A stretch of DNA of 64,000 nt from positions 50,806,915-50,870,914 of the forward strand of contig JAOANR010000006.1 of assembly GCA_030278955.1 (NCBI GenBank), read 5' to 3'. The first letter of the stretch is position 1, and the number at the start of each line of letters is the position of its first letter. The DNA is from Hygrophila difformis. Taxonomy: Eukaryota; Streptophyta; Magnoliopsida; Lamiales; Acanthaceae. Below, in pieces: positions 1 through 64,000 of the stretch. The notes beneath the pieces are model-generated. The model did not search any database, was not told the origin of the DNA, and saw nothing but the letters and a program-made list of their open reading frames with translations. A program made the position numbers and the translations under genes.

Positions 1-1605
1 TAATAGGTTGCCTTCTTTGTAAGATTGCACTACATTCCCCTGTCAATGTCACTTTCTCTTCATCATCAACACTCCTCTTTTTTGATAGAATTTATTACTT
101 AGCATACACGGGCATCTGTGCAATGGCATCAGAAAAAGGAATATCAATTCTTAAATTCTTAAAGACTTCTAAGAATTTAGCATAATCTTTATCTTCCTTA
201 GCTTTTTTAAGACGCTGTGGATATGGAATAGGTGGCTGGTATGGCTTGACTAGGACAGTAGACTTTCCATTATCCTTACTCTGTTCAACTCTGAGTTTCT
301 CACTTTCCTTAGGCTCATCAGTGTTTTTATGCTGACTTTCTTCCTCTGTATCCTCACTTTGATCATCTACAGCATCAGCTAAAACCTCTGGATCATCTAA
401 GGTAGGGTAAGGATTAGGCAGTTCCTTTTTATTCCTTAAAGTGATTGCTTTACATTGCTCTTTTGGATTAGGATCAGGCATACTTGGTAGTGTTCATTGC
501 TATCTATTTGATGTATCTCTAGCAATTTGACCAACTTGAACTTCTAAATTTCTCATTGAGGCTTGCATTTGCTGAATTGTTTGTTGTTGAGACACGATTG
601 TGTTCATTAACTCTTTTAAATTGACCTCATCACTTCCTTGGTTTTGTTGCAGCTGTTGTTGAGGTTGAAAGTTTCTAGACTGTTGGTTAGGGTAAAAAGG
701 TTGATTTTGATTTCTGTTCTGATTAAAGTTTTGGTTCTGATTCTGGTTTTGAAAATTTTGATTTTGATTTGGGTAATTCTGATTTTGGTTTTGTGGGTAA
801 GGTTGACGGTTGTTTTGTGGGTAGGTGTTTTGTTGAAATTGAGAATTTTGGTTTGGATAGAAGTTTTGGTTTTGAGGACGGTTTTGGTTGTAGTTTTGCT
901 GCCTATTTCCCATGTAGTTCACATCTTCCATTTGCTCCTCAGTCCCCTCACACTGCATAGTCTCTTGAAGTCCTTGATCGAGCAGGTGACAGGCTGATGA
1001 CTCGTGAGGTCCATGACAAATACCGCATCTCACAACTTTAGCTTGACCTTTCTTAAGCGTAGAAACCTCCCTCATCAAAGCATCTAACTTAGAATCTATA
1101 GCAACTGCCTTTTCTACCTCATAGATTCCTCCTTTTGTTTTGTTTCTAGCATTTTTCTTACCAGGAAATTTTTCATGTTAGAAATCTTTTTCTCTATGAT
1201 TTCCTTAGCTCTAGAAGGTCCTATAGATAGAAAAGAATCTCCAGCTGCTGCATCCAACAAATTCCTCCAATGATCAATCAGTCCATTGTAAAAGAAATGC
1301 ATCTGCTGCCAATGTTCAAAGCCATGATTCGGACATCTTGCCAATAAGGTGTTGTATCTATCCCATGCTTCAAGTAAATTTTCGCCCTCATCTTGCACAA
1401 ATTCTTTGATTTTTTCTTGTAATTCTAAAACTTTGGATGGTGGGAAGAATTGTTCTAAGAAAGCTTCTAACATTTTATCCCAAGTAGTAACATCCCTTAA
1501 TTGAAGTGAATTATACCAAGTTTTAGCTTTATCTCTGAGTGAAAACGAGAACAATCTCAACTTAATTTCATCACTGGTAACACCATTTATTTTCACTTGG
1601 TAACA
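1..1605 (-). pseudogene. Athila-like (Ty3/gypsy) gag and gag-pro linker, broken and truncated
   Basis: Read on the minus strand, about 1605-1116 gives the core of a plant retrotransposon gag domain (RLFSFSLRDKAKTWYNSL, later FFPPSKVLELQEKI and ARCPNHGFEHWQQMHFFYNG). A zinc-knuckle-like CGICHGPHESSAC (C-x2-C-x3-H-x4-C) follows near 1020, then a tract very rich in Asn and Gln, then QCKAITLR near 450 and a segment ending MPVYAK near 97. This order matches the Athila-type gag at 41592-43751. The copy is dead: stops lie at about 1114 and 500, the frame changes between 1114 and 1078, and near 97 the homologous reading moves to another frame and continues past the window edge. The N-terminal half is missing; homology stops at about 1605 beside a poly-A run. 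Seen: motifs and breaks. Known: Athila gag architecture. Confidence 0.85.
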
Positions 1606-1619
1606 AAACATTAAAAAAA

Positions 1620-2240
1620 AAAAACATGGTAACAGCAAACACTTGATTTTGGAAACATTTTATTTGCATTTATGGTATACAAGTACATACATGTTTGGTA
1701 ATAAGTTCCATAAAGTGTGGTAATTTAGCTATTATTTTTGGGTAGAAATTAGGGAAATGGGACTGTCCTTTAGGGTTTGAGAGCGTGCAAAAGAAATATC
1801 AATTTAATGTGGTAACGAATTAAAAGAAGCGTGGTAAATGAATAGAGCTAAACGTGGTGAGTAAATAAGAAAACGTGTGGTAATTGGCGATTGATAAGTG
1901 TTGTAACTTTTATAGACAACTCTGTGTAAAATTCAACCCCCATTTCAGTTCAAAAAAATATTGGTTACCACACCTATTAATTACAGGTACCACAGTCCTC
2001 ATCAATTTACCACATTGTTAAGAATGATTTTACCACACTTTATTGTTGATGATTACCACGTTTGTACACAATCGGTTACCATTTGTTTATATTAACCCAA
2101 TCCAAACAAAATTTATGGTAATCAACTCTCTACAAGTGTGGTATCCAATAATCTGAAGAAGTGGCAACAACTTATTTCATATTATTGTAACCAATACATG
2201 AGGAACGTGGTAACTTGAAACTTCAAAATGTGGTAACCAT
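1620..2240. repeat. Cluster of GTGGTAA / TTACCAC heptamers
   Basis: About a dozen copies of GTGGTA or its complement TACCAC lie in roughly 520 bp. The plus form (GTGGTAA) dominates from 1719 to 1880, the complementary form (TTACCAC) from 1962 to 2055, and the plus form again from 2137 to 2235. Spacing is irregular, so this is not a simple tandem repeat. There is no coding potential. The same heptamer recurs at 11.69-11.76 kb and 15.4-15.9 kb. Function unknown. Confidence 0.7.
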
Positions 2241-2480
2241 TGGGACGGTCGCGGGACGGTCAACGGTCCTTGTGGACCTTCCCAATATTTTTGTCCATTA
2301 AAGGGAATTCCAGACGGTCTTGGGACGGTCCTGGTGGACCTTCCCAATGGTTTGTCTATTACAGAGAATTCCGGACGGTCTTGGGACGGTTCTGGAGGAC
2401 CGTCCCAATTGTTTTGTCCATTCCAGAGTGTTCCGAACAGTCGTGGAAGACCGTCCCAAATGGTTTTTTCCATTCTAGAG
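2240..2480. repeat. Tandem repeat, about 61-bp unit, GGGACGGTC-rich
   Basis: Three to four degenerate units begin near 2278, 2340, 2401 and 2452. Each carries TTCCCAAT or GTCCCAA, a GTCCATT-like segment, GAATTCC or GTTCC, and GACGGTCTTGGGACGG or a variant. The last units are shorter and more diverged. Overlapping frames on both strands give similar low-complexity peptides, as expected of a tandem repeat, and are not genes. Confidence 0.75.
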
Positions 2481-3610
2481 ATTTACGGATGGTCGTTTAA
2501 CAAGCACAATGCACATCTAACATGAAATCTCATTTTTGACATCTAACATCTAACAAGCACAATGCACAAAGCACAATGCACATCTAACATGAAATTTTAT
2601 AAACGATTACGATTCACAAACATTTCACTCTGTATCAAATAATTCAGTTTTCAATGTTGAGGATCTATCTCCTAAGAATAACTTTCTCATTGCTCACTTT
2701 CGTGAATACCCAAATCTAGTGGCTTCAATTGCTTTTCTTTGCCCATCCGACCACCTCATTTCCATATCATTCACAACATTCCTAAGGTATTTAGTCGAGC
2801 ACGGGCTTGGAACTGTTGTCCTTTGTTGCCCCTATCATTCACAACACCTCATTTCCATATCATTCACACTTTGCTTACACAATTATATTACTAATATTTA
2901 AAAAAAAATCAAAATTTTGATAAGGCTTTACTATCCAACCAATATATGCAACAAAAAAACCAAAATTCTTCAACAGTTAACAATGTCCAACAATAACACA
3001 AAAATTCCAAAATGTCCAACACCAACCATCGGTCACCACCCCCTTCTCCACAAATCCAGAAATTTCATTAAATTAGTTTTAAAAGAGCATGCAATCTACC
3101 AATAGTTTCCCAATAATATGAATTTAAGTTTAAATTAAACAAAACACAAAACCACCAATTTATACACCAAACCCGCCCTTCACCCACTTCAAACTTTGAG
3201 AAAAATCCTAACTCAAACCAACAAGAACACAATCAAAGCCACATTTTAAATCTAATCAACAAAGCCACATTAATCTTGGACAATGCCAAGCATCTATACA
3301 TCCAAAACCAACCTCCAAGTCTTGTAACTCAAGATTGTCTTAAAATAAAAAAATAAAAAAACCAATCCATTTGGGCATTTAATCGAACATTTTGCTTGCG
3401 CATTCAAATTTCTAACATTTCATCAACAATTATCCCACAAATTCACCCATTTCAACATACAAATCAAGCCTCACATTATCAAACACTTCAACACAAATTA
3501 AACCCATACAATTTCCCTATCAAATTCACAAACTCACACATTGCACAACAACATATTGCAAAATAAAAAAGAAAAAAAAAAGTGAGAGGCCGAATACCTT
3601 CGGTCATCAT
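2481..3610. other. Non-coding AT-rich spacer with small duplications
   Basis: No convincing gene. AACAAGCACAATGCACA followed by TCTAACATGAAAT occurs at about 2498 and again, partly tripled, near 2550-2595. CACCTCATTTCCATATCATT occurs at about 2753 and 2845. On the minus strand around 2790-2700 a short reading (MRWSDGQRKAIEATRFGYSRK-like) resembles fragments of captured plant genes carried by transposons, but it is too short to identify. The rest is C/A-rich sequence without structure I recognise. Confidence 0.5.
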
Positions 3611-3712
3611 CTAGGGTTCCTCCTCCACTTTGGTCCTCTTCTTCGGTCTCTTCCTCTCTGCCGGAACCTTCTCCTTCTCCAACAACTTGGAATCATTCGA
3701 GTGGGTTTCCAT
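3611..3712 (-). other. Possible first-exon remnant: 33-codon Lys-rich reading frame
   Basis: On the minus strand an ATG at 3712 opens a 33-codon frame ending with a stop at 3613-3611. The product is Lys/Arg/Glu-rich with a basic run (ERKRPKKRTK). A GT that could act as a splice donor follows at about 3600. The CACTA insertion lies 45 bp upstream of the ATG, and CT-rich DNA with a 31-bp tandem duplication lies across the insertion (11562-11625). This could be the 5' end of a host gene hit by the transposon or a chance frame. No family recognised. Confidence 0.25.
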
Positions 3713-3759
3713 GGCTCTCTTCTATTTCCACGCTATTTTCGGGGCTACGGGGAGATGGT

Positions 3760-3962
3760 CACTACAAGAAATTACGGGAATACCGACCGCATTTCCCGAC
3801 CGACATAATGCGGTCGGTATTCCCGACCGCATCACCGACCCCAATGAGTCGGTCGGTAAAAAGTATCCGTTGTTGCCTCCCGCATTTACCGCCGACCAGA
3901 TTCCCGACCGCATGCATGCGGTCGGGAATGCCGACCGAAACGCCGACCGCGTTTTCGGTCGG
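3760..3962. repeat. CACTA left TIR and subterminal repeat array
   Basis: The 12-bp TIR is followed by about ten GACCG/CGGTC motifs in both orientations up to the inverted GGTCGGTAAG near 3962, several forming foldbacks. In En/Spm such subterminal repeats bind the TNPA-type protein. The right end (11210-11535) uses the same motif. Confidence 0.9.
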
Positions 3963-3975
3963 TAAGCTAGGGCAA

Positions 3976-5386
3976 TATAATTGCCCAAATTCTCACATTA
4001 CGCAGACAGCAAAATACCTTCCTCCTCCCTTTCCTTTTACAGCGCGGGCGAATTACCACCTCCCCTCCCGCCGACCCCCTGTCGCGACCACGCCTCCGCC
4101 GACCGCCGCCGCCGACAGCACCCCCTCCGACCAAGCGCCGCCGACCACCCGCACTCGAGGACCCTTTCGTGCGAAGTTTTGGGAGCTGTTTTGGGTGGAT
4201 TCCGGCCTCCCCCAGCAACACCTCCGCCGTTCGCCGCCGTCCACCATCGCCACGCCGTCGAGCCGCTGTGAGAGCGCATTCCGAGCCGCCACCCCCCCCC
4301 CCCCCGAAACAGCTTCGAGCGACGAGTCTTGCAAGTTCTACCGATTCACACACGAACAAGGTATTCGATTGATCAAATTTCTCCCGTAACCTATTCGATT
4401 GTTGTCCTATTTAGTGTAATACAATGTGCATTCGATTAGTGTTCTTGAAATTTTTGGTGAAATTCCAGTAGATGCAGCTGCTGTCCTGTTTTTTTTTTTT
4501 TTCTTTTTTTTGGTTGGTTATTGCAATCTCCTCTTTGCACTCCTATGTTTTTATAATTGGTGCCTTAATTGTAATTTGACAATATTGAAGTGTAGATTTT
4601 GGTTTGATGCTTTGTTTGTGAAATTAGAGAATACGGTAGATTTATGTTTAGTGGTATTCGGGCATCAATTTTATGAGTCTTGATTGTATGGGCACGTATT
4701 TGAATTCATATTGTCATCGGGTAGATGAATTTCGTATATTATTTGTGCAACTTGGACTTTGTATGAGAAAGTTTAATTATTGCGAAGATTATACGTTGTT
4801 ATTGTTGGAATTTGTGACTTCTTTGATATGGGGTAGTCATTGTAGATATATGATTTGTTATTGTTGCAAGTTTAGATGAATTCAATGTATGTTTTGTAGA
4901 TTTTAAATTTTGCTAAACAATATGGATCGATTGGATGTTGTAATGTTGTTTATTCATTTATGGCAATTACTAATTTCGAATATTTCATCACAAGACACAT
5001 TTAGGAAGTACTTGGGAAAGCATTATCCAACTAAACGGCCGATTTGCTGATATCTCTTACAGAGGAAGGTAATATAATTTGATTCGTGTTCATTACAAAT
5101 ACTTTCATGAGTTTGTTTACTTTAAATCCCATTATTTTTATTTTTTTCATTTATTATTATTTAATTTGTGGACTTTGATTTTTAAAAGAATATTACGTCC
5201 AATGGGATTAGCTGTTGTTTTAACCTCTCTATTTCTAACTGCAATTCTTACAACCCATGTCATAAGTTGTTATAAAACATTATATAAGATTTGGTATGGT
5301 AGTAGGATAATTTTAAAATTTAGGGACTATTCATTGATGAAGTCGTGAAATATATAATTTAGGGACATATTATAATATTCGTAGGA
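3976..5386 (+). promoter_or_regulatory. CACTA 5' leader: GC-rich untranslated exon and leader intron(s)
   Basis: From about 4040 to 4340 the DNA is strongly GC-rich (CCGCCG, CCCCTCC, a run of C near 4294), unlike the AT-rich sequence on either side. It ends in a plausible donor, CAAG|GTATTC at about 4361. The next kilobase is AT-rich and intron-like. ACAG near 5059-5062 and GAAG|GTAATA at about 5068 may border a small untranslated exon, and a TTCGTAG acceptor ends at 5384, two bases before the transposase ATG. En/Spm elements are known to have a GC-rich untranslated first exon that is a methylation-controlled region; this is the inferred equivalent. Open frames here on both strands are by-products of base composition. 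Confidence 0.5.
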
Positions 5387-8300
5387 ATGGATCGAAGTTG
5401 GATGTACCGCTCTTGTCGTGAACTTGGGGAACTCACTAATGAATTTAAGAATGGAGTTGAATTATTTATAAGGATGTCTCATCAGAACCCAGATGCGGAT
5501 AGAGCCCAAGGAAGATTAAGGTGTCCGTGTAATAAATGTAGGAACAGATTTTATCAAGTAGATGATGACATTAGGTATCATTTAAAGCGTTATGGATTTG
5601 TCTCCAACTACGAGAGGTGGACGTGTCATGGTGAGCCACATCAATTTAGTCGCTACTACGAGGGTGATGTGGGCACAGCATCATCGTCGGCACATGAAAG
5701 TGACTACATACAAATGTTGTGCGATGGAACGGGATTTGGTATCCCCGACACAGTAGCACATGAGGACGAAGATGTCCCGATGCCTCCAGAGGAGCCTAAC
5801 GCACAGGAGAAATTGTTTTTCCGTATGTTGGAGGCGGCAGACAAGGATTTGTGGCCTGGCTGCAAGAAGATGACCCTTCTGTCCACAATTGCGAGGTTGT
5901 TGAATATTAAAGCCGAACACAACTTATCGGAGAGGTGCTTCGATACTTTGTGCCAACTAATTATTGACACACTCCCCGAGGATAATACTATGGTCAAAAA
6001 TTTTTACGAGGCTAAGAAATTACTAGAGGGATTGGGGTTGCCTGTTCAAAAAATTGATTGTTGTGGCAAAGGATGTATGTTATTCTGGCACGATGATGCG
6101 GACTTAGATAGATGTAAGTTTTGTGACGAGCCTCGGTATAGAGAGTCAAACTCGAATTCACGGATTCCCCGGAAATACATGTTCTATTTTCCACTTAAAA
6201 ACAGATTGAAGAGATTGTATGCATCGGAGGCGACCGCGAAGCATATGAAGTGGCATGTAGGACATCATCATGGGTCGTCAGGGGAGATGTGCCACCCTTG
6301 TGACTCGAAGGCATGGAAGCACTTTGATTCAGTACATCCCGAATTTGGTACGGAGGGTCGGAACGTTAGATTGGGTTTATGTACGGATGGCTTTCAACCG
6401 TTTGGTCAATCGGGCTCTCAATACTCATGCTGGCCCGTTATATTAACACCATACAATCTCCCTCCTGATATGTGTATGAAGGATGAATATATGTTCTTAA
6501 CGTGCATAATACCTGGGAAATCAAGCCCAAAGCAGAGGATTGATGTTTATTTACAACCCCTAATCGACGAGCTTTTGGAGTTATGGGATGTTGGGATAAC
6601 AACATACGACACATCTTCTAAACAAAACTTTCAGATGAAGGCGGCCTTGTTGTGGACGATTGGAGATTTTCCGGCGTATGCTATGTTGTCGGGTTGGAGC
6701 ACTTATGGGAAAACTGCATGCCCGGTCTGTATGGAAGACACAGAATCTATACGGCTTAAGGAGGGTGGGAAACAGTCATGGTTTGATGCGCACAGGAGGT
6801 TCCTCCCCGCTAACCATCCTTTTAGAGTTGATAAGTCCAAATTCAAAAAAGATCGGGAGGAGCATCGAATGCCCCCAAGGCATAGGGTTGGCGAAGAAGT
6901 CTTGGAGGATATAGAAATGCATGGCCTACGGCGTGTAACCGAATTAGGGGGAGAAGAAGAGAATAGAACATTAAGCAAGACATGTGGATGGAAAAAGAGG
7001 AGTATATTCTGGGATCTACCTTATTGGAAGACGAATTTGGTTCGACACAACTTGGATGTCATGCACATTGAGAAGAATGTGTTTGAAAATGTGTTCAATA
7101 CTGTCATGGATGTGCAGGGGAAGTCTAAGGACAATTCGAAGGCACGTGAGGACATTGTAGCCTTGTGTAACAGACCCGAACTGCATAGGGACCCCCGCAC
7201 AGGGAAATATCCAAAGGCAGTGTATACAATGGACAAGGATTCTAGAGATGTGTTTCTGAAATGGGTCGCGGGTTTAAAATTTCCGGATGGTTGTGTATCC
7301 AACCTAGGTAGATGCGTAGACATGAATAAACATCGAATGTTTGGGATGAAAAGTCATGACTGTCACATTTTCTTACAACGTCTTCTACCAATTGGATGGC
7401 GGGATCTACTTCCTAAGAGTGTGTGGGAACCTATCACAGAATTGAGCAACGTTTTTCGGGCCTTAACTGCGAAGACGCTGAAGATTTCGGATATAGATAG
7501 GCTTGCCATAGAGATTCCAGTAGTTCTGTGTAAATTGGAGACAATCTTCCCACCGTCTTTCTTTGATTGTATGGAACATCTACCCGTCCACCTACCTTAC
7601 GAAGCAAGCCTTGCCGGTCCCGTTCAGTTCCGATGGATGTACCCGTATGAAAGGTATATTTTACGGGTTTTTACTACTTCAATCTATTAAGTGTTGTATA
7701 TGAATTGTTTATTAATGAAAATTGATTTCCTGTTTTATATTCTAGATATCTCAATCGACTAAAGCGAACCGTGCGGAATAAGGCACATGTTGAAGGTAGC
7801 ATATGCAATGCATATATGGTTCGTGAGGCTTCAATTTTCTGCTCTCATTACTTTGAGAAGCATGTATTCACTCGCGAGAGGAATGTGCCAAGGAATGATG
7901 ATGGAGGCGCATTTCACTACGACGAACGGCTCCCAAGTGTATTTAAATATGTTGGGCGTGCACAGGGAAAATCAAAGAAGAGGCGATTATCCGAACAAGA
8001 GTTGAAGGCGGTACACAATTATCTACTCATGAATTGCAAAGAGATTGACCCTTATCTCGTGTAAGTACTTTAAAGTTTTTTAATAATTATCGAATTTTAT
8101 CTACGTTGTCAACTGTTGTCTCGTATGATAAGCATGCCCTCATCTTAAAAATAGGAAATATGAAGAGCTCCTGCACGAGGAACGACCGAGGATAAGCGAG
8201 GCTGATATTCAAACTGCTATGGCGGACGAATTTCCGATATGGTTGGAGGCATATATGATTAAATTTCCCCCTGAAAATTCATGTTTGAGTCACATAGCAC

Positions 8301-8968
8301 AGGGGCCACTTCCAATTTGTACTTCATATTCAATGTACTTCATCAATGGAATGAAATTTCACACAGAAACACACGGCAAGCATAGATCGACTTACAACAG
8401 CGGTGTTTCCATATCGAGCACATCTGGTGATTATCACGGTATAATCGAAGAGATAATTGTAATAGAGTACCCGGCACTGCCTATCAAGCAAATTACCTTC
8501 TTCAAGTGTAGATGGTTTGACCCGCGTGAGGGAATTGGAACCCGTACCCATGCGAACTACAAGATTGTCGAGATTAACAAGGCAAAGTCTCTTCCTATAT
8601 ATGATCCTTTTATATTTGCCTCCCAAGCCGAACAGGTGTGTTATGCTTCGTTCCCATCCACGAGGCCAAGTGCTGTTAGGAATGAATGGTTGGCGGTATG
8701 TAAAGTAAAACCTAGGGGTGTAGTAACAGTGAGACCTGGAGATGAACCTGAAGCGTTTCAAGTCGATGCTCCGGAACATCTTGGAATCGAAACCACGAGT
8801 TTCACGTCTGAAAGGGAGCGACTAACAGATACTGTCGTCCAATACGTAGACCTTCAGCCGGATGACGGTGCAGACTCTGAATCCTCGGTTGACACTGATT
8901 CTAATGTAGATGACACTGATCCCGAAGATCCCTCACAGGAGACTTCGGACGAGGACTTCATAATCTGA
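5387..8968 (+). CDS. TNP2-type CACTA transposase (TnpD-like), 3 exons, 1,131 aa
   Basis: Predicted CDS: 5387-7653, 7746-8060 and 8155-8968, each junction GT-AG and in phase (3,396 nt including stop). The N-terminus MDRSWMYRSCRELGELTNEF followed by RCPCNKCRN is the plant transposase-associated domain (about residues 1-75). The TNP2 transposase core follows (about 170-480; for example ATAKHMKWH near 280). Exon 2 continues exon 1 as YPYERYLNRLKRTVRNKA, the start of the DUF4218 region common to these proteins. Exon 3 holds the DUF4216 region (about 960-1040) and an acidic Asp/Ser-rich tail. The start is the first ATG after a strong acceptor and matches the family N-terminus. Length fits full-size TNP2 proteins. 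It should cut and join the element's ends in the nucleus. Confidence 0.9.
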
Positions 8969-9075
8969 AATGTGATTAACTATTTGTATTCAATTAATAA
9001 TGTTCTGCACTTGTATGGTTTGTTTTCACTGTGTATCGTAGTTATCCTAATAATATTTGCCATAATGTATTTCAG

Positions 9076-10869
9076 ATGTCTGACGGAGGGGGTGGATCGT
9101 CTTCTAACACGCCGCAGCGGCCCCTTACGAAAGCCGAGGAAGCGGCAAGGATACGGAGGGCGAGGGAGGCATTTCGGCGACGGATGGCAGGTATACGTAA
9201 AAATACTAATGTATTTATGTTGAGCCTTGTATCACAAAGTATACGAATCTAATCAACTGTGTATTCCGATATTCTTGCACATTGTATTTCAGTTGCCCAG
9301 GCGGATGCGGAGGAGCAGCAAGGCGTACCTGATTCAGATACGGCCGTTCCAGAGACACCACCCCCACTCCCATCCCCACACACTCCAGGTAAATTTATTC
9401 TTCAAATTCTGATTCTATAGCGTTGTAATAATACTATTCTTTGCATTTGTTTGTATATCAGGTTCAGTGGGCTCTGCTCAGTCGGCTCCTCCCGTTGCAA
9501 ATTACGGAAATGACAGGGTGCTCCTTGAGCCAAAAGTGAGCGATGGGATGTAAGTTGACCGTATAACATTAAGTTGTATTAAATATATTCTCCAATGCTT
9601 TAATCTAATTTATTCACTTCTAATTCATTTTTTTCTTGCATTGCCCGACAGTATTGATTTTCCAAACTCCGTCGTTAGGAAGATTACCGACATATATCCC
9701 AGACGTGCCGATTTAAATGGGATTAGCTGGGGTAAGGTTTCAAAAGAAACGAAGGAGTTCTATTGGGGAGAATTCCAGGTATGATGTATTCTATACTATA
9801 ATAATGTGTATTATTCAAAGTAAATATACTCATATTTCCATTACCTGCAGAAAGTTGCACGCTGGGCTCCAGAACATGCCCTTGCTGTCAGGAAAGAATG
9901 GGAGAAGAAAAATATTGCGCGGTACGATTTAGATTCTAGTTATAACTAGTGTGTTATTGTGTAATACTCGTCTATGTTATTTGACTTTAATTGCAAATTA
10001 CAGATACAAGGATTACACTTTGGACATACGAAGTAAGAAAAAGCCGATGCCCGGGGATGCGGTTGTGGCGGAGAATTGGACTCGAATATGGGCTTCCCAA
10101 GCGTTTAAGGAAAAACAGAAGAGGGGAAAGGTTAATAGGCGACGTGGTCAGGAGGATGCACCAGCCCTCCCCACACATACTGCAGGATCGAAGACATTTC
10201 GAGCCACTTACGATGATTTGGTATGCTTTCCCGTGCCAACTAATTATGATTAAATGGTATTTAATGACATATTCTCAAGGCTTCAATTTTTTTATATTGT
10301 TTAGTCGGCCCAGAAGGAAACACCTGTCCACTTGCATGAGCTCCATGAGCACACGCATACAAGAAAACACCAAAAGGACAATTGGGTTCGAGAGAGGTCA
10401 CAAGATATTCATGTACGTATTCTAAATACAGTGTTCCATTTGTCGTTTGCTGTAATAATAAGTTAAGTTTTGTATTAATTATTTTCCAAAACATGAAGAG
10501 TTTAATGCTGTTACTCAGACTTTAAGCCAGGACCCGGAGATTGGTGGGACCTTTGATCCGGATCGCGTCTTCTTAGACATTGCAGGTGGCCATGACAGGC
10601 GCAAGGCGATATATGGCATGGGCTCTATGGCCAGGACGATTCGGCCATTGGATGATGTTCATTCCACCCCTCCACCACCTACTTCACAGTACGTGACGCA
10701 GGCCCAGTTGGATGCCCAGTTTGCGGCGTACAAGGCGACACTGGATCAGCTTTCTCAGACACAGCTCACCATGGCGGAGCAGATGGAGAGATGGCTGGGT
10801 GTTCGGGGTCCTCGATCCCCCGACCGCGGGGATGATGGTCATGGAGGAGGTGATGCAGCTGTTCATTGA
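9076..10869 (+). CDS. Second En/Spm protein (plant transposase, Ptta/En/Spm family; TnpA-like role), 8 exons, 396 aa
   Basis: Exons 9076-9190, 9293-9388, 9462-9549, 9652-9778, 9851-9921, 10004-10220, 10305-10412 and 10501-10869 join at GT-AG sites into one frame (1,191 nt including stop). The first ATG directly follows a TTTCAG acceptor, so the message probably shares upstream exons with the transposase, as in En/Spm. Features in order: a Ser/Gly start and basic helix (AEEAARIRRAREAFRRRMA), a Pro-rich linker, then the conserved region (WGKVSKETKEFYWGEF, KVARWAPEHALAVRKEWEKK, WTRIWASQAFKEKQKRGKV), then QDPEIGGTFDPDRVFLDI and a Gln-rich C-terminal helix. In the family this partner protein binds subterminal repeats and regulates transposition. 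Short exons hide it from simple frame scans. Confidence 0.85.
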
Positions 10870-11209
10870 CTCTTGTAGTAGTTATGTTCATGTGACTTGT
10901 TCTTTTCTTTGGATATTGCATTAGAGTTGTGAATTTGATCGTATTTAACTTGCACTTGTTGGTAGAACTTGCACTTGTTTCTAGAACTTGTCATTGGATA
11001 TTGTGAATGTTGTGTTTGTAGAACCGTTGTTGATTGTTAGTGTGGTTTGAACGTTTGGTATGAATTTGGTAGTTTGATGCACTGTTCGTGTTGATGGTTT
11101 GAATGTGTATTGATGGATATGATGTAATTTGTTGTGTTAGATTTGGTGTTGTTAGAGCAGCAGGGATGGCTGTAAAACACAGCCATTCTGAAGCTGCTAT
11201 TACAGAAAT
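10870..11209 (+). other. CACTA 3' untranslated region
   Basis: GT-rich non-coding sequence between the second gene's stop and the right subterminal repeats. A short duplication (AACTTGCACTTGTT-type, around 10950-10985) and a small foldback (GGCTGT...ACAGCC, 11168-11185) are visible. There is no coding potential. Confidence 0.6.
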
Positions 11210-11555
11210 TACCGACCGCAGGAAGCGGTCGGCGATTGGTCCCCATAAACCGCCGACCGAAATGCCGACCGCATATGCGGTCGGCAATCCCAGGACCAGC
11301 AGGTCCTCCGGGTGAAAATTCCGACCAGGAAAACGGTCGGCACGCGGTCGGTAACATTTCCGACCGACTCCGCGGTCGGGAAATCGGTCGGTAAGTTCGC
11401 CGACCCCACCCAGATGGTCGCCCTTCGATTCCATACCAAGAAATTACCGACCGCCTTCTGCGGTTGGTAATTCGGTCGGCAACCCCGAAACCGACCCGCC
11501 CCCTGGGGTTGCCGACCGCAAAATTCGGTCGGTAACTCCGCATTTTCTTGTAGTG
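11210..11555. repeat. CACTA right subterminal repeats and TIR
   Basis: At least fifteen GACCG/CGGTC motifs occur between 11213 and 11535, many as inverted pairs around short spacers, followed by the inverted TIR at 11544-11555. Apparent minus-strand frames through this stretch are translations of the repeats. Confidence 0.9.
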
Positions 11556-12240
11556 GGTGTGCTCTCGGTCTCTTCTCTTCTCTCGTGCGTGGTAAGTCTC
11601 GGTCTCTTCTCTTCTCTCTTCTTCTTGTAATATGGCAAGTGTTATAATGTAGTAAGTGGATATTATTCTTTTGGTAATAATAGTTTATGTTGCCCTAGTG
11701 TGGTAATGAATGGAGTGTTGAATGGTAATGTATTGAGTCTTGGTGTGGTAATAAGTGTATTCTTATTTTTTTTAAATGATAAGTTAATTATGGATGTATT
11801 AAGTATTGAGGAATTTTTTTTATTTTTTTTTGGGGGGGGGGGGTGAGGGATCGGTTTCTTGGTCAAACGGTTTCTTGGTCAAATTTGGTTGGGGTTTTAC
11901 TTTATGGTTTTTTTTTTAATTTTTTTTTAGGGGTGGTATTTTTAAAATGTAAAAAGATAAGGTGGGGGGGGGGTGGACTCTTATTTGCTCAATATTATAC
12001 TTCCTCCAATTTTGCTTGCAAGCTTGCCAATACTAGAATCATGCTTTCGGTCCCCCACCAAAAGAAAATGGGTACAGTTGCCATACGGATAAAAACATGG
12101 TTGTATGGTGTAGAAAGAGATCATGGCCGTTTATTTTCATCCAATGGCTATTATTGATTAAGGGTATAATTGTCAAAGAAACACTAATATTGGTGAATTG
12201 GGTAATAATTCTACACACCATATTCGGATGCCATATTTTA
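11556..12240. other. Non-coding spacer right of the CACTA element
   Basis: It starts with a CT-rich 31-bp direct duplication (GTCTCGGTCTCTTCTCTTCT at about 11564 and 11595). A few GTGGTAAT motifs follow (11698-11755), then homopolymer runs (T then G at 11816-11842; G near 11965-11975). No gene seen. Confidence 0.5.
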
Positions 12241-13984
12241 TATTTTGAATTTCTAAAATCTGATGAGATATTTAAATTCCTTGTATCGAGTAGATCGATT
12301 TCCATATAAAGAACGTCTAAATCCGAGTTTATTTGCGAAAGTTAGAGCCATTTGAAGTTCATTGCGATTTTCGGTAACAAAGCGTTTACGCCTCAGCGAC
12401 GGAGCATGAGCAATTCAACGACAATGCCTATGGAATTCAGCGGCATGACTTATACAATTCCGCGACATAATTTTAACAACAAAGGCTACGTAATAAACTT
12501 CGAATGGCTGTAACTTTTTCAAATGAACTCGGATTTGGACACTCTTTATATGAAAATCAATCTACTCAATGCAAAGAATCTAAATATCCTGTAAGATTTT
12601 AGAAATTTCAAATAGAAAAATAATAGATTTTCATATAATGATGTCGCTGAACTACATAGAACTATGTCACTGAAATGAATACAATTAATCGCTAAAATGC
12701 ATATGCTATGTCGATGAATTATATATACTATGTCGTTGAATTGTATGGTCTTCTTCGCTGAGGTATGTCGCTGTAATGTTCTATTCGTATCGCTGAAGCC
12801 TTAAAAATATCTAATACTCGTTGTTATGAGAATATTCTATTTTCCTATTAGGAATTTCTAAAATCTAATTAAATATTTAGATTCTTTGCATTGAGTAGAT
12901 ATATTTTCATATAAACACTACAAGAAAAAATCAATATTATGACCGAATAAATGCAGTCGCTGTTAGCGACCGAAATTGCGATCGAAAATGACGGTCGCTG
13001 ATGTTAACGACCGATTTAGCGACCGAACTTTTTCTGTCGCAAATTCGCGACCGAAATTGCGACTGATGAGGTTTGGTGGCTAACTGGCAACCGAATTAAC
13101 GACCAATATAAAAATGGGTCCCTGTTAGCGACCGAAATTTGCGGTCGCTAATTTTTTTCAATTTTTTAAAAGTTTTAAACTTTTTATTATGGTTAGCGAC
13201 CGAAAAATTCGGTCGCTAAGCTTTTTATAATTCTTTTATATTTAACTTATTTTAAAGTAATTTAATAATATTCTCTTTAAATTTATTAATTTATTTTATT
13301 ATTTAAATATTTATTTTAAGTTTTACTTTGAATTTATTTTATAACTTTTATAGAATAATAATATTATTAATATAAATATTTTTAAATTTTTTTGTTATCA
13401 TTTAATTTTAATATTATTTTTATTTTTAAAGAAGTTATTGAATTTATTATTTATCTACTTATTTATTTTACTTATTTATTTTACTTATTTCTTTAATTAA
13501 AAATAATATATTATTATTTTATTCTATTCTGAAATTTAAATATTGAATTTAATATTTTTATATTGAAAATTTTTAATTGAATTATTACACTTAGTTAATT
13601 ATTGGTTTTATATTAATATTTCATTAATATTACTTCAATTCTATTTTAATTTTATTATCTTAATAATATAATTAATTAATTTTATTATTTATTTAATAAT
13701 GAACAGTGCTAAAAAGTCAAATATGAAAGTTATGACTTTACAAATTTATAGATATAATTTTACATTTTATTTTATTTTATTTAATAATTTTATTTTTTTA
13801 TTTTATTTAATAATTTTACTTTTTATTTTATTTTATTTAATAATTTTAGTTTTTTATATTTTATTTAATAATTTAAGTTTTTATTTATTTTATTTAATAA
13901 TTGAAGTTTTTATTTTATTTTTAAGTGATGACTTTACAAATTTATAGATATATATTATATCAAACACATTCCATATAATGACAT

Positions 13985-14080
13985 GAAATATGAGGCATCC
14001 CAGTGGTACGCGCGCGTGGTTGGAACTTTTAGACCAAGGTTCGAGCCTTCTCCCCAGCACCTCTGGGGGCTTATTATATA
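13985..14080 (+). mobile_element. SINE-like (tRNA-related) fragment
   Basis: AGGCATCCCAGTGG resembles a Pol III A box and GGTTCGAGCC matches the B-box consensus, about 35 bp apart as in plant SINEs. The piece is cut at 14080 by the Stowaway MITE. It lacks a foldable tRNA body, so it is not a tRNA gene. Identification rests on the two boxes only. Confidence 0.45.
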
Positions 14081-14339
14081 CTCCCTCCGTTTTTATTTAA
14101 GTTTACCTTTTGCATAGTAGATACTATTTATTAATTAACTTTAATTCAATTTTTAGCACAGTTATATAAAATAAAACATAGTCAAATGAGATGTTGTTGG
14201 ATTCGTCTAATCGCGTACTTTTATACTATCAAATTTTTATAATTTTTCCTTGTATATAATTTGAGATATTAATGACTGAAAATGTGCATTGGATTGCGTG
14301 CTATGTAGAAAGGGAGAGGTTATATAAAAACGGAGGGAG
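14081..14339. mobile_element. Stowaway-type MITE (Tc1/mariner), 259 bp
   Basis: Ends are CTCCCTCCGTTTTTAT (14081) and the inverted ATAAAAACGGAGGGAG (to 14339), flanked by TA on both sides (14079-14080 and 14340-14341). The interior is AT-rich and non-coding. These are the classic Stowaway termini and target duplication. Confidence 0.93.
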
Positions 14340-14341
14340 TA

Positions 14342-14460
14342 TGACACATGGTAATGAACTAATGATCTAATGATTGAGGCTGGCGATGAGGAGGTGGTAA
14401 TGAACTAATGATTGAGGCTGGCGATGAGGAGGTGGTGGGTTCAAGCCCAACTGAGTTCAA
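14342..14460. repeat. Short tandem duplication with a B-box-like motif
   Basis: GGTAATGAACTAATGAT...GATGAGGAGGT occurs twice in a row (14350-14395 and 14396-14433; the second copy lacks 8 bp). GGGTTCAAGCCC follows at about 14438, resembling a B box, with a weak A-box-like TGGCGATGAGG before it. The spacing is short for a SINE. Confidence 0.5.
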
Positions 14461-15122
14461 ATTTTCTTAATTTTTGAAGTTTTTTAGCTACCGAAATTTG
14501 CGGTCGCTAATTCGATCGCGAATATAAATAATCAAAAAATTAAAAAAATTGAGATCTTTTTAGCAACCGAATATTTCGATCACCAATTCGGTCGCTAAGT
14601 TCTGCGACCGAAATTCCGAAAATTTCGGTCGCTAAATTCGGTTCGAATTTTTTTCCGGTCGTTGGAAATTTACTAACGGACCTTTTAGCGACCGGCGTCT
14701 TGCGGTCGTTAAGACGGTCGCTAAGCCGAAATAGCGACCCGTGTTTCCTTTTAGCAACCGAATTTGACGGTCGCTAAACCGTTTTTTTCCTGTAGTGAAA
14801 GTACACCAGAATCCGAGTTCGTATGAGAAAGTTAGAGCCATTTGAAGTTCATTGCGGTTTTTAGCGACGAAGCTTATGCAAATCAACGACGGGTTCAATA
14901 CAATTCAGCGACGCGGGCGTATGGAATTCAGCGATAGGGACTATATAATTCAGCGACATAACCTATGAATTTCAGAAACGAAGCCAATACAACAAAGTCC
15001 GCGCAACAAAATTCGAATTGCTCTAACTTTCTCATATGAACTCGGATTTTGACGTTCTTTATATGCAAATCCATCTACTCGATATAAGGAATCTAAATAT
15101 CCTATCAAATTTTATAAAATCG

Positions 15123-15379
15123 AAACAAATAAATAGCAGTACGTCTGGACACGAGAATGAATTGGCCATCTATACTACTTTTAACCTTACAAAATGATAA
15201 AATGATCAAAATGACAAAATTACACTTACAATTAATATAAACCGTTGGATTGTAAATTTGACCAATGGCTTGTGAAAGCCCTCCGCACCTCCGCACCGGC
15301 TTTTTGTCCGCACACTAACATAGGTGAAAGAAAATTAGAGTAAAGGTTTTGAGCTTATGTTTTACGATGAATGGTTACA
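15123..15379. other. Non-coding spacer
   Basis: AT-rich sequence with no gene, and a short CCGCACCTCCGCACC repeat near 15285. Nothing else recognised. Confidence 0.5.
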
Positions 15380-15910
15380 ACAATAATGCATTACTGGGTA
15401 TCACATTATATGTGCATCTAGTACAACACTTTGATATAGAGGGGTACCACATATGAACTTATATGTTACCACATCTTTCCATCGATAAGTACCATGATTT
15501 GTTGACTCACATTACCAAAATTATATCATACGGGGTACCACATTCATATATGAATAGTTAAAACAATAATGCATTATTCGGTACAACACTCCCACCACGA
15601 TTTTAGATGGTTACCACATCGAAGCATTAGCATGTTATGAACGATATTCAGGGCCACGGAGAAATCTTACGCTCGGTAGTTCTGGAACGATGAATTCTAT
15701 TTGTTCGATACATTATTGTCAATATAAATGTTGAGAAAAGAAGTACCCTAATTTGATTGTCAACATTACCTCACTCATACCATATTCAAATGGGGGGTGG
15801 TTACCACAAGAATGCATTATTATATACCACATTGCATATGCCTCTAGTACCACACTCTAAATAGAGGGTACTACATATGAGCTTGCATGGTTACCACACT
15901 CATTAAGCAT
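15380..15910. repeat. Second TTACCAC heptamer cluster
   Basis: TACCACA-type motifs, many as GGTTACCACA or GGGTACCACA, occur near 15445, 15470, 15535, 15611, 15801, 15826, 15850 and 15891, almost all in one orientation. Variants (GTACAACACT, GGTATCACAT, GTACTACAT) lie between. It is the same motif as at 1.7-2.2 kb. ATGCATTA also recurs beside the motif. No coding potential. Confidence 0.65.
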
Positions 15911-17639
15911 TAATTTAGATCAAGAGTTTGAATGTTAGTGAAGGGACAAAGTGAAAGTTTTTCTATTGGGGGTATACTCTTGTAATCAAGAACATTTCCA
16001 TAGGCGGACCTTTTCCTAATTTTCATAAGCGACGTTTGGGTAGATCACACTACATCGGATATCCTTCTCCTTCAAGAACTCCAAAATCTAATCTAATTTA
16101 TTAAAGGAATAACTCAAATTGTTACGGATTTATTGTTAACGTGGATGGATCAGCTTTAGATTTCCATGGACCGACCAATTTTGGTATGGTATCTCAATAA
16201 CGGAAGACGGATGGTAGTCACATCATATCATATTGGCATCTATAATTAACATGTTGGATAGGGTACCCTTTTTGGTCTTGAATATTCTGAATATATTTGT
16301 CCTTCCTTCAATTACTTGTTACTCTTATTTTGCAAATTCTAACAATCTTATAGCGAAATACAGAGTTCTGCCTTGCTGCATACTCTACATGAAGGAAATG
16401 TGGTTTTCTGACTGGCTTGCTAAATTTGTTGAAAATCATCCGTCTTTATTAGGAAGTATCGGACCTTACCACCTTCGGAGAACTCCTTGGCACTTTTAGT
16501 GGATGCCTCGGGAATTTCCTTTCTATCCGTCTTTATTAAGTAAAGAAAAAAAAAAACTAAAGATCAAGAGAACCTTTGACAACAAAAAAGGCTCAACAAA
16601 ATATTTGTTAAAATCATACAATTTTGATTTTTATATTCGAGAGATTAATATATTTACATACTCGTTAGATTTTTTTTTAAAAAAAAATAGTAATAACGCT
16701 ACGACATTTTAGTGACAAGAACTACCAAATAAAATGTCATAAAATGTTACACTCCCATTTTCGAATTGGCGTGCCATGCGGTCTAACTCAAACTAATAGC
16801 CAGTTAATTTAGGTTTTTCAATACAATCACATGACAAGTAAGATTCCAATTCTGAATAGGAAAATTCTTCAGTAAGAGAAACAGTACAATAGATAGCATA
16901 TCAGCAGACAGCAATCAAATACTATAGTTTTGAGAGGGCTTTCTATTGTTTTTTTTCGTAAGCAATAGGGCTTGCTATTGTTAGAACCTAGAAATTTACC
17001 TAGTATTTCTCTCTCTCTTTATTCAAGATGACATTTGGTTTTCTCTAGTGCACTTATCTAAGAAGTTTAGATTATCAAGATAAGTTTTTAGACATATAAA
17101 CAAGCTTCGGGACATCAATTAAACATGCATAAATAATCTAAACTTATAGTATGAAGTATAGATCTAAAGTCAATTAGAGCTTCTCCAATAATGACGGTGA
17201 AATAGAGTTAAACACTAAAATAAAGGAGAATACTACAGTACTACTCCAATAATAAACTTCGACGTAGGCTAATATAATATACCATAAAATGTATAGTACA
17301 CTGCTACCATTTTTTAAATTTTTTTTCTTTTCTTCTCTTTTTTAATTTTCATTTCCTATTTATATTTTATTATTAACAAATATTTATTTTAATAAAATTT
17401 TATTAACAAAATTTAAACATATATACTATATTTAAATAAATACAATATATTAATTTCATATGAAAAATTAAAATGAATAGTAAAGGAATTAAAATGGAAT
17501 ATTTTTAAATAGATGAAAATTTAGAGTTGATGGTTAGAAATAAAAAGTGAAAAACTGTAAACCGGACTGAAAAATATAATAAAGTTGACTGGAAAATAGA
17601 ATTTATTACTGAAAGATGGTCTAAAGGCTCCAAAGTCCG
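15911..17639. other. Unassigned AT-rich DNA
   Basis: No gene that can be supported. Short frames at 16233-16712 have no recognisable motif. A TG that could start the LTR of the Tat-like element lies at 16979 (TGTTAGAACC), but this cannot be verified because the partner LTR is absent. The 17200-17630 part is AT-rich and could be a MITE, without convincing termini. Confidence 0.4.
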
Positions 17640-18233
17640 AACTCCAAGAAAGCACACACACGACTATTGGGACCAGGCAAAGATTAGGCTAAGATTGACT
17701 AGCCCAAACAGGGGTAATGGGCCTAAAACAAAGAAAGGGCCTTATGCAGGAGGCTCAAAAGGGACAAAGGAATAAATAAGCCCATACTAAATGCAAGAGA
17801 GTTCGGCAGAAAGGAAAAGTGAATCATGAGGGCCGGATTAGAGACAGCTGTCAGAAGGAGTTTTCGGCTGAAAAACTGTTATTGGCGCCCTTTTGCCATC
17901 ACTATAAATAACCTCGTTGAAGATAGAGAAGGAGAGCTCACCAGAAGCCAAGAATTTACCCTTATTCCGTCAATTTAGTTTTATGTATCTTTATTGCTTT
18001 CCTTTAATGCTTTTCTTTACTACTTTCCTTTAGATTCCTGGTCGTAGTAACATTTAGTGTTAGCTCAACTCCGATTCTTATTGATTTTATCATTGAGTTC
18101 GCCGTTACTTCTTAGTAACCGGTAGACTCTTTGTTCAATTGATATTGTATTTGATTGCTCGGTTTTGCTATCGAAATTGAATCTGTTTTAGTCAAGTTTG
18201 GGCGGGCAATTCTATCGAACCATTGTCGGTTTG
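17640..18233 (+). promoter_or_regulatory. 5' LTR (left part) of a Tat/Retand-like element, with TATA box
   Basis: The sequence has LTR promoter character, with TATAAATA at 17903-17910 followed by a T-rich transcribed region. It is interrupted at 18233 by another retroelement, and joining 18233 to 25463 past the GTTTG duplication restores continuity. The LTR then ends near 25525 and a primer-site candidate follows at 25531. The LTR's left border is uncertain (about 17640, or as far left as 16979). Confidence 0.55.
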
Positions 18234-20715
18234 TGTAACACCCCGGTTTTTGGTCACCCAGGTCGGGGTGTCACCGCCACACCTCCCTAGCAAGACACGG
18301 TTTCTCCGAGCTCACTAAAGAGATGCAAGGCTATGGTTTTTCAGAATTTAAAATATTCAAACAGCACATTCATATATAATTTGAAAATATTGTATCAAAG
18401 TTGCAGCGGAAAATAATAATTACATATGTATAATGCAGCGGAATTTAAATATAGCCAACACGGCCAGAATACGGGTTAAACAGGCCCGTTCATGCAAGAT
18501 CTAGTCTAACACAATAATTCAAAATAATATATCTTCCCAAAGTTCCCATGTATGCATATGACGATGCATAATTCTCAACTCTGAAAGAAAAAGGAAAAAT
18601 ATGGTTTGGTCAGCAAAAACTTGCTGAGTAAGTTAACACGTACATGTTTATGAGGTTTCAAAGCCTTTAATTAAATTTAAAGGAAACATGTGCATAATGT
18701 AATCTATTCATTTAATAAAAATTTAATCGCATAATTTAAAAGTCATGGATTCCATACGATCTTAAATATAGCTTGCAAAGTAATTAAATAAATTGCCATA
18801 AATATAAAAGCACAATCTAATACAGATTTAATTTGGAATTCTCGCAAACTTCTCGTTTCATATCTTTTAAAGATCACCATCGCTGGGGCTCTTATGTCCG
18901 CCAGCCTTACGCCTGGGCTCTTATGTCCACAAGTATCATGGTCGATCTTTTAATTAGAGTTAAGCCGTCCGCTAGCCATACGATCAGTGTTTCGCTAGGG
19001 CTCTTACGTCAACCTAGACATACACTTGGGCTCTTATGTCCCAAGCCGCAGAGAACATTGACAGTATCTAGCTTAGTCATAACCCACAATATTTTAACCC
19101 TCTCGTTTCGTGTATCTTATTTCAAAGAATTTCTACTCGTTTCAACCTTAAAGGCTAATTTCACCGTTTCAACAAAATTTCAAGATTTGACTCGGTCAAC
19201 CAGTTTACTCTAAAATTCATTAGGAATCGAGTTTAATTCCAAAAATTCTGAAATTTTACCACTGACTCAGAAACATCGAGATGAACAACTTTCGTGTTTT
19301 AACTTTTTCAATCCGAGATACCGAAACAGGTCAAAAACGTCAATTTTCGTCATAACATTAATCTGTCCGAATTTCATGTACAGTAGTTCAAGATTATCAA
19401 GATCTACCATAGCAAATCAACTCCAAACTTAATGAAATTTTACAGAGACCTTCTTAAGACATTTGTCTACAACTTTCATGTTGCGCTAAAGATTAAATCG
19501 GTCTAGAACTAATGTCAAAAACGTGATCAAGATCAGACCTAAGTTCTGTCAAGAATTTCAAGATCCAAGTTTCAGCAGTTCGGTTTTGGGTGGATTTCAA
19601 ATATCAAAACGTCCCTAAAACTTCTGAAAATTTTACAGTAGATAGATCTAAGCCTTAGGAATGTTTTTTGTGTTTTAAGTTTTTCCGTTTGAAGACGTTT
19701 AAAGGTTCGTAAAAATTAGACAAAACTGTTGCGCCGGTAGAATCATACGTTGACAGATTTTTGAAAGATTTGATTAAGCTTTTAGTTTTCGTGTTTTAGT
19801 TACTCCCAAAACCATGTAAGTATTAACTTACAGGTTTGTAGATATCCGGGATCATCTATTTCGAAGGCGTGGCTTCCAGTCCTCCGTCTATCCTCTCCGT
19901 TCGTCGGGTTCTACGTTCTAGATCCGATTCGGGGCATAGAAAGAAAAAGAAGAAGGTTAGGATTCATTTTCGAATCGTATATGGAACAAGGATCGAATCG
20001 AAGCTTACCACGACGTTAGAGATCTTCAAAATTTTGTCCACGCAGTCCTTGCCTTGGTTTCGTGCCTCCGACGACTCTGGAATTAGGGTTTTCGACGTAT
20101 AGAGAGTTGTAGGGTTTTGGAAAAGTGTTCGGAGCTTTCAAGAGGGCTTATTTATAGGTAAATAAGACCTAGGGGCATCCAACGTCTGCCTCTAAGGGTC
20201 TTGAGCCGAATGGTGTTCAACCGATGTCGGAAAATCCGGATTCGGGCGAGTAAATCTCGCACCAAACAAATCTGTGGGGTGGCGCGGCCGTGGCACGGTA
20301 ATCCCCTTATGGGCGCGCGGCCACCGCGCGGCCTCGGTCCAGGCTGCGGTCTGGGCCGGGTCGTGCGATCTGTCAGGCATTTCCTCCTCTATTTCGGACT
20401 TCTATCCCTCTATGTTCCCGGATTCGGATTTCCGGGATATTTTCGGGCTCCGATTTCCTATCTTAATTTTATTCGGATCTAAATTTACATTTGGACTCGA
20501 GTTATTGAGCCCATCGGTGTTGGGTTTCCGGGTAACCATTTATTTGACTAAATTGTTTTCGGCTTCCCGGGTTCTCGAAATTTTGATTCCTTTTTAATTT
20601 AAATTCCATTTCTCATTCGATTAAATTTATTTATTGATTTGCTGAATTTATTTATTTATCGTATTTATTTTATTTATTGTATTTATTTTATGTTGGAAAA
20701 TTCTTGGGTATTACA
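18234..20715 (-). repeat. 3' LTR of the gag-only element
   Basis: Bounded by TGTAACACC and GTATTACA on the plus strand, that is TGTAATACCC...GGTGTTACA in element orientation. It contains four GGGCTCTTATGTC-type repeats (about 18886, 18915, 18998 and 19028). A GC-rich segment lies at 20270-20360. Frames inside it are repeated in the other LTR and are not genes. Confidence 0.93.
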
Positions 20716-20751
20716 GTCTACCCTCTTTAAGAATCAACTTCGTCCTCGAAG
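20716..20751 (-). other. Polypurine tract and remnant of pol C-terminus
   Basis: On the minus strand, CAACTTCGAGGACGAAGTTG reads as NFEDEV, the extreme C-terminal motif of related pol proteins, followed by a stop and AAAGAGGGTAGAC directly before the LTR. The last residues of pol survive while the catalytic domains are gone, which points to an internal deletion in an autonomous ancestor. The decayed relative at 35.8 kb has the same arrangement. Confidence 0.8.
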
Positions 20752-21001
20752 TTGCGTTTCGGCTTTTCTCGTGCTAAGGTCTTTTGTTTGTTTTATTATT
20801 TTGTGACTGAACTTAGAATTAAACTTCTAAGATGCCTACGTACCCTATGAAGGAATCAAGCCATAACGTAGTTCAAAACAATTTGAATTTGTTTGTTTAC
20901 GATTTAGGATACATTTTCGCGAATCGAACTCCGAAAAATAAATTTCTACGGGGTATCACATCCTCTCCCCCTTAGGACTTCAGTTATGTCCCCATAACTG
21001 C

Positions 21002-22096
21002 CTATTTATTATTCTCAAGAGGGTTCGGGTTTTGGTCTTGTTCCTCGTCCCTCTCTCCTTTCCGAATGTTCACCAAATCTACTCTCTTTTCGATCGCCTC
21101 CTCTGGCGTTCGACATCCACCAGCCTTGTGACCAAGCTTGCCGCACCTACGGCAGGTTCCAAGCTTCGGGCATTGGCGCACCAGATGTGCACTGTTGCAT
21201 CGTGGACAGCGTGGTATCAACGCACCACGGTTGTCGTCTCCCCCATTGTTCAGACCTTTATTTCCTTTCCTTCGGGATCCATTGTCTTTCCTATCCTTTT
21301 TCTCAAGTCCTTGCGAGTCCCTGTTCGACTCACCATGTTCCTTACGCTTCAATTGCTGGATTCGAGCAATTGTTACAACGCGGTCATATATCGTCTGAAG
21401 GTTCGTGAATTGTCCTACTGCAAGTATCTCCCGGATACTAAGGTTCAGACCCATCTCGAATTTCTGAGCCTTGTCAGAGTCGGTTGGTACTATCCTTGCA
21501 GCGAATCGTACTAGCTCCTTGAATTTGGAGTAGTACTCTTGCACTGTTTGCGCACCTTGCTTTAGGTTGATGAATTCCTCGTACTTCGCAGTCTTGGTGC
21601 TCAGTGGGTAGAATCTTTCCCTCAAAGCTTCCTTAAGTTCTTCCCAGGTGTAGGCTTCTTCGTCTTCCACTGAATTCGCTTGGAGATTTTGCCACCACTC
21701 ATCAGCTTCGCCTCCTAGGTAGTAGGTCACTACGTGTATCTTCTCATCATCAGGGCACTTGATAGCGTTCAAGAGCTTATCAAAGGTACGAATCCACCCT
21801 TCCAACTCCGCCGAATCCTCTTGGCCGTCATAATGGGGTGGGTTGTAGGGGTTCACTACTGCCAAGTAGTTGACTCGGGCTACTGGCGGAGGTACTGTTT
21901 GTGCCCTATGCACCTCGGCATTTCCTAATGCTACAAGGACTTCCTCCATAGTCCTTAGACGTTCTTCCATGTTGTTGGGTGCAGAAAGTACTCATTCTCC
22001 TAAGTTTTGAGGGGTCTCATTGTTATTGGCCACGTTGGGGAGGTTAGCGTCAGTGCCGTTTGGATTTACCTTCCTTGGGTTTCTCCTAGGTGCCAT
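21002..22096 (-). pseudogene. Chromovirus gag with one in-frame stop
   Basis: The ATG at 22096 (MAPRRNPRK start) opens a frame interrupted after 34 codons by TGA at 21994-21992. The same frame then runs to 21002 (322 codons from an internal start at 21970). Domains: capsid-like gag core (LEGWIRTFDKLLNAIKCPDD, EADEWWQNLQ, YEEFINLKQGAQTVQEYYSK), a basic linker, and zinc-finger segments CPRCNSAHLVRQC and CRRCGKLGHKAGGC (a classic CCHC knuckle). It forms the virus-like particle in related elements. The protein ends about where protease would begin in the relative at 29.3-31.9 kb. Apart from the single TGA it is well preserved. Confidence 0.88.
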
Positions 22097-22902
22097 TTTC
22101 TGTTATAACGTATATAGATTAGTTTATCAGAGTTTAGATAGATCGCTTGAACAAGAAATTTGCTAAATTGTATGTGAGATCAAGTGTTAAACGCGCGCCC
22201 ATAAGGCCACGTTTAGAGCATCGTGAGTTTCAAATTTCGAATTTCGAATTTTCAGATTTGTTGTTTGGAAATCCAAACAAGATTTTTGGGATAAAGAGTG
22301 TTTTAATAAAAACTTGATTTTTATTGTTCCACATAAGGAAATTTTCTAATTCGTACCAGGGTATGAATGGCTAAGGCCGAGGATTGTTATGCTTAGGCGT
22401 GCGCATAGATAAATGAGATCTAGAACTACGGCAAGATCAATCTCTAGTGAGCGTTTCTAATTCGATGTCAAGCCTCTAAGTTATCTAGGTGTAGCAAGAG
22501 ATCTAGGTTAAACTTCGCCAAGATTCTAAGTTATAATTCGCCACGATTCTAAGTTCTCTAAACAAAGGAAATGCAATATGCACATGCAATGATGATTTCC
22601 CCCCAAAAATAATTTATGCACTATATATATATTTCTTTTTTCATGGGTTTTAAAATAAAAATTTAATCCATGGAATTAATGCTTTAAAAATTTAAAGTAA
22701 TATTTAAAATCCTTGGACCTCTATATTGGGTCAAAATAATTATAATTTGGGCTCAAAAATAATTTGGGACTAGGAAATTTTAGAAATAATACTTTGGGCT
22801 TCTATAGTAATAATTTAAAAATAATCATGGTTTAAAAATAATAGTTTAAAAATAATAGTCTAATAGTTTAAAAATAATAATAATAATTTAAAAATAAGTC
22901 GG

Positions 22903-22976
22903 GCTCTGATACCACTCTGGTATCAGATATTTTCTTTAAAATAAATAGCTTTAAAATATTCTGGGCTCTGATACCA
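22903..22976 (-). other. Primer binding site, duplicated
   Basis: TGGTATCAGAGC, complementary to the 3' end of initiator tRNA-Met, lies on the minus strand at 22976-22965, three bases inside the 5' LTR. A second identical 12-mer lies at 22914-22903. The region between is AT-rich, and GATACCACTCTGGTATC forms a small palindrome at the inner copy. Confidence 0.85.
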
Positions 22977-22979
22977 ACT

Positions 22980-25462
22980 TGTAACACCCCGGTTTTTGGT
23001 CACCCAGGTCGGGGTGTCACCGCCACACCTCCCTAGCAAGACACGGTTTCTCCGAGCTCACTAAAGAGATGCAAGGCTATGGTTTTTCAGAATTTAAAAT
23101 ATTCAAACTGCCCATTCATATATAATTTGAAAAAATTGTATCAAAATTGCAGCGGAAAATAATAATTACATATGTATAATGCAGCGGAATTTAAATATAG
23201 CCAACACGGCCAGAATACGGGTTAAACAGGTCCGTCATGCAAGATCTAGTCTAACACAATAATTCAAAATAATATATCTTCCCAAAGTTCCCATGTATGC
23301 ATATGACGATGCATAATTCTCAACTCTGAAAGAAAAAGGAAAAATATGGTTTGGTCAGCAAAAACTTGCTGAGTAAGTTAACACGTACATGTTTATGAGG
23401 TTTCAAAGCCTTTAATTAAATTTAAAGGAAACATGTGCATAATGTAATCTATTCATTTAATAAAAATTTAATCGCATAATTTAAAAGTCATGGATTCCAT
23501 ACGATCTTAAATATAGCTTGCAAAGTAATTAAATAAATTGCCATAAATATAAAAGCACAATCTAATACAGATTTAATTTGGAATTCTCGCAAACTTCTCG
23601 TTTCATATCTTTTAGAGATCACCATCGCTGGGGCTCTTATGTCCGCCAGCCTTACGCCTGGGCTCTTATGTCCACAAGTATCATGGTCGATCTTTTAATT
23701 AGAGTTAAGCCGTCCGCTAGCCATACGATCAGTGTTTCGCTAGGGCTCTTACGTCAACCTAGACATACACTTGGGCTCTTATGTCCCAAGCCGCAGAGAA
23801 CATTGACAGTATCTAGCTTAGTCATAACCCACAATATTTTAACCCTCTCGTTTCGTGTATCTTATTTCAAAGAATTTCTACTCGTTTCAACCTTAAAGGC
23901 TAATTTCACCGTTTCAACAAGATTTCAAGATTTGACTCGGTCAACCACAGTTTACTCTAAAATTCATTAGGAATCGAGTTTAATTCCAAAAATTCTGAAA
24001 TTTTACCACTGACTCAGAAACATCGAGATGAACAACTTTCATGTTTTAACTTTTTCAATCGGAGATACCGAAACAGGTCAAAAATGTCAATTTTCGTCAT
24101 AACATTAATCTGTCCGAATTTCATGTACAGCAGTTCAAGATTATCAAGATCTACCATAGCAAATCAACTCCAAACTTAATGAAATTTTACAGAGACCTTC
24201 TTAAGACATTTTTCTACAACTTTCATGTTCAGCTAAAGATCTAAATCGGTTTAGAACTAATGTCAAAAACGTGATCAATATCGGACCTAAGTTCTGTCAA
24301 GAATTTCAAGATCCAAGTTTCAGCAGTTCGGTTTCGGGTGAATTTTTAATATCAAAACGTCCCTAAAAATTCTGAAAATTTTACAGTAGATAGATCTATA
24401 CCTTAGGAACGTTTTTTATGTTTTAAGTTTTTCCGTTTGAAGAAGTTTAAAGGTTCGTAAAAATTAGACGAAACTGTTGCGCCGGTAGAATCATACGTTG
24501 ACAGATTTTTGAAGATTTGATTAAGCTTTTAGTTTTCGTGTTTTAGTTACTCCTAAAACCATGTAAGTATTAACTTACAGATTTGTAGATATCCGGGATC
24601 GTCTATTTCGAAGGCGTGTCTTCCAGTCCTCCGTCTATCCTCTCCGTTCGTCGGGTTCTACGTTCTAGATCCGATTCGGGGCGTAGAAAGAAAAAGAAGA
24701 AGGTTAGGATTCATTTTCGAATCGTATATGGAACAAGGATCGGATTGAAGCTTACCACGACGTTAGAGATCTTCAAAATTTCGTCCACGCAGTCCTTGCC
24801 TTGGTTTCGTGCCTCCGACGACTCCGGAATTAGGGTTTTCGACGTATAGAGAGTTGTAGGGTTTTGGAAAAGTGTTCGGAGCTTTCAAGAGGGCTTATTT
24901 ATAGGTAAATAAGACCTAGGGGCATCCAAGGTCTGCCTCTAAGGGTCTTGAGCCGAATGGTGTTCAACCGAAGTCGGAAAATCCGGATTCGGGCGAGTAA
25001 ATCTCGCACCAAATAAATCTGTGGGGTGGCGCGGCCGTGGCGCGGTAATCCCCTTATGGGCGCGCGGCCACCGCGCGGCCTCGGTCCAGGCTGCGGTCTG
25101 GGCCGGGTCGTGCGATCCGTCGGGCATTTCCTCCTCTATTTCGGACTTCTATCCCTCTATGTTCCCGGATTCGGATTTCCGGGATATTTTCGGGCTCCGA
25201 TTTCCTATCTTAATTTTATTCGGATCTAAATTTACATTTGGACTCGAGTTATTGAGCCCATCGGTGTTGGGTTTCCGGGTAACCATTTATTTGACTAAAT
25301 TGTTTTCGGCTTCCCGGGTTCTCGAAATTTTGATTCCTTTTTAATTTAAATTCCATTTCTCATTCGATTAAATTTATTTATTGATTTGCTGAATTTATTT
25401 ATTTATTGTATTTATTTTATATATTGTATTTATTTTATGTTGGAAAATTCTTGGGTATTACA
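22980..25462 (-). repeat. 5' LTR of the gag-only element
   Basis: Near-identical partner of 18234-20715 (2,483 bp against 2,482 bp, with scattered substitutions and tiny indels). It ends in the GTTTG duplication. Confidence 0.93.
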
Positions 25463-25559
25463 GTTTGATCATTTGTCCAGCCGCTCCACTAGGAGAGAAA
25501 AAGGTCCTTAGTCGACCGGAGACCAATATTTGGCACGCAGAGTGGGACAGCAAAAGGAA
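25463..25559 (+). other. Right end of the Tat-like 5' LTR and primer-site candidate
   Basis: Continuation of the LTR left off at 18233. The LTR appears to end at about 25525 (GAGACCA), followed by TGGCACGCAGAGTGGGAC at 25531-25548. This resembles the TGGCGCCG-type primer sites of Tat-lineage elements but is not a perfect match to any tRNA I can recall. The element is interrupted again at 25560. Confidence 0.5.
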
Positions 25560-28293
25560 TGTAATACCCAAGAAATTTATTTGGGTCCAAAGGAACAAAA
25601 TTTCGAAAAGACGAAAATAATTTATTTAAATAAATTATTGCTCGGAAATTATTTATCAAAGAATTTGGAATGTGATTTAGAATAAATCATCACTTTGGGT
25701 CAAAGTTGAAATGGGTGATAAAATGAGATAAGAGAGCTCAAAAATATATCCATGCAATAAGCCCAAGGATATTAGGATTTAAATTCCCCAAGTGTGCCAA
25801 GTTGACAGATTTTATCCTATATAAGGATTGACGTTTACACCCACCTAGAGTGTGAATTTTTTAAAGCATCCAACACAAATGTTGTTCCAAATGGTGTCTA
25901 ATATATACTTATAAAATTTCAGAAATTTTGGATGAGTATATCATTCCCAAAACTTCTATCTTTGAACATGTGTCAATATGAACCCGAATTATTGTCGAGT
26001 TGCATTTTCCTTTAGTTTCTGCTGACATTTTCTTCCTAAATTCATGTATGAAAGATATTAAACACTCCTTGGACATTATTTAAGGTTTATAGGCTCTGTA
26101 AATTTGAAACCAAGGTTAAAAAGCAACTCAACCATGGTGAAATGTATCTATTCAATGAATGGTGTGAATAGGGTGAGTTATAACCTCCAACTTCTAGATT
26201 TCCAGCCATTATGATTGATATTATGATGACATAAAGACGGGAGGAGTAAATTTCAGTGATTATCATCATCAAGCCTCTCCAAATTCGTCCAAATAAACCC
26301 CATATCAGTCACAAACTATTCCACAAACACCATTCCCAAAATTCAGCCTTCATAGAGAGAGTTGGTGAGTTTTGAGTGTGCTCTTCAAGGTGGTGGCATT
26401 TTGGACGAGTTCAAAACCTTCCAATCCTTTCATCCACTGGGTAAGAAGGTATTCAAGTCCATATTTCAGTATTAGATTCGAATTATAGGCTTTAAAACTA
26501 AGGATTGTGCCCTATCGATTCAAATCTAGGTTCTTCAGTGAGTAGCAGTCCTTGCTGCGGGTTGGAGGGCACTTTTGAGGCTTGGATTTGAGGATTTCTT
26601 GACACAAATCCATTTATAAGTAAGTTAATACCTTACACACCGATTTTTGAAAGTTTTGGTTAAGTGAAAATCGAGTTGCAAGCCATTTTCCATAACCTCC
26701 CAAATCTATCAGCATGGCTTTCCTTTGGCATGTTTCTGTTGTGTTGCATTTCTGGCCAGATCTGTTCATCTTTGAGAAACCTTAACAAATGAATGTTGTT
26801 CATAATATCTTGAAGTTTATTACTGTAAATTTTCATCAAATTTGGATTACGTTTGCTGTCCCAAATTTTATCTGTTTTGTTACTAATTTCCGTCGAAAAA
26901 GTTGTCAGTTTTGGTGTTCGATCTTGTAGAGCATAATGGGCTATCCTATGATCATTTTCTCTCATTCATTTACAAATGAAAGTTGTTCCAATATGTGGCT
27001 AGTATGTCTCTATTAAAACTTGTGATTTTTGGAAGTCCCTTGAAAAAGTTATGAATTTTTCTTTCACTGTCGTCCGAAAACGCTGAAGAGGTGAGGTTTT
27101 TTTAAAATAAGGTTTCTGTGATCTACCTGTTTGGCGTAGAAGGAGTCCGAATTTTGAGATGGCTATTTCTATGAAAAATGCTTATTTTAGTGTTCTCTAA
27201 CTACTGTAAATGTTTCAGAATTTTTAAAAATCATTTACAATATTTTCAAATGTAAAAACGTCTAATGCACAAACTATGAAATTCATGCCTTTAATGGTAA
27301 TTCCATGTTAGGTTGTGGTGGCGATTTTTGTGTCAATTTTCCTTTCCATTGTGGGAAGTTATAAACCTGGAGATTTTATATTTTCGTGTTGGTAATTTAA
27401 AGCTCGATTTTGATATGGCATGAATGAATTGTTGAATTAAAAGTAAAATTTTGAAACTTTGGAAATTGTGATCGAGTGGGATGCCTTATATTATTTTTGA
27501 AGGTAAGTGCACTGGGTGGAGCTCGTTGGGCTGCCCCCTCTCGTAGCCAAAACGGCAATTATGGTTATGTAGTTTTTGTGATTGTTAGAGTCTATACTCC
27601 TAGATGTATCCGTATGGGTTATCTAGGACTTCGGAGTGGTCTATATAGGAGCACTGCTTTCATGACCCTCGTGGGTACGAGTCCCAGAGGTTGATCCCAA
27701 GGGTACGTCCCTATGATCCTTTTTATGTGGTCGAGTCCTTGTGGGTGTTAGTCCCAAACGGCAGGGTGTCCTCGATCATAATGAACAATGGTAAAAAGTT
27801 CGTTCGGCGTGCGTAAGATTTTAATTAATTAAATATCCTTCTTTTTTAAATAAAAGAAATCTTATTTTTATTACTCTCCTAAAACTTTTAGAAATTATTG
27901 TGTTGTGTATTAACTTATGCAGTAGCATTTGTACTGATTTGTTGTTGTCTCTATTTTTCTCGGATCTTGAAGAGTAAGCATTGCACGGAGGGATGAGAAA
28001 TCTTCTTTCAAGACTTGTCGCATTTAAATTTTTAAAATTTCACATTGAACTTTAGACTGTGTTTTGGCCGCATGTTTTGGCCCTATTTTATCTTCCGCAC
28101 TGCTTTACATTATGCTTGGTAGACTTCGGATTATTTTAAATTCGGGCATCGTTTGAATTACTTTTAAGAATTTTAAATATTGATGCAACTTAAGCCTTAG
28201 CATTCCTTTAAATGAACTCGATTTGATCGTGTCTTGTTTAAAAGGGTGTGGCAATAGCGTCTCGGCCTGGGTGACCAAAACCGGGGTGTTATA
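25560..28293 (+). repeat. 5' LTR of the decayed chromovirus
   Basis: 2,734 bp. Its last ~800 bp (from about 27487) align with 31929-32736. The segment around 27500-27800 (GTGGAGCTCGTTGGGCTGCC; GGGTACGAGTCCCAGAGGTT) is shared clearly by both. No genes inside. Confidence 0.88.
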
Positions 28294-28296
28294 AAG

Positions 28297-28308
28297 TGGT
28301 ATCAGAGC
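28297..28308 (+). other. Primer binding site (tRNA-iMet type)
   Basis: TGGTATCAGAGC three bases after the LTR end. Confidence 0.9.
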
Positions 28309-28559
28309 CTGAAAAATTTTTAAAGCTATTATTTTTCGGCCCAATATAGAGGCCCAAAATATTAAATATTCTTTTTAAGCATTTCTAATATTTTTTCCAT
28401 GGAAAAAGGATTTTAATTTAAAAACCCATGGAAAATATATTATAAATTTTCGACAAGTCTTAAACTATTACGAATTATTTTGGGGGGAATACATATGCAT
28501 TGACACACTTTATATTAAGATATGAAAAATTCTTAATGTGAAAAAAATCCATATGTTAG

Positions 28560-28997
28560 ATGGCTGACCCACGATTCACCGAGACGATGAGAAACCTGCT
28601 CTGTTCTATGACTGATATTATCCATGAGTTGCGCTATGCTCGTCGTGATGCTGCTTCCGATCGGAACTGTATTTGCGAATTGGAGGGCAAGGTAGCGCAG
28701 TTGACTCAAGCCAATGATTAAACCATAGGTCGCTTAACCGAGTTCGAGACCCAGTTTGACGACCGTTAGCACCACACCCATACGCTTCAAGGTAGGATCT
28801 TCGCCCTGGAAGACATAGTGATTGGGCTCCAGAACCAGCTCAATCCACAGGGACCCGAGATGGAGGAGAAAGAGAAGGAAGACCCCCAGAGTCCTATTGA
28901 CATTGAGGGGGAGGACCCCGAGGAGGTAATGGAGAACCCTCTGGTGCCCCTCGACACTGACGAGGAGATTGAGGTCGATCCCAGGATGCTCGGCTAA
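28560..28997 (+). pseudogene. Extra reading frame upstream of gag: acidic coiled-coil-like protein, two internal stops
   Basis: ATG at 28560 and TAA at 28995-28997 bound 146 codons in one frame, broken only by TAA and TAG at codons 54 and 70. The decoded protein starts MADPRFTETMRNLLCSMTDI. It has heptad-like helical stretches (ELEGKVAQLTQAND; ALEDIVIGLQNQL), then a Glu/Asp-rich tail. The long frame and codon-like composition suggest it was coding before decay. It sits between primer site and gag, where some plant gypsy elements (for example Ogre) have an extra ORF; I do not know it in Tekay-type elements. The gag-only relative lacks it. Confidence 0.55.
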
Positions 28998-29268
28998 TCG
29001 CGCGACTACCTGCTCCAGACTATGACGTTTCTATTTCTGCTGATTGGACCACATATTGTGTATTTTATTAGTATTTTACTATCACATTTTGTGTAGCTCT
29101 CCTTATGTTATCGAAAATAAAATATATAATGAAATCTAAGTACTTATTTTCCCTATCAGTGTCCTCTCATGTTTAGAACGTATGCGATCCGAATCATAGT
29201 CACTTTATAACTTGACTGTTAACCTACCTTAGAATTCGAATCTTACCTCTGCGTGCTTGATTAACAGA

Positions 29269-30540
29269 ATGCCGCCAAGAGGACGACCGAGTAGGGAGAT
29301 TCTGAACAATGATGGTGCTAACCTCCCAAATGTAACAAACAATAACGGAGCTCCTTTGAACCGGAACGATGCTAACATACCTGTTGGGGCGAATCCGCCT
29401 AACATAGGAGGACAAGCGAACCCTGCACCCAATGCTTTGGACGAGCGACTGAGGACAGTAAAACAAGTCCTCATTGCCTTGGGCAATGCCGAGGTGCACA
29501 GGGCTCAGGCAGCGGTACCTCTGCCAGCAGCCCCCATCAATTACTTGGCAATGGTAAACCTCTATGAGCCGCCACTTTATGACGGTCAGGAGGATCCAGC
29601 AAAGCTGGAGGACTAGATCTGAACGTTTGACAAACTCATTAACGCAGTTAGGTGCCCGAAAAATGAGGAGGTCGGTGTTGCGACCTACTATCTAGGTGGT
29701 GAGGCGGATGAGTGGTGGCAGAATTTTCAAGGAGGTTTTGGCCGAGGGTGAGCACGCCTACTTCTGGGAAGAATTCAAGGAAGCCCTAAGGGAGAGATTT
29801 TATCCATTGAGTACTGCGAAGTATGAAGAATTCATTAACCTCAGGCAGGGTGCACAATCTATGCAAGAGTACTATGCTAAGTTCAAGGAGCTAGTGCGAT
29901 TTGCTCCGAGGCTCGTGCCAACTGATTCTGATAAGGCTCAGAAGTTTGAAATGGGTTTGAACCTCAGTATCGGAGAGATACTTGTGGGAGGGAAATACAC
30001 GACTTTGCAGGCAGTATATGACCGAGCTGTAGCAATTGCTCGCGTCCAGCAACTAAAGCGCAAGGATCACGGAGAGTCAAGCAAGGGCTCGCACGGATTT
30101 GGAAAAAGGAATAGAAGCGATAATGGTAATGACAATCCCCAGAAGGGAAATGACTAAGCAAGGTTTGAAGAAAATAGGAGGGCTCAGAATAAAGGTTTCA
30201 ACCATGGTGGGAATAGAAACCGGCGGGCTGAGAATCAGGGTACTTTCATACCCCGCTGCCCACAATGCAATCTCCCGCATTTGGTGCGTGGGTGTCCAAA
30301 ACCTGGATCTTGCTTTAGGTGTGGCAAGGAAGGCCACATGAAAAAGGAATGTTGGACACGGGAAGAGAGAATTGAGAAAAGGCCGGATTTGCTTAATCAT
30401 CCTCAAGGAAACCGACCAGCTGGACCGAATCAGCAGAACAACCAAGGACAAGGGTTCCAGCAACCACAAAGGCCACCCCAAAATCGCAACCAGCACGGGA
30501 ACCAGGGCGGAGCCATGGGACGTTTGAACGTTGTTAATCA
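29269..30540 (+). pseudogene. Chromovirus gag, several stops and frameshifts
   Basis: Starts MPPRGRPSREIL and runs parallel to the gag at 21.0-22.1 kb. There is a stop at 29614-29616, a frame change near 29700-29750 after the EADEWWQNFQ-like stretch, a stop near 30155, and a further frame change before the zinc finger. The knuckle CFRCGKEGHMKKEC lies at about 30313-30352. A Gln/Asn/Pro-rich tail leads into protease. Clearly non-functional. Confidence 0.85.
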
Positions 30541-31928
30541 AGCGGATCTGGCCACTCAACGCGAGGTGATCACAGGTACGTTCACTGCTTTAAGCGTACC
30601 AGTCAGAGTTTTGTTCGATTCGGGCGCAAGTTGCTCTTAAGTTTCCACTAGAATCTTATCTGTGTTAGATCTACTAAAACCTAAGAGCATTAACTTAGGA
30701 ATTCAGTTACCCTCGGGTAAGGTGCTATCGTGCTCGAAAAGATACGACGGAATTCCGATAGTAATTAAAAACATAGAATTCTACGCGAATCTAGTAGAGT
30801 TTGATCTTAGAGATTTCGATATCATCTTGGGTATGGACTGGCTGACTCAATACAAGGCCGTTATTGAGTGCTAAAAGCAAAAGATTTCTTTAGCCAAGTG
30901 TCGAGGGAAGAAGGTCATCTACTACATGCAGCCTCAAAAGATGAGTGCCAAGGTGGTGAATGCCTTAAAATTTTGTAACTTCATACAAAAGGGATACCAA
31001 TTGTACGCATGCTACGTACATAACCTCGAGGATGAGGGAAGTAAGATCGAAAAAATCCCAGTCGTAAATGAATATCCCGGCGTATTCCCTGAAGATATCC
31101 CAGGAATGCCACCTGATCGAGAGGTTGAATTCAAGATTGATCTGGTACCCGGGATTGAGCCAGTGTCAAAGGCGTCATATCGTATGGCACCTGCCGGGAT
31201 GAAAGAGCTGAAGGAACAACTCGAAGAGTTGTTAGCAAAGGGTTACATTTGACCTAGCACATCGCCATAGGGAGCACCCGTCTTGTTCGTCAAGAAGAAA
31301 GACAGTGGACTCCGGTTGTGTATTGACTATAGAGGTCTGAACCAAGTGACAATCAAGAACAAATACCCGCTACCTAGGATCAAGGATCTCTTCGATCAAC
31401 TGAAAGGAGCATCGGTATTTTCGAAAGTTCACATGCGATCGGGATACCATCAATTGCCTATCGCCGAAGAAGACATACTAAAGACCGCATTTCAGAAAAG
31501 ATATGGACACTATGAATTCACCTTAATGTCCTTTGATCTGAAAAATGCTCCCGCAGTATTCATAAATCTCATGAATAATGTATTCCGAGAGTTGCTAGAT
31601 TCTTGTGTTCTCGTATTCATTGATGACATTCTAGTTTACTCAAGGAATGAGGAGGAGCATGCGAGACATCTGCATCAAGTGCTTGGAATTTTGAGAAAGA
31701 ATCAATTGTACGCGAAGCTGTCTAAATACGAATTCTGGATGAAAGAAGTCACATTTTTGGGACATAGAGTATCGGCTAAAGGAGTGTTGGTTGATCCGGC
31801 AGAGATATCTGCGGTGACTGATTGGCCGCGCCAACAAGTCAGACAGAAATAAGAAGTTTCCTTGGACTAGCCGGATACTACAGAAGATTTGTGAAGGATT
31901 TTTTCAAGATTGCAAGACCGATGACCCA
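30541..31928 (+). pseudogene. Chromovirus pol remnant: protease and RT, truncated
   Basis: Protease shows the active-site DSGAS (about 30618) followed by a stop, and the flap-region motif IILGMDWLTQYKA (about 30825). The pre-RT linker has EYPGVFPEDIPGMPPDREVE (about 31068). RT has LCIDYRGLN, the catalytic FIDDIL (about 31616) and FLGHRV, but at the first catalytic site the usual Asp of the FSKxDLRSGY motif is His ([10 protein letters not shown]). Several stops interrupt it, and it ends abruptly where LTR sequence begins. RNase H and integrase are missing. Confidence 0.85.
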
Positions 31929-32736
31929 ATTATGGTTATGTGGTTAAGTGCACTAGGTGGAGCTCGTTGGGCCGCCCCCTCTCGTAGTCTAAACAACAAA
32001 TATGGTTATGTGGTTTTTGTGGTTGTAAGAGTATATACTCCTAGATTAATACCTTATGGGTTATCTAGGGTTCCGGAGTGGTCTGTATAGGGGCACTGCT
32101 TTCACGACCCTCGTGGGTACGAGTCCCAGAGGTTGATCCCAAGGGTACGTCCCTATGATCCGTTTTATGTGGTTGAGTCCTTGTGGGTATTAGTCCCAAA
32201 GGGCAGGGTATCATCGACCATAGTGAACAATGGTAAAATGTTCGTTCGGCGTGCGTAAGATTTTAATTAATTAAATATCCGCCTTTTTTAAAATAAAAAG
32301 AAATCTTATTTTTATTACTCTCCTAAAACTTTTAGAAATTGTTGTGTTATGTATTAACTTATGCAATACCATTTGTACTGATTTGTTGTTGTCTCTATTT
32401 TTCTCAGATTTTGAAGAGTAAGCATTGCATGGAGGGATGAGAAATCTTCTTTCAAGACTTGTCGCATTTAAATTTTTAAAATTTCGCATTGAACTTTAGA
32501 CTGTGTTTTGGCCGCGTGTTTTGGCCCTATTTTAGCTTCCGCACTTCTTTACATTATGCTTGGCAGACTTCGGATTATTTTAAATTCGGGCATCATTTGA
32601 ATTATTTTTAAGAATTTTAAATATTGATGCAACTTAAGCCATAGCATTTCTTTAAATGGCTCGATTTGATCGTGTCTTGTTTAAAAGGGTGTGGTGGTAG
32701 CGTCCCGGCCTGGGTGATCAAAACCCGGGTGTTACA
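31929..32736 (+). repeat. Partial 3' LTR of the decayed chromovirus
   Basis: Matches about 27487-28293 with many substitutions, ending GGGTGTTACA. The junction with pol carries TTATGGTTATGTGG, also found inside the LTR (27557 and 31998), so microhomology may have guided the deletion. Confidence 0.85.
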
Positions 32737-35424
32737 AGGACAAAGTAGATTAAATAACTACCGATCCAGAGAATTCAGCAATCAACACGGCGGATCGCAC
32801 CGTTTTGCCGACGATTCCAGAGCAGGATCCGGATATCCGGAGGATTTTCCTCCTGGATATGGTCCACCACCAATCTATACCAATGCACAGGATTGCTGCC
32901 AGAATGATCTAACATCGCACGTGTGCGATCAGATCCTATTTATGGTTGAGGCGGCCGTTACGACGTCCGCACGACAAGCTGAGGGAGTATGGTGGCAATC
33001 CCAGCTATATTCAGAACTGAGCTTGCAAGGCATACACAGCCAATAGGAGCACAGAATATTCAGAATCTGGAGTGCAAAATCAGTCGTATGCACAACATAA
33101 TTATGCACCGCAACAGTATCAGTACGGCAGATTTTGAAATCCGCCTCAGCAACGTCAGATCGAGCTGCCGCAAGGCATGCCTTATTGTCAGAAATAGGCG
33201 TACCATCAACCGCGACCAGTGGCTCTTGTTGCACAGCAACTACCTGTCCCTGTGATCCACCAACAACAACATCAACACATAGTGGACAAGGAGGTGATTG
33301 CGAAAATTGTTCGGACTTAGTTCACGAATTTCTTTGGTCAGGAGAATCGGCCGATGTACAGGAAGTCGTTCATTGAAAGGATTGAGGAACTTTGCCCTAT
33401 CCCGAGAGGGGTAAAGGTTCTGAAGTTCAACGTTTTTTTGGGCAAACTTGGGAAGTCAACAATGAGCATATCGGCCGATTCACGGCCCAGTGCACAAGGA
33501 CCGCTCAGAACGACTACCACAAGCTCCAGATGTTCATTCTCTCACTCACAGGGCTAGCTTTTGAGTGGTTTATCTACTTGCCGCTCCGATTCGTCAATAT
33601 ATGATGATAGGTTCTACAACATTAGTCCGGATATTTCAATGGTGGACCTAGCTCACACAAGCAGAAGACTGGAGAATTTGTGACGGAATTTCTGGAGAGA
33701 TTTTATGCTCTCTAGGCTCAGATGAAGACTCAACTACCAGAGCAAGAGTATATACAAATGTTGAAGTGCAATCTCAAACACGTCATTAAGGACATATTTA
33801 TGGTTACTCGGACGAAAACTATTGCTGAACTTGCAGCCAAAGCCACCCGAATGGGAATTACTTGGCGGAACAAATGGCTTTCAAAACAAGCCGCAACCAA
33901 AGTTCCAAGGCTCAACCGTTCCAATCAGCAGCAGCGAACGAATCCCTGAGCAGTTGTATGGAGAATGAGGAGTACAATGCAGAAGACTCCCGACGATTGC
34001 TGATGTATCCAGAGCCGAATTTGTGATTAAGAAGCCTATTGTGTGCCCAGTGCTCGGGCCACCTAGAGGCAAAGAAATATAGGGACAAGAGTCGGATAAT
34101 CTTCAAAGGTTTTATTCATTTGATCTCTCTCAGATGGATGAAATCTTTTATTATTGTCGGAAGAATGGGTTGTTCGAGTTCAAGGGAAATCACCTTCAGC
34201 CAACTAATGAACAGTTGAAGGCTGGGTGGGCTGTTCGAGTTCAAAGGAAACCACCCACAGCTAACTAATGAACAGTTGAAGGCTGTATGGTGTAGGTTTC
34301 ACGCGCCTCAAACGCATAGTACGGTGGTGTGCGAATATTTCAGGAAGATGATCTGAAAGCATATCGAGAAGAGAAGCCAAAGTTCCCTGACAGATTGATG
34401 GCCATGGATAAGAATCCATTCCCAATGGCCAACATGGTTCTCATTCCTACCAGAGCAAAGAAAGAAGCCTATCCAAAAGAGGTTGGGAGAATATCCTACA
34501 GCTCAAAAGGAGAAAGGAGAATCATCGAAGTGATCTGTTTAGAAAATGCTCGGATCGCCTAAAAAGGGCAAGGAAAAGAAGTCTAGTGTATTTGACCGTC
34601 TCAGTCAATACGAAATAACAAAGAACCAATTGATCCGAGTTGGGGAGAAATCAGTTTCGGCCGAAAATGAGCCAAGCAGAAAAAGGGATGTTCCGCAGAA
34701 GAAGCCGACTCTGAAGATTGTGACCAATGGATGGGACTCGGAGATGGAGCTAAATACCAGCAAGGAGAATGGAAAGATACTGATCAAAATCACCATTCCA
34801 GATGAAATTGTATCTCCGATCTCAAAGAGAAATCGACATCCTCAGGCGAATGTACCTATCGATCGATGAGTACACAACTCACTGAAGAAAGACCGCCCAT
34901 CCCAGGGTAGGTCACATCAAAGAAACAGGGCAGAATACTGGCCCAAGAGATTCGAGAATTAGCGACCGCCGTCCCAGCGCCGAAACGGAGAGGATCACTC
35001 CCAACCCTTAAAAAGAGGATTTAAAGGCAAAGGACAGCTGCGGTTAAAGAGGAGTACGAAAAGATGCACTTCGGGGATGTTATTCGGAAGATGACTCATG
35101 CCCGGGGGGCACTATAACAGAGAAGGTATTCTCTACCTATATGAAGACCCGGGAGGCAAAAAGGAAAACTAGGTTTCAGCCAAAAACTCTAGCTCGAGAA
35201 GAACCTTAAGAAGAGTTCAAGCCTCGGCCGACCAGAACCAGAGTGTGGGTTCCAAAGAATTCTGTCATCCCCACAATGGAGACATTAACAGTGGGGGACT
35301 TCAAGTTTAGCATTATGCCACCAGTTAGTGCGTTTGGCCTTATTAACCCCGAAGAGGAAGAGTATTGGTCCGACGGAGAACCGCAGGAAAATCGCCTTGC
35401 TCGCACTTTCCCACAAGCTGGTGG
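32737..35424 (+). pseudogene. Tat/Retand-like gag region, heavily decayed
   Basis: Plus-strand fragments in changing frames match Tat-lineage gag: ENRPMYRKSFIERIEELCPI (about 33345), NEHIGRFTAQC and LSLTGLAFEWF (about 33460-33570), FVTEFLERFYAL (33678), MKTQLPEQEYIQMLKCNL (33722), ELAAKATRMG (33828), and a C-terminal part with RFHAPQTHSTVVCEYFRKM (about 34295). Acidic linker sequence (EEEEYWSDGE) lies near 35355. A ~61-bp tandem duplication (34168-34228 and 34229-34289; FEFKGN / VQRKPP region) is present. It continues the element whose LTR is at 17.6-25.5 kb and is cut at about 35424 by LTR sequence of the next element. Confidence 0.75.
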
Positions 35425-35798
35425 TGGTGGCGCAGTGATGGCGCATTTTTCCCCAAAAACCGCGCGATGGGCGTGCGAGCTCGGCCTGGGCCAGGCCGTG
35501 CTATTTCATTGGGCCGTTTCTCCTCTCTTTTGGGCTTCTATCCTCCTACGTTCTCGGGCTTAAACATTCGGGTTATTCTCGGGTTATAAATTTCTATTTT
35601 TAAATTCATCTCGAACTCAAAAAAATTTGTATTCGAAATCTTGAATTCGTCGACTATTGGCTCCCGTGCAATAATTTATTTAATTAAATTATTTCAACTT
35701 CACGGGACTTACGGAATTTAAACTCTTTTTTATCTTGAATTTAATTCCATTTCTTTTTAAGCGATTAAAATATGCGATTAAATTTGTGGGTGTTACAG
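35425..35798 (-). repeat. 3' LTR remnant of the minus-strand chromovirus
   Basis: Resembles the GC-rich to terminal part of the gag-only element's LTR (GCGCGATGGGCGTGCGAGCT; GGGCTTCTATCCTCCTACGT) and ends GTGGGTGTTACA at 35798. It is truncated on the left, where Tat-like gag begins. Confidence 0.75.
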
Positions 35799-36698
35799 TC
35801 TACCCTTCTTAGAAATCAACTTCGTCCTCGAAGTTGGGTATTGACTCTACTAAGCAAGATATTTAAACGATCATGGCCGAAAACATATGGGAATTAATAA
35901 TCGCGAAGTCGAGTTAGAATTTTCGAGCGTACCTCGACTAGGGTATTAATTGTTGGGTCGTTACATCCTCCTCCCCTTAAGTTTACAGTTATATCCCCAT
36001 AACTGTGGTTGAATAGTTTTGAAACAGGGTCGGGTAACGTTGCTTCATGTCCGACTTCAACTCCCATGTCGCTGTTACGCTTCATGGTTAGACCAAAGAA
36101 CTTTGACCATTCTTACGGTCTTATTCCTTGTCACCATCTCCTTGACATCGAGTATTTGCACTGGGACTTCTTCATAGGTCAAGTCGTCATCCAGTTCAAT
36201 CATTTCTGGCTGAAGTACGTGCGTCGGATCTGGCACATACTTCTTTAATTGTGAGACATAGAACACATTGTGCACTCGAGTTAGTTGTGGCGGTAAAGCT
36301 AGTCGATATGCTAGATTTCCGATTCGTTCTAGAATTTCGTAAGGCCATATGTACCAAGGACTTAGTTTCCCTCGTTTGCCAAAGCGCATCACCCCTTTCA
36401 TTGGTGATATCTTTAGCATAACCTTATCTCCAACTTGAAATTCTAAGCCTTTCCGTCTCACATCGGCATAACTCTTCTGTCGGTCTTGTGCAGCTTTTAT
36501 CTTTCCTTGGATTACTTTGATTTGTTGGGTCATATGCTCAACGAGTTGTGGTCCCATTACTACAGTTTTATCACTCTCACCCCAACTCAACGGATTTCAG
36601 CACTTGCATCCATATAGTGCTTAATGGTGCCATGTCAATGCTAGCATGGTAGCTATTGTTGTAGGAAAATTCAATCAAGGGTAAATGATTTTCCCAAC
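35799..36698 (-). pseudogene. Chromovirus pol 3' part: integrase C-terminus and chromodomain, pol tail, PPT
   Basis: On the minus strand from 36698: integrase core end (ENHLPLIEFSYNNSY-like), QKSYADVRRKGLEFQVGDKV, GKLSPWYIWPYEILERIG and RVHNVFYVSQLKKY, the integrase C-terminal domain. A chromodomain follows (LTYEEVPVQILDVKEM; KVLWSNHEA, then ATWELKSDMKQRYP after a frame change near 36085). The pol tail NFEDEVDF with a stop and GAAGGGTAGAC lies directly before the LTR (35799-35836). A stop near 36597 and the frame change show decay. It is split at 36698 by the Athila-like element and continues at 56696. Confidence 0.88.
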
Positions 36699-37002
36699 TG
36701 ATAATGGCCAGAAATGACCATTATTTTCAATCCATTTCCGTGTCTTAAACGGGCATTTGATCGCATTCCGGTCTTACATTAAGTAAGAAAGCAGTCGAAT
36801 TGGACTGATTTATGCATAATTGTAAAAATAATAAGCTGGTGTGAAAAAGACATAAATATGTAATTTTATTACATATTTATGTTAGAAAAATCCAAAAACA
36901 TGAGAAAAAGAAAAGGAAACAAAAAGATGGGAAAAAGATAGAAAAGCCCACAAAAAGAATATTTTCGGCCCATCTGGCCCAATCCAGCAGGCCCAGGAAA
37001 AC

Positions 37003-37245
37003 CTTTGTCGCGGAAGCCCCTTGGCGCGATGCAGTGTTCCGCGACAAAGGAGGGGTTCCGCGACCAAGTGGCCCAGATGAAGAGGAGACCAGCCAAGCCC
37101 TTTGTCGCGATGACCTTTGTCGCGATGGCATGCTCCGCGACAAAGGCATGTTCCGCGACCAAGATGCACAATTAGAGACACAAGACCCAGTCGAGAAGCC
37201 TTGCCACATGCAGTGTGTTCCGCGACCAACTTGATGCTCCGAGAC
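37003..37245. repeat. CGCGACA palindrome cluster I (5' LTR)
   Basis: About nine GTCGCG/CGCGAC motifs in both orientations (for example TTTGTCGCGGAAG at 37007 and TTCCGCGACAAAG at 37040) immediately upstream of the TATA box. The equivalent copy in the 3' LTR is 52286-52528. Confidence 0.85.
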
Positions 37246-37319
37246 AAAGCTGTGATGTGTGTGATGTCTTAAGACACAATGGGCTAGAATCAAGGCCCAT
37301 GGGCTTAGGGTTACACTTC

Positions 37320-37327
37320 TATAAATA
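37320..37327 (+). promoter_or_regulatory. LTR TATA box
   Basis: TATAAATA about 620 bp into the LTR and 75 bp after palindrome cluster I. Transcription would start about 30 bp downstream. The 3' LTR copy is at 52603-52610. Confidence 0.7.
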
Positions 37328-37979
37328 TGATGTGCCTCCCATGAGCTAAAAAAAAAAGAGGCTAGTTGGAGAGATTGAAATTTTTGTAGAGCTCTTGCAG
37401 GCAAGCTTAGGAGTTCTTCCTTAGGTAGAGTAGTTTAGGTTTATTTTCATGTATTATTTAATTTTTGCTCTTATTTTAGCTTAGTTTAGTATTTTTACTG
37501 TTCACAGTTGCTTAGATAGCCATTTTTATACCATGTTTTGGTTTCTAAACTCTTGTTTTAGGGTTTGTAATACCCAAATCATGGGTATTAACAATACCTC
37601 TTCAATAATATGGGAAAACATTCATCATTTGTGTCCCAAATCATGAAATGGGTTTCACACCCCATGGATTTATGCTTTCTTTTTCGCTTTGGGGTCTCTT
37701 GACCCCCATTATGCCTATTTATGTTTACTGTTAGCATTTTATGGATAATTTTGTGTGGATGTGTGATCAAACCCTAGATTAGGACTCCTGCTTTATTTTA
37801 ATATTCTGCCCATCCTTGTTATTTTTGTTCAAGCATATTCTTCTTTATTTTGAATGTTTCTTGCTTATTTTTAGCTTAGAATAGCTTTTTAATCTGAAAT
37901 AGGGTGAGATCACGCTGTTTGCATGCCACTGTTCATTTCTGCTTTTTCTGACTTTTGTCCTGAACCACCTTGGGCGCCA

Positions 37980-38520
37980 ACCGCCTTCTGGCGCGGAACC
38001 ACGTTCCGCGACAAAATGGCTGTTCCGCGACCAAGGTGTTTCAAGACACTTGTCTCCATAATTTAAAACCCTTTGTCGCGGAATACCTTGTCGCGGAGCC
38101 ACGTTCCGCGACAAAACTGTCCATGCATAGCGACAAAGGAGCCAAACTCTTGCATTTTATCTTCATGGCTTTTTGTCGCGGAATCATCTTGTCGCGGAGC
38201 CACGTTCCGCGACAAAATCCCATTCTGAGACAGAAAAATTATGCCATGTTCCTTGATCTTTGAACACTTTGTCGCGGAACACCTTGTCGCGGAACCACGT
38301 TCCGCGACAAAATTTCTATGCATAGCGACAAAGGTTCAAATGCTTTAGGAATTTTCTGAAAACACTTTGTCGCAATGTCACTCTTGTCGCGGAACCACGT
38401 TCCGCGACAAAATCTTGCATAGCGACAAAGAGGCGTTATGCTGCCAAAAATTCTAAAAACTTGTCGGGATGTCCATGTCGCGGACCTCGGTCCGCGACAA
38501 AATTTATGATATCGCGACAA
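37980..38520. repeat. CGCGACA palindrome cluster II (5' LTR), ~95-100-bp periodic array
   Basis: Six palindromes of the form TTGTCGCGGAACCACGTTCC plus GCGACAA are centred near 38001, 38101, 38202, 38297, 38398 and 38488, a spacing of 90-101 bp. Several units also carry GCATAGCGACAAAG. Each can fold into a hairpin with arms of about 12 bp. TATTTAA follows at 38536-38542. The 3' LTR copy (53262-53787) lacks 15 bp between two TTGTCGCGGA repeats. Confidence 0.85.
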
Positions 38521-41430
38521 GGGTTCCTCTCCCTCTATTTAATCTCAAACAACCTTCATTCTCTTCCTATTTTATATTGCAACACTCACATCATAACCCC
38601 ACGGGTTAGGATGTAACATTCTGGAATTGCAATATAGGGTGTTATGCTGCCCAAATTTTGATTCTCCATTTGCATCACTTAATTAATTGAACCCTTGACT
38701 CATTAATGATTAAGGATTGAGATTAGTAATAATCAAACATCGACAATCATCATGATTAAAGGACCTTTGTTCAATTGCCATTAAAACACTCTTGTATAAA
38801 CAAAATCTTGATGGCTTAAACAGATAATCTGGACTGTAATTAATTATGGTAGGAAGGATTATTTAAGACCATCACATGTGGACCCAATCCACAACCTTGC
38901 ATGAGAAACCAATGTCTCTCATACAAGGGATCTTCTTTTATTTCTTATTTATTTTGTCTTTGTGTGTTGTGTGGAACCATTAGTAAAGAATACATCAGAC
39001 TAATGTTGGCGGGTACTCCCTCATGGATAACTAGCTCGTATTCTGGGTATTAGTTACTAATTGTTATTTTGCATGGTCTGGACGACTGTCAGTGGAAGCC
39101 TTGGCGGTTCGCCCATCTGGGGTTATGATAGCTGCTCGGCTGACTCCCATCCAGATACAGTTTTATTTTTATCATTATCTTAATTTCCAAACCTAAATTC
39201 CAATCCGTACTGGGAGTCAGTTGGCATCAGTCAATGCCAACTGATGATCATTATAGAAGGGAAGCATGTAGGTTTTTATCCGAATTCACAGACAGTGGAG
39301 GCCCAACTGGTGTTGACACCACCATTATAGGGTCTAAGCTGTCTAAATTCGCTCCATCCGAGTAATTGGGAAATTGGACAGTAGATGTTTACAGTCCACC
39401 TGATTATTCTGCCATTACTTTGGTCCCTTGACTACTTCATGTCTGTGTTTCACCTTCTGTCTAGACCCGCATTTATATTTTGGGTCAATTAATTTTACAC
39501 TTCCATATATCTTTATGCATGATAATATTATATACTATTGTGGTCTGTAATTATTTTGGGATCCTTCCCTTGGACAATAGAAGTCTAGATCTTAAACAGA
39601 TATTGCTTTATAAATTTCCAACAAAAATCTCTTTATAAAATCCGGATCTGAGTAAGGGATAAATTCCTCAGTTATGACTAATTCATATCCTGTCAAGGGT
39701 TGTATTTTGGGAAATTAGAAGCAGATTCAGCGATTAGGTCTCGCCTAGACTGAAAGGGTCTGTGTTTTAACTGAGAGTCTAGTACCTGACAGGGAATGAT
39801 TTTCAAATTCATTATTTTCCAAAATTGCTGGTTGATGGAAATGTAAGATTAAGTGCTACACCGAGATGGGGTCCACTTGGATTCAAATACAGTGTAGTAA
39901 ATAATCTTAGAGGAACATCATCCAGGCCTTGGTTATTTTCCAAGATAGGGTTGAGTTTTCTTTCAACTGCTATCCTCTTCTGCCAAAGCCTACTTTTGAG
40001 TCCTGAGTGAGTGCATCCGGGACGAACTAATTTATTAGTTCGTTTCATTAGTTTGTATCTCATAATCACCCGGAAGGAAGTGAACACACTAGTGGTTCAC
40101 TGAGAGCCGGGAATTCTTGATCCATACTCCTTCATCCTGATGGGGAGCTGTCGTTTACTACCAGGGTCAGATTTTCAAAACCTCCGAGTGATAGGTTTTA
40201 AATGCTTTCTTTACCGCTTTCTTTTAACCGCTTTCATTAGAGGTCACTCGGTTGTATTGAGAGTTGTGTAACTGCTACTAGGATTGACAGTTAAGGGATA
40301 GTTTAGGGCTTAATTCAAATCTTTGGGTGTGACATGGGGGAATGATAGCAGTACTTGACACTTCAATAAATGATTTGTCAGGTGTTGCTTTTCCACCACA
40401 GGTGAAGTAACACACCCAGGCCAGGGCAGTTACAAATCTGTGGTATCTTAGAATTTGCGGTCTTAAGAACATGTAAACTCATATTGCAAGTACCTGTCTG
40501 TTAAAGGGAAAGCATTATTGAGAGCATGAGAATCAGCTATCTGATAGAATTATCCCAAACAAAGATCTGCGTATAAAAATGGAAGTTTAATATTGCTGTA
40601 TCTCACTCTTGTCCAATTTTCATTCTTTTCTTCCTGTCCTTTCTGTCTACATTGTGATTCAGCTTCACGGTTGGCACAATGCACCTTTTCCCTGCTTTCA
40701 TAGATAATGTTTACTGCATTCCTAGAATAATTTTTATCCGCTTTCTAGAATAGATTTATTTGCTTTGTAGATTAATTTAACTGCTTTCAAGATCTAGTTT
40801 AAATTCATGTCAGTAGATATTAATCATCTTTCAACCTATTGAGCAATACGAATGGAAAATCTAGTAAAACGACGTGGGACCTGCTTCTATCGCACATCCT
40901 CCAGTGAACGATCCGGTCTTACTATAAATTACTGCAATTTTTGACACCGTGCGCTTTCGGGGGCACAGTTTCTTAAACACGAGCAATAAAAACATGACTA
41001 CTTATAAATATATCCCTAATCACAACCCCGCCATCATAAATTGATTTCATTAAATAAAATCTAAACCAGGATCATGATTTTTCGGAAAATACTCATGTAG
41101 TGGGAATCAGTCAAAAGTTTCATGGCAGGAAATCTTATGACAAGGATTGATGAGAAGTATCATGGCATATTTGCCGGGGATCCTCAGTGTGACAGGCTGA
41201 AGGTCAATTTATCCCGGTTGTGCCGTGAGATTTGTCAACATTTCATGACAGAGAGGACCACAGCGCCATTCGAAACCAAAGCACCATACTTGAGTAATAA
41301 AAAGACTATTAAGCTTAATATATATATATCCCTAAACCCCTTACCGTAAATCATAACTCTTTTCATGTAATAAATCTAACCTGGTATATTTTGGAAAATG
41401 CTTGTGGGACGGAAATTGTCAAAAGTTTCA

Positions 41431-41449
41431 TGGCGCTGTTGCCGGGGAG
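41431..41449 (+). other. Primer binding site (Athila type)
   Basis: TGGCGCTGTTGCCGGGGAG directly after the LTR. It matches the TGGCGCCGTTGCCGGGGA sites of Athila elements (tRNA-Asp class) except for one base. Confidence 0.85.
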
Positions 41450-41591
41450 GATGCAGCGCCGTTTTATTTAGGGAATTACATTCCTCATTGCTCCTAGATT
41501 AGCCTATACATATAATTATAAATATTCACCTTCAGAACCACTTCTAACCTGGGGATTGTACAGGTACTGTCATTATTGAAGCCGTTGTTCT

Positions 41592-43751
41592 ATGCAAAGG
41601 AGGAAGCAGACGCCAGCCGAGATCCCGTTTAATTCAGAGATAGAAAAGACAGCTCGACGTCTTAGGGCGGAGACTAAACGAAGAAGGGAACGGGAACGAC
41701 AGGCATTACTTTCGCCAAGCACCAGCAGCGATATTTCCGAAATGGCAAACCCTGACATCCCACCAATTATTCAACCCAATCCCCCACTTCACAACATTGA
41801 GGAAGACCCCGAAGATGCTGATCATGATGATTTGGATGACCCCCCTCCCCAGATCATACAAGGAGGTGGGAATCCACCAAACATGGAGCAGCAGCACTTC
41901 GAGGCACCCCCTCCCAACCCGAACCAAAACCCACCAAACAACCAAAACCAACCAAATCAGCAAAATTTCCCAAACCAACAGAATCAGCAATACCATAACC
42001 CCCATCAGAATCCCCCGAATCCGAATGATTTCAATGATCCGAGGAACTATTTCATGCCTCAGAACTTCTACCCACAGCAGTACCAAGGTGGGCCTGAGAA
42101 CAATCATCAAGCAGCAGCTGCTGCTGATTACATGCAGCCGATTTTAGAGCCATATCTGAACATCCCTGGACAAGCTCCATTCCTAGCCAGGAACTTCGAA
42201 CTGAAACCGGCCCTAATCAATCTAGTCCAGAGCAACCAGTTTGCCGGAGCAAGTCATGAAGATCCCCATGATCACCTGCAAACCTTCCTAGAATTGTGTG
42301 ACACGATCAAGAATCGTGATGTACCCACAAACACTATTCGACTAAGGCTATTCCCCTTCTCTCTGACAAGCGGAGCACGAACATGGTACAAGTCACTGCC
42401 CATAAATCAGAAGTCTACATGGGAAGATGTGATCAGAAACTTCCTGGCAAAATACTTCCCGGAGTCCAAGGTGGATGAATGCCGCTCCAAAATTGCGGAA
42501 TTCAAGATGAAACCAGACGAGTCCTTGTATGATGCAAAGGAAAGATTCTTCAACCTACTCAGAAAGTGTCCTCAACATGGCTTCCATGACTGGGAGAGAT
42601 TAAGAAAGTTCTACAGTGGTCTGACTCCAGCATGGAAATCCATGCTTGATGCTGCTGGTGGTCAACATTTGCTTTACATACCGATGGACCAAGCCTGGGC
42701 AAAGATTGAAGCCATGAGTGTAAACCGTTCTGTTCTAACTGATGATGGTAATCTCACTCCCCCTCGTAGTTTATGTGCTGTAGGTACAGTAGAGAAGTCA
42801 GACATTGAAAAGCTTCAAGAGCAAGTGGCAGCGTTGTCTGTAAATCAAGGAGTTGGAAGTTCCGCGCTGGGACAGCAAACTGATGTGATTTGTGGACTGT
42901 GTCAAGGCGCTCATGCAACTGACACATGCGAGCAAGTCACAGCTGAGAGCTGTAACTATGCAGGAGCTTTTCCAAATAGACACCCGAATTTGTCCTACTC
43001 AAACAACAACGCCTTGAATTCACATCTCTTGAATAAGCCACAGCAGCAATTCAACCCTCAGCAGAACCAAGGATTCAATCAGAACAGGGGCCAACATTTT
43101 CAGAATCCAGGTTTCCAACCTCAGATCCAGCAGAGGCCGCCTCAGAATTTCCAGAACTTTCAGCCCAATCAGAGTTTCCAGCCTCAGTTTGTCCCAAACC
43201 AAGGCCAGTGGAATCAGAATCAGCATCAAAATCAGAATCAGAATCAAAAGCCTCCTTCAAGGCTTGAGAATTTGATGACTGATTTCATCACTAGTCAGAA
43301 AGAGATCAACAATCAACTGCAGGCCTCCATCAGAAATGTGGAGACCCAAGTTACACAGATGGCTAATGAGATGCAGAAAAGGGACAAAGGAACATTGCCT
43401 AGTACTGCGGAAAAGAACCCGCAATGCAAGGCAATAACCTTGAAATCTGGAAGAGTACTAGCTGGACCAAAGGGAGCAGATACTGGAGCGGAATTTGAAG
43501 AAGATGGTATTGTTGACAATGCTGGTAAGGAAGCTGATAATGGGAACGAAGCGGAAAAAGAGACAGCCAATTGCAGACTGAAGTTGCGCCTGAAACGGCT
43601 GAAACAGATAAGGGTACAGGTGAAGGTACAACTTCCTTCCCTTCACCACCAAAAATTGCTAATAACAAGTACATGCCCAGGATTCCTTATCCTGCGCGGC
43701 TTAAAAATAAAGAACATGATCTTAAATTCAAGAAATTTCTGCAACGATTAA
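41592..43751 (+). CDS. Gag of the Athila-like element, 719 codons
   Basis: Forms the particle that packages the element RNA. The start ([19 protein letters not shown]) is the first ATG after the primer site. Order: basic helix (about 20-40), Pro/Asn/Gln-rich region (about 75-185), gag core (about 200-360; [40 protein letters not shown]), zinc-knuckle-like [13 protein letters not shown] (about 434-446), a long Gln/Asn/Phe/Pro-rich tract (about 480-560), then [11 protein letters not shown] (about 615). The last ~60 codons look non-native; the homologous reading continues in the -1 frame that becomes pol from about 43570. It is otherwise free of stops. Confidence 0.92.
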
Positions 43752-46700
43752 AGTCTGTAGAGATAACCATTCCTCTCACAGAAATGATTTCCGAAATGCC
43801 CATCTATGCTAAGTTCTTGAAAGAATTGATTTCAGGAAAAAGGCAGGTTGAGCAGGAAGAGGTAATTATTCTCAACAGCACATGCAGTGCCATCGTTCAG
43901 ATGAGAATGCCTGAAAAGAAAGAGGACCCCGGATGTTGCACACTTCCAGTACAATTCGGAAAGGCCAAAGTGAGTATGGGGCTTTGTGATTTAGGATCAA
44001 GCATCAATGTGATGCCACTAGCTATGGCTGTTCGCCTTAAGCTTGGAGAAATTCAACCGGTCAAGATGAGACTGCAACTTGCAGACAGATCAATCACTCA
44101 GCCCGTAGGAATCCTCAAGGATGTTGTGGTCAAAACCGGGCAGGTTCTTTTCCCGGTCGACTTCATCGTCCTCGACATTGAAGAGGATTCTGAAATACCG
44201 CTTATCCTTGGACGCCCATTTCTAGCCACTGGTGGTGCACTGATTGACGCTAAATCCGGAAAAGTCACCTTAAGGGTCGATGGCGAGGAGATCATCTTTG
44301 ATATGGAGAAATTGCAGAAATTTCCGAATGACAGTTCTTGTTTCTCATTTGAAAATGTAATAGTTAGGGAAGAGCCAGACTCTGAACTTGATTGTGAAAT
44401 GATGCTGGATGAACTATCAAAGCAGATACTGAAGCCTGCTGGCGTGGAGCACAAAGGATGCAAAGCCGTTCACTTTGCCGATCCCGAAACAGGGGATTTG
44501 GAGGAATTTGACGGCATCGTATTCCATGATGACGCCAACCAAGAGGAGGAAGAGGATCCTGTACTGATGCAGGATCCCGAAGGTAAATCTGTTCTCCCAC
44601 TACCCAATTCTCGCAAACTACTCCCTTCCGTTGAATGTCCACCAGAGCTTGAACTTAAAACACTACCCGATCATCTCAAGTACGCGTTTCTCGCAGAACA
44701 TAAAAAGTTACCCGTGATTGTTTCGGCTAAGCTCTCCCAAGAGCAAGAAAATGCTCTGGTGGTCATTCTTAAGAAACATGTACATGCAATAGGTTGGACC
44801 ATTTCTGATATAAAAGGAATAAGCCCTTCTATTTGCATGCACAGGATTCTAATGGAAGAAGAGTTTAAACCCTCCCGTCAACCTCAGAGGCGATTGAACC
44901 CCCTTATGCAGGAAGTGGTAAGGAAAGAAGTTATCAAGCTCTTAGATGCTGGTATAATCTATCCTATCTCTGATAGCAAATGGGTTAGCCCGGTGCAGGT
45001 CGTACCCAAACGAGGAGGGATGTGCATAACCAAGAATGAGCAAGGAGAAGAGGTTGCAACCAGGCCAGTGACCGGATGGAGAGTTTGTATCGACTACCGG
45101 AAGCTGAACGAGGCCACACGCAAGGACCATTTTCCATTGCCATTCATTGATCAGATGCTTGAGAGGTTGGCAGGGAGAGAGTTTTATTGCTTTTTGGATG
45201 GTTATTCTGGTTATAATCAGATTGTTATTTCCAGTGAAGACCATGATAAAACCACTTTTACTTGCCCGTACGGCACTTTTGCCTATCGACGGATGCCTTT
45301 TGGTTTGTGCAATGCACCTGCTACTTTTCAAAGATGCATGATGTCTATTTTCTCTGAATTTATCGAAAAATGCATTGAGGTCTTTATGGATGACTTCTCT
45401 GTGTATGGAGATACATTCGAAGATTGCTTGGCCAATCTTGCCAAGATTTTAAAGAGGTGTGAGGACACTAACTTGGTTTTAAATTGGGAAAAGTGCCATT
45501 TTATGGTCACTGAGGGCATAGTGTTAGGTCATCGCATTTCTCGTGCAAGAATTGAAGTTGATCCAGCCAAAGTTTCCATCATTTCCAATCTCCCTCTCCC
45601 TAACTCGATCAAATCAGTTAGGAGCTTCTTAGGGCATGCCGGTTTTTACCGGCGATTCATTAAGGATTTCTCTAAAATTGCCAAGCCGCTCACTAATCTG
45701 CTTTGTAAAGAAAATCCTTTCTTAATAAATGAAGCGTGTGTCCAAGCCTTTGACACGCTCAAGAAGATGTTGGTTTCTGCACTGATAGTGCAACCCCCCG
45801 ATTGGTCACTACCTTTCGAGGTAATGTGCGATGCTAGTGGTCTCGCCGTGGGCGCAGTTCTTGGACAACATAAGGATGGGAGACACTACGTAATTCATTA
45901 CGCAAGTCATGCCCTGAATGAAGCCCAAGTTAACTACACCACAACGGAGAAAGAGATGTATGCTGTAGTCTTCGCGTTTGACAAGTTCAGACAGTACCTG
46001 ATAGGTACAAAGACCATAGTATACACCGATCATACAGCATTGAGATACTTGTTTAGCAAACAAGATGCAAAACCTCGATTAATCAGGTGGGTACTTCTGT
46101 TGCAAGAATTTGACATCATAATAAAAGATAGGCGAGGTCGAGATAACGGTGCTGCTGACCACTTATCTCGATTAGATAATGATAAAAAGGAAAAAGCCGT
46201 CAATGAAGATTTCCCGGACGAACAGTTGTTCGCGTTGCATCTGCATAATCAAGTTTGTCCATGGTTTTCCGACATCGCTAACTTCTTGGCGTGCGGAGTA
46301 ACCCCACAGTTTTCGAACTATCATCAGAGGAATAAGTTCAAACGAGATGTATTAAGTTACTTCTGGGAAGAACCCTATCTCTTCAAACACTGCCCTGATT
46401 CAATAATCAGGCGATGTGTGACTGAGCATGAAGCTTATCAAATTGTCAGAAAATGCCATGAATTAGAATATGGAGGTCACCATGGTCCCGCTCGAACGGC
46501 CCACAAGGTCCTCGAATGTGGATTTTATTGGCCTCAAATCTATGAGGATTGCCGGACATTTGTTAAGGGCTGTGACAGATGCCAAAGATTAGGAAACATC
46601 TCCAAGAGGGATGAGATGCCTCAAAAGGGGATTCTCACACTTGAGATCTTTGATGTATGGGGCATTGACTTCATGGGACCGTTTCCACCATCTGGTGGAA

Positions 46701-47548
46701 ACTACTATATCTTGGTAGCTGTCGATTACGTATCCAAATGGGTCGAGGCTGTCGCATTACCGACCAATGATGGTAGCCAAGTCATCAAGTTCCTCAAGAA
46801 CAACATTTTCAGTCGGTTTGGCGTACCTAGGGTGGTGATATCTGATGGAGGAACACACTTTATTAATAAAGGTTTTGAAACTTTAATGAGTAAAAATGGG
46901 ATCCTCCATAAGATAGGCACGCCTTACCATCCTCAGACTAGTGGTCAAGTCGAAGTATCCAATCGCGAAATCAAACACATACTCGAAGCCACTGTCGGGA
47001 TAACCCGTAAGGATTGGGCACGTAAGCTCAATGATGCTCTATGGGCATACCGCACAGCATATAAGACTCCCATCGGGATGTCTCCATATAGGCTGGTCTT
47101 CGGAAAAACCTGTCATTTGCCCGTAGAGCTAGAGCATAAAGCTTATTGGGCCGTTAAAACGCTTAACTTCGATCCGAAAGTTGCTCAGAGCAAACGTAAG
47201 TTGGACCTCAATGAAATTGAGGAAATACGAGCGCAAGCTTATGAAAGCTCTCGAATTTACAAGGAGCGGACCCAGAAGTTGCACGATCGCCGGATTAAAC
47301 CTAAGTATTTTTATGTTGGCCAACATGTGTTATTGTTCAATACTAGGTTGAAGCTGTTCCCCGGAAAGCTCAAATCTAGATGGGAAGGACCACATGAAGT
47401 ACTAGAGGTGTTCAAAAACGGAGCTGTCAGGATCCGAACTGATAGGGGCGATATAGTGGTGAATGGAAAACGATTGAAAGAGTACCTCGGACAGTTCGAT
47501 CCGGAGAAAGAAAGCCAAGCAGTGGCAGACCCGGCTTACACTCAATAA
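43541..47548 (+). CDS. Pol of the Athila-like element: protease, RT, RNase H, integrase
   Basis: Open from 43541, in the -1 frame relative to gag, overlapping gag by about 210 nt. It has no usual start and would need a frameshift or gag-pol fusion. Counting residues from 43571: gag-linker motif [13 protein letters not shown] (about 35); protease active site [11 protein letters not shown] (about 139); RT with [20 protein letters not shown], the first catalytic Asp in [10 protein letters not shown], and FMDDFSVYG (about 604); RNase H with MCDASG (about 750), [10 protein letters not shown] and [10 protein letters not shown] (about 818); integrase zinc region ending CDRCQRLG (about 1005); DDE residues in [10 protein letters not shown] (about 1030), VISDGGTHF (about 1090) and [10 protein letters not shown] (about 1130). 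All catalytic residues are present and no stop interrupts 1,325 codons. Confidence 0.94.
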
Positions 47549-48522
47549 GAAACAGCATTTAAAAACACAAAAATTTCAGTTTATATATATATATAGTATA
47601 TATAGTATATATTTACAGTACTTATTTCATGACGAGCAAGTACCCAAAGATCAATTAAACATTTAGAGTACTAAGACTCTAAATGTGAGGATGTTGATAT
47701 TTGGAGAAAATCTAATGCATTTCAATTATCTGCCTTGCAGAAGTTCGGAACCACCAAAAAGAGGAGCAGAAAAGAGTAACACGGAAAAACCAGGTTCTTG
47801 GTTGGATTAGTTCCATAAGTCTGAGAAAACGCTTTCGGAAATTAAAGAAATTTAATACCCGAAATAAAATTCACAGATAAATGGAACTGACCCAACCTAA
47901 TTTTATGCAAGTGGATTGTTTAATTTTCAGCCCAGCATTTTGAATTTACTTGGACTGAATTTATTCAGCCCAAATCAAATAAAATGGACTCAGGCCCAAC
48001 ATCACACTCGGGCCCAGTCCAAGAAAATTTGAAATTCAAAAATTCTTTGTCGCGGAAGGTCCTTTGTCGCGATGTCATGCATCGCGACCAGGCCCTGTTC
48101 CGCGACAAACTCCCTTTTCTTTCTTAACCCTTCTCTGCTAGTTGTCGCGATGCACCTTGTCGCGGAGCATGACTCCGCGACCAAGCCCTGCTCCGCGACA
48201 CAACCTGCGTTGACTGTCTCCATACTGAACTTTGTCGCGATGACCTTGTCGCGGAGCATGACTCCGCGACCAACCCTCGACTCCGCGACCTCTCTGATGT
48301 CGCCATGCCTTGTCGCGGAACCTTGTTCCGCGACAAAGTCTCGGATTCCGCGACAAAAGTTCAAGTATTTATACCCCCCCACCCCCTCCAGTTTCTTTCC
48401 ACTTTCACTTGTCATTTCAACTCCCTCCAACTTCTTCATCTTCTTTTCCCCCATTTTTCTCTCATCCGAACGAACAACACGTGTTCTTCGCAACCTTAGC
48501 ACTCTATTTTCAAGGGGAAACT
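47549..48522 (+). promoter_or_regulatory. LTR-like promoter segment upstream of the F-box-like gene
   Basis: AAATGTGAGGATGTTG at 47681-47696 repeats the polypurine-like motif that abuts the 3' LTR. The following TGATATTTGGAGAAAATCTA resembles the LTR start. GGCCCA-rich sequence, then a CGCGACA palindrome cluster (48044-48356), then TATTTATA at 48366-48373 follow in the same order and nearly the same spacing as in the LTR (cluster +304 and TATA +621 in the LTR; about +349 and +671 here). I infer a diverged LTR copy serving as promoter for 48523-50318. Confidence 0.6.
48044..48356. repeat. CGCGACA palindrome cluster III (internal)
   Basis: About twelve TGTCGCG/CGCGAC motifs. Palindromes such as TTGTCGCGGAGCATGACTCC plus GCGAC occur near 48157 and 48245, and TTGTCGCGGAACC..GTTCC near 48309. 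Same motif family as LTR clusters I and II, with a partly different loop. Confidence 0.8.
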
Positions 48523-50318
48523 ATGGACCGATTTCATGGACTCCTTCCCAACCTTGGACCCGTGCCTAGACCCAAGCCAAGGAGGAGAGGGTAAACCCTG
48601 TTTTCGCCATGTTCATAACACCCATTCGGACCCTTTATTTTGTTTTCATTTTGTTGTGTTCTTGGTGTGATGTTGTTAGTGCGCACATTTAACTTTAGAT
48701 TTTTTGAGGTTTTTGAGTGCTCTCGGTCGAGAGCACCATTTTGAAACATTTGAAACCCCATTTTGAAACTGGTAATAGTTTAAAGATTTTGAAGTTTTAA
48801 AACTGGAAAGAACAAACTGATGAACATTTGGATATTGTTTTGAATATCTTGATGTTATTGGTTTGATTGATCTTGATGTGAAATGCACAGAGTTGAGTTG
48901 GTGTAATAAAAGAGGTAAGACCTTTTTGGGCACATCTGTTCTCATGATAGAAATCTCATGGGAATAAATGTTTGTTTGTTTATGGAAACATAGTACAAAC
49001 ACCCAATGAGAAACTTCCACTTTTAATAAAAGCAAAATTTTAGAAAAAGACAAAAAGAGTTATTTTTGTTTAATGTTTGACTTGAGCCTTTTGTTCCCAA
49101 TGGAACACTAGTGTGAGTAAAATAGCAGTATTTTTGTCACCCAACTGCTATCATTTTCAAAAATCCAAAATGGTACCACTCACATCCCACTTTTGTTAAA
49201 TAAAACAAGTCAACCATTTTAAAATTAAAAACAGTGTTTGCAAATTTTTGGATGCTTTAACTGTCCAAACAGTCCAAGCTATCCAGAAATAGCAGATCCG
49301 TTCCGCCACGTCTCCATTGCACATTCCAATATTCGAGCATTCCATTTCCATCTATCCATCTCATTCCACTTTCAACAAGTGTCTCGGACTTGTTTAATAA
49401 AATTGAAAACTTTTGGGCCCAATGGCCCATTAAAAAAGATTTTAGGCCCAATGGCCAATTTTATTTTATTTTGGGCTCCTTAGCCCAATTAAAACCAAAT
49501 ATTATTTACAAATGCTTTAGATTAAAATTCAAGTCAGAAATTTAATAATCTCACATCTAGAGCAAAGCTCTAAATGTGAGGATGTTGGTTTCTGAACTTG
49601 AATAATTTCTGAAAATTATATAAAAATTGGATTAATTACTTCTTATCTTTTCAGGGGTAATCCTCCCATTCCAGACCCTGCTCCAGAGGGAACCAAGTTG
49701 CTGGACTTACCGCTCGAACTCCTTGGTGAGATTCTCTCCCGGATAGGAGAGGATGAAATCAGGGAGGTGTTTGCTGCACAACGGGTATGCAAGAAGCTCA
49801 GGGATGCTGGAAACCTTACCATCGTGTACAGGCGATGCGAGGTTGACTCCTCCACTGTGAAGAGAGGGCAAGAAAGAATCCGTTGGCAGAAGGAGAGATT
49901 CCTGCAAACATGCACAGCTGCAGGAAACTTCAATCTCCAGATCATTCCAGCACTTATGGCGTTTGTAGAAGGGAATGAGGAGCACGCTTGTGAACTGCTG
50001 CGCCCAGGAATTGAGGACAACCACAAGGCGTCAATCTTCACCCGGGGACTGATGCTTATGAGTAAGACGGATGAAAGGCAAGTTGAACAAGGAATCAGAA
50101 TGATCGAAAGGATGGTAACAGATCGGTCAATCCTTCAGTACACGTCTACCAACGTCCTCGGATGGATGACGGATAACCCAGACACTCCGTACCTATGGGC
50201 TAATCAAGGAAACAGAATCTACTGCCCAAGGAGGCACGAGCCCATGATGATCCATAACGGCTGGTGTCTGCGGTGTGAGTTGACCAGTTACATCCACTGG
50301 GCCAGATTCCTATTCTGA
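48523..50318 (+). CDS. F-box-like protein gene inside the retroelement, 2 exons, 243 aa
   Basis: Exon 1 48523-48590 (MDRFHGLLPNLGPVPRPKPR start) and exon 2 49655-50318 join at GTAAAC/TTTTCAG in frame (732 nt including stop); the 1,064-nt intron holds no long coding frame. Residues about 38-75 form an F-box-like motif (LDLPLELLGEILSRIGEDEI, then VCKKLRDAG). The rest has repeat-like helices (ACELLRPGIEDNHKASIF; MLMSKTDERQVEQGIRMIER) and a C-terminal Cys/His group (CPRRHEP, GWCLRCE). This layout resembles the plant F-box proteins annotated like At1g67623 and At2g35280; in such families the F-box recruits SCF ubiquitin ligase through SKP1. It occupies the env-like position of Athila elements. It is free of stops. 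Exon 1 is predicted from splice phase alone; the codons from about 49698 on are firm. Capture of a host gene is inferred. Confidence 0.7.
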
Positions 50319-51981
50319 AGAAAGAAGGAAGAATCCTAGTTCCACTTTACCTTGCTTTATTTCATTTCCATTTTAGTAGTAGTAATCTGCAAGGGATTCC
50401 TCCTTTTGTGTGTGCAGGTTCGTATTAACTGCACGAGAATCCCTTGCCACGGATGTATTTACTGCTTTCCCTAAATTGGAACTCAGCTTTTGAGACCACT
50501 GAACAATTCTTCACTGCTTTCCTTTGAAAAGATGTCTGTACAGTCCGAGATGAATAAGTGACTGTCAGGCCAAAAATATGCTGTTGACATACTCAGTATG
50601 TCAGCAGTGCCTCTTTACTGCTTTCAATTAAATAACCAGCAAAAATATGCATAAACTTGCTCTAAATTCACAGGTTGAATTTAGGCTTATGATTAAATTT
50701 TCAGACTTTCAAATTGGGATAATATAATTGAAGACATGCATGACATGAACTCCTGAGGTTTTGAGCTATAAAAATTTAATAATGCGATCAGCTTATTGGG
50801 TAATAAATTTGCATGTTAGAGATTTCGATTGAATAAATTGTTAGAATTAAGCTTTGATTAAATTTGAGAATATTGTATGACATGAATCAACCCAACCTTG
50901 TGAGATTTGAGCCATGAGTCACTTTTACTCATTCATTTTCTTTGATGTGTGAATCATTTTGATTAAAGGAAACTAGAACTTGCAGTTGGGACCGATTCAA
51001 GACCATGCCATATTCCCGAAATCGAGCATATGATCGAGGCACTTAGAAAAACCCAAATTTTTGGCCTTCGTTTGAAATCCAAACCCAAAAATATTTTCCC
51101 CTTAGGATTAACCACTTTGAGCCTTAAGCCTAATTTTTCTTTGAAGCCCTCTATATTATTCCTAGCCTTCTAAAAAGACCAAGAAATTCAAACCCAAGTG
51201 TGCAAGAATGAATTCTATCAAAGGCATTAAATTTATGATCATCAAAAATGATTAATCGGTATTCCATGAACCGATTCAAAAAAAAAAAAAAAAAAGAAGT
51301 TGAATGTCATTCAACACAAATAAATTGCAAATGACAAGCAATTAGACAATAGTCTAATGTCATGCAAAAGAAAATCAAAAAGAAAGAAATAATGATGATC
51401 ATAAAGTTTAAATAAAAATGCCAAGTTATGATAGAATAAATCGTTGCCACTTCTAGCCCAATAATTTTCCTTTCCTACCTAATGTTACAACCGTACGCCC
51501 CGTTATAACCCTCAAATAAGACCTCGTGATCTCGATTTGAAGAAATGAGCCGGTGGCGAGTTGGTCTGATTGCAAGCTTATGGGATAATTTAATTAAATT
51601 TGATTTTGAGCGTTCATGATTAAACCCCAATTGAGAGTGAGTGAATTTTTCCGATTCTCTTATATGTGAGGCTTTGTCTTATTACACATGTTCATGTCAT
51701 CCTCTAATTCTCATCCCTAATCTTTGCATTTTTCAAACATGATATTCATGAAAGGTTGATGATGATGTTTGATTTGTAGGCCCGATACAGTGAGCAAGTA
51801 TCATTTCATTAAACACTGCAATCAAGGGAATTTAATACTTGTAATTTTTGATTGTCTTATCCCAATCCATAAAGGATGTGATTTATGAAGCCACGAAAAT
51901 GAATTGAATATGTAGAGTCCGTGTTCTTACGAACATTGACTCTGACTGCTCGGGGACGATCAGTATTAAATGTGAGGATGT
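50319..51981 (+). other. Non-coding 3' region of the Athila-like element with polypurine-like motif
   Basis: AT-rich, with a poly-A run near 51279 and no supported gene. AAATGTGAGGATGT at 51968-51981 directly precedes the 3' LTR and is the best candidate for the plus-strand primer. Other copies of the motif are at 47681 and 49572. Confidence 0.65.
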
Positions 51982-54900
51982 TGATAATGGCCAGAAATGA
52001 CCATTATTTTCAATCCATTTCCGTGTCTTAAACGGGCATTTGATCGCATTCCGGTCTTACATTAAGTAAGAAAGCAGTCGAATTGGACTGATTTATGCAT
52101 AATTGTAAAAATAATAAGCTGGTGTGAAAAAGACATAAATATGTAATTTTATTACATATTTATGTTAGAAAAATCCAAAAACATGAGAAAAAGAAAAGGA
52201 AACAAAAAGATGGGAAAAAGATAGAAAAGCCCACAAAAAGAATATTTTCGGCCCATCTGGCCCAATCCAGCAGGCCCAGGAAGACCTTTGTCGCGGAAGC
52301 CCCTTGGCGCGATGCAGTGTTCCGCGACAAAGGAGGGGTTCCGCGACCAAGTGGCCCAGATGAAGAGGAGACCAGCCAAGCCCTTTGTCGCGATGACCTT
52401 TGTCGCGATGGCATGCTCCGCGACAAAGGCATGTTCCGCGACCAAGATGCACAATTAGAGACACAAGACCCAGTCGAGAAGCCTTGCCACATGCAGTGTG
52501 TTCCGCGACCAACTTGATGCTCCGAGACAAAGCTGTGATGTGTGTGATGTCTTAAGACACAATGGGCTAGAATCAAGGCCCATGGGCTTAGGGTTACACT
52601 TCTATAAATATGAGGTGCCTCCCATGAGCTAAAAAAAAAGAGGCTAGTTGGAGAGATTGAAATTTTTGTAGAGCTCTTGCAGGCAAGCTTAGGAGTTCTT
52701 CCTTAGGTAGAGTAGTTTAGGTTTATTTTCATGTATTATTTAATTTTTGCTCTTAGTTTAGCTTAGTTTAGTATTTTTACTGTTCACAGTTGCTTAGATA
52801 GCCATTTTTATACCATGTTTTGGTTTCTAAACTCTTGTTTTAGGGTTTGTAATACCCAAATCATGGGTATTAACAATACCTCTTCAATAATATGGGAAAA
52901 CATTCATCATTTGTGTCCCAAATCATGAAATGGGTTTCACACCCCATGGATTTATGCTTTCTTTTTCGCTTTGGGGTCTCTTGACCCCCATTATGCCTAT
53001 TTATGTTTACTGTTAGCATTTTATGGATAATGTTGTGTGGATGTGTGATCAAACCCTAGATTAGGACTCCTGCTTTATTTTAATATTCTGCCCATCCTTG
53101 TTATTTTTGTTCAAGCATGTTCTTCTTTATTTTGAATGTTTCTTGCTTATTTTTAGCTTAGAATAGCTTTTTAATCTGAAATAGGGTGAGATCACGCTGT
53201 TTGCATGCCACTGTTCATTTCTGCTTTTTCTGACTTTTATCCTGAACCACCTTGGGCGCCAACCGCCTTCTGGCGCGGAACCACGTTCCGCGACAAAATG
53301 GCTGTTCCGCGACCAAGGTGTTTCAAGACACTTGTCTCCATAATTTAAAACCCTTTGTCGCGGAGCCACGTTCCGCGACAAAACTGTCCATGCATAGCGA
53401 CAAAGGAGCCAAACTCTTGCATTTTGTCTTCATGGCTTTTTGTCGCGGAATCATCTTGTCGCGGAGCCACGTTCCGCGACAAAATCCCATTCTGAGACAG
53501 AAAAATTATGCCATGTTCCTTGATCTTTGAACACTTTGTCGCGGAACACCTTGTCGCGGAACCACGTTCCGCGACAAAATTTCCATGCATAGCGACAAAG
53601 GTTCAAATGCTTTAGGAATTTTCTGAAAACACTTTGTCGCAATGTCACTCTTGTCGCGGAACCACGTTCCGCGACAAAATCTTGCATAGCGACAAAGAGG
53701 CGTTATGCTGCCAAAAATTCTAAAAACTTGTCGGGATGTCCATGTCGCGGACCTCGGTCCGCGACAAAATTTATGATATCGCGACAAGGGTTCCTCTCCC
53801 TCTATTTAATCTCAAACAACCTTCATTCTCTTCCTATTTTATATTGCAACACTCACATCATAACCCCACGGGTTAGGATGTAACATTCTGGAATTGCAAT
53901 ATAGGGTGTTATGCTGCCCAAATTTTGATTCTCCATTTGCATCACTTAATTAATTGAACCCTTGACTCATTAATGATTAAGGATTGAGATTAGTAATAAT
54001 CAAACATCGACAATCATCATGATTAAAGGACCTTTGTTCAATTGCCATTAAAACACTCTTGTATAAACAAAATCTTGATGGCTTAAACAGATAATCTGGA
54101 CTGTAATTAATTATGGTAGGAAGGATTATTTAAGACCATCACATGTGGACCCAATCCACAACCTTGCATGAGAAACCAATGTCTCTCATACAAGGGATCT
54201 TCTTTTATTTCTTATTTATTTTGTCTTTGTGTGTTGTGTGGAACCATTAGTAAAGAATACATCAGACTAATGTTGGCGGGTACTCCCTCATGGATAACTA
54301 GCTCGTATTTTGGGTATTAGTTACTAATTGTTATTTTGCATGGTCTGGACGACTGTCAGTGGAAGCCTTGGCGGTTCGCCCATCCGGGGTTATGATAGCT
54401 GCTCGGCTGACTCCCATCCAGATACAGTTTTATTTTTATCATTATCTTAATTTCCAAACCTAAATTCCAATCCGTACTGGGAGTCAGTTGGCATCAGTCA
54501 ATGCCAACTGATGATCATTATAGAAGGGAAGCATGTAGGTTTTTATCCGAATTCACAGACAGTGGAGGCCCAACTGGTGTTGACACCACCATTATAGGGT
54601 CTAAGCTGTCTAAATTCGCTCCATCCGAGTAATTGGGAAATTGGACAGTAGATGTTTACAGTCCACCTGATTATTCTGCCATTACTTTGGTCCCTTGACT
54701 ACTTCATGTCTGTGTTTCACCTTCTGTCTAGACCCGCATTTATATTTTGGGTCAATTAATTTTACACTTCCATATATCTTTATGCATGATAATATTATAT
54801 ACTATTGTGGTCTGTAATTATTTTGGGATCCTTCCCTTGGACAATAGAAGTCTAGATCTTAAACAGATATTGCTTTATAAATTTCCAACAAAAATCTCTT

Positions 54901-56695
54901 TATAAAATCCGGATCTGAGTAAGGGATAAATTCCTCAGTTATGACTAATTCATATCCTGTCAAGGGTTGTATTTTGGGAAATTAGAAGCAGATTCAGCGA
55001 TTAGGTCTCGCCTAGACTGAAAGGGTCTGTGTTTTAACTGAGAGTCTAGTACCTGACAGGGAATGATTTTCAAATTCATTATTTTCCAAAATTGCTGGTT
55101 GATGGAAATGTAAGATTAAGTGCTACACCGAGATGGGGTCCACTTGGATTCAAATACAGTGTAGTAAATAATCTTAGAGGAACATCATCCAGGCCTTGGT
55201 TATTTTCCAAGATAGGGTTGAGTTTTCTTTCAACTGCTATCCTCTTCTGCCAAAGCCTACTTTTGAGTCCTGAGTGAGTGCATCCGGAACGAACTAATTT
55301 ATTAGTTCGTTTCATTAGTTTGTATCTCATAATCACCCAGAAGGAAGTGAACACACTAGTGGTTCACTGAGAGCCGGGAATTCTTGATCCATACTCCTTC
55401 ATCCTGATGGGGAGCTGTCGTTTACTACCAGGGTCAGATTTTCAAAACCTCCGAGTGATAGGTTTTAAATGCTTTCTTTACCGCTTTCTTTTAACCGCTT
55501 TCATTAGAGGTCACTCGGTTGTATTGAGAGTTGTGTAACTGCTACTAGGATTGACAGTTAAGGGATAGTTTAGGGCTTAATTCAAATCTTTGGGTGTGAC
55601 ATGGGGGAATGATAGCAGTACTTGACACTTCAATAAATGATTTGTCAGGTGTTGCTTTTCCACCACAGGTGAAGTAACACACCCAGGCCAGGGCAGTTAC
55701 AAATCTGTGGTATCTTAGAATTTGCGGTCTTAAGAACATGTAAACTCATATTGCAAGTACCTGTCTGTTAAAGGGAAAGCATTATTGAGAGCATGAGAAT
55801 CAGCTATCTGATAGAATTATCCCAAACAAAGATCTGCGTATAAAAATGGAAGTTTAATATTGCTGTATCTCACTCTTGTCCAATTTTCATTCTTTTCTTC
55901 CTGTCCTTTCTGTCTACATTGTGATTCAGCTTCACGGTTGGCACAATGCACCTTTTCCCTGCTTTCATAGATAATGTTTACTGCATTCCTAGAATAATTT
56001 TTATCCGCTTTCTAGAATAGATTTATTTGCTTTGTAGATTAATTTAACTGCTTTCAAGATCTAGTTTAAATTCATGTCAGTAGATATTAATCATCTTTCA
56101 ACCTATTGAGCAATACGAATGGAAAATCTAGTAAAACGACGTGGGACCTGCTTCTATCGCACATCCTCCAGTGAACGATCCGGTCTTACTATAAATTACT
56201 GCAATTTTTGACATCGTGCGCTTTCGGGGGCACAGTTTCTTAAACACGAGCAATAAAAACATGACTACTTATAAATATATCCCTAATCACAACCCCGCCA
56301 TCATAAATTGATTTCATTAAATAAAATCTAAACCAGGATCATGATTTTTCGGAAAATACTCATGTAGTGGGAATCAGTCAAAAGTTTCATGGCAGGAAAT
56401 CTTATGACAAGGATTGATGAGAAGTATCATGGCATATTTGCCGGGGATCCTCAGTGTGACAGGCTGAAGGTCAATTTATCCCGGCTGTGCCATGAGATTT
56501 GTCAACATTTCATGACAGAGAGGACCACAGCGCCATTCGAAACCAAAGCACCATACTTGAGTAATAAAAAGACTATTAAGCTTAATATATATATCCCTAA
56601 ACCCCTTTCCGTAAATCATAACTCTTTTCATGTAATAAATCTAACCTGGTATATTTTGGAAAATGCTCGTGGGACGGAAATTGTCAAAAGTTTCA
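51982..56695 (+). repeat. 3' LTR of the Athila-like element, 4,714 bp
   Basis: Partner of 36699-41430 with the same palindrome clusters (52286-52528 and 53262-53787) and TATA box (52603). Differences seen are a 15-bp deletion in cluster II, a 1-bp A-run change, a 2-bp TA change near 56588 and scattered substitutions. It ends TTTCA before the CCAAC duplication. Confidence 0.95.
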
Positions 56696-59396
56696 CCAAC
56701 TTCCTTTAAATTTTAGGACACGCTCTTAACATGCCCTCCAACGTCTGGATCGTCCTCTCTATCTGTCCATCCGTCATCGGGTGGAATGCGGTAGTAATCT
56801 TAATTTGTGTACTGAGGGCTTCTTGCAGCTTAGTCCAAAAGTGAGAGACAAATCTATTCTCTGTCGGAGATAATTTCATGTGGTACTCCATGACGTCGAA
56901 CCACATTGTCGATATAAGCTCTCGCCACTTGATCCATAGACCAAGTATCCTTCATCGGAATAAATGCAGCAGTCTTCATCAACCTATCAACGATCACCCA
57001 AATCTTGTTCATCCCTCTAGGTGATCGTGGTAACCCAGAAACAAAATCCATTGATATACTATCCCATTTCCAACTTGGGATTTCCAATGGCTACATTAAT
57101 CCAAGGGGTTTTTGACGTACTGCCTTGACCTTCTAGCAGTGAGGCATCTCGACACAAAATCTGATACCTCTCTTTTCATATTCGGCCACCAGTAAATCTT
57201 CTTCAGGTCTTTATAAAAGCTTGTCACCCCCGGGGTGAACCGAATATGGGGTGTTATGCCCTTCTTCTATCAGTCTCCGTTTCAGGTCAACACGTTTCTG
57301 TGGCACACACCACTTTCTCTTGAAGCGAATGCTTCCGTCTTCATGCATAGCAAACCCTATTGCCTTGGCATCGGCAATGCTTTTCATAATCCTTCCCACC
57401 TTCATATTGCCTGGTTGGGCAAGTTTTATCTCATCAAATATTAGACTCTACTACCATTGCGTTAACCACATCATTCACTGTGCCTGAATCCACAAGCTCT
57501 AAGTTCAACCTCGCCAAGTCCATGTACAAGGCTGGTGGTATCACTAGCGAATTTGCCACTGGCCGGGTCTTCCAGCTTAAGGCGTCAGCTACCACATTTG
57601 CCTTCCCTTCGTGGTATGAAATTTCGAGATCATAATCCTTGATCAGTTCCAACCATCTCCGTTGCCTCAAATTCAACTCCTTCTGAGTGAATATGTATTT
57701 GAGGCTTTTATGATCAGTAAACATTCGACATTTCACCCATAGAGATAATGTCTCCATATTTTTAGAGTGAATACGACTGTTTCCAGCTCTAAGTCGTGTG
57801 TCGGGTAGTTCTCCTCATGGGGTTTTAATTTCTGTGATGCATATGCAATGACTCTCTGATCTTGCATCAAAACACATCCCAAACCTTCTTTTGAAGCATC
57901 ACTGTATACTTCGAAATCACCATTCTCTGATGGGGCTAACACTGGCGTAGTTGTGAGTCAATTCTTCAGTTCTTTAAACGCGATCTCACACTCAACAGCT
58001 GGGTTAAAGGGCGTGAGATTTTTTAGAAATCCTTTACAAATCGCCTATAGTATCTAGCGAGTCAAGGAAAATTCTTACTTCTGTTGGACTTGTCGGCGGT
58101 ACCCACTCCGTTACTGCCGAAACTTTCGCCGGGTCTACTGAAACTCCATCAGCAGATAATATGTGTCCAAGGAATGCCACTTCCTTCATCCAAAAGTTGA
58201 ATCTGGACAGCTTGTTGTAGAGTTGATTTTGGCGCAAGATCCTCAACACTTGATGCAAATGTTGGGAATGCTCCTCCTCGCTCCTTGAGTAGATCAGGAT
58301 GTCGTCAATGAACACCACAACGCACTGATCTAACAATTCTCTAAGCACATTGTTCATGAGGTTCATGAACATTATAGGGGCATTTGTTAACCCAAAGGAT
58401 AACACTGTGAACTCGTAGTGTCCATAACGAGTTCTAAACGCCGTTTTCGGAATGTCCTTCTCCGCAATTCTCAACTGGTGATAACCAGATCGCAAGTCAA
58501 TCTTCGAGAACACTTAAGCTCCCTTCAACTGATCAAATAGGTCCTCAATTCTCGGTAATGGTTACTTGTTCTTGATGGTGAGTTGATTTAGACCTCTATA
58601 ATCAATTCATAGACGTAACCCTCCGTCCTTTTTCTTAACAAATAAGACCGGTGCTCCCCACGGCGAAGTACAGGGTCTTATGTATCCCTTTTCTAACAGC
58701 TCCTCCAGTTGTTCCTTCAACTCTTACGTCTCCAGTGGTGCCATACGGTAAGGAGCTTTCGAGACAGGTTCCGATCCCGGAATGAGATCTATAGTGAATT
58801 CAAGATCTCGCTCAGGCGGCATGCCAGGAAGGTCTTCGGGAAATACGTCGGGATATTCTCTTGCTACTGGGATGTTGTCCACCTCATTCTCTTCCGCTTC
58901 AAGGTTGTGAATGTAGCATGCATACAACGCGTATCCCTTACGAATTAGGCTATATAACTTGAGAGCGTTAACAACCTTGTTGTTCTTCTTAGGGGGTTGA
59001 GAGTAAAAGATAACTCTCTTTCCCCTACTTTTGGACAGGGTGATTTTATGCTTTATACTGGGTCAACCAATCCATACCCAGTACAACGTCAAAGTCCCTT
59101 AAGTCAAAATCTACCAAATTAGCAAAGAATTCTACGTTCTTGATTACTATCGGAATTCTGTTATAACGTTTAGAGCACGATACTACTTCTCCTGAAGGTA
59201 GTTGAATTCCTAAGCTAATCATCTCGCACTTAGGTAGATCTAGTTTAGGTAAAATCCTTGATGATATGATTGAAGAACTAGCTCCAGAGTCAAACAGAAC
59301 TTTAAGGGTGTACTCAAAACATGAAATGTACCTTCCATCGCATCACCTTGCACAGTCACGTCTGCTTGGTTGATAACATTCAACCGTCCCATTTCC
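56696..59396 (-). pseudogene. Chromovirus pol 5' part: protease, RT, RNase H, integrase, decayed
   Basis: Minus-strand continuation of the element at 35.4-36.7 kb. From right to left: the RLNVINQADV segment (about 59390), protease flap motif VVLGMDWLTQYKA (about 59070), pre-RT linker EYPDVFPEDLPGMPPE (about 58850), RT with [13 protein letters not shown] (about 58505) and FIDDILIYS (about 58310), RNase H ([15 protein letters not shown], about 57900; [10 protein letters not shown], about 57720), integrase zinc region (about 57220) and core (WDSISMDFVSGLPR, about 57075; HEIISDRE, about 56870). Stops or frame changes lie near 58720, 58515, 58030, 57750, 57430, 57100 and 56870. The 5' end (gag and 5' LTR) is replaced by copia sequence at about 59396. 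Confidence 0.88.
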
Positions 59397-61886
59397 TCCC
59401 CAGTCGCTATCACTGTATCCGAGTAGCTCAAAATTTTCAGCAACAGAATAAAGCAAACCATAATCAATGGTACCTTTGATGTATCTCAATATTCTTTTTG
59501 CTGCCTTCATATGGATGGAGCTTGGCGATTCCATAAAGCGACTCACAATGCCAACTCCATACAAGATATCTGGTCTTGTGCAAGTCAAATATCTCAGACA
59601 ACCAACCAAGCTTCTAAACTCTCCAGGATCAACTTTCTCAGCTTCATCATATTTTGACAACTTCAATCCACACTCCACTGGTGTGTTTACAAAATTGGAA
59701 TTCATCATACCAAAATCTTTTAAGACCTTTTCAGCGTACGCCTTTGAGAAATAAAAGTACCTTCATCACTTTGCTTTACCTCAATACCTAAATAATAGGA
59801 CATGAGGCCTAAGTCTGTCATCTCAAATTCCTCCGTCATTCTTCTTTTAAAATCATCGAACATGCTGGGATCATTTCCTGTAAAAATCAAATCATCCACA
59901 TATAGGCATACTAACAAGATTCCACCATTCTTGCCTTTCTTCACATAAACAGCATGCTCATGTGGGCATCTCTCAAAGTCATTTTCCAAAAAATATGCAT
60001 CAATCCGATTATACCAGTTTCTTGGTGCTTGCTTAAGTCCGTATAGTGCCCTTTTCAGACGTAACACCTTGTCCTCTTTACCTTCAATGATATATCCCAT
60101 CGGCTGCTCTACGTATACTTCTTCCTCCAAATATCCATTCAAAAAAGCCGATTTCACATCCATTTGGAAAATCCTCCAGTTGTGTTGTGCTGCTAAAGAT
60201 ATCACCAACCGAATGGTCTCCAATCGGGCGACTGGAGCAAAAACTTCCTCGTAATCGATTCCAGCTTTTTGAGTAAAACCACGAGCGACAAGTCTTGCTT
60301 TATATTTTTCTACCTCTCCTTTGGCATTCTTTTTTATCTTGAATATCCACTTCAGTCCCACCGGTTGTTTCCCCTCAGGAAGTGATACCATTTCCCAGGT
60401 ATCATTTTTAAGAATAGCCTTCATCTCTTCATCCATTGCCTGTCTCCACTTATCATCCTGGACAGCTTCATCAAATGTAATTATCTCAGAATCAATATGC
60501 AAGCAAAAATGAGCTTGTACCTCCTCCGTTTCCTCATAGAGATCTGCCAATCGTCTAACACGAAGAGCTCCACCAGATGAGCTTGAAGAATTTTGTTTAA
60601 CAAAGTCTTGAGATGGAGATTGGTGTGGTGGTGTTTCTGGAGTTCCAACTTCAGTGGCAATATTCTCATCATCAACTGACAGTGGTAGAAAAGTATAGTT
60701 TCTTCATGAATGCCCCAATCCCATGTGCCCGATTCATCGAATTGCACATCCCTGCTTCCAATCAATTTCTTCTTCTCTGGGTCATATAACTTGTATCCTT
60801 TTGACTTTGGATCATAGCCAATGAATACAAGTTTTCTGCTCTTGTCGTCCAATTTCTTTCTTAATTCATCTGCTACATGGACATAAGCAAGGCTGCCGAA
60901 CACTCGAAGATGCGAAACATTTGGCTTCTTTCCACTCCATGCCTCCTGTGGGGTAATATTTTGCAAGCTTTTCGTTAGACTCCTGTTGCATAAATATACC
61001 ACACACGCCACACATTCTGCCCAAAATTCCTTTGGCATTTGTTTTGATTTCAGCATGCTCCGGACCATGTTCAATATTGTCCGATTCTTCCTCTCCACAA
61101 CCCCGTTTTGTTGCGGTGAATATGGTACTGTCAATCTTCTGTCAATGCCCTGCTCCTCACAGTATTTGTTGAAGGCCTTTGATGTGAATTCTCCTCCTCG
61201 ATCTGTTCTCAACGCCTTGATTTTTAGGCCACTGCTATTTTCAACCAAGGTTTTGAAATTTTTGAAAACATCAAATGCTTCCGACTTTTCCTTTAGAAAA
61301 TACACCCAAGTCTTTCGACTATAATCATCAATAAATAACAAAAAATACTTTTTGTTACCGAAAGATGCTGGAGTGATCCGTCCGCAGATGTCTGCATACA
61401 CCAATTGCAATGGCCAAGTAGCTCGACTTCCAGATTCTTAATAAAACTCCTTCGAAATTGCTTTCTGAAAATACAACCTTCACATAATTGATTCGGATGG
61501 TTTATCAAGGGCAAACCATGTGCCATTTCCTTCATTGACATTATCTTCAATCCATCAAAATTCAGGTGGCCAAATCTTTGATGCCAAAGCCACGATGGAT
61601 CATCAATAGACATGTTCAAGCACTTACCACACTCGGCATGAATGGTAAGTTTGAACATTCTATTATTCGATATCTGCACCTTGGCTACCAGCTTTCCATT
61701 TTCATTTCTCATTACCAAGCCATTTCCTTTCATATGAAATTCATATCCCTTTTCCAGTAATTGCCCCATGCTTAAAATGTGTGTCTTCAAGTCTGGCACG
61801 TAATAAACATGAGAGATAAATTCATGTTCTTGATTCTTCAATCTAGTCAGGATATCATCTTTCCCCATTATGGGCACCTTTGACAA
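59397..61886 (-). pseudogene. Copia pol: integrase, RT, RNase H, broken by frameshifts
   Basis: GAG-pre-integrase motif LWHQRFGHLNFDGLKIM (about 61595). Integrase core DDE region: YADICG and LLFIDDYSRKTWVYF (about 61400-61310), ALRTDRGGEFTS (about 61225), VPYSPQQNGVVERKNRTILN (about 61125). [22 protein letters not shown] (about 60160), [10 protein letters not shown] (about 60035), [12 protein letters not shown] (about 59910). RNase H: LRYLTCTRPDI (about 59595), MKAAKRILRYIKGT (about 59515). Frames change near 61440, 60690, 60540 and 59750. The long surviving blocks suggest only moderate age. Confidence 0.9.
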
Positions 61887-62995
61887 ATTACCAAAGAGAT
61901 TTTCCCTTTCACCGATTTATTAAGATTAGAAAACAAAGATTTGTTACCAGACAAGTGATTACTGGCTCCCCAGTCAAGATACCATGTCTCTTGATTCTTT
62001 TCGGATTCACCATTGCAAGACAGTAGCAGCATTGATTCCTCCTCCTCCTCAATCGCCTCCATCTGATTTGCATTTTCATCTCTATTAGACATAAGTCTAC
62101 AGTCTGCCGCAAAATGTCCAAACTTGTGGCAATTATAACACTGGATGTTGTTTTTCCATCCCCGGCCTCCTTGGGAACGACCTCTTCTTCCTCGTCCGCG
62201 AAAATTTTGTTCCCGAGAATATGTCTCTCCTCTACCACCACGATTTGTTTGCATTCTTCCTCGTTCAGAAAATCAGCCACGACCACGACTCTGTCCTCAT
62301 CCTCTGCCTCTATTCTTTCCGAAGTTTTCTTCATTCTCATTTTGAAGGGTTAGCTTGGATTGCAGCACCTGAACAAGGGGTTCTTCTCTTCTTTTAATTA
62401 TTTCTTCATGGGCCTGTAATGACCCTAAAAGTTGATCAACAGGCATGTCTTTAAGATCCTTTGATTCCTCGATCGCAGCCACAACATAATCAAACTTTGA
62501 GTCCAAAGATCTGAGAATTTTATCATTTACCCGACCATCATCAATGGTTTCGCCCTACCTCTTCAATTGATTCACAACAGAAAGAACTCTGTTGACATAG
62601 TCTCCAATGTTTTCTTAATCTTTCATTTTTAAAGATTCAAATTCACCTCTCAAAGTTTGTAGTCGGACCTTGACAACTTTATCTTTTCCTTGGCAAGAAT
62701 TTTGAAGAATCTCCCAAGCTTCCCTTGCCGTGGTTGCTGAAGAAACCTTTTCAAACATATTGTCCTCTAGACACATGTGAATAAGGGAGAGAGCAAGCTG
62801 ATCTCGTTTCTTTAATTTGTTCAGCGCATCTCTTTGCGCTGCCGTCATGCCTTCGGTGGTTTCCGGCGAGTCGAACCCTTTGTCAACAATATCCCAAACT
62901 TCTTGCGATCCCAACAAGGCTTTCATTCTTATAGACCAGTGTCCATAATTCTCTGGGGTGAGTTTTGGATATTGGAGTGGTAGTGTGTTGGACAT
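61868..62995 (-). pseudogene. Copia gag and protease start, broken
   Basis: ATG at 62995 (MSNTLPLQYPKLTPENYGHW start), thirteen bases past the primer site. Copia gag core with WSIRMKALLGSQEVWDIV and ALSLIHMCLEDNMFEKV. A stop at about 62615 and frame changes near 62560 and 62300 break it. An Arg/Gly-rich stretch and CCHC knuckle CYNCHKFGHFAADC (about 62140) follow. The protease active site reads YLDWGASNH, where the usual D-(S/T)-G has Trp. Confidence 0.85.
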
Positions 62996-63004
62996 CTTGT
63001 GGTG

Positions 63005-63016
63005 GCTCTGATACCA
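63005..63016 (-). other. Copia primer binding site
   Basis: TGGTATCAGAGC on the minus strand, three bases inside the LTR; tRNA-iMet type. Confidence 0.9.
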
Positions 63017-63019
63017 CTT

Positions 63020-63249
63020 TGTTGGAGTGAAAAGAGTGAAAATATTGTGTCCGATCAAATGAGGAGGATAACTTTTCTGCTCAATATTCATTCTAACACT
63101 CCATTACAATTTAAAGACAAATATAAAGAAACTCAACCGAATAGTCAAACATCAAACATGGTTTAAAGACTATTCAAAGCATTATTACACAAGGCAAATT
63201 CCAACACATTATTTAATACAAAATAAAGTTAAGTTTATATTACCAACAC
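63020..63249 (-). repeat. Copia 5' LTR, 230 bp
   Basis: In element orientation it runs TGTTGGTAATATAAAC...CACTCCAACA. The short inverted ends TGTTGG/CCAACA are clear. There is no second LTR in the window, so the borders rest on the TG/CA ends and the adjacent primer site. Confidence 0.8.
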
Positions 63250-63312
63250 TTAGGAGGTCTTTTTCTCGCTATTGACGACGAGCAATGTCAGCTTGGACGA
63301 GCTTAAGATCGT

Positions 63313-63759
63313 CTACATGTTTATGCTGAACAGTCTCTCGACACTAGAAATTTCGTCCATCCCTTCCTTACACTTAGCCGAATAATCGTCAAAGGCTTGT
63401 TGACAAGAGGAAATATTATGATGCTCAGAGGCAAGGTGATCTCTAGAGGCTAACACAGCATGAAGGTCTTGGTCTAGATAAAGGACAGACTGGATCATGG
63501 ACTGAACATGATCTTCAGGTTTCAGAGAGGGAAGCTCATCCGAGAGGCATCAGTCAATATGAGCCAAGAGAAGGAAAACCGATTTCAGACCAACTAACTC
63601 AACCTCGACATACCTGATGATCAAAGCATAGAGATCGTCCAAACATGCACCCAAGTCATTGGGAAAGTCTGCAGCCGGAACAGGAGGAGGTGGAGTGAAG
63701 AAATCATCTAGAGCCTCCATGTTCGGAACAGGAGACGTAGGTACTGATGTATCAACCAA
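63313..63759 (-). pseudogene. Unrecognised helical protein frame with one stop
   Basis: The minus strand from 63759 (MVDTSVPTSPVPNMEALDDF start) runs 149 codons to a stop at about 63313, interrupted once by TGA near 63548. There is a Pro-rich segment (TPPPPVPAADFP), then long predicted helices (LYALIIRYVEVELVGLKSVF; SMIQSVLYLDQDLHAVLASR). The single-frame continuity suggests former coding. I do not recognise the family; a retroelement accessory or gag-like protein is possible. Confidence 0.35.
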
Positions 63760-64000
63760 TGACTTTACTAGGCGACGGGGTTAGTTGAAACCCTCGGGTC
63801 CGCTGAGTCAAGGATACATCGCAAAGGCCTTCCCGACTAACTAAAGAAATGGGTGGGTCTGCAAGATGGTCATCCTGCGTGACGGAAAGATCTGTAGATC
63901 GGATAAAGATGAAAGACGCATCATAGGATCATGCTTGGTTCGATTGCATTTGATGTATTCGGGTCGCGAACCAAGCTATCAGCAGAGTTGTCCATTAGAT
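63760..64000. other. Unassigned right edge
   Basis: No gene or element terminus recognised in the last 240 bp. Confidence 0.4.

Follow-up and report, generated by a model that had tools for sequence, protein, structure and literature searches.

In the current study, we analyzed a 64-kb stretch of plant DNA (the window) and found, between pol and the 3′ LTR of a retrotransposon, a gene with a predicted two-exon structure and the domains F-box and TPR_27. Among close relatives of the element, this gene is present in most copies and is under purifying selection, the two properties by which an accessory gene of a retroelement is recognized. Its second exon is, unexpectedly, a sharply bounded island of old divergence with mosaic alleles. 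We consider it probable that this is a long-kept accessory gene whose protein, made from a spliced RNA, serves as an SCF substrate adaptor; in this best reading, splicing, the use of a promoter, binding to SKP1 and the existence of a substrate are inferred.

The element is a single integrated LTR retrotransposon (36699-56695 of the window, with all its features on the forward strand), and its sequence is flanked on the left (36694-36698) and on the right (56696-56700) by the target site duplication CCAAC. Its paired LTRs of ca. 4.7 kb have TG..CA ends (5′ LTR, TGATAATGG..GTTTCA, 36699-41430; 3′ LTR, 51982-56695). Their alignment of 4714 bases contains 17 substitutions and 3 indel events (identity, 99.26%; K2P, 0.0036), which corresponds to an age of 0.14 My (rate, 1.3e-8) or 0.26 My (rate, 7e-9). 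The primer binding site TGGCGCTGTTGCCGGGGA adjoins the 5′ LTR (41431-41448), and the polypurine region GTATTAAATGTGAGGATGT adjoins the 3′ LTR (51963-51981). Between them, Pfam recognized a gag frame (Retrotrans_gag, 41580-43751) and a pol frame (43541-47548) with domains in the gypsy order of protease, RT, RNase H and integrase, the protease (PF13650) scoring exactly at its cut-off of 24.3. The first-pass annotation had described near-identical LTRs and a complete pol. The former description stands, as does the presence of RT, RNase H and integrase; completeness has to be qualified, given that gag and pol of the window copy do not share one frame. In many of the best 150 of 21434 RT candidates from the genome, a single open frame of ca. 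1990 aa surrounds the RT. The element is a young gag-pol LTR retrotransposon, probably of the Athila lineage, a label that rests on a primer site which we take to resemble that of Athila and on the look of gag and protease, which we likewise assume to point that way. An env-like or ORF1-type frame, such as follows pol in Athila, was not recognized by Pfam, the window's frame having neither a Transposase_32 nor an Athila match, and Rfam and tRNA scans of the window returned no matches.

The gene consists of exon 1 (48523-48590; 68 nt, that is, 22 codons plus 2 nt, with its ATG in ACTATGG), a predicted intron (48591-49654; GTAAAC..TTTTCAG) and exon 2 (49655-50318; 664 nt, including the stop). 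The predicted GT/AG junction (donor, GAGAGG/GTAAACC; acceptor, CTTCTTATCTTTTCAG/GGG) joins the two exons in phase into 243 codons plus a stop, and our rederived frame thus bears out the join originally proposed at these positions. The stop-free run that contains exon 2 (49602-50318) is 238 codons long, and when 47549-51981 was shuffled 500 times with its dinucleotides preserved, no run on the sense strand exceeded 204. The first Met of this 238-residue frame is residue 119, downstream of the F-box; for the F-box to be translated from an ATG, exon 1 or some other upstream exon would thus have to be spliced on.

Exon 2 matched the F-box profile PF00646 (ca. 49698-49829) with 21.4 bits against a cut-off of 20.5, so the F-box identity claimed in the first-pass annotation holds up in a profile search, and it matched TPR_27 (PF23310; ca. 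49884-50135, residues 95-178 of 238) with 35.2 bits against a cut-off of 27. The F-box-like profile PF12937 stayed below its cut-off (21.9 versus 24.3 bits). In an alignment of 11 element proteins, 10 matched F-box and 9 matched TPR_27, and residues L18, P19, G24, I26, L27, S28 and R29 of the F-box were invariant. The order of the two domains, F-box followed by TPR_27, is that of the plant F-box/TPR_27 family. Beyond Pfam, a PDB sequence search gave chance-level matches and no homologue, a large protein set yielded 215 candidates with none at an E value of 10, and none of 35 pattern matches in viral contigs was confirmed; a single-sequence structure model (pLDDT, 38.8) was too low in confidence for use. 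An Athila env-like gene misread as an F-box gene might be suspected from place and strand, both of which match the env-like frames described for Athila in the accessible part of PMC7264820. We reject such a protein as highly improbable because no stretch of the window protein looks membrane-like (the Kyte-Doolittle mean over 19 residues peaks at 1.31); moreover, F-box and TPR_27 both score over their cut-offs.

We searched the window's own genome (915 Mb, 246 contigs) with the exon 2 frame and obtained 6111 first-look candidates, a figure that is not a copy count. The best 150, once scored, were 92 to 100% identical to the query, and 131 were stop-free in the 238-residue query frame, of which the first 18 residues are intron; the first-pass annotation had named copies lacking the ORF or carrying random stops as evidence against the gene, and this is not what was found. 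Three of the 19 stop-bearing matches (L040, L046 and L048) proved stop-free in the spliced frame when fetched. All 150 matches start at query residue 1 to 8 and so retain the end of the intron, although this is a mild test since the query itself includes those residues. Among the 30 best copies (L001 being the window copy), 29 have the ATG, donor and acceptor, exon 1 being lost in L020, and the spliced frame is stop-free in 28 of the 29 that keep exon 1 (L012 has one stop). Exon 1, intron, exon 2 and the start of the LTR were matched in all of 20 lower-ranked copies, and the end of pol was matched in 19 (L039 gave no match), so that the place claimed for the gene, between pol and the 3′ LTR, recurs in 19 of the 20 copies with fetched surroundings. 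The splice sites are present in all 20 of these, the ATG in 19 (TTG in L036) and a stop-free frame in 19 (one stop in L050).

For the window and these 20 copies, pN/pS in exon 2 was 0.163 (pS, 0.187), compared with 1.20 and 2.09 in the shifted-frame controls; it was 0.115 for the end of pol (20 rows, L039 dropped) and 0.439 for the 22 codons of exon 1, which taken alone are weakly constrained. The 29 best copies other than L020 gave 0.168 for exon 2. Protein score set the order of the copies found through the gene and of those found through TPR_27 (see below), a ranking that biases pN downward, and the noncoding stretches beside the gene differ by 0.05 to 0.17 between the window and the 20 copies, being as alike as the exons. 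Similarity alone is therefore no sign of selection; we rejected a comparison of exon with intron similarity as proof and relied instead on pN/pS, the shifted-frame controls and a sample picked through the RT.

The RT search yielded 21434 first-look candidates, of which the best 150 were listed and every 18th row (rows 9 to 135) was taken; because the resulting eight copies come from the best 150 of 21434, they speak for close relatives of the element only. All eight have exon 1 with its ATG, the donor and the acceptor, and in seven the frame is complete (242 or 243 codons when spliced). In the eighth, L072, exon 2 ends after ca. 76 nt and a gag-like frame follows, which we read by eye as a nested insertion. 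Across the window and the seven intact copies, exon 2 gave a pS of 0.390, a pN of 0.120 and a pN/pS of 0.306; pairwise dN/dS among the RT-picked copies ranged from 0.15 to 0.29. The first-pass annotation had suggested asking whether the frame is conserved under purifying selection, and with pN/pS between 0.163 and 0.306 across samples, it is. A host gene fragment that was caught once and multiplied with the element as a functionless passenger would fit the known capture of genes by plant LTR retrotransposons (accessible part of PMC7264820), and in recent copies of so young an element few breaks would be expected in any case. Yet a passenger should not show a pS of 0.39 against a pN of 0.12 with the frame open in seven of eight RT-picked copies, nor shifted frames that give 1.20 and 2.09, nor related frames of low pN/pS in another element type, and we regard this explanation as very unlikely.

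F-box proteins usually mark which proteins the cell destroys. Under the reading of a spliced accessory gene, RNA would start from the 5′ LTR or from an inner LTR-like promoter (a putative inner TATA box, TATTTATA, lies at 48366-48373 and is present in 21 of 21 rows, the window plus 20 copies), and the 22-codon leader exon would be spliced to the F-box/TPR_27 exon. The spliced RNA would encode the 243-aa protein, and the unspliced RNA would be the form that is reverse transcribed, as first proposed; with the intron kept in 29 of 30, 20 of 20 and 8 of 8 fetched copies, the latter suggestion fits. The F-box would then bind host SKP1 while the more variable TPR and C-terminal part selects a target protein whose degradation helps the element; that the target might be a silencing factor is a guess, and action of the element on host silencing would be a hypothesis by analogy. 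Divided by part, pN/pS in the RT-picked sample was 0.320 for the 14 codons ahead of the F-box, 0.179 for the F-box, 0.451 for the linker, 0.288 for TPR_27 and 0.346 for the C terminus. Strongest constraint on the F-box and more variation elsewhere is the pattern to expect of a protein that has SKP1 as its constant partner and a changing substrate-binding part. It is conceivable, though in our view unlikely, that the gene is kept for a protein that works outside an SCF ligase, its F-box-like fold being used, for example, in particles or in RNA handling. The modest F-box scores (less than one bit over the cut-off for PF00646, and below it for PF12937) could be taken that way, as could a related frame (frame B, described below) that is under both F-box cut-offs and lacks TPR_27; against this, no other part of exon 2 is as constrained as the F-box (0.179, versus 0.29 to 0.45 for the parts after it), and all 11 proteins compared share the F-box core residues.

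The distribution of divergence along the element was not uniform. In nine copies (the window plus all eight RT-picked copies, L072 included), the pS of RT was 0.080, against 0.390 for exon 2, although these copies were ranked by RT protein and their RT may be closer than usual; between the same pairs, the intron (48800-49560) differs by 0.012 to 0.072. Mean divergence per 60 nt is 0.02 to 0.09 at 48780-49679, rises to 0.11 to 0.25 at 49680-50399 and is 0.04 to 0.06 thereafter. L071 is L069-like in its first part and L070-like in its second, its first 60 nt being again nearer to L070, and L073 has a window-like first part and an L070-like end; for each of these mosaics, 0 of 1000 permutations was as extreme, with the parents chosen by eye and this choice uncorrected for. 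Since exon 2 so far exceeds RT and intron in divergence and occurs as mosaics, it consists of old types that have been exchanged between elements: types that are each under constraint and that were swapped and recombined within otherwise similar elements. A second variable stretch, with a divergence of 0.18 to 0.25, lies inside the intron at 48600-48780.

Repeated replacement of the exon 2 cassette by recombination with distant element families, instead of selection that keeps alleles, has in our estimation somewhat less than an even chance of being the cause of the island; it competes with the allele reading and leaves the accessory-gene reading untouched. The sharp edges of the island (0.11 to 0.25 within, at most 0.09 beside it) speak for replacement, and so does the resemblance of L071 and L073 to mosaics of other types, albeit with parents picked by eye. 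Exchange should spread types, however, and replacement leaves unexplained how they stayed separate for so long with a pairwise dN/dS of only 0.15 to 0.29. The variable intron stretch fits poorly with either cassette replacement or the allele reading.

Genes of this kind are also found in a second element type. A search of the same genome with TPR_27 gave 5039 first-look candidates; the best 150, once scored, were all over the cut-off and 147 were stop-free, and most of them lie in frames of 260 aa, unlike the window's frame. Of 14 named control genomes, one responded at first look in the same search and none gave a match over the cut-off. The second type, read at one place from three pieces (L054, L051 and L055), has primer-site sequence, gag (PF03732) and a protease below its cut-off, followed by four tandem F-box-like frames, A to D. 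At this place, RT, RNase H and integrase were not found between gag-protease and the four frames, and no LTRs were found between L054 and L055. Beyond the frames lie two others of 262 and at least 225 aa that have no Pfam match and then an 839-aa frame with Transposase_32 (48.8 bits; cut-off, 45), a domain that the accessible part of PMC11728184 ties to Athila ORF1.

Frame A, which is broken off, scores over both F-box cut-offs, and frame D is over the F-box and TPR_27 cut-offs; frame C is over one or the other depending on the copy. Frame B is below both F-box cut-offs and without TPR_27 and aligns to the other frames at ca. 30% identity. Of 12 stretches that were fetched, all 12 have an open D (235 to 273 aa), 9 an open C (at least 259 aa) and 5 an open B (at least 247 aa), the stretch of L053 ending short of B. 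Frame D, which was the target of the search, gave a pN/pS of 0.138 (shifted frames, 1.45 and 1.17), and frames C and B, which were not, gave 0.286 and 0.542. Mutual identity among A to D and the window's frame is 23 to 53%, and a tree of 32 frames separates four frame types, although its deep joins may be false. All five frames lack a Met ahead of the F-box. A rule-based scan found acceptor-like sites ahead of the window's exon, C and D and none ahead of A and B, and nothing in the second element type credibly matched the peptide of exon 1.

One speculative and rather doubtful possibility is that the F-box gene serves as a counterdefense in a running conflict with the host. It would encode an SCF adaptor with a fixed SKP1-binding part and a substrate-binding part that persists in many old alleles; template switching between elements would have shuffled these alleles, and the gene would have been multiplied into the four-frame arrays of a gag-protease element, itself perhaps dependent on other elements for RT. 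Together, these proteins would degrade host silencing factors.

One further locus, L052, appears to be an ordinary host F-box/TPR_27 gene (TPR_27, 52.3 bits), and we presume that such host relatives are At2g35280/At1g67623-like. Plant genes of this family resemble the window gene in both Pfam domains and in their order, but L052 is ca. 16 to 23% identical to frames B, C and D, and the element genes differ in intron position and in their very many copies. Read by eye, L052 consists of separate frames with breaks inside the F-box and inside the TPR region, places at which the element genes run on uninterrupted; the element's intron, unlike these interruptions, precedes the F-box. Capture of a host intron is thus unsupported by L052, the sole host-like homologue read.

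Several other known systems come close to this one. Orchid Gypsy elements with a 2-ODD frame (an AlkB-like m6A demethylase), described in the accessible part of PMC9289625, likewise carry an added frame with a host-type domain in many copies; the domain is a different one, and an exon/intron arrangement like the present one is not described in that part. The word F-box is absent from the main text, as accessible, of the domain screen of 121 angiosperm genomes in the same paper, and F-box is likewise absent from the accessible part of a survey of Retand (PMC11963269). Splicing has been reported for env-like or sense additional ORFs in barley Bagy2 (PMC7264820, in part). Sense additional or env-like ORFs of Athila and other elements have, as far as the accessible parts of PMC7264820 and PMC11728184 go, env-like, transmembrane or Transposase_32 features, whereas the window gene combines F-box with TPR_27 and lacks a membrane-like stretch. 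Viral F-box proteins, namely, polerovirus P0 and nanovirus CLINK (accessible parts of PMC3588083 and PMC6593998), are also cases of a plant parasite with an F-box protein of its own, the likeness being drawn here at the level of domain type; the window element would act in its own plant, and the function proposed here is putative.

A literature search found no F-box gene in an LTR retrotransposon, with subscription papers largely outside its coverage, so that this is no proof of absence. Plant retrotransposons are restrained by small RNAs and DNA methylation, and to our knowledge few have a known protein answer to these. An abundant element that keeps and diversifies an F-box gene may, through the binding partner of that protein, reveal the host factor that restrains it. 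Retrovirus-like splicing in plants is another question for which the gene provides a test case, and it suggests that counts of plant F-box genes may include genes of retrotransposons.

The region around exon 1 also bears on how the gene came to its place. A stretch upstream of it (47967-48311) is collinear with U3 of the LTR of this element (score, 129; 200 shuffles reached at most 47), mostly by way of a common GTCGCGGA-type repeat. With the repeats removed, likeness to the LTR was weak for the 5′ flank (6 of 200 shuffles were equally good) and absent for the 3′ flank (138 of 200), and 48410-49580 showed none (17 of 100). Three copies of the motif AAATGTGAGGATGTTG, a mark of the polypurine tract and LTR start, are present (47681, 49572 and 51968). 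The first copy lies in a hairpin (47659-47696; fold z score, −5.1), as does the second, 54 nt before the acceptor (49530-49600; −33.4 kcal/mol; z score, −8.8); the surroundings of these two are alike over ca. 120 bp (score, 64; shuffle maximum, 38), and likeness of the third to them is confined to the motif itself. On the strength of these hairpins and their surroundings, the gene appears to lie in sequence that was once the end of an LTR, perhaps a remnant of a shift of the LTR boundary. In 29 rows, 877 of 891 cells of the preacceptor hairpin pair; none of its 31 pairs changed on both sides, so that we rejected covariation as support for it, and conservation alone could explain the pairing.

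In the copy of the F-box element that lies in the window, gag and pol overlap at 43541-43751 and are in two different reading frames, unlike many element copies among the 150 best of 21,434 reverse transcriptase candidates, in which there is a single long frame. Among the copies sampled through their reverse transcriptase, the part of the F-box gene's intron directly 3′ of exon 1 (48600-48780) is a second stretch of high divergence (0.18 to 0.25). The hairpin at 49530-49600, which carries the polypurine/LTR-start motif and precedes the acceptor, is found twice more in the second element type, a gag-protease element with four F-box-like frames (L051:3891-4042, in one fetched piece of it), and both recurrences lie 3′ of its last F-box frame. 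Approximately 960 nt 3′ of the F-box gene's stop codon is a run of ca. 19 consecutive A residues (51279-51297); the run may be left over from the capture of a polyadenylated RNA, or it may have arisen by chance.

Some 300 bp inside the LTR end, at 56300-56445, we found a second copy of the LTR's own end (score, 65; shuffle maximum, 37), followed by a primer-site-like TGGC. It looks as if the end of the LTR had shifted outward.

The window also contains what are probably traces of other mobile elements. An open frame of 775 aa at 5363-7690 presumably resembles a CACTA-type transposase. Direct repeats of ca. 2.5 kb each (18234-20717 and 22980-25464; 98% identity) are probably the LTRs of a different element, as, probably, are those of ca. 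0.8 kb each at 27504-28294 and 31945-32737 (92% identity), again of a different element.
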